This document shows positions 1 through 32,653 of a stretch of DNA of 32,653 nucleotides, piece by piece. Made by a program: the position numbers and the translations under genes. Below the pieces are notes generated by a model. It saw only the letters and a list, made by a program, of their open reading frames with translations. It did no database searches and was not told the DNA's origin. This DNA comes from Candidatus Brocadiaceae bacterium (GTDB lineage: Bacteria > Planctomycetota > Brocadiia > Brocadiales > Bathyanammoxibiaceae). The stretch is taken from positions 1 to 32,653 of the forward strand of contig JASEHG010000003.1 in assembly GCA_030018855.1 (NCBI GenBank). The letters are read 5' to 3'. Positions within the stretch are counted from its first letter, which is position 1; the number at the start of each line of letters is the position of its first letter.

Positions 1-598
1 GGAGGGGATTTTAAGACGAAGCATCTTGTCTGTATTGAGAAATGCGCAACTGTCAAATCAGCAACTCTCAAGGCAAAACTCGGGTGGATTAAAGAAAGGG
101 TCGGCTGAGATTGGAAAGGCCACTTACAGGGATGAAACAGAAAAAGAACTTTTAGGATTGCTCCTGGCCCACAATGAGTTGATAGGGGAGTACCTACTGG
201 AGGTAGGCCACAATAAGTTTATCCATCAGGCCATTAACCAGTTGGCGGAGAGGGCCTTTGAGATATACAAAGAAAGGGGAAAGGTGACAGAAAAAGACCT
301 TGCCCCCCTTTTTGACGAGGGAGAGGTGGCCAGGGTACTGGCAGACGTTGCCCTGGAAGAGGAGAAAGGGGATTACCGGAGGCATTTTGCGGACTGCCTT
401 AACTTTATGAAACGGCGGGAAAATAGGGAGAAAATAAGTTATACTAAGGGAAGGGCGATAGAATCAAAACCCCATCAGCAAGGGGAGGAAGATAGGCTCC
501 TGCTGGAATTTCATGAGAGGAATAAGGTAAGGGCACGTCAGCTCGTACCCAAAGATAAAACTCGTAGCGGGCAAAGCGAATCTGTCGGAGGTTTATAG
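1..598 (+). CDS. dnaG: DNA primase DnaG, C-terminal part (5' end cut off by the window edge)
   Basis: Frame is open from base 2 to the stop at 598. The helical C-terminal sequence ([28 protein letters not shown]...[13 protein letters not shown]) looks like the DnaB-interacting domain of primases and lies directly upstream of rpoD, as in the classic dnaG-rpoD arrangement. Confidence 0.75.
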
Positions 599-602
599 AT
601 TA

Positions 603-2226
<1,624 letters not shown>

Positions 2227-2249
<23 letters not shown>

Positions 2250-2961
2250 GGCGACCCTCACCAATAGAATGGAGGTCTTAAAACACCTACAGTCCATAGA
2301 TAACAGGCTAATTGAGTTTACAAAAAAGAAGGAGACCTTACTAGCCGCCCTGGAAAAAAGGCGTGCACAGGTCCAACAAAGAAAGGAACTCCTGGCACAA
2401 AAACAAAAGGAATCAAAGGACTTCCAAAAAGAGACAGACGGCAAGGAACTGGAACACAAATGCCTGGAAGAGGAGATAAAGAAATCGAGGGGTAAACTCT
2501 TCCAGATTAAGAACAATAAAGAATACACCGCCCTCCTGTCAGAAGTGGGCAGCAAAGAGGCGGATAAGAGCGTACTGGAGGACGAAATCCTCTCCATGAT
2601 GTCCAAACTGGAAGGACTCCGTGTAGAAGAAAAAGAATTAGAGAAAGAGATTCAGGGGGAAGAAAAGGAGCTCTCGGCGTACGCTGGCTCCGTAGAGGCA
2701 GAGCTAGAGGTCCTGGGAAAAGAGACCCTGGGGCATCAGAAACAATGGAAAGAAAACGCCGATCTCCTTGATAAAGAAGCCCTTACGCAGTACCAAAGGC
2801 TTATTGAAAAAGATGGCCTTGCAGTGGTAGAAGTGCACGGTGAAGACTGTGGTGGATGCAACATGAGGCTAACCCCTCAGACGGTAAACCTCCTGCTCCG
2901 ACACCAGGAGCTGACCCTCTGCAAGAACTGCGGTAAGATTCTATACCTTCCGGAACAGTAG
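2227..2961 (+). CDS. Coiled-coil protein with C-terminal C4-type zinc ribbon (DUF164/CdsZ-like)
   Basis: Long charged coiled coil followed by [37 protein letters not shown]. The ORF overlaps the rpoD end, so the true start could be ATG at 2272. Confidence 0.85.
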
Positions 2962-3030
2962 CCAGTAACAAGTAGCTAGTAGCCATGGAAAAGACCCAAC
3001 CCCTAGCTACTGGCTACTAACTACTAGCTG
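2956..3030. repeat. Imperfect hairpin repeat, family E (AGTAGCCAGTAACAAGTAGCTAG ... CTAGCTACTGGCTACTAACTACTAG)
   Basis: The two halves are imperfect reverse complements. The repeat begins within the last codons and stop of the zinc-ribbon gene. A related inverted piece (GGTACTAACTACTGTTC) occurs at 3739-3755. Confidence 0.65.
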
Positions 3031-3087
3031 CCAGTCAACGCTGGGCAGGGGCAAGCCCTGCCCCTACCAGTTAACCGGGAAGGGGCC
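3031..3087. repeat. Left arm of a long inverted repeat flanking rnpB (continues P1 outward)
   Basis: CCAGTCAACGCTGGGCAGGGGCAAGCCCTGCCCCTACCAGTTAACCGGGAAGGGGCC is nearly the reverse complement of 3625-3680. Confidence 0.9.
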
Positions 3088-3185
3088 AGGTGGCCGCCCG
3101 TCCGTTCCGCCTCAGGCAGAGCGGACGAGAGGAAAGTCCGAGCTCCACAGGGCAAGGTGGTGGATAACGCCCACCGGGACCCCTG

Positions 3186-3270
3186 CTAGGGGTTAGGGAC
3201 TAGGGACCGGGGATTAGAAAAAGAGATTAAAGACCGCTATCCCCTACCCCCTAATCCCTCACCCCTAGTT
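3186..3270. repeat. Family A hairpin repeat inside rnpB, at the position of stem P9
   Basis: ctaggggttagggactaggg...ctaccccctaatccctcacccctag lies between the P8-like ggtggataacgcccacc and the conserved agggaaagtgccacag. Confidence 0.85.
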
Positions 3271-3316
3271 AGGGGGTCTCAGGGAAAGTGCCACAGAAAA
3301 TATACCGCCCGCCTGG

Positions 3317-3387
3317 CTAGGGGGTAGGGAGTAGGGAGTAGGGAAAAAGATTGCTACCCCCTAACCCCTACTCCCTATCCCCTAGTT
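3317..3387. repeat. Family A hairpin repeat inside rnpB, at the position of stem P12
   Basis: ctagggggtagggagtagggagtaggg aaaaagattgctac cccctaacccctactccctatcccctagtt lies between accgcccgcctgg and taggtgggtaagggtgaaa. Confidence 0.87.
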
Positions 3388-3614
3388 AGGTGGGTAAGGG
3401 TGAAAAGGCGGGGGGGCTAATTAAGGCCCCTTAATGTAAGAGCCCACCGCAGTCCTGGTGACAGGGCTGGCACGGCAAACCCCACCTGGAGAAAGGCTAA
3501 ATAGGGAGGGAAGGAAGTGGCCCGCTTCAGGCGAATAGCCGTCCCTCCGGGTAAGCCGCTAATGGAGGTAGTGGGCAACCACTACCCTAGAGTAATGGCC
3601 ACCCTAGACAGGAC

Positions 3615-3635
3615 TCGGCTTATCGGCCCCTTCCC
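3615..3635 (+). repeat. Direct repeat, copy 1 (inside the rnpB 3' end)
   Basis: TCGGCTTATCGGCCCCTTCCC, identical to 5990-6010. Confidence 0.95.
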
Positions 3636-3680
3636 GGTTAACTAGCTGGGCAGGGCTTGCCCCTGCCCAGCGTTGACTGG
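3625..3680. repeat. Right arm of the long inverted repeat flanking rnpB
   Basis: GGCCCCTTCCCGGTTAACTAGCTGGGCAGGGCTTGCCCCTGCCCAGCGTTGACTGG; see 3031-3087. Confidence 0.9.
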
Positions 3681-3808
3681 TAGCCCCTTTAGGTTGCGGC
3701 TACCTAGTAGACAACAGATAGGGGTTGATTTCTTCCTGGGTACTAACTACTGTTCTAGTGGGCAAGTGAAGGACATAAGAATTTTTACACCTGCATTGTT
3801 GCGTCCTA

Positions 3809-4387
3809 CTACTTCATCACAAAAAATCGAAGTATCCCAGATATCATACTTATAAAACCAATACTAGCACCTACAAGCCACTGCCAATGATTTCTAAAGA
3901 ATTTCTTGATGTCTTTTCCCTCTCCCTGCCCTGGCTGGGGTGTTGAGGCCCATTTACCCAAGTATGTTTTCTCCTGTTCGTACATTAAACTACGCGAATG
4001 GTTAAGAACTTCATTCTTGCTGTAATTTTTTGTCTTAAGGACGTTCACCGTCCCAACGAAATCTACAAAGACATCTTCTACCTTTTCTAAATTCCTCCAG
4101 CCTGGCATTGTGTACATTTTGTGCGGAGTTCCCGTTTCTTCAGCATGCATCAGGCAATAGCGAAATTGGGGTATCATCATTTTATCAGTGGAATTGTCCA
4201 ATTCTCTAAGGGACGTCTCAAGCTTGTTCACTACTGCCTCTGCCTCTTTAACTTGTCTCCTGGTTCTCCTTATTCCGAACAGCTCTGGCATGAGGATTAT
4301 GTCTATGGATGGGTTTTCATAACAGCGTGGAAATATGTCCCCCAGAAGAACACCCCTGTACTGTTTTATATATTTTTGAAGTGCCAT
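3809..4387 (-). CDS. Hypothetical protein with a C-terminal transmembrane segment
   Basis: 192-aa ORF in an otherwise empty interval. C-terminal NHWQWLVGASIGFISMISGILRFFVMK is a plausible single TM helix. No family recognised. Confidence 0.65.
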   Translation of the reverse strand: MALQKYIKQYRGVLLGDIFPRCYENPSIDIILMPELFGIRRTRRQVKEAEAVVNKLETSLRELDNSTDKMMIPQFRYCLMHAEETGTPHKMYTMPGWRNLEKVEDVFVDFVGTVNVLKTKNYSKNEVLNHSRSLMYEQEKTYLGKWASTPQPGQGEGKDIKKFFRNHWQWLVGASIGFISMISGILRFFVMK

Positions 4388-4596
4388 AAGGTCTTAAAGT
4401 GAAAACAAGAAAATTCTCTCAGAGTCATCTTAGCCCTGAGTACGTCCTAAACGTTCAACTATGCCCCCCCCTTTTCCTGGGAGGTATAGGGGAGTACAGG
4501 AAAAAATTCAACAGATGTATTTACATAAAAAGGGCTATTGAGTAGGATGGGTTCGTCAAGTCCTGGGCCTCTCTCTTTCCCGTCCAGGAGTAGCGA

Positions 4597-4971
4597 TTAA
4601 ACCGCTATCATCAACTCTATAGCGTCGTAGTCCACACTGGGGGAGACTTCTTTCCTGCCTGTTTTTTCCTTCCTGGTACTCACTAATCCCAGGTTCTGTA
4701 ATATCTCTATGTCCTGTTTAACGTTTTTCATATCCCTGCCTGCCAGTCTGGAGAGATGTCGCATGGTTTTGGGGTGTTGTTTCTTTATCAGGCGTAGGAG
4801 TTCAAGTCTCTTTGAGGTCAGGGCCTTCCTGAATGCCTCTGTATCCTCAAAATAGACCCCTACATGTTTCTTGACACTCTCTCCCCTCTCTATGGCCTTA
4901 CCGGTTTTGACTAAGTCCTGGAGTATCTCTTTGAAACTCTTTATCCCTATCCTTACCCTTTTGACCCTCAC
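4597..4971 (-). CDS. HTH (MarR/HVO_A0114-like) antitoxin, TumA-like
   Basis: Winged-helix segment KRLELLRLIKKQHPKTMRHLSRLAGRDMKNVKQDIEILQNLGLVSTRKE. Overlaps the end of the upstream toxin-like ORF by 4 nt. Confidence 0.75.
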   Translation of the reverse strand: MRVKRVRIGIKSFKEILQDLVKTGKAIERGESVKKHVGVYFEDTEAFRKALTSKRLELLRLIKKQHPKTMRHLSRLAGRDMKNVKQDIEILQNLGLVSTRKEKTGRKEVSPSVDYDAIELMIAV

Positions 4972-5255
4972 AATCTTCCCTCCTTGTATCTCTGAATGTC
5001 TGAGTAAAAATCCTCTGCCAGTTTCTCCAGACCCTCAAACCTGTAAGGTTCTGCCCTATCCCCGTAGTGTCTGTGGTCTCCCCTACCCTCTGCATTATCG
5101 TAGCCTATAATCCGTCTACCCTTCACTACATAGACCAGGGAATACTTATACCAGTGTGGTTTGTCAGGGGCTGTTTTGACCTCCCACATCTTGACCTCTA
5201 TAAGGTTGCCGTCTGTGTCGTACCCCTTATCGTGTCTTATGAGCCTGGCCTTCAA
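4968..5255 (-). CDS. TumE-like toxin (DUF6516 family)
   Basis: MKARLIRHDKGYDTDGNLIEVKMWEVKTAPDKPHWYKYSLVYVVKGRRIIGYDNAEGRGDHRHYGDRAEPYRF matches the remembered DUF6516/TumE pattern (polar, conserved YDN..G.GDHRH). Paired with the HTH gene. Confidence 0.75.
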   Translation of the reverse strand: MKARLIRHDKGYDTDGNLIEVKMWEVKTAPDKPHWYKYSLVYVVKGRRIIGYDNAEGRGDHRHYGDRAEPYRFEGLEKLAEDFYSDIQRYKEGRL

Positions 5256-5264
5256 TGTAGGTAT

Positions 5265-5281
5265 GATACACCTAATGTATC
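5265..5281. promoter_or_regulatory. Candidate operator upstream of the TumE/TumA-like pair
   Basis: GATACA-cctaa-TGTATC perfect 6-bp inverted repeat, 10 nt upstream of the toxin ORF start. Confidence 0.35.
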
Positions 5282-5407
5282 GAGATAATCAACCTAAAAG
5301 TTTATGGCTTCATAAAAAGGCCCTGATGCTACGCAATCCCCCTCTCTTTCCCCATAACGCTTCATAAATAATACACCTGCAAGCTATAATATGTTTAGAG
5401 GCCTTTT

Positions 5408-5920
5408 ATGAGCAGATCGTTTATTCTTTTGCTTGTATTTCTCTTTGGTTGTGCTGCACCTCCCAAGGCAGTAACCCTTTCAGAGGTGACTAGGAGCCCC
5501 GATCTGTATAAAAATGTTTCTGTCCAGTTTGCAGGGCTAGTTAAGGAGAATAACTTTATTGAAAGTCTTTTGTCCCGATGGGAGTTGTTAATAACGGATG
5601 GCCAGACCGAGCTCTACTGCTTTAAGAATGGTTACAATCGTGGCCTCCTGAGTCGTGCGGCCAGACTGGCTGAGGAGGCTAAAGAAGAAGAGGGGACGGT
5701 GACGGTAACGGGGAGGCTAGTCTCACTCCACGGCATCAAAACAGGGCCCAACCTGGAGGTCCAGAGGCTGAGTTATAAAGGTAAGAGTATTAACGTTGAA
5801 ACGGCGGATTATCCCAGCTACTACTATTACGGTCCTAGATACCCCTATTATCCCGGTTACTTTTACAGCCCTCTATACCCCAATTTCTCCCGCCCATTCT
5901 TTCCTCAGAGGCATCGGTAG
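5408..5920 (+). CDS. Small lipoprotein with a Tyr/Pro-rich C-terminal tail
   Basis: MSRSFILLLVFLFGCAAPP signal peptide with lipobox. Tail is YPSYYYYGPRYPYYPGYFYSPLYPNFSRPFF. Confidence 0.8.
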   Translation: MSRSFILLLVFLFGCAAPPKAVTLSEVTRSPDLYKNVSVQFAGLVKENNFIESLLSRWELLITDGQTELYCFKNGYNRGLLSRAARLAEEAKEEEGTVTVTGRLVSLHGIKTGPNLEVQRLSYKGKSINVETADYPSYYYYGPRYPYYPGYFYSPLYPNFSRPFFPQRHR

Positions 5921-5989
5921 TTTAGAAGGAGACGTTAAGGCGGTAGGCCCAGAAAGAAATGCCTTTGTACTGCATAAGGGTTTGCCAGT

Positions 5990-6010
5990 TCGGCTTATCG
6001 GCCCCTTCCC
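5990..6010 (+). repeat. Direct repeat, copy 2: orphan 21-nt copy of the rnpB 3' end
   Basis: TCGGCTTATCGGCCCCTTCCC, identical and in the same orientation as 3615-3635. No other rnpB conserved segment is visible nearby. Confidence 0.93.
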
Positions 6011-6086
6011 TAGACCTTAAACCAACAAGATTTCCATTTAACATCCCGCCCCTAAACTGTTAAAATATTGACTTTAATAAATCTTC

Positions 6087-6105
6087 AGTCCGCCTCAGGC
6101 GGACT
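6087..6105. repeat. Family C palindrome AGTCCGCCTCAGGCGGACT
   Basis: Perfect 8-bp arms around TCA. Related copies at 7258-7272, 11357-11371, 13306-13330 and 14207-14226. Confidence 0.85.
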
Positions 6106-6117
6106 ACCTTAGACACA

Positions 6118-7293
6118 ATGTATATGAAGAGTACTGTATTTTTTATAAGATCAAAGACCGGGGAGGGTCTGGACTCCCTGGCCCAGAAGACCAGGAGGAT
6201 GCTGGAGTCCACCTTAGGTGGACCCACCTCGGGTGAATCTGTCCCCATCAGAAAGGGCGACCTCATCGGGGTAAAGACCACCTTCGGGGAGAAGGGGAAC
6301 ATAGGACACCTGAAGCCGCCGATCGTCAGGGCGGCGGTGGAGTACGTAAGGGCCACTGGCGCAAAACCCTTTGTAGTAGAGACCAATACCCTGTACGTGG
6401 GCCAGAGGAGCAACGCCATTGACCACATCCAGCATGCCTACAACCGGGGTTTTACCCCCGAGGCCATTGGGGCACCAATAGTCATCGCTGACGGCCTCAG
6501 GGGGGAGAATGACTTCTCCATGCCCCTGCCACAACCAGGGTTCAAAGGTCCAAAGGCTCAAGGGTTTAAAGGTCCAGGGTTGACAAAGACGGCCTTTATA
6601 GCTGGGGCGGCCAAGGCGGCCAGCGGCTTCGTCTCCCTCTCCCACGTTACTGGCCACATGCTGACCGGCCTGGGGGCCACGTTAAAGAACATCGGTATGG
6701 GACTGGCCTCCAGGGGCGGCAAACTGGCCATGCACTCGGGGGTCGTACCCAAAATCCTTATGGACAAGTGTAAGGCCTGCGGACTCTGCGCCGAGTTCTG
6801 CCCCGCAGGGGCCATCACCATAAAAGACTACTCCATCATTGACGCCAGGAAATGTATCGGCTGTGGCGAGTGCCTGGCAGTATGTCCCCATGAGGCGGTA
6901 AAGATTTCCTGGGACGAGAATACGGAAAACCTGCAGAAGAAGGTGGCTGAGTACTGTCTGGCCGTCCTTAAAGGGAAGGAAAAGAAGTCCGTCTTCCTCA
7001 ACTTCCTGATACACGTCACGGAACAGTGCGACTGCATGGACAAGGCCTACCCGCCTGCCTTTGAGGATATTGGGATACTGGCCTCCCGCGACCCCGTGGC
7101 CGTAGAACAGGCGGCCGTTGACCTGGTACGGGAGCATGTAAGAGAAGACTTCTTCCACAAGGCCTGGCCCAATATTGACTACACCACCCAGATAGACTAT
7201 GCCCATGAGATTGGGCTAGGGAGTAAGGATTACGAGTTGATAGACATTGGTAGGGCATCCGCCTTAGGCGGACAACGTGCCCCTACAAAGTAG
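6118..7293 (+). CDS. DUF362 domain protein with 2x[4Fe-4S] ferredoxin domain
   Basis: CKACGLCAEFCPAGAI and CIGCGECLAVCPHEAV motifs; DUF362 signature region SLSHVTGHMLTGLGATLKNIGMG. Confidence 0.92.
   Translation: MYMKSTVFFIRSKTGEGLDSLAQKTRRMLESTLGGPTSGESVPIRKGDLIGVKTTFGEKGNIGHLKPPIVRAAVEYVRATGAKPFVVETNTLYVGQRSNAIDHIQHAYNRGFTPEAIGAPIVIADGLRGENDFSMPLPQPGFKGPKAQGFKGPGLTKTAFIAGAAKAASGFVSLSHVTGHMLTGLGATLKNIGMGLASRGGKLAMHSGVVPKILMDKCKACGLCAEFCPAGAITIKDYSIIDARKCIGCGECLAVCPHEAVKISWDENTENLQKKVAEYCLAVLKGKEKKSVFLNFLIHVTEQCDCMDKAYPPAFEDIGILASRDPVAVEQAAVDLVREHVREDFFHKAWPNIDYTTQIDYAHEIGLGSKDYELIDIGRASALGGQRAPTK
7250..7286. repeat. Composite palindrome: family B arms with family C core
   Basis: GTAGGGCA-TCCGCCTTAGGCGGA-CAACGTGCCCCTAC; encodes the last residues of the DUF362 protein (GRASALGGQRAPTK). 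Confidence 0.85.
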
Positions 7294-7337
7294 GATGTAG
7301 GGACAGACCTTTAGGTCTGTTCTGCTTGCTTAGAAAG

Positions 7338-8780
7338 ATGAACCTCACCAATAAAGTCGTAATCATTGGCCTGGATGCCGCCCCTCCTGAACTGGTCTTT
7401 GACCGCTGGCTGGATGAACTGCCCACCATTAAATGGCTCACAGGACACGGGTTATATGGGGAGCTGGAGAGTACCATCCCCTCCATCACCTGCCCCGCCT
7501 GGGCCTCCATGACTACTGGGAAAGACCCTGGACGGCTGGGCATCTACGGCTTCAGGAACCGTACCAGATACGATTACAGTGAGATGGCCTTTGTGGACTC
7601 TAGCTGGGTAAGGGAAGAGACCTTGTGGGATATACTCTCCAGATACGGCCTCAGGTCCATCCTGGTAGGCATACCCCCGAGCTATCCCCCCAAGGCCATT
7701 AACGGCAGGATGGTAAGCTGTTTTATGGCCGGGGACTCACCAGACTATACCTACCCGAGGGAATTCCGTACCGAAGTAGAAGCGCTGACGGGGGGCTACA
7801 TACCAGACGTAAAGGACTTCCGCTCCGGAGACAAAGGCCCTATCCTCAAGACCGTCTACGAGATGACCCAGAGGAGATTTCGCCTGGCAAAGGCCCTCCT
7901 GCAGAGACAGGATTGGGAGCTCTTTATGATGGTGGAGATGGGTACGGATAGGCTCCAGCATGCCTTCTGGAGATACCTTGATGAGGCCCATCCCTCTTAT
8001 TGCCCCGGTACTGAATACGGAGACGCAATACTGGACTATTACAAATATCTTGACAGGGAATTGGGCGAAATCTTGACCCTGATAGAAGGGCGTGCCACCC
8101 TGCTGGTCGTCTCCGACCACGGGGCAAAGAGGATGGAGGGCGGGATATGCGTCAACGAGTGGCTCCTGGCCAACGGTTACCTCAGGCTACTGGAATACCC
8201 GCAGGAGATTACCTCCTTTCAACACCTAAAAGTAGACTGGAGACGTACAGTAGCCTGGGCCCACAGCGGCTACTACGGCAGGGTATTCCTCAACGTAAGA
8301 GGGCGTGAGCCTATGGGCTTACTCCCCCCGCAGGATTACGAAAGGATAAGAAGGGAGCTTGCCCAGGGGCTTGAGGACATCAGAAATGAATGCGGACAAA
8401 GGATAAACACTAGGGCCTTTAGGCCGGAGGATATTTACCCGGAGTGCCGGGGGATTGCGCCCGACCTGCTCGTCTATTTCGGCGACCAATACTATAGGAG
8501 CATAGGCAGTGTGGGCCACAAAAAATTTTGGACCAGGGAGAACGACAACGGTTCCGATGACGCAAACCACTCGCAATATGGTATCTTTGTCTTGTATAAT
8601 GAGGGTTTAATGGATTCCCCCGTAGGGGCACGGCGTGCCGTGCCCTTGAGGAGGAGGCCAGCCATGAACCGTTCTGGTTCAGGGCCAGCCCATATCCTTG
8701 ACGTGGCACCAACGGTGTTAGGATGCATGGGGCTGGAGGTGCCCCTGGATATGAAGGGGAACGCCATAAATCGCAGGTAG
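7338..8780 (+). CDS. Alkaline phosphatase superfamily / type I phosphodiesterase-nucleotide pyrophosphatase-like protein
   Basis: VVIIGLDAAPPELVFDRW..., SITCPAWASMTTGKDPG, LLVVSDHGAKRMEGG, DVAPTVLGCMGLEVPLDMKG. ATG at 7338 preferred over the ORF-track start at 7326. Confidence 0.9.
   Translation: MNLTNKVVIIGLDAAPPELVFDRWLDELPTIKWLTGHGLYGELESTIPSITCPAWASMTTGKDPGRLGIYGFRNRTRYDYSEMAFVDSSWVREETLWDILSRYGLRSILVGIPPSYPPKAINGRMVSCFMAGDSPDYTYPREFRTEVEALTGGYIPDVKDFRSGDKGPILKTVYEMTQRRFRLAKALLQRQDWELFMMVEMGTDRLQHAFWRYLDEAHPSYCPGTEYGDAILDYYKYLDRELGEILTLIEGRATLLVVSDHGAKRMEGGICVNEWLLANGYLRLLEYPQEITSFQHLKVDWRRTVAWAHSGYYGRVFLNVRGREPMGLLPPQDYERIRRELAQGLEDIRNECGQRINTRAFRPEDIYPECRGIAPDLLVYFGDQYYRSIGSVGHKKFWTRENDNGSDDANHSQYGIFVLYNEGLMDSPVGARRAVPLRRRPAMNRSGSGPAHILDVAPTVLGCMGLEVPLDMKGNAINRR
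8622..8650. repeat. Family B palindrome in frame in the AlkP-family CDS
   Basis: GTAGGGGCACGGC-GT-GCCGTGCCCTTGAG read GTA GGG GCA... (VGARRAVPL). Confidence 0.88.
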
Positions 8781-8816
8781 TGATTTAATAAATTTCACCA
8801 AGGAGGTAGACTCGGC

Positions 8817-9401
8817 GTGGAAAAAGTTGAAAATCCGCCATATTATGGGCGGGGTGTAACAATCTGGTTTACAGGGTTACCAAGCTCAGGGAAGACTACC
8901 ATCGCCCACAAGTTGGAGGGAATCCTGAGAGACAGGGGCTGTAAGGTAGAAGTCTTTGACGGAGACGTCATCAGGAAGCACCTCTGCTCAGAGCTGGGCT
9001 TTTCTAAACAGGATAGAGACACGAACATCAAGCGGATTGCCTACGTGTGTAAGCTCATGAGCAGGAATGGTGTGGTGGCCATTGCGGCGGCCATCTCCCC
9101 CTACAGGGAAATCAGGGATTATGCCCGTAAGGAGATAGGGGACTTCCTGGAGGTATACGTAAAGTGTCCCATTGACGTGTGCACAAAGCGAGACGTTAAA
9201 GGACTCTACAAGAAGGCCCTCAACGGGGAGATAAAGGGCTTTACCGGCGTGGACGACCCCTACGAGGAACCTCTCCACCCAGAACTCATCCTGGAAACCC
9301 ACAATGAATCCGTAGAGGACTCCACAAATAAGGTCGTCCAACTCCTGGAGGATAAAGGATACCTCCAGCCAGCCAGGAAGGGCCACCGTTCCTCTCTGTA
9401 G
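8817..9401 (+). CDS. cysC: Adenylylsulfate kinase
   Basis: TIWFTGLPSSGKTTIAHKLEGILRDRGCKVEVFDGDVIRKHLCSELGFSKQDRDTNIKRIAYVCKLMSRNGVVAIAAAISPYREIRDYAR. GTG start with aaGGAGg upstream. Confidence 0.96.
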   Translation: MEKVENPPYYGRGVTIWFTGLPSSGKTTIAHKLEGILRDRGCKVEVFDGDVIRKHLCSELGFSKQDRDTNIKRIAYVCKLMSRNGVVAIAAAISPYREIRDYARKEIGDFLEVYVKCPIDVCTKRDVKGLYKKALNGEIKGFTGVDDPYEEPLHPELILETHNESVEDSTNKVVQLLEDKGYLQPARKGHRSSL

Positions 9402-9457
9402 GGACAAACCTATGTGTTTGCCCAAAATAATGGGGCAGGTGCAAGACCTGCCCCTAC
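9398..9457. repeat. Family B dimer (two hairpins joined by AAAATAAT)
   Basis: GTAGGGACAAACCTATGTGTTTGCCC-AAAATAAT-GGGGCAGGTGCAAGACCTGCCCCTAC. Its first TAG is the cysC stop codon. Confidence 0.85.
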
Positions 9458-9466
9458 AATAAAACC

Positions 9467-10342
9467 ATGAAGAAGAGCCTGAGAGTCGGGGCAGTGCCCT
9501 ACCTAAATACAAAACCCTTAACTGCGGGGATAGAGGGCGGTAGAGGGGTAGAATTACGCCTTGCCGTGCCCTCCCAACTGCCCGGCCTCCTGGAACGAGG
9601 GGAATTAGACGTGGCCCTCATACCCTCCATAGAATACCTGCGCGGCCGCCCCTTTTTTGTCGTACCAGACACGTCTATTGCCTCCAGGGGGGCAGTGGAA
9701 AGCGTGTTACTCTTCCTGCGCGTCCCCAGGGTAAGGGACATCAAGCGGGTTGCCCTGGATGAATCCTCCCTGACCTCCGCCGCACTGGTCAGGGTAATCC
9801 TCCAGGAGAGGTACGGCCTCGGATTGTCCAGTGTAGAGTATGTCCCCTGGCCCCGTAATCAGGATTTAAATGATACCCAGGCCGATGCAGTACTGGTCAT
9901 TGGGGATAACGCCATGAAGATGGCCAGTAGGGGCACGTTGCAACGTGCCCCTACCACGGGCGTCTACTCTACCCTTGACCTGGGGGCAGAGTGGAAGGCC
10001 CTTACGGGACTCCCCTTCGTCTACGCCCTGTGGGTCACCTCTAAAAAAGGACTGGTAGACAGTACCAGGAGGCTACTCAATGAGGCAAAGAGGAAGGGCC
10101 TGGCGGCCCTCCCCGAGATTGCCCGGAGAGAGGCAAAGAGGCTGGGGCTGGAGCCAGGGTTCTGCCTGAGATACCTCTCTGAGAACATCTGCTATGAACT
10201 GGGGGAAGCGGAGGTCGCAGGGTTGCGGCAGTTCTATCGCTACGCCCTGTCCATGGGCCTGGCCTCGGAAGGAGTTAATCTTGACTTCGGAAATAAGACA
10301 CATATTAGAGAAGGCACTCTCCAGGGAACGGATAGTACCTGA
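9467..10342 (+). CDS. mqnA: Chorismate dehydratase, futalosine menaquinone pathway
   Basis: VGAVPYLNTKPLTAGI, LDVALIPSIEYLRG, IASRGAVESVLLF, TGLPFVYALWV. Confidence 0.93.
   Translation: MKKSLRVGAVPYLNTKPLTAGIEGGRGVELRLAVPSQLPGLLERGELDVALIPSIEYLRGRPFFVVPDTSIASRGAVESVLLFLRVPRVRDIKRVALDESSLTSAALVRVILQERYGLGLSSVEYVPWPRNQDLNDTQADAVLVIGDNAMKMASRGTLQRAPTTGVYSTLDLGAEWKALTGLPFVYALWVTSKKGLVDSTRRLLNEAKRKGLAALPEIARREAKRLGLEPGFCLRYLSENICYELGEAEVAGLRQFYRYALSMGLASEGVNLDFGNKTHIREGTLQGTDST
9927..9954. repeat. Family B perfect 28-bp palindrome in frame in mqnA
   Basis: GTAGGGGCACGTTGCAACGTGCCCCTAC; read A GT|AGG GGC ACG TTG... (SRGTLQRAPT). Confidence 0.93.
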
Positions 10343-11387
10343 GGAGGGCCTGGCCCTCCTCTCCTCCAAGGACCTCCTTGCCCTGGGGAGGACTGCGGAG
10401 GAGGTGTGCAGAAGGCTCCACCCTGAACCTTATCGTACCTATGCCATAGACAGGAACGTCAACTACACCAATATCTGCGTGGCCAGGTGCCGTTTCTGTG
10501 CCTTTTCTAGAGACCTGGATGAGGAGGATGCCTACACAATCAGCGAAGGAGACCTCTTCCAGAAGATAAAAGAGACCGTTGAACAGGGGGGCACCCAGAT
10601 ACTTATGCAAGGGGGTCTCCATCCACATCTGAGGCTAGACTTCTACGAGGGGCTCCTCCGCTCCATAAAAGAGAGGTTCTCCATACATATCCACTCCTTT
10701 TCCCCTCCGGAGATAATCCATTTCTCCAGGCTGGAGGGGCTAACGGTAAGGGAGGTAATCCTGCGGCTGAAGGAGGCGGGGCTGGACTCCATCCCTGGTG
10801 GCGGGGCGGAGATACTTGTGGACCGCTGTCGGGGGGCAGTAAGTCCCAGGAAATATACGGCGGGAGAATGGTTGACCGTCATGCGGGAGGCCCACGGGCT
10901 GGGCATGAAGACCTCTGCCACCATGATGTTCGGTCACGTGGAGACCCTGGAGGAGAGGATAGTCCACATGGACAGGCTCCGCCAGCTACAGGACGAGACG
11001 GGCGGCTTTACGGCCTTCATACCCTGGCCCTTTCAACCCATGCACACCCAGTTAGAGAAGCTCCCGCCCGTCGGGGCATTTGAGTACCTGAAGACCCTGG
11101 CCGTCTCCAGGCTCTATCTGGACAATATCCCGAACGTCCAATCCTCGTGGGTAACACAGGGGGCAAAGATAGGGCAACTGGCCCTAAGGTTCGGGGCCAA
11201 TGACATGGGCAGTACCATGCTGGAGGAGAACGTAGTGCGGGCCGCAGGGGTAAGCTTCCGCATGAGCAGGGAAGAGATAATACGCCTCATAGAAGACCTC
11301 GGCTACCAGGCCCGCCAGAGGGATTTCTACTACCAATTAGTAGATGGTAGGGGCAATCCGCCTGAGGCGGACAGTTGCCCAAAATAA
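10281..11387 (+). CDS. mqnC: Cyclic dehypoxanthine futalosine synthase (radical SAM)
   Basis: NVNYTNICVARCRFCAFSR, GGGAEILVDRCRGAVSPRKYTAGEWLTVMREAH, TSATMMFGHVETLEERI, QDETGGFTAFIPWPFQP. TTG at 10281 preceded by GGAG; overlaps the mqnA end. Confidence 0.9.
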   Translation: MTSEIRHILEKALSRERIVPEEGLALLSSKDLLALGRTAEEVCRRLHPEPYRTYAIDRNVNYTNICVARCRFCAFSRDLDEEDAYTISEGDLFQKIKETVEQGGTQILMQGGLHPHLRLDFYEGLLRSIKERFSIHIHSFSPPEIIHFSRLEGLTVREVILRLKEAGLDSIPGGGAEILVDRCRGAVSPRKYTAGEWLTVMREAHGLGMKTSATMMFGHVETLEERIVHMDRLRQLQDETGGFTAFIPWPFQPMHTQLEKLPPVGAFEYLKTLAVSRLYLDNIPNVQSSWVTQGAKIGQLALRFGANDMGSTMLEENVVRAAGVSFRMSREEIIRLIEDLGYQARQRDFYYQLVDGRGNPPEADSCPK

Positions 11388-11434
11388 TCAGGTATGTCAA
11401 GACCCCATAGGGCAGGTGCAAGACCTGCCCCTAC
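11347..11434. repeat. Family B dimer with a nested family C core in the first hairpin
   Basis: GTAGGGGCAA-TCCGCCTGAGGCGGA-CAGTTGCCC-AAAATAAT...TAGGGCAGGTGCAAGACCTGCCCCTAC. The first half encodes the MqnC tail GRGNPPEADSCPK. Confidence 0.85.
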
Positions 11435-11628
11435 TACCCTGCCACGCACGCATTGAGGGCCTTTAGCAAGGACTCCACGTCTACCCCGTCATTTTTAGCG
11501 GTCTTCTCTATAGAAAATCCCCCTCCACAACAGCTATCCACCTTGAAATCCTTAAAGACCTTCATGGTCCTGGGGAACTTGCGGATAACCTCGTTTATTA
11601 TCATGTCCTTGGTAATAAGTCTGCTCAA
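11434..11628 (-). CDS. Stand-alone ScdA_N/DUF542 domain protein (RIC-type iron-sulfur repair N-terminal domain)
   Basis: MIINEVIRKFPRTMKVFKDFKVDSCCGGGFSIEKTAKNDGVDVESLLKALNA. Confidence 0.85.
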   Translation of the reverse strand: MSRLITKDMIINEVIRKFPRTMKVFKDFKVDSCCGGGFSIEKTAKNDGVDVESLLKALNACVAG

Positions 11629-11832
11629 GATTTAACCTCCTCCCAGGTGGCACCCGCCTGATAAAATACCTGGAAGGATTTTAAACAATTTCCTACCCCA
11701 ACTCAAGCCCCCTTCTGAGTAGAGGCGGCCCCGGGACGCTTCTACAAATTTTAATCCTTGCAAGAAGACCTGAAGGATACTATAATTTTCCAGAGCAAGG
11801 GCATGGCGTGCCCCTGGAAACTGTAAAGAAAC

Positions 11833-13275
11833 ATGAAAAAACTAGTCCTGATAAATCCCCATCCTGAAGTACATTACGGCGAGGAAAACGTTACCACCCT
11901 GGTACAGATGCCCCTCAACCTGGGCTACCTGGCGGCACTCACCCCCAGGGATAAATGGACGGTAGACATCATAGACGAGACTATTGAGCTGGCAGTAGAT
12001 TACAGGAGCGGCGAGCTGCGTTTCGCCGGGGCTGACCTGGTGGGTGTCTCTGCCGTGAGCTATCAGTCCCCCAGGGCGTATGATATTGCCAGGGCCTGCA
12101 AGAAACACAATATACCCGTGGTCATAGGCGGCCCCCATGCCTCCACTATCCCTGATGAAGCGGTCCGTTATGCGGATGCCGCCGTGGTAGGGGAGGCTGA
12201 GGGCATCTGGGGAGACCTGCTAAGAGACCTGGAAGACGGACGACTGAAGAAACAATACTTCGGCGGCCTTACCCCACTGGAGAGATACAGGGATTTATAC
12301 CCCGACAGGGAACTGCTGAAGAAGAAATATAACTATAAGTATTCCTCCATTATCACCACTCGCGGCTGTCCCAACCGATGCGACTTCTGCGCCGTACCCC
12401 TCTTCCAGGGAAAGAAGTACCGCGAACGCCCCGTGGAGGACGTACTCAAGGAGATGGCCTCCACAAGCTACAAAGGGCTGATGTTTGCCGAGGACAACTT
12501 CTACGGTCACAGTAAAAAAGCCAACGAGCGGGCAAGGGCCCTCTTTAAGGGCATGACGGAGCAGAACATCATAAAGGACTGGTTCGGCTTTACCGCCCTC
12601 AACACGGCCTTTGACGAGGAGACCCTGAAGTATATGGCCTCCAGCGGGTGCCTGGGCATCCTCATCGGGATAGAGTCCCTGGACGAGGAGGTCCTTAAGG
12701 GTATAAATAAACACATCAACCTCAGGATTGGCGTAGAGAATTACAGAAAGGGCATTGAGAACCTCCACCGCCACGGGATCGTCTGCTGGGGCTCGGTAAT
12801 CTTTGGGGCCGACGGCGACACCAAAGACAACTTCAAGAGGATGACAGATTTTACCCTTGAGGCGGGCATGGACATCCTGACCTTCGGCGTCTACACCCCC
12901 ATGCCCATGACCAGCAGCTTCCAGAGGCTCATGCAAGAGGGGCGCATCTTCCGCAACCGTTTCCCAAAAGACTGGTACTACTACAACTCCAACCACCTGG
13001 TCTTCACCCCCAGGGACATGACCATTGATGACCTCATTGAGGGGCTGGAGTACGTTTACGAAAACCTCTACTCCAGGGAGGCCTTAAAGGCCCGTTTTGA
13101 CCGTACCCTGAAAGAGACCAACAACTCCAAGAACGCCATGTTCGCCTACCGTATAAACATTGACTGGAGGGTGGTCTTCAAATCAGTGATAGACGACCTG
13201 AAGGCCCTGTACGATTCGGGGACGTATCCCGGGGCGAAGGGGCATCAGGTGGCTGGGGTGGGGAACAGGGTTTAA
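11833..13275 (+). CDS. B12-binding domain radical SAM protein
   Basis: N-terminal MPLNLGYLAALTP...DLVGVSAVSYQSPRAYDIARACKKHNIPVVIGGPHAS, then TTRGCPNRCDFC. Confidence 0.93.
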   Translation: MKKLVLINPHPEVHYGEENVTTLVQMPLNLGYLAALTPRDKWTVDIIDETIELAVDYRSGELRFAGADLVGVSAVSYQSPRAYDIARACKKHNIPVVIGGPHASTIPDEAVRYADAAVVGEAEGIWGDLLRDLEDGRLKKQYFGGLTPLERYRDLYPDRELLKKKYNYKYSSIITTRGCPNRCDFCAVPLFQGKKYRERPVEDVLKEMASTSYKGLMFAEDNFYGHSKKANERARALFKGMTEQNIIKDWFGFTALNTAFDEETLKYMASSGCLGILIGIESLDEEVLKGINKHINLRIGVENYRKGIENLHRHGIVCWGSVIFGADGDTKDNFKRMTDFTLEAGMDILTFGVYTPMPMTSSFQRLMQEGRIFRNRFPKDWYYYNSNHLVFTPRDMTIDDLIEGLEYVYENLYSREALKARFDRTLKETNNSKNAMFAYRINIDWRVVFKSVIDDLKALYDSGTYPGAKGHQVAGVGNRV

Positions 13276-13305
13276 AGGGGTAGCCACAGGTCACGCCTGA
13301 GGCAG

Positions 13306-13330
13306 ATTCGTCCGCCTGAGGCAGAGCGAA
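13306..13330. repeat. Family C repeat upstream of the nucleotidyltransferase pair
   Basis: ATTCGTCCGCCTGAGGCAGAGCGAA; a second partial copy CGCCTGAGGCAG lies at 13294-13305. Confidence 0.7.
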
Positions 13331-13374
13331 CTTTAGCCTGCGTTATACTACTCCTCCCTAATCTAACCTCCCTT

Positions 13375-13941
13375 ATGATAGAAGAACTGGAAGTGCTGAA
13401 GGTGGTGGCCCGCAGACTAAAATCTGTTGATATTCCCTACATGGTCACAGGCTCCATAGCACTCAACTTCTATTCAGTCCCCCGAATGACCAGGGACATA
13501 GACCTGGTTATAGAACTCTCCCCTCCAGCGTTAGACAAGTTCTGCAGGCTCTTTTCAAAGGATTTCTATTTAAGCAGGGAGGCGGTAGAAGAGGCCGTAA
13601 GAAGGCCGGGGGTTTTTAATCTTATCCATAATAAATCCATTGTCAAAGTTGACTTTATAGTGCGGAAGGAGGACGAATATCACAAAGAGGAGTTTCAACG
13701 CAAAAGGCTTGTGACCGTAGAAGGGACACCCATCTCCCTGGTCTCCCCCGAAGACCTGATACTTTCAAAGCTCCTGTGGGCCAGAGACACAGACTCCGAA
13801 ATTCAATTGAAGGACGTGCAGAACCTACTCTCTAGCCTGGAAGGTCTGGATAAGCCCTATCTGCAGAGGCGGTCCCTCTCCCTGGGCCTAGAGGAACTAT
13901 ACAGGAAAAGCTTAAAAACTCGTCCTGGGCGTAACAAATAA
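13375..13941 (+). CDS. Nucleotidyltransferase (MNT/AbiEii-like fold)
   Basis: IPYMVTGSIALNFYSVPRMTRDIDLVIEL gives the G-S...D-x-D NTase motif; VSPEDLILSKLLWARD. Confidence 0.82.
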   Translation: MIEELEVLKVVARRLKSVDIPYMVTGSIALNFYSVPRMTRDIDLVIELSPPALDKFCRLFSKDFYLSREAVEEAVRRPGVFNLIHNKSIVKVDFIVRKEDEYHKEEFQRKRLVTVEGTPISLVSPEDLILSKLLWARDTDSEIQLKDVQNLLSSLEGLDKPYLQRRSLSLGLEELYRKSLKTRPGRNK

Positions 13942-13942
13942 G

Positions 13943-14191
13943 ATGAGAGACACTACTCCCGAAATAGCCGAATTATTCCACCGCAGGCTTACGGCCCTTT
14001 CAGGTGAAGAACGCCTGAAGATGGGTTGCAGTATGCACGAGACCGCCCGACGGCTGGTCTTGACCTCACTGAAGACCCAGAACCCCCTGGCAAGCCAGAC
14101 TGAACTGCGTCAGGCCCTGTTCCTCCGTTTCTACGGAAAAGACTTTGAACCTGAGACCATAGAGAAAATCCTCCGGGTCCTGGGTACATAA
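13943..14191 (+). CDS. Small protein partner of the nucleotidyltransferase
   Basis: 82-aa ORF starting 1 nt after the NTase stop. Helical; no recognised HEPN motif. Confidence 0.7.
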   Translation: MRDTTPEIAELFHRRLTALSGEERLKMGCSMHETARRLVLTSLKTQNPLASQTELRQALFLRFYGKDFEPETIEKILRVLGT

Positions 14192-14206
14192 TGTAGAGGC
14201 AGGTCT

Positions 14207-14226
14207 CGTCCGCCTCAGGCGGATTA
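14207..14226. repeat. Family C palindrome downstream of the nucleotidyltransferase pair
   Basis: CGTCCGCCTCAGGCGGATTA. Confidence 0.78.
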
Positions 14227-14391
14227 CCCATCTCTATAGCAAATACAAAAATAACCCTTGATGTGGGTCAGGATTTGGGATACAGTGAGGATCATGAAAA
14301 TACATCCGTTGTGGTGCCCTGCATCCCTAACGAGACCCGAGGAAGACTTGCCCTCCCCCGCCTGAGGCTGAGAAGAAAAGGAAGTAACGAA

Positions 14392-15603
14392 ATGATAAAC
14401 GTAGACGAGGCCTACCGCATTATATTAGAAAATATCAGCACCCTCCCCATTCAAGAGGTCAACATCAAGGGGGCAGTGGGGTTGTGTCTGGCAGAGGATG
14501 CGGTCTCGGACATAGACATGCCTCCCTTTGACAAATCGTCTATGGACGGCTTCGCCGTCATTGCCGAGGATACCCTCTCTGCCTCGGGCCAACCAGTAGA
14601 ACTGGACGTAATAGAGGGGGTAGCGGCAGGACAGATGCCTCAGAAGAAGGTAGAGAGGGGACAGGCCACCAAGATAATGACAGGGGCGGCACTCCCCCAG
14701 GGAGCCGATGCCGTAATAAAGGTAGAGGATACCGAGCCTGCGGGACTCCGCAAGGTAAAACTCCTGCGGGGCATGAAAAAGGGGGAGAACGTAAGTCCAA
14801 GGGGAGAAGACTTTCAGGCAGGCCAGGTGGTACTCAAGAGGGTGACCGCCCTCAGACCCCAGGAGATAGGCATCCTGGCCATGATAGGGCTGGGAAAGGT
14901 AAAGGTCTATTCCTCCCCCAAGGTAGGCATCAGCTCTACGGGGGATGAACTGGTAGAGGTAGGACGTAAGCCTACTGGAGGCCAGATAAGGGACAGCAAT
15001 AGCCACTGCCTGGCGGCCCAGGTCTCCCTGACCAGGGCGGAGGTGGAATGCTTCGGCACCGCAAGAGATGACCGCAAGTCCCTCATCCACATGATAAAAA
15101 AGGGGTTGAGGAAAGACCTGCTCATCCTCACCGGGGGTGTATCCATGGGGGAGTATGACCTGGTGGTGGGCGTCCTCAAAGAACTGGGGGTCAACCTCTT
15201 CTTTGAGAAGGTGGCAATGAAGCCAGGTAAACCCATAGTCTTTGGAAAGCATTATAAGACCGCCGTCTTTGCCCTGCCAGGTAACCCGGTTGCCACGTAT
15301 GTTTCCTTTGAGCTCTTCGTCCGGCCCGCCATCCGCAAGATGATGGGCTTCACCCAGCTCAGCCGTACGATAGTGAAGGCCCAACTAGAAACCCCCTTAC
15401 GCAGTAGGGGGGAGCGGAGGGAATTCAGGCCCACCTGGCTGCGTCTAGAGGACGGGAGATTTTCTGCCTCTCCAGTGGAATGGCATGGCTCTGCTGACCT
15501 GTTGGGGACTACCAGGGCCAACTCCCTGCTAATAGTCCCGGAGGGCGTGGAGTCCTACTCGGCTGGGCAAGAGGTGGAGGTAATGCTCACGGGTGAGCTC
15601 TAA
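14392..15603 (+). CDS. moeA: Molybdopterin molybdotransferase
   Basis: DMPPFDKSSMDGFAVIAEDT, TKIMTGAALPQGADAVIKVEDTE, ISSTGDELVEVG, ILTGGVSMGEYDLV, KPGKPIVFG, ALPGNPVATYVSFELF. ATG at 14392 preferred, with ggaag upstream. Confidence 0.96.
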   Translation: MINVDEAYRIILENISTLPIQEVNIKGAVGLCLAEDAVSDIDMPPFDKSSMDGFAVIAEDTLSASGQPVELDVIEGVAAGQMPQKKVERGQATKIMTGAALPQGADAVIKVEDTEPAGLRKVKLLRGMKKGENVSPRGEDFQAGQVVLKRVTALRPQEIGILAMIGLGKVKVYSSPKVGISSTGDELVEVGRKPTGGQIRDSNSHCLAAQVSLTRAEVECFGTARDDRKSLIHMIKKGLRKDLLILTGGVSMGEYDLVVGVLKELGVNLFFEKVAMKPGKPIVFGKHYKTAVFALPGNPVATYVSFELFVRPAIRKMMGFTQLSRTIVKAQLETPLRSRGERREFRPTWLRLEDGRFSASPVEWHGSADLLGTTRANSLLIVPEGVESYSAGQEVEVMLTGEL

Positions 15604-17296
15604 ACCAGTGGGTAGGGAGTGGGGGGTAGGGATTAGCAATCTTTTCTCCTACTCCCCACTCCCTACTCCCTACTCCCTAATTCCTAACCCCTGGTCCCTA
15701 ATCTCTACTATCCCGGTTGTCCTCCCCACTGTAGTCTTGCTCGGCATGTCCTTTCCTGGGCCAGACCTGCCCCTGCTGGCCTGGGTGGCCCTGGTACCCT
15801 GGCTCCTCCTGATAGGCTCTGAGGTAGGGGCACGTTGCAACGTGCCCCTGCTCTCCTGGCTCATCGGGATAATCTTCTTTACCGTAAAGCTCTCCTGGCT
15901 GGGCTACGCCACCAATGCAGGCTGGCTCTTACTCAGCTCCTACCTCTCCATCTCCTACCTCCTTTTTGGCATTGCCTGCTCTTACCTCCACAGGAACTCC
16001 GGCCTGCCCCTTGCCCTCCTGGCCCCTTTCCTATGGGTCTCTCTGGAGTACCTCAGGGGCTTCCTCATGACGGGCTTCCCCTGGTTCTACCTCGGCCATA
16101 CCCAGTACAGCTACCTGTCCATCATCCAGATAGCCGACATTACTGGCGCCTACGGCGTCTCTTTCATCATTGTGGCGGTCAATGCCTGCTTTGCCCAGGG
16201 ACTCCTGAGGTGGTGGAACGGTAAGGGGGGACACTTCCTGTTCGCCATCGCCTTTATCTTATTACTGTTCCCTCTATCTTACGGTATGTTCCGCCTGGCG
16301 GGGTTATCCTATCAGGAAGGCCCCAGGCTCTGTATGGTACAGGGGAACATCCTCCAGGACCTAAAGATGGATCCAGACGTTGAGCAGAGGAAGAGCAACC
16401 TCCAGAGGTATCTAGACCTCTCCAGGCTTGTCCTGAGCGAAGCCGAAGGGAAGGTAAGGTCAGAAAAGGTGGATATGATAGCCTGGCCTGAGACCTCTGC
16501 CCCGGGGCTATTGAACCTGGACCCTAAGTTCTGGAGAGAGACCGACCGCTTCTCCCAGACCTCTATCTTTGAGCTGGCAAAGGAACTCCAGACCTATCTC
16601 CTGGTAGGAGGGATAGCCATAGAACCTGGGAAGGGGAATAATTTTGAGGAGAGTACCCTCTATAATAGTGCCTTCCTCTACGGGCCTGACGGTAACCTCC
16701 TGGACAGGTACGACAAACTCCACCTGGTGCCCTTCGGAGAGTACACGCCTCTTAGAGAGGTCTTCCCCTTCCTGAGACATATGGTACCCTACGAGATAGA
16801 CCTCTCCCCCGGGAGCCGTTGGGAATTACTAGAGTTTAAGGGGCGTAGGGGCGACCCGGCGGGTCGCCCTTACAGGTTTGCCACCCTCATCTGTTACGAG
16901 GACACAGTCCCACCCCTGGCCAGGTACTTCACCAGGCAGGGGGCAGACTTCCTCCTGAACATCACCAACGACGGCTGGTTCCATGACAGTCCGGAGCTGG
17001 ACCAGCACCTGGCCATCATGGTCTTCAGAGCCGTAGAGAATCGGATAGGTATGGCCAGGGCCGCCAATACGGGCATCTCCGCCTTTGTGGCCCCCAGTGG
17101 CGACATCTACTCCCTTATAACCCGGAACGGTAAGCGCCGGGAGGTGGAGGGTATCCTGGAAGGCACCATCTTAATAGCCCGTGGAGGGCCCAGTTTTTAT
17201 ACAAGGTATGGCGACCTCTTCAGCCAGTTCTGCCTGTTAGTATCCATTGGCCTGCTCCTGATGCCTACGGTAAAGAGGCTAGGGGTTAGGGAATAG
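15593..17296 (+). CDS. lnt: Apolipoprotein N-acyltransferase
   Basis: N-terminal multi-TM region plus nitrilase domain with candidate catalytic residues in WPETSAPG (Glu), YDKLHLVPFGEY (Lys) and LICYEDTVPP (Cys). GTG start overlaps the moeA stop; exact start uncertain. Confidence 0.94.
   Translation: MSSKPVGREWGVGISNLFSYSPLPTPYSLIPNPWSLISTIPVVLPTVVLLGMSFPGPDLPLLAWVALVPWLLLIGSEVGARCNVPLLSWLIGIIFFTVKLSWLGYATNAGWLLLSSYLSISYLLFGIACSYLHRNSGLPLALLAPFLWVSLEYLRGFLMTGFPWFYLGHTQYSYLSIIQIADITGAYGVSFIIVAVNACFAQGLLRWWNGKGGHFLFAIAFILLLFPLSYGMFRLAGLSYQEGPRLCMVQGNILQDLKMDPDVEQRKSNLQRYLDLSRLVLSEAEGKVRSEKVDMIAWPETSAPGLLNLDPKFWRETDRFSQTSIFELAKELQTYLLVGGIAIEPGKGNNFEESTLYNSAFLYGPDGNLLDRYDKLHLVPFGEYTPLREVFPFLRHMVPYEIDLSPGSRWELLEFKGRRGDPAGRPYRFATLICYEDTVPPLARYFTRQGADFLLNITNDGWFHDSPELDQHLAIMVFRAVENRIGMARAANTGISAFVAPSGDIYSLITRNGKRREVEGILEGTILIARGGPSFYTRYGDLFSQFCLLVSIGLLLMPTVKRLGVRE
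15605..15700. repeat. Family A hairpin repeat at the moeA/lnt junction
   Basis: ccagtgggtagggagtggggggtagggattagcaat...ctactccccactccctactccctactccctaattcctaacccctgg. Confidence 0.85.
15824..15850. repeat. Family B palindrome in frame in lnt (copy 1)
   Basis: GTAGGGGCACGTTGCAACGTGCCCCTG read GTA GGG GCA CGT TGC... (VGARCNVPL). 27 of 28 bases identical to the mqnA copy, but in another frame. Confidence 0.92.
16427..16450. repeat. Candidate dispersed repeat CTTGTCCTGAGCGAAGCCGAAGGG in frame in lnt
   Basis: Encodes LVLSEAEG. I recall this 24-mer type as a widespread repeat in other environmental bacterial genomes; only one copy is seen in this window. Confidence 0.55.
16845..16873. repeat. Family B palindrome in frame in lnt (copy 2)
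   Basis: GTAGGGGCGACCC-GGC-GGGTCGCCCTTAC read CGT AGG GGC GAC CCG GCG GGT CGC CCT TAC (RRGDPAGRPY), just before the catalytic Cys strand. Confidence 0.9.
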
Positions 17297-17378
17297 GGAG
17301 TAGGGTGTAGGGAATAGCAATATAAAATCTTGCTACTTCCTGCTCTACTCCCTACCCCCTACTCTCTGGTCCCTAGTT
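17279..17378. repeat. Family A hairpin repeat containing the lnt stop codon
   Basis: ctaggggttagggaatagggagtagggtgtagggaatagcaatataaaatcttgctacttcctgctctactccctaccccctactctctggtccctagtt. Confidence 0.85.
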
Positions 17379-17390
17379 AAGAAAAGCCCC

Positions 17391-17419
17391 TTGACAGCCC
17401 TGAATCACGATTATAAGAT
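17391..17419 (+). promoter_or_regulatory. Candidate sigma-70 promoter upstream of tRNA-Ala
   Basis: TTGACA at 17391-17396, 17-nt spacer, TAAGAT at 17414-17419 (or TATAAG at 17412 with a 15-nt spacer). Confidence 0.4.
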
Positions 17420-17445
17420 TACCTTAAGAATATAAAAGGTGGGCG

Positions 17446-17524
17446 GCAGGGAGTAAGGGGTAGGGCGTAGGGGATAGCAGGATGAAATCTTGCTACTCCC
17501 TACCCCCTACTCCCTGACCCCTGC
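17446..17524. repeat. Family A hairpin repeat directly upstream of tRNA-Ala
   Basis: gcagggagtaaggggtagggcgtaggggatagcaggatgaaatcttgctactccctaccccctactccctgacccctgc. Confidence 0.85.
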
Positions 17525-17546
17525 AGGTCAGCCCCTCGCTTCGGGT

Positions 17547-17622
<76 letters not shown>

Positions 17623-17670
17623 ATCCTCTATGTAGGATACATTTTTAGACGCACCCTGCGTGCTATATTT

Positions 17671-17687
17671 GTAAAAAGGACTTTTAC
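17671..17687. promoter_or_regulatory. Inverted repeat covering the hicB Shine-Dalgarno region
   Basis: GTAAAA-AGGAC-TTTTAC immediately before the hicB ATG; a TATATT -10-like element lies at 17664-17669. Confidence 0.4.
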
Positions 17688-17924
17688 ATGCAAGCGTATA
17701 CTTACCAGATAGTAATAGTAAAAGAAGGCAAAAAATACTGGGCTTACATTCCAGACCTTCCTGGAGTCTATGGCTTGGGCGACACGCCTGCCAAAGCAAA
17801 AAAGGATATTATACAAGCCCTAAAACTTTATATTGAAGACATACTGGCCGAGGGAGGGCCTGTGCCTGAATCAACCGCAAAGGTAGTGGGCTTTGATTCC
17901 ATAGAAATTCCAGTAGAGGATTAA
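17688..17924 (+). CDS. hicB: HicB-family antitoxin
   Basis: QAYTYQIVIVKEGKKYWAYIPDLPGVYGLGDTPAKAKKDIIQALKLYIEDI. Confidence 0.9.
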   Translation: MQAYTYQIVIVKEGKKYWAYIPDLPGVYGLGDTPAKAKKDIIQALKLYIEDILAEGGPVPESTAKVVGFDSIEIPVED

Positions 17925-18130
17925 TGCCCACCGCAAAAGAGGTAGTAAGATTCTTAAAAAAGAAAGGGTTTATAGAGAAGAGGCAGAAAGGCTCACATCT
18001 TGTGTTAGAGAATCCAGGGACCGGTTTTCGTACAGTTGTACCTATGCATTCAGGGGATTTACCAAAAGGATTGTTCCTGAAGATATTAAAAGACGCAGGA
18101 TTTAACCTAAAGGATTATCTGGAGAAATAA
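17924..18130 (+). CDS. hicA: HicA-family mRNA interferase toxin
   Basis: TAKEVVRFLKKKGFIEKRQKGSHLVLENPGTGFRTVVPMHSGDLPKGLFLKILKDAGF, with the GSH catalytic His. Confidence 0.93.
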   Translation: MPTAKEVVRFLKKKGFIEKRQKGSHLVLENPGTGFRTVVPMHSGDLPKGLFLKILKDAGFNLKDYLEK

Positions 18131-18143
18131 GCGGCGAATTAAC

Positions 18144-18189
18144 GAATGGCATTCAAGAGGTCAGGGTTCAAATCCCCTATCCTCCACCA
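18144..18189 (+). pseudogene. Orphan 3' fragment of tRNA-Ala (direct repeat copy 2)
   Basis: GAATGGCATTCAAGAGGTCAGGGTTCAAATCCCCTATCCTCCACCA is identical to 17576-17622 except for one G missing from the T stem. No 5' half. Confidence 0.95.
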
Positions 18190-18341
18190 TATTTCTCTAA
18201 CCTTCCCTTACCCCCCTTCTCAGCACGAGGCTATCGCTGAATCCGCCTCTGGTAGACTGAGGCCCTGTCCCTGCAATCTGCACCTTTAAACGTCTCTGAG
18301 GTCTCTAAAAAAGTCTATTTTAGTTTGCACAATCCCTTCAG

Positions 18342-18436
18342 GTCATTGTGCGGGGAGAGGCTCCGAAGCAATCTCGTAACCCTAAGGGTATGGCTTGAAA
18401 GGAGAGACAGGATTGCTTCGATTCGCTCGCAATGAC
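18342..18436. repeat. Imperfect inverted repeat, family D (GTCATTGTGCGGGGAGAGGCTCCGAAGCAATCTC ... GATTGCTTCGATTCGCTCGCAATGAC)
   Basis: Outer ends GTCATTG/CAATGAC and inner CGAAGCAATC/GATTGCTTCG are reverse complements. Confidence 0.75.
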
Positions 18437-18604
18437 TTTTTTGAGCATACCTGAGATAGAAAGACACAAAAAGTGTCTTAACATTTAGTTTTTCAGCAAA
18501 TTAAAAGGTTCACTTTACTAATTATTGACGAAGGCTGATGATGAAAACTTACAATTTACGGACCGGCACAAGTGGGACTTGTTATGGAAGTATTAGGCAG
18601 ATAT

Positions 18605-19237
18605 TTAAAATTTTTTTCCCCGGTTTTCCCATTTGCCCCTGAAGGTTATCCAAAAGGAAAGGAGTACGAGCTTCAGGTCTAAGAGAAAAGATTGGTTTTT
18701 TACGTAAAGTAGTTCATAGTGGAGCTTCTGATGGGGAGGGGTGTCATATCTTCCATAAACCTGGGCAAGGCCAGTTAGACCTGGTAGTACCAAGAACCTG
18801 GAGGAGTAATTAGGAATCTGTTGGGAGAACTTTCCAACTAATTCTGGCCTCTCTGCCCTTGGGCCTACAAAGCTCATGTCTCCAATGAAGATGTTCCATA
18901 ATTGAGGTAGTTCATCCATAGCAGTCGCCCTGAGCAACCTTCCTATCTTGGTTACTCTTGGGTCGTTTTCAGAGGCCCAAACTGCCCCAATCCCTTTTTC
19001 GGCATCGGGAATCATGGAGCGGAATTTGTGGACTCTAAAGATTTTGCCATCCTTTCCGACCCGTTCCTGAGAATAAAAGAGGGGACCACCATCCTGTAGC
19101 TTAATGGCCAGGGCAATTATAATCCATAAAGGTAAGGAGAGGGTTAAACCTACACCCGATAGTGTCACGTCAAAGAGGCGTTTAAGCACTTTCTTAGCAT
19201 TTATTTCAATAAGGTAGTAGTTATCATGGTAACTCAA
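18605..19237 (-). CDS. Bacterial sugar transferase (undecaprenyl-phosphate sugar phosphotransferase type)
   Basis: KRLFDVTLSGVGLTLSLPLWIIIALAIKLQDGGPLFYSQERVGKDGKIFRVHKFRSM...MDELPQLWNIFIGDMSFVGPRAERPE. Confidence 0.96.
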   Translation of the reverse strand: MSYHDNYYLIEINAKKVLKRLFDVTLSGVGLTLSLPLWIIIALAIKLQDGGPLFYSQERVGKDGKIFRVHKFRSMIPDAEKGIGAVWASENDPRVTKIGRLLRATAMDELPQLWNIFIGDMSFVGPRAERPELVGKFSQQIPNYSSRFLVLPGLTGLAQVYGRYDTPPHQKLHYELLYVKNQSFLLDLKLVLLSFWITFRGKWENRGKKF

Positions 19238-20409
19238 CGTAAAGAGGTTGTGCGAGTAACCTGACCAACACTTAAAAGCCTATCGTAGAGGTTGTCCAAC
19301 TTCTGTACACTATCACGAAGACTGAAATGTTTCACCCTCTCTTTTGCATTTCTTGCCAGTTCTTCACGTAAGGCCCTGTTATGAAAGACCTTCAATATGG
19401 CCTCAGCCATAGAATAGGGATCGGCTGGTTTAATTAAAATTCCGGTCTCATAGTTCTTTATAATCTCTGGAATGCCACCTACTGCTGTAGCAATTATAGG
19501 TTTACCTACAGCCATAGCCTCTAACAAACTAAAAGGGAACCCTTCTTTTATAGAAGCCAGTACAAATACATCCATCAATGATAAAAAAGGTAGCACTTGA
19601 GAGATGTATCCCGTAAAGATTGCCCTTCCATTAATTCCCAGTGATTTAGCAATATCCATCATATCTTTTCTTAGGGGGCCATCACCCACAAAGATAAACT
19701 TAACCTTGGGCTGTTTCTGTATCACCAGTTCAGCGGCCTTTAACAAGTAGGGGTATCCCTTATTAGGATAAAAATTTGCTATACTTCCTATCACAAATTC
19801 TTCTCCCCCCAGTCCCGATTCACCTCTTACCTTGTCTACCTCAACATTGGGTAATTCAAGGGAATCAAAATCGATTCCGTTGTATATGGTTTCTATTGAA
19901 GAGGGGGTTTTTAACCGAAGTCTGAGGGCCAATCTTCTATCGTTTTCTGAGACCGTAATGATTCTGTGACAGGCGGCTGCCGCAATCTTTTCCATCAAGA
20001 CTAAGAGAAATTTCTTGGGAAGTGGCATAGGTTCTTGAAAGGCAAACCCGTGGGCGGTAAAAAGAACTGCTGGCACCCCTGCCAACCAGGCCGCCATACG
20101 GCCTAAGATACCGGCCTTGGTACTGTGACAATGCACGATATCATAGTTCCCTCTCTTGATTAGGCGGTAAATCTTGGTAAAAGCTAAAAGGTCCTTAACA
20201 GGATGAATGACATTGCTGAGTTCTGGTATGGGGAAGACCTTTATCCCAAGGTCGCCGAGGTCTCTTATAAGTGGGCCGCCTGGGGCACAGGCAACTTCGA
20301 TAGAGTACTTTTCTTTACAAAGAAGTCTAATCGCGTCGTAAAGATGTTTTTGGGCCCCTCCGCCATCGGATGACGTAATCAGAAATAAGAGATTCGTTCC
20401 TATCTTCAT
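19234..20409 (-). CDS. Glycosyltransferase family 4
   Basis: ITSSDGGGAQKHLYDAIRLL, HCHSTKAGILGRMAAWLAG, VLASIKEGFPFSLLEAMAVGKPIIATAVGGIPEII. Confidence 0.95.
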   Translation of the reverse strand: MKIGTNLLFLITSSDGGGAQKHLYDAIRLLCKEKYSIEVACAPGGPLIRDLGDLGIKVFPIPELSNVIHPVKDLLAFTKIYRLIKRGNYDIVHCHSTKAGILGRMAAWLAGVPAVLFTAHGFAFQEPMPLPKKFLLVLMEKIAAAACHRIITVSENDRRLALRLRLKTPSSIETIYNGIDFDSLELPNVEVDKVRGESGLGGEEFVIGSIANFYPNKGYPYLLKAAELVIQKQPKVKFIFVGDGPLRKDMMDIAKSLGINGRAIFTGYISQVLPFLSLMDVFVLASIKEGFPFSLLEAMAVGKPIIATAVGGIPEIIKNYETGILIKPADPYSMAEAILKVFHNRALREELARNAKERVKHFSLRDSVQKLDNLYDRLLSVGQVTRTTSLR

Positions 20410-20479
20410 CGCCTAACGAAAGTTGTGCCACCCCAAAAAGTCCCCAAGTTAGATCATAAACCTGATTGGTGGCCTCTTT

Positions 20480-21970
20480 TTAGAAACCTATCCATTTCTT
20501 TACCTTTAACAAGTCCCTCTTTAAAGCTAGCGGGTCCTTTAGATATATCGCTTTCCTTGCAAACCCCCTGCGCAAGAGATTACCGATTCTCTTATTGTAA
20601 GCATCGCAGGCCGAAATAATCTTTTGTGTGATGTCGTTAAATTCATCGTTGTTCAGGGCCAGCGTCCTTTTCTTTGGATTTTTGTAATAATAATCCAGCG
20701 GCTTTACCCTTAGATACTCTTCGCGTTCCATATCGGGTTTCAAAATATCCATCTCCACACCCTGACTAAATAGGGTAGTGTTAGGAAACGCCTTATAAAG
20801 CCCTATAGAAGCGTAAGGCGCGTTTATTTCTCTCATAAAGTTATATGTCTTCTGCATGTCTTCCTTGGTTTCCTGTGGTAAACCAACTATGAAATAGGCG
20901 CTCCAGAAGATATTATTATCATTTATTAATTTTGCGGCCCTTCTTATTTCATCTACACTTACTCCCTTTTTTAAATCTTTTAGGATTCTCTCGCTCCCGC
21001 TCTCTACGCCAATCTTGATGACATTGCAGCCGGCCCTTTTCATCAGGGTCAAAAGATTTTTATCCAATAGGTCTACCCTGCTGGTACAATCCCAATTAAT
21101 CCCTACCCCTTTTCCTAACAACTTTTCACAAAGCTCACTTACCCATGCTTTATTCATAGTGAAGGTATCGTCCTTAAAAGAAAATTGCTGGGTCTTATAC
21201 CTCTCCTTAACGGAGACAATCTCCTCTATGACATTCTCTACACTTCTACATCTTAGCTTTTTCTGCCACATATTAAAACAAAAAGAACAGGAGAAGGGAC
21301 ACCCTCGGGAGGCCATTAATACCCCCAAGTCCTCCGGGGTGTAATGCCCTAGGTAGAAAAGCGATTCTCTGCTCGGCTGCGGTATCGAATCTATATCCTT
21401 TATGAACTCCCTGGGCGGGTTGTTCACTATGCGGCCGTTTAGCTTGTAAGAAAGCCCATTAATCCCCCCCAAGCCCCCATTACCGTCCTCTAGTGTCTTA
21501 ATTAATTCAGAAAAGGTTATTTCCCCTTCGTCTCTAACCACAAAATCTACATTCTCATCCTCTAGTACCTGCTCATATTTAATAGAGGGATGCGGGCCGC
21601 CCTTTATTACCAGGCATCCCGGATTTACCCTCTTTACTAGTTCAGCCACCTTCACTGCGGATGCATAAGTTGTAGTCTGGGCCCTTATTCCTACGAGGTC
21701 GGGTTTAAAATCTCTTAGAAAACCCACTACCTCTTGCCATAAAGGATGGCCATCGTCGTTGATAACAGTAATATAATCCTCCATCTGTCGATATTCGCTC
21801 ATGTAATTTAGACTACCATTAACGGGCCGACCTCGCTCCACGTCAAATATACCCACCTCATGGCCTAAACCCTTTGCCACAGCCGCCAAGTAGGCCAACC
21901 CGATAGGATAATAATAATCCTCTATCCCTGTCATCCTTCTAAAAGGCGGGTTAATCAGTAATATCCTCAT
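20480..21970 (-). CDS. B12-binding domain radical SAM protein
   Basis: MRILLINPPFRRMTGIEDYYYPIGLAYLAAVAKGLGHEVGIFD, ASRGCPFSCSFC. Confidence 0.95.
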   Translation of the reverse strand: MRILLINPPFRRMTGIEDYYYPIGLAYLAAVAKGLGHEVGIFDVERGRPVNGSLNYMSEYRQMEDYITVINDDGHPLWQEVVGFLRDFKPDLVGIRAQTTTYASAVKVAELVKRVNPGCLVIKGGPHPSIKYEQVLEDENVDFVVRDEGEITFSELIKTLEDGNGGLGGINGLSYKLNGRIVNNPPREFIKDIDSIPQPSRESLFYLGHYTPEDLGVLMASRGCPFSCSFCFNMWQKKLRCRSVENVIEEIVSVKERYKTQQFSFKDDTFTMNKAWVSELCEKLLGKGVGINWDCTSRVDLLDKNLLTLMKRAGCNVIKIGVESGSERILKDLKKGVSVDEIRRAAKLINDNNIFWSAYFIVGLPQETKEDMQKTYNFMREINAPYASIGLYKAFPNTTLFSQGVEMDILKPDMEREEYLRVKPLDYYYKNPKKRTLALNNDEFNDITQKIISACDAYNKRIGNLLRRGFARKAIYLKDPLALKRDLLKVKKWIGF

Positions 21971-21984
21971 TTCCCCTCTACTCC

Positions 21985-23154
21985 TTACTTACCAATATGA
22001 ATAGTACTTTCATCTTGGGCCCTTTTTTTATTGAGCCAGTAATCGTAAACTGCCTCTGTTTCTTGAATCATACTGTTAATTGTAAAGTGTCTCTTCCATC
22101 GCTCCCGTCCAGCCTCTCCCATCTTTTGGGCCAGTGCTTTATTCTTCAGGAGATAAATTAGCTTCTCTGCAAGAAGTGCAGGATTCTTTGGTGGTACCAA
22201 AAATCCCGTCTCTCCATCCACCACCACTTCCGGAATAGGTCCTACATTAGTGGCCACAATAGGTCTTCCCGCACTCATTGCCTCAAGAAGCACAAGCCCA
22301 AATCCCTCCCAAAGGGAGGAAAGTGCGAATATATCAAATTGATTCATAAGATTAAAGACATCCGCTCTAAAATCGCTAATGATCACACTATCTTCTATAT
22401 GCAAGGTTCTAGCATATTCTTCTAAGTGGTGTCTCATTCTTTTCCCGGCGTGCCCTGCCAGAAATAATTTAGCCTCTGGAAAGTGCTTGAGCACTTCCAC
22501 CATGGCTTCTAACAAAAACTTTTGCCCTTTTTGGGGGACGTATCTGCCTAGCATACCTACTATAGGGCTATCCTCTCTTACAGCGTAACGGATTCTAATA
22601 TTCTCCACCGGCTCGTCAATATTATTCTTAGTGTCAAGCCCATAATAGATTCGTTTTATCTTTTCTTTATTCAATCCTACTTTTTCTCTAAGATAGCATC
22701 CTACCGCATCGGAGATTACTATAACTTGGTTAGCCTTCTGAGTTGTATATTTTGCCACCCAGGCCCAGAAGGGATTCAACAAAAATTCTTCCGTATTGTG
22801 GTAAGTAGTGATAAAGATTGGACCATTATTTAAAACCATTGCTAATCTACCATACAGTTCTGCTTGAAAAAGGTGGCAATGAATTAAATCAAATCTATAA
22901 TCTGCTATAAGTTTCCTCAGCTTAAGGATTGGGAGTGGGTCCAGTTTACCTCTTGCCTGTAGGTCTATTACCCTGATACCAGTCTTAATAAAGTCTTCTT
23001 TCAAGCTGCGGGCGTCATCTGGCCTCTCTGTTAAATAGGCAAGAGTCAGGTCGTACTTCTCCCTGCTCAAATGGGTAGCTAAAGAAAGAAGGTGCATCTC
23101 AGCGCCACCTACGGTACAGGCATCCGTTAAGAGTAAAACTTTTGCCTTTTTCAT
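21985..23154 (-). CDS. Glycosyltransferase family 4
   Basis: TVGGAEMHLLSLATHL, ALSSLWEGFGLVLLEAMSAGRPIVATNVGPIPEVVVDGETGFLVPP. ATGA overlap with the upstream gene. Confidence 0.95.
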   Translation of the reverse strand: MKKAKVLLLTDACTVGGAEMHLLSLATHLSREKYDLTLAYLTERPDDARSLKEDFIKTGIRVIDLQARGKLDPLPILKLRKLIADYRFDLIHCHLFQAELYGRLAMVLNNGPIFITTYHNTEEFLLNPFWAWVAKYTTQKANQVIVISDAVGCYLREKVGLNKEKIKRIYYGLDTKNNIDEPVENIRIRYAVREDSPIVGMLGRYVPQKGQKFLLEAMVEVLKHFPEAKLFLAGHAGKRMRHHLEEYARTLHIEDSVIISDFRADVFNLMNQFDIFALSSLWEGFGLVLLEAMSAGRPIVATNVGPIPEVVVDGETGFLVPPKNPALLAEKLIYLLKNKALAQKMGEAGRERWKRHFTINSMIQETEAVYDYWLNKKRAQDESTIHIGK

Positions 23155-24029
23155 TCCATTATTTCTGCGTATGTAGCCAATCTAAACCCACTATTCTGAA
23201 TGAACGATTTCAGCTCCAGGTTCAATAAGACCTTAAGTTCTTCCTCCCTCTGCCTCGCCATCATCTCGGAGCCTATCATAAAGCTTGTTAGATTATTGCA
23301 TATGTAACTGGGGTGAACCATGAATTGGGATGTATCTTCCTTTATTGAAGAAATGACCTTTTTATATTCACACAACAGCCTTTTCTCATCCCAGTATCTA
23401 TCGGTAAAATAATTTACCACATTATAAAAACTATCTGGAGCCAATATACCCTCTATTTTTAAGATTCTTCTATATCTCCAGCCCATGAAATAGGCATAAG
23501 ACCACTTAATCCAACTGGTTCTTTCCAAAGAGATAGGGTTTCTTGCATCCACAGGCAATAAAAGAGGAACTTTTAAGCTTTTCGCTAAATCTTTGACTAT
23601 CCAAAAGAGACTTGGAAGTAAGATTATTGACTGGTGAGTATCAATATGGAGAGGGTATATACCACTTGTGGTAAGTTTCTCTACTTGGGCATTAAGCTCC
23701 CTCTTAATTTCTTCCGGATTTACTTTATGTGATAACAGCCTTATTATAAGATCTCTTCGGCTATAAAATGAACCGTCACTATTTACCAGGCTTTTCACTT
23801 CCTCGGCTGGTAGCACCGGCCTTCCGTCGGTCAAGTTTAGATGTATCCCTATCCCCAGTCCAGGATTTTCTTTAGCAAGGTGTACGGCTTCTCTAAAGGC
23901 CCACATATTCACAATCATAGTGGTACTTGACACAGTTCCAAACAAGTAGGACTCAATAATTGCCCTGTTTGCCCCTTGCGTAAGACCAAACTCATCTGCA
24001 TTGATAATCAGCTTTTTCATTGACACCAA
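23151..24029 (-). CDS. ChbG/HpnK (YdjC-like) carbohydrate deacetylase
   Basis: KKLIINADEFGLTQGANRAIIESYLFGTVSSTTMIVNM, LGIGIHLNLTDGRPVLP, HIDTHQSI. Confidence 0.93.
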   Translation of the reverse strand: MVSMKKLIINADEFGLTQGANRAIIESYLFGTVSSTTMIVNMWAFREAVHLAKENPGLGIGIHLNLTDGRPVLPAEEVKSLVNSDGSFYSRRDLIIRLLSHKVNPEEIKRELNAQVEKLTTSGIYPLHIDTHQSIILLPSLFWIVKDLAKSLKVPLLLPVDARNPISLERTSWIKWSYAYFMGWRYRRILKIEGILAPDSFYNVVNYFTDRYWDEKRLLCEYKKVISSIKEDTSQFMVHPSYICNNLTSFMIGSEMMARQREEELKVLLNLELKSFIQNSGFRLATYAEIME

Positions 24030-24079
24030 CGTTCATCCTTTTTAACACTGACAATAAATGCCCCATGGTTTGCTTGTTT

Positions 24080-26308
24080 CTAAGTGGTAAATTGTTTAAT
24101 AACATAATCCAGGTGTTCTTCTTTTAGACTCTGATGTGTGGGGAGGATTAATATGTGCTCTGAAAGCTTACGTGCCTCCGGATAGCCGGAAGAATATACT
24201 TCCTCGGGCAATACATCCCAGAAGGTCCTTAAGTTTATCCCTTTTCTCAAAAGCCACTTATAGACCCCGTCCCTGTTCGCTATGAGGACAGGAAACCCTA
24301 CAGGACAAACCCCTTCTGTTAATTCCGGAAAGAGCACTTGCAAATCCTTTCTATCTGCAAGGCTTTTAAGGTAGTAATTATAGTTCTCCCTTCTCTTATT
24401 TACAATCTCCTCTACCTTGACTTCTCGGAACAATCTCAAAGAAATAGTAGATATGGTATTTTCCGGGATAACTTCCTTTTTACTATCCCGCCTGATATAG
24501 CCATTTCTTAGTCGGTCATTCTGCAGGAGATAACTCCTCAGGCTCAACCCTGTCTTGAATTCAACCCATTTCTCTAGTAAGGAAACAGTGGGGGATATAG
24601 AATAACCCTTTCCAATATTTTTAGCTTCAACAGCCCTTTCAGTATTTAACAAGAGCATGCCCCCATCTGGAAGGGGAAGTGTTTTCCTCAGGCTGAAAAT
24701 GCCAAAGGCTCCAAAAGTTCCTAGCGGTCTGCCACCTACCCTACTAAAAAGGGCGTGGGCGCAGTCCTCTATGAGAAGTAGCCCCTTCTCACTGCAAAAC
24801 CTTAATACCTTATCTAAGGGCTGTGAGAAACCGAAATAATGGATAATTAGCAAGGCGCTTGCACCCGTGGATTTGGATTCAAGGTCTTTAAAATCTGGTT
24901 CTAGATTCTCCTTCACTTCGTAGAACCTTACTCTCAGTCCTGCCTGCTCAATTGTACTGACCACGGAGCCGCATACATAGGCTGGTATCAAAATGACTTC
25001 TTCTGTGGCAAATCCACATAGCCTTAAGCCCTTTAACAAGGCCGTTCTACCATCCTTAAAAAAGATAGGCTTACTTGAAAAATATCCTGGGGGGTCTACT
25101 TTTGAGGCAGTCGCCTTAAATACCTCTACTGGTGACAAGACAGCATCGGGGGGGATATAGGTGATTTTGATCCCTAAAGAAGCCCTCCATTGTTGCAACT
25201 TGGCAAGGATAACTCTCAATATCTTCAACCTTCGCACTTCGGCGTAAAGGAATAGATAAAGAAGATAGATAGGGAAAGTAACTCTACCTTTTAAGGTGGG
25301 GCTTGAGAAAACGATTCTCTTATTCTGTCTCGCTCCAGAAATCCAGCGGGATTTATACTGAAGCTCCCCTCTAGTGAAATCAATCTCCCGGAGTCCTGAT
25401 TTGAAGGCATCCTCTAAGATATGCATTAAAAGGATCATCCCAGAAGCGTATTTTGCATAACAGGGGTCATAAGCAGGGGTGTAGTGAAGGTATCTGCCGT
25501 TCCACTGAAAGGAATAACTAAAAGCGATAACCTTTTCATTTAGCAGAAGCAGGTCTAATCTCAGCATCTTTCTTGCGAGGTAATCTCTTGCAAGCTCCGA
25601 GTAAAATTCTTGCCCTCCAGGTGTGGAAAATCTAGAATAAATAGCATAACCTTTCCACCGCTTTCTATGAATTTCAAAGACCTGTGGTAAATAATGTTCA
25701 AGTTCTTCTCTGGCCTGGATTTTTTTGAATTCAAGTTTGCCTAAGCTTTCTAAGTGCCTTTTTCTCTGTTTGAGGTTATACTTAAATTTTTTGTCTTGTT
25801 GTTTTAAGAAGCTGTCCCAATCCCCATTTATCTCCAGGTAGGGACATCTCCACGTATCGTATGAAATAGCCTTCCATCCTTCTTTTTTAAGCAACTCACG
25901 AAGGAGCTCGTAGTTGCTTGATTCTTCAGGGAAATCCTTCAAGTCACATACATCCCACTGCCCTTTCTTTTCCCTTAAAGAAGAAATAAGGATTTCAATA
26001 GAGGCCTCTTTAGAGTCAGTGTCTACAATAAAATCCAGATAATCCCCATCGTCATGACCTATAAATTCCAATCTTTTCACAAAAAAGGTTGACTTCAATC
26101 CTAGCGGGAAGAAGGCCTTAAGCTCGTTGCCATTCCATAGGGTAAAGATAAAAGGCTTCGTCTTTGTGCACAAAAGTTTTAACCAATTCCTAACCCATTC
26201 TCTGGTAAGGAACACAGGAACGGAGCCAACCTTCCCCAGGAGCGACTCCCATTGAGGCTCTATGGCCTTTATCCCCTCAGTATCCCCTATAAACCTTACT
26301 TCCAACAA
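24080..26308 (-). CDS. Fusion: N-terminal FemAB/CelD-like GNAT acyltransferase + C-terminal DegT/DnrJ/EryC1 aminotransferase
   Basis: N-terminal EPQWESLLGK...REWVRNWLKLL and QDKKFKYNLKQRKRHLE...HYTPAYDPCYAKYASGMILLMHILEDAFKSGLREIDFTRGELQYKSRW. C-terminal ILIPAYVCGSVVSTIEQAGLRVRFYEV...LLIEDCAHALFS...FGIFSLRKTLPLPDGG. Start set to a TTG at 26308 because the longer ORF (to 26359) overlaps the Wzy end. Confidence 0.85.
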   Translation of the reverse strand: MLEVRFIGDTEGIKAIEPQWESLLGKVGSVPVFLTREWVRNWLKLLCTKTKPFIFTLWNGNELKAFFPLGLKSTFFVKRLEFIGHDDGDYLDFIVDTDSKEASIEILISSLREKKGQWDVCDLKDFPEESSNYELLRELLKKEGWKAISYDTWRCPYLEINGDWDSFLKQQDKKFKYNLKQRKRHLESLGKLEFKKIQAREELEHYLPQVFEIHRKRWKGYAIYSRFSTPGGQEFYSELARDYLARKMLRLDLLLLNEKVIAFSYSFQWNGRYLHYTPAYDPCYAKYASGMILLMHILEDAFKSGLREIDFTRGELQYKSRWISGARQNKRIVFSSPTLKGRVTFPIYLLYLFLYAEVRRLKILRVILAKLQQWRASLGIKITYIPPDAVLSPVEVFKATASKVDPPGYFSSKPIFFKDGRTALLKGLRLCGFATEEVILIPAYVCGSVVSTIEQAGLRVRFYEVKENLEPDFKDLESKSTGASALLIIHYFGFSQPLDKVLRFCSEKGLLLIEDCAHALFSRVGGRPLGTFGAFGIFSLRKTLPLPDGGMLLLNTERAVEAKNIGKGYSISPTVSLLEKWVEFKTGLSLRSYLLQNDRLRNGYIRRDSKKEVIPENTISTISLRLFREVKVEEIVNKRRENYNYYLKSLADRKDLQVLFPELTEGVCPVGFPVLIANRDGVYKWLLRKGINLRTFWDVLPEEVYSSGYPEARKLSEHILILPTHQSLKEEHLDYVIKQFTT

Positions 26309-27770
26309 CGTCTGTCTCCCTGAATGTTTGTCTTTCCTGCAGGGCGATCCTTCTGGCACTCATTACTAGTCCTGCTAATGCCCAGAAAATACCCGTAACA
26401 GGATTACCTGTTTCCAGAGTAACTACACCCCACATTGCCGCATAGAATCCTAAAAAACTCACAAATAGGGCCTTACTCAGTTGGGCATAGAAGGGGTCCT
26501 CACTTATACTCCTGAGTTTCCATGTAAGATAAAGGATGTAACTGTGAAGGCCTATAAAAATGATAAGCCCTGGTATCCCCAAATCTACCAGCGTCTCTAC
26601 ATATTGATTGTGAGAGTCGGTACCTCCACTCAAAAGAGAGGCACTAGCCCAAAAACCCCCTGACCAACCGTATCCAAATATTGGGCTATGAGCCCCGAAA
26701 GAAAGTTTGTTATACCAGATGTCCCACCTGGTCGTGGTACTGGACCCCGGGTCAAACAGAAATTCACGCCTAGATATATCAAAAACCTCAAATTCAGATA
26801 AAACTCTATGGAAGAAATAATCTTTTAAGAAATAAAAAACCAATCCACCCAGGATTAAAAGTTGGATTAAGGATTTGATTCTCCTTCGTCTTAGTTGATG
26901 TATAAGAAACAATAAGAGGACCACAGTCCCCAGGTAGGCCGAACGAGACCCAGTCAAGATTATCCCTACCAATATGAGGGATGAAAGAATCCATCTTTTA
27001 GTGTGCCCCCCCTTTTCAAGAAAGGACATGAGTACCGGGAAAGAGAATAATAAGATAGCTTGACCAAGTATATTGGGATTACCAATAGTCCCTACACTCC
27101 GATAGTCAATACTCCCATAAATGGCGCCTTTTCTCGGGTTGAAGATTTGCGTTGGGAGGTAAAATCCAGTAAATGCCCCGATTCTCTGGATAATAGCAAG
27201 TCCCACTTGAAAAATAACACAGAACATCACAATTTTGGAAAAGCTTTTTATCTTCTCTTTTCCATCAACAAAGCCTCCCACAAGAAAGAATAGAGAGGTC
27301 ATGGAGAGAGTCCTGAGGAGGGATACAAGGGTGAAGTAGAAATGGTCCTCCCCGAGTCTATAATTATATGCCACAGAGACAAGCCCCCAGGCAAACAGGG
27401 CATAAATTAAAGGGTTAATCGGGGTAGAGGGCCATTTCTTCCTTCCCAATGCAATGCCACTTCCGAGCCTGAAAAAGAGCAAAAGGATTATCGGGTCCCA
27501 AATATAAAACCCCAGGGAACCTAGCTTCAAAATCATAAAGTGCTCGGTAGGAGTTAATTGAATGGCTAGAAAACAAAGAATTAATGCGGCAAATTCGGGT
27601 ATAAAAAGCAGCGCTAAAAATCCAAAGATGCCTAAGAACGAGAAGTAATTCTCGGCTGCTATAGATTTACCTATTAAATAGCCGAGGATTACAATTAAAA
27701 AGATCCCCATCCATGGGCCAATAGAGGGAACATTTCTTATTAATCTTAATCGTACAGTTTGCAGCCCCAT
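26277..27770 (-). CDS. O-antigen ligase / Wzy-like polymerase membrane protein
   Basis: Multiple TM segments; Wzy_C-like stretch RSVGTIGNPNILGQAILLFSFPVLMSF...GIILTGSRSAYLGTVVLLL...GYGWSGGFWASASLLSGGTDSHNQYVETLVDLGIPGLIIF. Confidence 0.88.
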   Translation of the reverse strand: MGLQTVRLRLIRNVPSIGPWMGIFLIVILGYLIGKSIAAENYFSFLGIFGFLALLFIPEFAALILCFLAIQLTPTEHFMILKLGSLGFYIWDPIILLLFFRLGSGIALGRKKWPSTPINPLIYALFAWGLVSVAYNYRLGEDHFYFTLVSLLRTLSMTSLFFLVGGFVDGKEKIKSFSKIVMFCVIFQVGLAIIQRIGAFTGFYLPTQIFNPRKGAIYGSIDYRSVGTIGNPNILGQAILLFSFPVLMSFLEKGGHTKRWILSSLILVGIILTGSRSAYLGTVVLLLFLIHQLRRRRIKSLIQLLILGGLVFYFLKDYFFHRVLSEFEVFDISRREFLFDPGSSTTTRWDIWYNKLSFGAHSPIFGYGWSGGFWASASLLSGGTDSHNQYVETLVDLGIPGLIIFIGLHSYILYLTWKLRSISEDPFYAQLSKALFVSFLGFYAAMWGVVTLETGNPVTGIFWALAGLVMSARRIALQERQTFRETDVVGSKVYRGY

Positions 27771-28017
27771 ATGGTAAGCTGGAATCTCCCTTTCCTGTCC
27801 ACTTGTCTATAAATTAGGAGAAATTGCCGAGGCTTTGATGCCCTGAATAACCTGCCCAAAATCCCGCTAATCTGGGAACCTTGCTAAGGTATGCCCTGCT
27901 TCTAAAGAGCCACTGCCCGCATAAAAAGCATAGTTGCTGCCATTGCCTTTAGTAAAACTTGGTTCTTAATCTATCGAGACCCCTGCAAAAACTCCTATTT
28001 ATATAGTCCAGTGCAGC

Positions 28018-28078
28018 ACTCCCTCCCCCTTGAGGGGGGAGAGAAGGTTGAAAATCCGCCTCAGGCGGGGAGGGGGTG
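28018..28078. repeat. Inverted-repeat cluster with a family C core
   Basis: CTCCCTCCCCCTTGAGGGGGGAGAG...AATCCGCCTCAGGCGGGGAGGGGGTGAA between the GT4 (stop 28137) and the Wzy-like gene. Confidence 0.6.
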
Positions 28079-28136
28079 AAGTTAAGTAAACTGTTAGACT
28101 TTTTCAGAGCTCTCCTATTGTCAGAACCCCATTGAT

Positions 28137-29312
28137 TTATCCCCCCTGGATAATGGTTTTAAATCTCTCAACAGTTTTTTCTAGTGTAAAGTCCGCAACG
28201 ACCCGGAATCCCTCAAGCCTTAGTTCTTCCCTTTGTTTCTCATCTTTTAAGAGTTCCAGTATTTTATCACAAAACAGGTCTATTTTGTTAACTGGGGTGA
28301 TGTACTCCTTTTGCTTTTGGCTGGTAAAGGCTAGTACGCCTCCACCTCCAGTGGTTGAGACGAAGGGCACCCCCGTTGCCATTGCCTCAAGAAGGACCCG
28401 TCCGAATTCCTCCCTGGAGGCAGGGTGGATATAAATGTCAGAAATAATAAAATAGTTCTTTACCAATCTGTTTGGTACACTACCGATGACTCTAACCCAA
28501 TCTTTTAACCTTTTTCTCTCTATCTCCTTTATTAGCTCTTCCTTATATGGTCCGTCCCCAGCTATAATAAACACCACCTTTTTATGACAATCTTTAATCT
28601 TTTCAACAATTGAAGGCAAAAGGTGTACCCCTTTATGCTCTCCAAGGGTGCCTAGATATAGAATTACCTTTTCATCTTTAATACAAAGCTCCTCCCTTAA
28701 AATTTTTTTAGCCCTTCCATCTAAGAACGGGTTTAGCCTCTGCGTATTTATCCAGTTGGGAATAACCAGAATCTTTCTTCCACTGAGGCCAAAATTTTTC
28801 TCGTAATACCTTGCCATAAAGTGGGAGCAGGTAACAAGAAAGGTTGCCCATTGAAATGCCAGTACGGTGGGGAGGTCTATCAGGAACTTCCTTTTCATTG
28901 CCGCCAGGCTAAATTCCCACCTGGCAAAATAGGCCTTATTCTCTACACAGCTCCATATATAAGTTTCTCCCCCCAAAATCTTTGTAACAATAGAAGCTAT
29001 CAAGGCAGGAAGGAGGTTGTAGTGGATGTAAAATTTTTTATACCCCTTCAATCTCAGTACTACTAACAAGATAAAAAGCTCAAGAATACGCAAAGGCAGG
29101 AACTTAAATCTCTGTACATAACACCCTACGAGGTTTTTTATTTGTGGTTTTCCAGAAGAGTTCTCGACCACAAGAGATATATTTATGTCCTCCCCAAGCC
29201 TCTCTATAAGCTCATAAAGATGAAAGTAATGAGTTGCTGTATTTTGCTCATAGCAGGGAAGGAGGTAGCAGAGTTTCTTACGATTAATTTTATTTTCAAT
29301 CCTTTTGTCCAA
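28137..29312 (-). CDS. Glycosyltransferase family 4
   Basis: YLGTLGEHKGVHLLPSIVEKI, IHPASREEFGRVLLEAMATGVPFVSTTGGGGV. Confidence 0.93.
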   Translation of the reverse strand: MDKRIENKINRKKLCYLLPCYEQNTATHYFHLYELIERLGEDINISLVVENSSGKPQIKNLVGCYVQRFKFLPLRILELFILLVVLRLKGYKKFYIHYNLLPALIASIVTKILGGETYIWSCVENKAYFARWEFSLAAMKRKFLIDLPTVLAFQWATFLVTCSHFMARYYEKNFGLSGRKILVIPNWINTQRLNPFLDGRAKKILREELCIKDEKVILYLGTLGEHKGVHLLPSIVEKIKDCHKKVVFIIAGDGPYKEELIKEIERKRLKDWVRVIGSVPNRLVKNYFIISDIYIHPASREEFGRVLLEAMATGVPFVSTTGGGGVLAFTSQKQKEYITPVNKIDLFCDKILELLKDEKQREELRLEGFRVVADFTLEKTVERFKTIIQGG

Positions 29313-29317
29313 CCCTT

Positions 29318-29959
29318 TTAACGTCCTGCTATAACAAAATAACCCAACACGTAAGAATGTTCAAAACGGTCACCGAAAGCTATTTTCACTAAGAAGTCCA
29401 ATCCGAGGGCAATCAGGTTTGCCATTATTTTTAGAGGGAATACTTTTAGACTTACTCCAGACAAATTAGCACCAACAGTAAAGATACCGCCTTTTGAGAC
29501 AATCCGTATATGAGTGAAACCGCCCCTTCGAAAGATTTTTTCCAGTGCGCTGTGGGTATACCTAAAGTAATCATGAGGGTCCGCATGAAACTCTTTCAAG
29601 AAAGGGACAAAACATAAAACCAGCCCTGAGGGCTTTAGAACTCTTTTAGTCTCTATTATAAGTTCTTGATAGCTGAAAACATGTTCAAGCAGGTTAAACA
29701 GAAGAACGTAATCAAAGACCTCGCTTCCAAGAGGCAGGCCCTTCTCTAAATCGGCCACAATTTGTGGTTTATTCTTGAGAGCGATATCAACAGCAAAAAT
29801 TCTACAATCGCCTGTACGAGGGTTAAGATAGTTCCAATATGTTGCGGAGTTATAACCCCCTAAGTCCAGAATATTTCCAGATAAGGGGGGGAACTTTTTT
29901 AACTCTCTGTGCATGAAAGCACGTATTGGGGAATAGCCTTTTAAAATCTCAAACAGCAT
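29318..29959 (-). CDS. SAM-dependent class I methyltransferase
   Basis: GNILDLGGYNSATYWNYL...FDYVLLFNLLEHVFSYQELIIETKRVLKPSGLVLCFVPF. Confidence 0.92.
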   Translation of the reverse strand: MLFEILKGYSPIRAFMHRELKKFPPLSGNILDLGGYNSATYWNYLNPRTGDCRIFAVDIALKNKPQIVADLEKGLPLGSEVFDYVLLFNLLEHVFSYQELIIETKRVLKPSGLVLCFVPFLKEFHADPHDYFRYTHSALEKIFRRGGFTHIRIVSKGGIFTVGANLSGVSLKVFPLKIMANLIALGLDFLVKIAFGDRFEHSYVLGYFVIAGR

Positions 29960-31122
29960 CAGATAAGGTCGGAGATAAATTCTAGGAATTTATTTGCCCA
30001 TACATCACTGTTGTGTTTCTCTTTAACACTTTGATATGCCGACTTGCCAATCCTTGTTCTAAGGGCCTTATCTTTCCACAAAATTTCAATATGGCTTGCA
30101 ATCGCCTCAGGCGCATAAGGCGGTACTACTACACCAGATTCCATATGCTTCACAACTTCAATTGTTCCGGTGGCAGAAGTCAGTATAACTGGTTTTCTTC
30201 GTGCCATAGCTTCCAGACAAGAGCCGTTACATCCCTCCATTATAGAAGGCATAATAAAGATATCGCATTGGTCGTAAAGCTCTAGAACTCGCTCCCTTTC
30301 AATATAACCCCAAAAAGCAACGTTAGCTTGAATGTCTAGTTTTTCAGCTAGTGATTGCAGTTCCTTGAGGTTACCCATATCCCCGCCCACCACTATGTAT
30401 TTAAACGGCAGGCCCTTTAATTTTAAGAGCTTGCATGCCTCCAGTGCATCACTAACCCTTTTTATCTTTCTTAAACCACATACAGTCAAAAGACGCATAC
30501 TTTCATCAGATGTATTAGGATGCAAATTAATGTGCTCATTTTGAAGAAATTTATCGGATACGAAAGGATAGATGACGGCTATATTGTTTCTCCTAATCTT
30601 CCAGAAATCTTCAATTCTATCTTTTAGGTTCTGGCTCACCGACTCTATAGCCGTTGCGTAGCGTAAAGTATAACGAACAAGGAGACGAACTTTCCAACTT
30701 GTAAAAGCCCCTTCCTTAAATTCCTGTGAATAATTGACATCCGATCCCCTAACACTAACTACTGCAGGGACACGCAAAAGTTGGGATGCTACCGTCCCAG
30801 TAAAACCTGCTATCCCTGCCCAAAATGCATAAAGAAGGTCTATCTTTTCCTTCTTATGAATTTGCCTAACTTTATGTAAAGCCTTGGCAAAAAAGGAGGG
30901 GAAATAAATTTTTGAATTTCCGCAGTATAATCTATAAACATCAAGATTTCCACTAAACTCTTCAGAGGGTTGCCCAATAGATTGTAAAGTAACTACAGAA
31001 ACTTTCACCCCTTTTTTAACTAAAGTATTAACATAATCATAAACACGATGTCCCGCATAAGTTTGTTCAGAAATATAACTTTCTGTTATTACACAAATAT
31101 GCAAGTTAATACCTTCCGTCAA
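29959..31122 (-). CDS. Glycosyltransferase family 4
   Basis: AGHRVYDYVNTLVKKGVKVSVVTL, IFIMPSIMEGCNGSCLEAMARRKPVILTSATGTIEVVK. TTG start uncertain. Confidence 0.93.
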   Translation of the reverse strand: MTEGINLHICVITESYISEQTYAGHRVYDYVNTLVKKGVKVSVVTLQSIGQPSEEFSGNLDVYRLYCGNSKIYFPSFFAKALHKVRQIHKKEKIDLLYAFWAGIAGFTGTVASQLLRVPAVVSVRGSDVNYSQEFKEGAFTSWKVRLLVRYTLRYATAIESVSQNLKDRIEDFWKIRRNNIAVIYPFVSDKFLQNEHINLHPNTSDESMRLLTVCGLRKIKRVSDALEACKLLKLKGLPFKYIVVGGDMGNLKELQSLAEKLDIQANVAFWGYIERERVLELYDQCDIFIMPSIMEGCNGSCLEAMARRKPVILTSATGTIEVVKHMESGVVVPPYAPEAIASHIEILWKDKALRTRIGKSAYQSVKEKHNSDVWANKFLEFISDLI

Positions 31123-31201
31123 TCCATGACCAAATTAATGACTGTAGGTTCTCCCAGACATCTAGTACAATCTCCTCTTGTGGAAGTCTTAGGGTTTCCA
31201 T
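31106..31201 (-). CDS. Possible 31-aa small ORF with a strong Shine-Dalgarno
   Basis: AAGGAG-acacatccc-ATG; METLRLPQEEIVLDVWENLQSLIWSWIDGRY*. Overlaps the start of the next GT4. Confidence 0.35.
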   Translation of the reverse strand: METLRLPQEEIVLDVWENLQSLIWSWIDGRY

Positions 31202-31252
31202 GGGATGTGTCTCCTTTCTGAATTCAAGGTTAACTAAACACACCAGAAAAGG

Positions 31253-31369
31253 TTACACCCTCTCCCTTAAATTTCCACAACAAATTTTACATTGCCCATG
31301 ATTGTAAAGATGCCTTTGAGCGCCACCCTGCTCGGAAGAGGTTATAAGAAACAGCAGTTTTCTTCTCAT
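31253..31369 (-). pseudogene. N-terminal remnant of a GT4 glycosyltransferase
   Basis: MRRKLLFLITSSEQGGAQRHLYNHGQCKICCGNLRERV*. The first 22 residues resemble the start of the GT4 at 19234-20409 (NLLFLITSSDGGGAQKHLYDA). ATGA overlap with the upstream radical SAM gene. Confidence 0.7.
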
Positions 31370-32653
31370 TGTTTAACCTTGAAAAGACGACTCTTCCTCT
31401 TATAAAACTTTCTAACAAAATTAACGTATGCGTATTTCAAAGCATTAAAGAAAATACGGTGCAATACGACTAATTTCCTATAGGGGAGAAACTTTGAAGT
31501 CACAAGTTTATCAATAATTTCTACCGTTTTAGGATTAGGAAAAGTCCTGTACAGCCTTACGAGAATTGTAAAGTACCTGGCATAAAATTCTATTTGTGTG
31601 CTGCTAATCGTGGGTAATGAGAGAATAGTACTTGTTCTGTAATCGTCAGCTACACTACCCGAGAGAAATCCTTCTCTTTTACAAAGCTCAAAGAGTTCAG
31701 TATTTGGGTATGGATAGAATATTGTCACCTGCATTCCATCCGCACCAATTTCAGCGTTAAGTTTTATGGTCGCCAAGACCTTTTTACTATCTTCATAAGG
31801 GAGGCCTACCATGTTAAAGGTCTGGGTTGATATTCCATAACGTTGAAGAATGCTGAATGCCTCCTTTATCTTGTTCTGTGACATTGGCCTCTTCAGCACA
31901 TTCCTCCTTATATCTTCGCTCCCGCTCTCAATCCCTATCCATACCCGTATACAGCCTGAATCCTTCAGCATCTCGGCTGCGGCCTCAGTTACCAATTCTG
32001 GCCTGGTGTTGCACATATACGGCAGGTGGATATGAGATTTATAGGCGCTTATGAATTCACTGAACCAGACCTTATCCTTGATTAGGGTGTCGTCATGAAG
32101 GACTAGATACCTTATAAAGGGGTAGGACCTTAGAAAGGCCTTTATCTCTTCTATAACCCTCCCTGCGCTTTGGAAGCGGACTATGGTGTTCTCAGATTCA
32201 TATATTTTTCTGATTTGGTGATTTACACAATAGGAACACTTGAATGGACAGCCCCTTGAGGCAAGATAACTGCCAATACCTTCTTGCGTGTCCTCTAGGG
32301 ATTCTATATCAAATAATCTCCAGTCGTAAAAGGGCAACTTATCAAGGTCTCTTATCAAGGAACGTGGTGGATTGCGGTGTATCCGTCCATTGTCTTTAAC
32401 CCAAATGTTACGGATATTACGAAAATCCCTCTTATATTCCATGGCCTCACATAACTCTGCCATTGCCTCTTCGCCTTCACCTACGCATACCATATTCAAT
32501 CCCTTTGCAGATATGGACTCTTCGGGGGCTACAGTAGGATGAACTCCTCCGCAGATGGTAGGCAACCCAAATCTGTCCTTTATCCATGAGGAATATTTAA
32601 TCACGTAGCGAAACATGTTGGTGCCTGAGGAAAAGGCCACCAGGTCACAAGAG
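31366..32653 (-). CDS. B12-binding domain radical SAM protein (N-terminus cut off by the window edge)
   Basis: SCDLVAFSSGTNMFRYVIKYSSWIKDRFGLPTICGGVHPTVAPEE, ASRGCPFKCSYCVNHQIRK. Frame is open through the right edge. Confidence 0.94.
   Translation of the reverse strand, partial: SCDLVAFSSGTNMFRYVIKYSSWIKDRFGLPTICGGVHPTVAPEESISAKGLNMVCVGEGEEAMAELCEAMEYKRDFRNIRNIWVKDNGRIHRNPPRSLIRDLDKLPFYDWRLFDIESLEDTQEGIGSYLASRGCPFKCSYCVNHQIRKIYESENTIVRFQSAGRVIEEIKAFLRSYPFIRYLVLHDDTLIKDKVWFSEFISAYKSHIHLPYMCNTRPELVTEAAAEMLKDSGCIRVWIGIESGSEDIRRNVLKRPMSQNKIKEAFSILQRYGISTQTFNMVGLPYEDSKKVLATIKLNAEIGADGMQVTIFYPYPNTELFELCKREGFLSGSVADDYRTSTILSLPTISSTQIEFYARYFTILVRLYRTFPNPKTVEIIDKLVTSKFLPYRKLVVLHRIFFNALKYAYVNFVRKFYKRKSRLFKVKQ

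Follow-up and report, generated by a model that had tools for sequence, protein, structure and literature searches.

The DNA analysed here (32,653 nucleotides, hereafter the window) is contig C304 of a Planctomycetota MAG in the Brocadiales, G000, an uncultured relative of anammox bacteria; this genome comprises 2.18 Mb in 370 contigs and is 93% complete. The genomes compared with it include two congeners (G001 and G002), a member of another genus of the same family (G006), a further member of the family (G005), a member of another family of the order (G011), and the sister genus of the latter (G014). A sigma-70 gene (603-2249) and a gene for a CT398-like zinc-ribbon protein (2227-2961) lie upstream of rnpB, and the upstream neighbour of rnpB is the same in G001, G002, and G006. 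As shown in Table 1, palindromic repeats are found within rnpB, on its flanks, and elsewhere in the window.

Table 1. Features of the window discussed in the text (R1 and R2 are family A models)
Feature	Position	Strand	Evidence
rnpB, bacterial RNase P RNA class A, 561 nt	3078..3638	+	RF00010 full-length, 255.8 bits
5' flank palindrome, species-specific, complementary to 3648-3684, extends P1 outward	3027..3063	+	97% inverted repeat
3' flank palindrome GGGCAGGGCTTGCCCCTGCCC, common to G001 and G002	3648..3684	+	Inverted-repeat search and alignment of relatives
Degraded family A-like copy directly upstream of rnpB	2956..3034	-	31.0 bits with R1; not found with R2
P3 apex with a one-mismatch copy of the family C palindrome TCCGCCTNAGGCGGA	3104..3126	+	Exact core in congeners; at least 308 exact genomic copies
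Family A heptamer-armed hairpin at the P9 tip (TGCTAGGGG...CCCCTAGTTA), replaces loop L9	3184..3271	+	R2 56.3 bits; empty site in G001, G002, G006
Family A heptamer-armed hairpin at the P12 tip (GGCTAGGGGG...CCCCTAGTTA), stem of about 35 bp	3315..3388	+	R2 78.6 bits; empty site in G001, G002
Dispersed family A copy between moeA and lnt	15598..15693		R2 70.2 bits (+), 78.1 bits (-)
Dispersed family A copy, lnt 3' end	17279..17382	+	R2 80.0 bits; R1 94.4 bits (in both training sets)
Dispersed family A copy upstream of tRNA-Ala	17439..17530	+	R2 70.6 bits

An rnpB gene with an intact core had been predicted at about 3073-3641, and the RF00010 covariance model is matched there entirely (model positions 1-367; E = 1.7e-82, gathering score 100). 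The conserved core of RNase P is intact in this alignment, and so are the loops L8, L14 (GUGA), and L18 (GCAA). The gene is single-copy in G000, with one match and no second intact gene in the 93% complete assembly. Full-length rnpB is about 310-490 nt long across 100 sampled genomes, and the exceptions are the genes of the window, G006 (604 nt), and G011 (611 nt). Relative to RF00010, the extra nucleotides of the window gene are found in P3 (9), P9 (97; model 4), P12 (67), P13 (29; model 6), and P16/17 (13).

The palindrome on the 5' flank is missing upstream of rnpB in G001, G002, and G006. Together with its 3' counterpart it forms a 37-nt inverted repeat that would make P1 a very long stem. 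The 3' end of rnpB (3615-3635) has an exact 21-nt copy 2.4 kb downstream (5990-6010), and genes for a TumE toxin and HVO_A0114 are located between the two copies. This interval is absent from G001 and resembles a small cassette, comparable to the tRNA-Ala arrangement described below; in G002, the rnpB 3' end recurs 1.2 kb downstream.

The stems P9 and P12 had been assigned by eye, and the RF00010 alignment places the two long hairpins in these same stems. Comparison with empty sites in relatives gives insert sizes of about 88 nt for P9 and about 74 nt for P12, close to the 85 and 71 nt of the original prediction. The inserts fold into near-perfect hairpins of 36 bp (P9) and 35 bp (P12), with predicted folding energies of -60 to -71 kcal/mol (-71.0 kcal/mol for the P12 insert). 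In both congeners the empty P9 reads CCCC-GUAACA-GGGG, and the P9 loop of G006 is GUAAU. The short P12 is CCGCC-UC-GGCGG in G001 and UCCGCCUCAGGCGGA (loop UCA) in G002. Sequence around the empty sites is 93-98% identical between the window and its congeners, and at these orthologous sites both inserts are present in G000 and absent from G001 and G002. Long P9 and P12 stems are not genus-wide, since those of G001 and G002 are short; long stems of unrelated sequence in relatives, which would have spoken against the proposed insertions, were not seen in these congeners. In 77 of about 82 usable genes, exactly 21 nt separate the P8 loop from P10; the spacing is 31-32 nt in G001, G002, and G006, and 114 nt in the window. 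The length of P12 is 13-41 nt in most genes, 88 nt in the window, 91 nt in G006, and 208 nt in G011; a value of 604 among these measurements is a parsing error at L012. No target-site duplication is evident at P9 or P12, where loop bases are replaced by the insert.

The pair of inserts is present in one MAG only, the one assembly of its species in the comparison. Dispersed repeats are typical points of misassembly, and in a genome of 370 contigs they might have been joined into rnpB artificially. This explanation is extremely improbable: typical short reads exceed the elements in length, rnpB is unbroken on both sides and syntenic with G001, and two separate stems are hit with base-paired continuity. 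Similar events are also found in the independent genomes G006 and G011.

Both inserts belong to a dispersed repeat, family A. Its unit is about 70-105 nt long and consists of arms of GTAGGGA-type heptamers ((GTAGGGA)n), a loop core AGATTGCTA or TAGCAAGATTTTATCCTGCTA, and termini of the form CTAGGGG...CCCCTAG; the loop core and the CTAG-type termini are common to the dispersed copies. All counts of family A are lower bounds. There are at least about 65 places in G000 and at least about 40-55 in each of G001, G002, and G006. A strict pattern, counted with overlapping matches, is found at least 64 times in G000, 13 times in G001, 25 times in G002, and 8 times in G006, and not at all in 24 other genomes or in a reversed control. 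With the R1 model, searched on both strands, there are at least 130 matches in G000, 101 in G001, 112 in G002, 87 in G006, and 24 in G009, and few elsewhere. Note that model matches are about twice as many as places because palindromes match both strands.

The copies outside rnpB at 15605, 17279, and 17446, which had been proposed as relatives of the inserts, are true members of family A by the R1 and R2 models. R2, a covariance model, was made from 31 family A copies, all of them outside rnpB, in order to avoid circularity. The P12 insert (E about 1e-21) and the P9 insert (E about 8e-15) both match this leave-out model, establishing their homology with the dispersed copies. Applied to the rnpB genes of the relatives in this search, R2 gave no match except one in P12 of G006 and a weak one in the upstream flank of G002. 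In local alignments to outside copies, the P12 insert scores 104 and the P9 insert 55, and the maxima over 300 dinucleotide shuffles are 37 and 33, respectively.

A native GC-rich stem could also have grown in place by replication slippage of heptamers, rather than by arrival of a dispersed element. The arms are simple heptamer tandems (autocorrelation at period 7 up to 0.83) able to grow in this manner, and the number of heptamers does vary between orthologous family A copies elsewhere. Such growth is nevertheless very unlikely to be the source of the inserts. The likeness to outside copies goes beyond the heptamers to the loop and termini of the P12 insert (AAAAAGATTGCTA; CTAGGGG...CCCCTAGTTA), the alignment scores are far above those of shuffles, and an asymmetric 3' end, CTAGTTA, is common to the P9 insert, the P12 insert, and the copy at 17279. 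Judged from sequence comparison, the gene very probably encodes a functional-looking class A RNase P RNA of which the P9 and P12 tips have each been invaded by one dispersed non-coding hairpin repeat.

Missing from both congeners and from G006, the P9 insertion is the clearest recent event. The history of P12 is less simple. A family A hairpin is present at the P12 tip of G006 too (R2, 43.2 bits), and two histories are compatible with it: the P12 insertion may be recent in the lineage of G000, or it may be ancestral with losses. In the latter case the hairpin would have been present in the ancestor of the genus and G006 and lost in G001 and G002, leaving only the P9 insertion as new. This is possible, though not probable. 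It requires two losses, or one on a branch common to G001 and G002, and the P12 of G002 has a different palindrome (family C) while that of G001 is a minimal loop. In addition, the hairpins of G000 and G006 are unlike in loop and arm length, and so are the bases adjoining them (CGCC/TGGCTAG in G000, CGTG/AACTAG in G006).

P12 is a recurrent insertion site, with family A in G000 and G006 and an unrelated element bounded by terminal inverted repeats in G011. The P12 of G011 contains a 207-nt insert with about 40 other genomic copies, mostly at 73-90% identity. Its inverted termini, TTAGGAGCTGTC...GACAGCTCCTAA, lie near the ends of the better-matching copies, and P12 is short in G014. The long P12 stems of G005, G046, and G092 were considered as repeat insertions as well and were rejected, having no other substantial genomic copies. 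In other stems, dispersed palindromes are found in P17 of G006 and before P18 of G002, and the extra P14 sequence of G006 is weakly repeated.

Another palindrome is found at the tip of P3, which had been described as resembling family C. The P3 tip of the window (3107-3120) reads CCGCCTCAGGCAGA and does resemble the copy at 13312; it is a genus-wide feature and not a recent insertion. The core CCGCCTCAGGCGG is exact in P3 of G001 and G002 and has one mismatch in the window. Exact copies of TCCGCCTNAGGCGGA number at least 308 in G000, at least 5-227 in the rest of the family, and at least 93 in G009, with 0.006 expected by composition. Being common to the genus, the copy in P3 is older, and P3 probably took up the family C palindrome before the genus diversified. 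The P12 of G002 contains a family C palindrome as well; it is similar to native P12 sequence, so that a chance match is less easily dismissed there.

Other structural RNAs are different in this respect. The tmRNA has no insert wherever it was found (356 nt in G000 and about 350-357 nt in relatives), and the 23S rRNA of G003 and G006 has none. The 23S rRNA comparison covered G002, G003, and G006; the 23S rRNA of G000 was not found in its assembly. An insertion in the 23S rRNA of G002 (L231, contig C14) contains an ORF of 139 aa that looks LAGLIDADG-like on visual inspection. It is of the ordinary intron type, and 23S rRNA was rejected as a second target.

The intergenic copies of family A give information on its age. 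Fourteen of them were tested by their flanks, and where both flanks were found in G001 or G002, an element-sized gap was mostly found there too. Most of the tested copies are therefore old and vertically inherited, and recent movement outside rnpB is not demonstrated by them. The copy at 15.6 kb is an example, as the orthologous place in G002 is also occupied, with the same flank (L168). It had been proposed that mobile palindromes were tolerated at the stem tips of an essential ribozyme. Dispersal, homology, and the empty sites in rnpB support this proposal, with the qualification that most tested intergenic copies are old and that the mobility of family A is inferred from dispersal and presence/absence. 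For L148 and L173, copies at corresponding places in the genomes G000 and G002 have identical flanks and different loop cores, which suggests gene conversion among dispersed copies. The one polymorphic intergenic site found, L139, was rejected as a clean empty site. It is a complex rearrangement that includes a second palindrome and a duplication of the target, and therefore defines no element unit. At this locus (G000, contig C1), a target duplication of about 40 nt is found beside a GCAGGCTAAAGCCTGC palindrome nested in the loop of the heptamer hairpin; the same nesting is seen at L176 (G001, contig C52) and L175 (G002, contig C8).

No transposase was found to track family A, as judged from PF01797 counts among the genomes compared. 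Y1/RAYT transposases were considered as movers and rejected: G000, G001, and G006 have a few weak matches to their domains, and Y1_Tnp counts are 3, 1, 3, and 1 in the carriers G000, G001, G002, and G006. Counts of 9-27 are found in G005, G011, G012, and G019, genomes in which family A copies are few or absent. Family A would most likely have spread as non-autonomous units similar to MITEs or REPs, or by copying between repeat copies.

Two further observations concern the region of lnt and tRNA-Ala. An lnt-like ORF terminates within a family A hairpin (17276-17296), so that the repeat provides its stop codon. Downstream (17547-18190), a hicB-like/hicA pair (17688-17924 and 17924-18130) comes after tRNA-Ala(GGC), and beyond the pair lies a copy of about 46 nt of the tRNA 3' half. 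From this arrangement, the pair is identified as a putative toxin-antitoxin cassette flanked by repeats of the tRNA 3' end.

In 79 of 84 genes, a stem of 4 bp or more carries a GNRA tetraloop as L9; the window, G001, G002, G006, and G078 are exceptions. The P9 insert of the window removes the L9 tetraloop, a GNRA loop that is common and not universal in class A. The contact between L9 and P1 is important for the assembly of domains in engineered ribozymes (PMC6783828), and thermophiles have a stronger form of it (PMC4227106). P12 can at times be dispensed with, as described for cyanobacteria (PMC2858038). The history suggested for the two stems is as follows. In an ancestor of the genus and G006, the P9 stem would have been lengthened and the closing pair of the GNRA loop lost, and the repeat would have landed afterwards. 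P12 would be a dispensable, variable stem that took an insert. If a near-perfect palindrome lands in the loop of a hairpin, it should merely lengthen the stem, so that the ribozyme core would still fold and the insertion would be nearly neutral.

Stems of about 35 bp are plausible substrates for RNase III, and the mature RNA may therefore be cut there, by trimming or nicking. The hairpins could then be adaptive, serving for processing or regulation through RNase III cleavage or protein binding, and possibly giving an RNase P RNA in two or three pieces. Besides the length and stability of the stems, the 37-bp inverted repeat of the flanks, with a 5' half unique to the species, and the analogy with 23S rRNA intervening sequences excised by RNase III would fit such a role. 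It is unlikely, however, as the inserts are not conserved and the congeners are without them. Nearly neutral invasion of stem tips is the reading preferred here. A more far-reaching reading is conceivable, if decidedly doubtful: the Brocadiales P12 tip, and P9 after relaxation of L9, would be a standing landing pad for any dispersed hairpin or MITE, RNase III would cut the long stems, and the species would run on a fragmented RNase P RNA without the L9-P1 contact.

For an essential ribozyme, the locus provides a natural map of insertions, with empty sites in congeners, a double insertion of the same repeat, and the independent arrival of an unrelated element in P12 in another family. It shows that stem tips of an ancient ribozyme are freely open to repeat invasion. 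It makes testable which stems are tolerant and in what order they were struck (P9 having been relaxed beforehand), whether the L9-P1 contact is dispensable, and whether RNase P RNA exists in pieces. It also has a practical side, in that length filters for rnpB and covariance searches lose score on genes bearing inserts.

Rickettsia palindromic elements (RPE) are found in the M1 RNA and tmRNA genes (Ogata et al. 2002, cited in PMC2229807). In the account given by that source, RPE are similar to family A: both are palindromes of about 100 nt that are repeated across the genome and found within the RNase P RNA gene too. The likeness concerns their description, and the elements belong to different phyla; family A differs in the heptamer tandems of its P9 and P12 arms and in having two copies per ribozyme. 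While RPE, as that source describes them, occur in tmRNA too, Brocadiales tmRNA is free of inserts where found. The rnpB of the window, for its part, holds more than one repeat family.

The unit of STRR repeats is a heptamer. STRR repeats occur in rnpB of heterocyst-forming cyanobacteria (Vioque 1997, a title cited in PMC4046671 and PMC2858038). As far as these citations describe them, they resemble family A in consisting of tandem heptanucleotides that occur both in rnpB and at dispersed places of the genome. Family A differs from them, so described, in combining two complementary heptamer arms and a loop into one hairpin unit.

Bacterial MITEs and other small mobile repeat elements, such as RUP, Correia, and ERIC (reviewed in PMC2229807), share with family A the short non-coding form, terminal inverted repeats, and dispersed copies with common termini. 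The element in P12 of G011 fits the MITE description better. REP/GTAG palindromes associated with RAYT transposases are abundant, are known from Planctomycetes, and are sometimes found within genes (PMC3733652). Family A is longer, no GTAG end tag was seen in it, and it does not track Y1_Tnp counts. The intervening sequences of 23S rRNA are hairpin inserts at stem tips that are excised by RNase III. They and family A are both stem-tip hairpin inserts in structural RNA, the present case not being an rRNA.

The RPE and STRR precedents establish this kind of insertion, and the rnpB of the window is a strong multi-stem variant of it, as far as the sources describe them. Within the literature searched, three things are new: the presence of one family twice, in two stems of one ribozyme, with empty sites in congeneric genomes; the presence of further palindrome families in other stems; and the reuse of P12 by different families.

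What the first reader, a model, noticed from the sequence alone, without database searches (positions are those of the whole stretch)
9927..9954. Perfect 28-bp palindrome coding inside mqnA, nearly identical to one in lnt but read in a different frame
Seen: GTAGGGGCACGTTGCAACGTGCCCCTAC in mqnA is read AGG GGC ACG TTG CAA CGT GCC CCT (RGTLQRAP); the lnt copy is read GTA GGG GCA CGT TGC AAC GTG CCC CTG (VGARCNVPL). Same DNA, different peptides: this argues for selection or spread at DNA/RNA level rather than as a protein motif.
Basis: seen in the sequence. Interest (0 to 1): 0.75.

Follow-up and report, generated by a model that had tools for sequence, protein, structure and literature searches.

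The report
Coding hairpin repeat inside mqnA
The 28-letter mirror-image sequence inside this bacterium's vitamin-K-pathway gene mqnA is one of at least 160 related small hairpin repeats in the genome, almost certainly spread by a known kind of transposase (a "double-foot REP"), and it sits in the gene as a tolerated passenger rather than as a protein motif.

Summary
Confirmed: a perfect 28-bp palindrome lies in frame in mqnA, and a one-mismatch copy lies in lnt in another frame. It belongs to a GTAGGGGC(N6-20)GCCCCTAC superfamily: 162 copies in this genome, 198 in a sister MAG, none for the reversed pattern. Of 94 classified copies of this sub-family, 34 are inside genes in two frames and none in the TAG frame; in 8 genes the repeat's TAG is the stop codon. 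MqnA from 27 other genomes lacks the insert. Two sister lineages carry the identical palindrome at the same loop; a third carries an unrelated repeat there. In the same bacteria, TnpAREP/RAYT transposase genes are flanked by such palindromes and carry one in frame inside their own coding sequence; internal and flanking palindromes match in 22 of 41 genes, against 1.9 expected. This fits the published "double-foot" REPs of TnpAREP subclass 2.4 (PMC6006769); intragenic GTAG REPs are also published (PMC3733652). Less expected: at several orthologous sites the inner half of the repeat is exchanged symmetrically while the flanks stay aligned. Verdict: real, DNA-level spread supported, known kind of element with an interesting turnover pattern.

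The parts
9927..9954 (.). Perfect 28-bp double-foot palindrome (GTAG...CTAC), core ACGTTGCAACGT, in frame xGT|AGG (S-RGTLQRAPT)
   Evidence: DNA hairpin -14 kcal/mol, z -6.5
9467..10342 (+). mqnA (chorismate dehydratase family), host gene of the palindrome
   Evidence: Pfam PF02621 184 bits; PDB relatives 2i6e, 2nxo, 6o9a
15824..15851 (.). Second copy, one mismatch, in lnt, frame GTA|GGG (VGARCNVPL); the G002 orthologue has the perfect form
16845..16873 (.). Third GTAGGGGC palindrome, in lnt, core GACCCGGCGGGTC, frame xGT|AGG (RRGDPAGRPYR); the G002 orthologue carries ACGTTGCAACGT at the same site
15593..17296 (+). lnt (apolipoprotein N-acyltransferase), host gene of two palindromes
   Evidence: TIGR00546 312 bits
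8622..8647 (.). Decayed copy GTAGGGGCACGGCGTGCCGTGCCCTT near the 3' end of a phosphodiesterase-family ORF (7326-8780), frame GTA|GGG
11347..11380 (.). GTAGGGGCAA-TCCGCCTGAGGCGGA-CAGTTGCC: a second palindrome nested in the centre of a GTAGGGGC element, encoding the C-terminal tail of MqnC
9432..9457 (.). Related element GGGGCAGGTGCAAGACCTGCCCCTAC just upstream of mqnA

Best explanation
The palindrome is a double-foot GTAG REP: a short non-autonomous hairpin with the transposase foot GTAG at both ends (GTAG...CTAC). It belongs to the repeats handled by HUH/Y1 TnpAREP (RAYT) transposases of subclass 2.4. A copy entered a length-variable loop of MqnA, between the GDNAMK strand and the LDLG motif, probably in the ancestor of two genera. 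It stayed because the whole event was a multiple of three and did not use the TAG frame. Shown here: the family, its copy number, the frames, the absence from other MqnA, and the association of the superfamily with RAYT genes. Inferred: that TnpAREP moved it as single-stranded DNA, and that the RGTLQRAPT peptide has little effect on MqnA. The same sites are later overwritten by other REP cores or other repeats.
For: Family: 64 ACG-core copies and 162 GTAGGGGC(N6-20)GCCCCTAC copies in this genome; similar numbers in two congeners; 0 for the reversed control. Insertion: 27 MqnA orthologues lack it. Transposase link: 41 of 56 RAYT genes of the RRSIRLKGYDYS clade carry a palindrome in frame shortly after the HUH motif; in 22 of 41 the same palindrome (at least 85% identity) lies within 1.5 kb of the gene, against 1.9 expected over 10,000 permutations (maximum 10) and 3.3% for flanks from other genomes. 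One congener RAYT locus (L218, G001) has ACGGC-core members of this very sub-family inside and on both sides. Published definition of subclass 2.4: double-foot REPs, GGG/CCC stem base, REPs inserted in frame within tnpAREP between HUH and Y (PMC6006769). Tolerance: insertions in other core genes; the Deinococcus MqnA of 2i6e is naturally about 9 residues longer at the same loop.
Against: No RAYT with the exact TTGCAA core was found, inside or beside the gene, in any genome examined. The well-assembled congener G002 has 62 ACG copies but its RAYTs carry other cores. The G001 gene L218 contains an assembly gap and a stop. The best match in this genome is cut by contig ends (C4, C314) and carries other cores. 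Empty-site comparisons do not show a clean 28-bp insertion; the palindrome stands in place of about 10-16 bp, which simple TnpA insertion does not predict. A stable hairpin could also act in the mRNA; this was not tested.
Confidence: 0.82

Rival explanations
1. Protein-level motif: the peptide RGTLQRAPT is a functional element of MqnA.
For: The segment is kept unchanged in a MqnA only 74% identical (G006).
Against: Absent from 27 other MqnA; the same DNA is read VGARCNVPL elsewhere; in congener G002 the loop holds an unrelated, much longer peptide; the DNA as well as the peptide is unchanged.
Confidence: 0.03
2. RNA or DNA function for the host, such as an mRNA stability hairpin, attenuator or protein-binding site, kept by selection and merely tolerated in genes.
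For: Very stable hairpin (RNA window -33.5 kcal/mol, z -4.5). Most copies lie outside or at the edges of genes (60 of 94). REPs have been proposed to affect mRNA (PMC3733652).
Against: About a third of copies are deep inside unrelated genes; the core sequence differs between close relatives at the same site; no common position relative to genes was seen.
Confidence: 0.1
3. Palindrome made and maintained by replication template switching or gene conversion, without a transposase.
For: Perfect symmetry despite multi-base change; empty sites show replacement rather than clean insertion; second palindromes nested in the centre.
Against: Identical cores recur at dozens of unrelated sites, which needs copying between sites; shared outer arms are only 8 bp, short for RecA recombination (own knowledge); clear association with RAYT genes.
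Confidence: 0.15

Closest known systems
Double-foot REP of TnpAREP subclass 2.4 (Quentin et al. 2018, PMC6006769)
   Same: GTAG at one end and its complement CTAC at the other; three G-C pairs at the stem base; cognate transposase flanked by the repeats and carrying them in frame within its own gene after the HUH motif
   Different: Near loop-free perfect palindrome; a large share of copies in ordinary genes; exact cognate transposase for the TTGCAA core not found
GTAG REPs located inside genes (Di Nocera et al. 2013, PMC3733652)
   Same: GTAG repeats inside unrelated ORFs, TAG used as stop codon, presence in Planctomycetes and Verrucomicrobia; different REPs noted at about the same site of recB in two Xanthomonas
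   Different: There GTAG is an unpaired tag at one end; here it is paired with CTAC and the element is symmetric
Rickettsia palindromic elements (RPE), reviewed in PMC2229807
   Same: Palindromic repeats fused in frame in conserved protein genes and in RNase P RNA
   Different: RPEs are 105-146 bp and restricted to Rickettsia; no RAYT link was described there

Membership tests
Double-foot GTAG REP (TnpAREP subclass 2.4) | 5' GT[AG]G and 3' C[TC]AC at the ends of a hairpin | tested here: met
   Sequence
Double-foot GTAG REP (TnpAREP subclass 2.4) | Stem base of three consecutive G-C pairs (stated in the paper for the canonical long REPs of subclass 2.4) | tested here: met
   GTAG-GGG.../...CCC-CTAC; folded
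Double-foot GTAG REP (TnpAREP subclass 2.4) | High copy number, dispersed | tested here: met
   162, 161 and 198 superfamily copies in three congeneric genomes, control 0
Double-foot GTAG REP (TnpAREP subclass 2.4) | Flanks a tnpAREP gene (REPtron) | tested here: met
   Met for the superfamily and for ACGGC-core members (L218). Not found for the exact TTGCAA core
Double-foot GTAG REP (TnpAREP subclass 2.4) | REPs inserted in frame within the tnpAREP gene between HUH and Y | tested here: met
   41 of 56 clade genes; the class 2 pattern Y---NP reads YIINNP in the alignment
Double-foot GTAG REP (TnpAREP subclass 2.4) | Bound and cleaved as ssDNA by the cognate TnpAREP | not testable with these tools
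   needs a biochemical assay
Rickettsia palindromic element | 105-146 bp element, Rickettsia-specific | tested here: not met
   28 bp, in a Planctomycetota genome
Classical insertion sequence or MITE with target duplication | Target-site duplication flanking the insert | tested here: inconclusive
   Orthologous empty sites show replacement of about 10-16 bp and no direct repeat was noticed; few sites, read by eye

The most novel reading that the evidence does not exclude
REP cassette exchange in place: at a fixed genomic site, including inside conserved genes, the inner hairpin is swapped for the core of another REP family (or a second palindrome is nested in its centre) while the GTAGGGGC feet and the flanking gene stay aligned, possibly by TnpAREP strand transfer at the feet. 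A recently expanding core (TTGCAA) would thus overwrite older ones.
Probability: 0.3. Interest if true: 0.65.

Novelty: new member of a known kind. Interest (0 to 1): 0.42.

Why it matters
It explains a recurring class of odd in-frame peptides (RGTLQRAPT, VGARCNVPL, VGAGFKPAPT and the like) as translated transposase hairpins, not protein motifs, and so warns against reading function into them. These genomes hold orthologous sites with empty, old-core, new-core and nested states, which makes it testable how REPs move and whether they replace each other in place; their dissemination mechanism is described as poorly understood (PMC8266576).

Tried and rejected
AlphaFold model of MqnA to place the insert on the surface: only 6 sequences, mean pLDDT 42, not usable; the loop position rests on alignment to solved relatives. 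The RAYTs first found in this genome (L016-L018) were considered as the source and set aside: their flanking repeats start GTAGCGT... or GTAGCCGCAGGC..., not GTAGGGGC. Viral carriage: no exact copy of the 28-mer in the viral contig collection. Literature search for the sequence string itself gave nothing on this element. A strict arm-conservation statistic was dropped because the site filter requires the arms. The idea that a REP inside the transposase gene is new was dropped after finding it in PMC6006769.

Full report
The 28-bp sequence at 9927-9954 is a perfect palindrome inside the mqnA reading frame, and a one-mismatch copy lies in lnt at 15824-15851 in a different frame. None is expected by chance. 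Gene identities hold: MqnA by Pfam, Lnt by TIGR00546. lnt holds a further relative at 16845-16873, and a decayed one lies at 8622-8647.

The organism is an uncultured Planctomycetota MAG. Close relatives found by MqnA are named Planctomycetes/Planctomycetota MAGs, and Candidatus Brocadia sapporoensis falls in the same order. The genome has 64 copies of GTAGGGGCACG(N2-12)CGTGCCCCTAC and 162 of the wider GTAGGGGC(N6-20)GCCCCTAC. Two congeners have 161 and 198, and the reversed-pattern control is zero everywhere.

Fifty listed copies in this genome (49 plus mqnA) and 44 exact copies in the congener G002 were placed relative to genes with a codon-usage score trained on long ORFs. Thirty-four are inside genes: 20 read GTA GGG (VGARCNVPL) and 14 read xGT AGG (RGTLQRAPT, including mqnA). 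None is in the TAG frame, which is partly true by construction. In 8 genes the ORF ends exactly at the repeat's TAG. One third inside genes is well below what random landing in a gene-dense genome would give, so most gene hits are probably removed, but it is far from the purely extragenic placement that the name REP implies. Host genes include TsaD, a ribosomal RNA adenine dimethylase, a CoA ligase, formiminotransferase, a molybdopterin oxidoreductase and a RecG-like helicase.

MqnA shows the history at one site. Twenty-six other genomes of the order and one more distant MAG have a short loop between GDNAMK and LDLG. This genome, congener G001 and G006 (another genus, 74% protein identity) have the identical 28 bp there, with slightly different junctions. 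Congener G002 instead has a different repeat (GAATGCGGA...TCCGCATTC) that makes the loop roughly 20 residues longer than here. The loop lies where solved MqnA relatives vary in length.

What moves it? Genes for Y1/HUH transposases of the RAYT (TnpAREP) type were searched. In one clade (RRSIRLKGYDYS...MPNHxHGII), 41 of 56 genes carry a palindrome in frame within about 40 codons after the HUH motif. In 22 of 41 the same palindrome lies within 1.5 kb of the gene, against 1.9 when flanks are permuted. For our sub-family, the G001 locus L218 has ACGGC-core members inside the gene and on both sides. In this genome a clade member is cut by contig ends (C4 and C314).

This matches a published class. 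Quentin et al. describe TnpAREP subclass 2.4 with 'double foot' REPs, GT[AG]G at one end and C[TC]AC at the other, and with REPs inserted in frame within the transposase gene (PMC6006769). Di Nocera et al. describe GTAG REPs inside genes, TAG used as stop, and REPs in the Planctomycetes group (PMC3733652). The E. coli enzyme of the family processes single-stranded REP in vitro (PMC8266576). Movement by TnpAREP here is therefore inference by membership, not shown.

The unexpected part is turnover at fixed sites. Among 12 sites where this genome and a congener both carry the palindrome and the flanks align (mean flank identity 0.90), 7 have a changed core in at least one relative beyond a single base. 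Five of these carry 5-10 core differences that are wholly or almost wholly mirrored in both arms (for example ACGTTGCAACGT versus GACCGGCCGGTC), one has a minor two-base change and one a length change. The site filter required the arms, so arm conservation cannot be claimed. In a second sample, started from other cores in G001, 1 of 6 shared sites showed a swap and 2 further sites had other sequence, with its own inverted repeat, nested in the centre. Four nested cases were seen in all, plus one in the window at 11347. The first sample was chosen for this core, which may be recently expanded, so the two rates differ for a plausible reason. Recruitment of an existing core from elsewhere fits better than point mutation. 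Whether the transposase, recombination or replication errors do it is open.

Sites that are empty in a relative do not show a clean insertion. The 28 bp stand in place of 13 or 16 bp (L130, L292), giving net gains of 15 and 12 bp. Because 28 is not a multiple of three, only imprecise events can survive inside genes, so these sites are a biased sample.

Noticed in passing
3078-3638: RNase P RNA (RF00010, 256 bits) with two large insertions built of TAGGGAGTAGGG / CCCTACTCCC-type repeats (97 nt in place of 4, and about 70 nt in another hairpin); reminiscent of the Rickettsia palindromic element in RNase P RNA.
   Followed up: partly
15606-15711: The predicted 5' end of lnt is made of the same TAGGGAGTAGGG-type repeat; the true start may lie downstream.
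   Followed up: no
L049 3001-3942 (G002 mqnA): An unrelated repeat with GAATGCGGA / TCCGCATTC units fills the same MqnA loop.
   Followed up: partly
L016, L017, L018: Three other RAYT genes in this genome are flanked by different GTAG palindromes (GTAGCGT[AG]CGAGC..., GTAGCCGCAGGCTTTAGCCTGCG), so each transposase clade appears to have its own repeat head.
   Followed up: partly
17576-17609 and 18144-18177: A 34-nt piece of the tRNA gene at 17547-17619 is repeated about 570 bp downstream, 85% identical.
   Followed up: no
L004, L125, L127 sites: At the same gene-edge site three congeneric genomes carry different repeat types (GTAGGGGC palindrome, TAGTAGACAGTAGTC arrays, others), suggesting shared hot spots.
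   Followed up: partly

Follow-up and report, generated by a model that had tools for sequence, protein, structure and literature searches.

Introduction

The repeats closest to those considered here are the REPs, among which Di Nocera et al. (2013) defined the GTAG and CGTC types; their account describes intragenic REPs and includes Planctomycetes among the hosts, and it reports intragenic GTAG REPs from Opitutus terrae (PMC3733652). As described there, GTAG REPs are short palindromes that end in GTAG, reach a high copy number, comprise several cores per family, surround Y1 transposase genes and also occur as in-gene copies; their tag is unpaired, their stems measure 5-13 bp and their loops 2-20 nt. 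The CGTC REPs of the same account have a stem of 8-9 bp starting with AT, and TGTC is a listed variant of their tag (PMC3733652). Cleavage by TnpA-REP depends on GTAG (PMC8266576). The second system to be compared is that of the RPE, repeats of 100-150 bp that are specific to Rickettsia (PMC3767692) and whose in-frame fusions are summarised in a review on MITEs (PMC10969869). Finally, perfect coding palindromes of up to 284 bp that change between species have been described in the mitochondria of Nematomorpha (PMC6649704). Intragenic REPs and RPEs usually appear as single insertions with an obscure history. A paper by Higgins in 1988 is said, by its title, to ask whether REPs evolve by gene conversion.

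Here we describe the lnt gene of a Candidatus Brocadiaceae bacterium, located in a window of 32,653 nucleotides, which is the whole stretch of DNA that was analysed. Its genome (G000; an assembly of 2.18 Mb in 370 contigs) was compared with those of two congeners (G001 and G002) and of an outgroup (G006). The phenomenon is of a kind already known, that of intragenic REPs; what is new is the host lineage and the fact that turnover can be seen at coding sites that stay fixed.

Results

The lnt gene encodes a maintained enzyme

The lnt gene (15593-17296, forward strand) encodes an apolipoprotein N-acyltransferase of 567 amino acids from a GTG start that overlaps the 3' end of moeA (14263-15603). 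In a profile search, the product scored 311.9 bits against TIGR00546 (cut-off 132.9), and it contains the LNT_N (PF20154) and CN_hydrolase (PF00795) domains. The closest PDB structures by sequence are the Lnt proteins of E. coli and P. aeruginosa, and the closest solved fold is Lnt again (top match 8aq4, E 8.8e-25). Orthologues were sought in 59 order-level genomes, and the best 30 proteins from the 55 genomes with a match were retained. In a scan of species genomes, the closest named records were the Planctomycetota metagenome assemblies RIFCSPHIGHO2_12_FULL_52_36, NC_groundwater_1467_Ag and nzgw511, and Kuenenia hertensis gave a match as well, at 44%. Residues E300, K375 and C434, which we take to be the catalytic counterparts of E. 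coli Lnt E267, K335 and C387, are invariant in an alignment of 25 of these 30 sequences, in line with the first-pass annotation, according to which candidate Glu, Lys and Cys catalytic motifs were kept. Over 471 codons, inserts and ends being left out, dN/dS was 0.13, 0.10 and 0.17 for the G000/G001/G002 pairs, and the synonymous divergence among the three congeners was 0.15-0.19. The dN/dS of 0.10-0.17 outside the inserts indicates that the Lnt enzyme is maintained by purifying selection.

Three in-frame inserts derive from dispersed repeats

The first insert (ins1, 15824-15851, forward strand) is a family B palindrome of 28 nt with one mismatch and the core ACGTTGCAACGT, read in the frame VGARCNVPLL; as DNA it folds better than its shuffles (z -5.9), and it matches a palindrome in mqnA (9927-9952) at all 26 nt. 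The third (ins3, 16845-16873, forward strand) is a 29-nt palindrome of the same class with a different core, GACCCGGCGGGTC, and the frame RRGDPAGRPY (z -3.9). Both consist of GTAGGGGC, a core, and then GCCCCTAC or a near variant of it. The second insert (ins2, 16427-16450, forward strand), read as LVLSEAEG, is a copy of the dispersed repeat TCCTGAGCGAAGYCGAAGGA, with TGTC in front of CTGAGC. Matches to its family with at most 2 mismatches number 12 in G000, 12 in G001 and 21 in G002, and the reversed-pattern control gave 0. The fold test found no hairpin above shuffles in the lnt copy (z +0.57), and ins2 is therefore repeat-derived without being a palindrome. The three repeat-like inserts of the first-pass annotation thus proved to be repeat copies in an open frame; their palindromic nature, however, holds for ins1 and ins3 and not for ins2. 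A repeat origin of the three in-frame inserts is close to certain.

Of the 30 order-level orthologues, 27 are devoid of all three. Ins1 occurs in 2 of the 30, only in G000 and G002, whose copies are identical save one base; it is absent at the base level from G001 in the congener alignment, the site reading SEARVALISW there and, similarly, GPRVALISW in the outgroup G006. Ins2 is found in G000, G001 and G002 (3/30) and is identical in all three, and the same three genomes hold a palindrome at the ins3 site (3/30). Orthologues having the same residues written with unrelated codons, which would have made the DNA palindromes coincidental, were not found in the alignments. The inserts are thus polymorphic among three close species and absent from outgroups, in a gene under purifying selection.

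A structure model of the window Lnt was built on the 25-row alignment (pLDDT 79.1, residues 1-30 being below 50). Ins1 (residues 78-86) is predicted to form a short helix and a turn between helices 68-75 and 84-99, ins2 (residues 279-286) lies at the C-terminal end of helix 263-286, and ins3 (residues 418-427) lies in coil directly ahead of strand 427-433, which carries Cys434; the proximity of the third insert to the catalytic-Cys strand, pointed out at first pass, is thus reproduced. The model and the orthologue alignments agree in placing all three inserts at loops or helix ends.

Family A hairpins at the two ends of lnt extend into its reading frame

Family A hairpins had been annotated as bracketing lnt. 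Copies do lie at both ends, but they go beyond bracketing and overlap the gene. The 5' copy (15607-15692, no strand assigned; z -5.0), with heptamer arms of the GTAGGGA type, falls within the first ~40 codons, where it would be read as the N-terminal ~35 residues, a probable coding region, and the 3' copy (17279-17379; z -4.0) gives the last residues (about LGVRE) together with the stop codon. An additional family A hairpin lies between lnt and a tRNA (17445-17523), and its left arm is mostly gap in G001, G002 and G006. The 5' end varies: in G001 the core of the 5' hairpin is a family B palindrome, and in G006 a hairpin-forming stretch (z -4.0) of unrelated sequence is present. Just two in-frame starts leave the first predicted helix intact, namely the GTG overlapping moeA and, in G000 alone, a second GTG. 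Since the moeA-overlapping GTG is present in G000, G001, G002 and G006, it is suggested that the 5' hairpin is translated; Di Nocera et al. (2013) caution that N-terminal intragenic REPs are perhaps untranslated (PMC3733652). Separately, GTAG occurs in 46 of the 103 units of period-7 arrays in G000, where 5% would be expected for random 7-mers; as this tally counts both arms of one hairpin and is affected by composition bias, it is given no weight here.

Family B in the genome and in other genes

We defined family B strictly as GTAGGGGC-N8..22-GCCCCTAC, with the reversed pattern as a control. The pattern has 178 copies in G000, 172 in G001, 212 in G002, 94 in G004 and 45 in G006, and the control none. 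Several self-complementary cores occur, namely ACGTTGCAACGT, AATTCATGAATT, GTATTGCAATAC, GAACGGCCGTTC, ACGGCGTGCCGT and GACCCGGCGGGTC, the first being the commonest among the own-genome copies listed. With a looser definition, 53 B-like hairpins were collected in sampled sequence of four genomes, 16 of them inside ORFs of at least 100 aa. As ORFs of this size make up 88, 80, 86 and 63% of the respective samples, in-gene copies are depleted, in the way that purging would predict, and yet plentiful. One of the 16 rows (G001 C38:1540) is a loose match that probably lies outside family B.

The description of lnt as a hotspot for repeat-derived coding sequence did not survive as a strong claim. Single family B copies are present in each of five other genes (mqnA, tsaD and those of an OGG-type glycosylase, a penicillin amidase and an amidohydrolase), and with 11 in-gene copies in the 216 ORFs of the own-genome sample, ~0.35 ORFs with at least two copies are expected where one, lnt, is observed. 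Its two copies are mildly unusual, and a hotspot is weakly supported.

Three Y1_Tnp genes were detected by profile search in the own genome, one of them under the family cut-off, and each is flanked by a palindrome on either side. GTAG tags are found on both sides of loci L084 and L085 and on the downstream side of L083. Over ten genomes, 21 of 27 Y1_Tnp loci have at least one GTAG-tagged hairpin, and 6 have none. Palindromes with GTAGGGGC itself occur in four such loci, of G004, G005, G006 and G009 (L180, L179, L167 and L173, respectively), where they are not clearly the terminal pair.

Comparison with the described systems

Like the GTAG REPs described (PMC3733652), family B combines a GTAG end, which both ins1 and ins3 have through the initial GTAGGGGC, with a short palindrome, several cores, in-gene copies and a high copy number; because the pattern that retrieved the 178 copies contains GTAG, this number is no independent test of the tag. 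The tag does recur in other palindrome families adjoining transposase genes, and GTAG palindromes surround Y1 transposase genes here as they do there. Family B differs in being fully symmetric, GTAG being paired with CTAC in a stem of 13-16 bp with a loop of 0-1 (14 bp and 0 or 1 in ins1 and ins3), and in that different palindromes occupy one coding site in congeners. An unpaired tag at one end does not characterise the 31 B-like hairpins of the three congeners: within a small search window, 15 have the tag at both ends, 13 at one and 3 at neither, the stem overrunning the tag in these last cases. As for ins2, its TGTC equals the listed variant of the CGTC tag and its relatives in the own genome read TGTCATTCTGAGCGAAGCGAAGAATCT, but it has neither the AT start nor the hairpin of the described CGTC REPs.

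The likeness in kind to the Rickettsia palindromic elements that was proposed at first pass is supported as to effect. Indeed, as with the RPE, palindromic repeats stand in frame within apparently functional enzyme genes, the frames being open, the sequence outside the inserts under purifying selection and the presumed catalytic residues kept. Unlike the RPE, the elements are of 28-29 bp rather than 100-150 bp, their host belongs to the Planctomycetota, and the alternatives found at one site include plainly unrelated repeats. The coding palindromes of Nematomorpha also change between species, but they are mitochondrial and far from a 28-nt bacterial repeat family.

The same coding site holds different palindromes in congeners

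At the lnt ins3 site, G000 and G001 have the core GACCCGGCGGGTC (RRGDPAGRPY) and G002 has ACGTTGCAACGT (RGTLQRAPT); G000 and G002 have different flanking bases as well. As a consequence, the lnt gene of G002 contains the same 28-mer twice, read as VGARCNVPL at ins1 and as RGTLQRAPT at ins3, which means that the DNA is conserved and the peptide is not. In mqnA (9467-10342, PF02621), the family B palindrome (9927-9954, forward strand; frame RGTLQRAPT) is shared by G000, G001 and G006, and a heptamer hairpin takes its place in G002, where the gene stays in frame (an open frame of 336 codons). In tsaD (PF00814), the element sits at the identical base in G000, G001, G002 and G006; the outer arms are identical in the three congeners and the central eight bases vary. 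Between G000 and G002, 6 of the 28 element positions differ, every one of them central, whereas the remaining gene differs at 34 of 977 (P 3.5e-4). The cores of the two genomes also differ in the OGG-type glycosylase gene (ogg), where the corresponding figures are 6/28 and 56/851 (P 8.7e-3). One allele in each of tsaD (G000), ogg (G002) and lnt ins3 (G002) has the core ACGTTGCAACGT. Lastly, in a type I phosphodiesterase ORF (7326-8780), the C-terminal tail carries a family B-like palindrome (8622-8648, forward strand) in G000 and GTAGCGTGCGAGCTTGCCTCGCACGC, a palindrome of the GTAGCGTGCGAG type that also flanks the transposase gene L084, in G002.

Different palindromes were thus found at five of the six in-gene sites compared (lnt ins3, mqnA, tsaD, ogg and the phosphodiesterase). 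At the sixth, lnt ins1, one congener has the same palindrome and the other has none. Among the ~13 distinct in-gene family B sites of the sample, these six are the ones for which a congener orthologue was usable; the site in the C33 acyltransferase was left out, as it fell in a stretch that did not align against G006. Since the core at a given site can change without loss of the outer arms or of the palindromic structure, the conserved entity is, as judged by these comparisons, the DNA palindrome rather than the encoded peptide. We found no report in the open-licence literature of a coding site at which one palindrome is exchanged for another between sister species.

Intergenic sites gave 25 distinct pairwise comparisons (34 rows), with 3 same, 4 empty and 18 different (one ambiguous). 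Spacers are crowded with repeats and same-site differences are expected there; only the in-gene sites are therefore used as evidence. A simple species tree for polarising the inserts was rejected, the informative sites of the lnt core being split 14, 12 and 8. With such a split, the incongruence between ins1 (G000 and G002) and ins3, whose core is shared by G000 and G001, proves nothing alone.

Discussion

The reading that we consider very probable is that of REP-type selfish palindromes in a lineage of Planctomycetota, probably the Brocadiales, with a fast turnover at fixed permissive sites. According to this scenario, lnt has taken up three dispersed selfish repeats, two of the REP type with GTAG ends (ins1 and ins3) and one CGTC-like (ins2). 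HuH transposases (RAYT/TnpA-REP) would have spread the copies, as is thought for other GTAG repeats, and selection would have removed the insertions that were out of frame or disrupted the core. The permissive sites may then have been re-used, with targeted insertion or gene conversion putting one palindrome in the place of another. In the proteins, the inserts most likely act as loop extensions of nearly neutral effect. That they were instead selected as functional loops altering the activity of Lnt or its membrane contacts seems improbable to us: the ins3 loop directly precedes the catalytic-Cys strand in the model and ins2 is identical in three congeners, but the loop sequence varies freely (RRGDPAGRPY versus RGTLQRAPT), G001 does without ins1, and the same elements are found both between genes and in enzymes that are unrelated. 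An assembly artefact or a misread frame might be feared because all the compared records come from metagenomes and the own assembly is split into 370 contigs; the recurrence of the same inserts, between normal flanks and in intact frames, in genomes that were assembled separately makes this scarcely credible.

The replacement of one palindrome by another is what we infer from the congeners, and its main rival is repeated insertion into permissive loops, that is, independent insertion and loss at the few such loops of each protein, without any replacement process. This rival has a serious, if lesser, chance of being right, as the inserts are at loops or helix ends and the lnt ins3 flanks differ between G000 and G002, as if there had been two separate events. 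It has to account, however, for the tsaD element, which lies at one base in four genomes, the outgroup G006 included, with a changed core between outer arms that are identical in the three congeners. In mqnA, moreover, the presence of the element in G000, G001 and G006 implies that G002 lost it and then gained another repeat at the same spot, and a second repeat landing by chance within 20 nt inside an ORF has a likelihood of ~0.5%, a figure obtained with the cases already known and on the assumption that insertions are independent and uniform. It is unlikely, on the other hand, that the cores simply drifted through point mutation and the hairpin-templated copying of one arm onto the other, without any exchange among the copies. 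Both tsaD and ogg show just 3 changed arm positions; with a synonymous divergence of 0.15-0.19 in lnt, 3 of 14 arm positions are unremarkable for neutral DNA, and the two P values are short of overwhelming. But drift would hardly lead tsaD (G000), ogg (G002) and lnt ins3 (G002) to the commonest core listed, and it fails where a family B palindrome faces a heptamer hairpin (mqnA) or a GTAGCGTGCGAG palindrome (phosphodiesterase).

Coming back to replacement, we speculate, as a doubtful extension of it, that a resident palindrome is itself the target of other palindromes, which would be swapped in at the same base and in frame by a homing-like process or by conversion. Such a swap would need only ~8-11 bp of common arm, or none, and the cores present across the genome would serve as a pool from which the loops of unrelated enzymes are rewritten again and again. 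In these congeners, the same coding sites are empty, filled or differently filled, in several housekeeping enzymes. It is therefore testable now how REP-type palindromes move, including whether they target each other, and what share of protein loops derives from selfish DNA. Should replacement be at work instead of repeated insertion, it would amount to concerted change for repeats that are far too short for ordinary homologous recombination.

Heptamer-armed hairpins and composite palindromes

In the stretches sampled from the source genome and two congeners (G001 and G002), tandem heptamers build the arms of many hairpins. These heptamers are often of the form GTAGNNA, with GTAGGGA, GTAGACA, GTAGTCA and GTAGGCA as variants. 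GTAG lay within the unit of 46 of the 103 period-7 arrays of the source genome, a count that takes in both arms of a single hairpin and includes composition bias. The GTAGGG end is common to family A, the hairpins with such arms, and family B, the dispersed 28-29-nt palindromes.

Composite elements, in which a family B palindrome holds a GTCCGCCTNAGGCGGAC palindrome at its centre, were seen at several loci: window 7250-7290 and, elsewhere in the source genome, C1:3155, C41:62 and C76:652 (contig:position). At the site composite in the window at 7250, G002 carries a simple family B palindrome. When the tails of the type I phosphodiesterase ORF were compared (window 8660-8710 versus G002 C2 46856-46960), three additional palindromes, absent from the source-genome tail, were found in the G002 C-terminal tail.

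A putative mini insertion at tRNA-Ala(GGC)

The second half of the window (18605-32640), where a sugar transferase, an O-antigen ligase and a DegT-type aminotransferase mark a polysaccharide cluster, gave no blastn match to the G002 contig syntenic with the first half. At 17547-18189, a HicB-like/HicA toxin-antitoxin pair (17688-17924 and 17924-18127) lies between tRNA-Ala(GGC) and an incomplete copy of that tRNA's 3' end (18144-18189). Judged by eye, G001 has a different HicB-like reading frame after the same tRNA. Compared with the window, the G002 tRNA directly adjoins sequence matching that beyond the distal tRNA copy, and because of this continuity the locus looks like a mini insertion at the tRNA with an att-like duplication.
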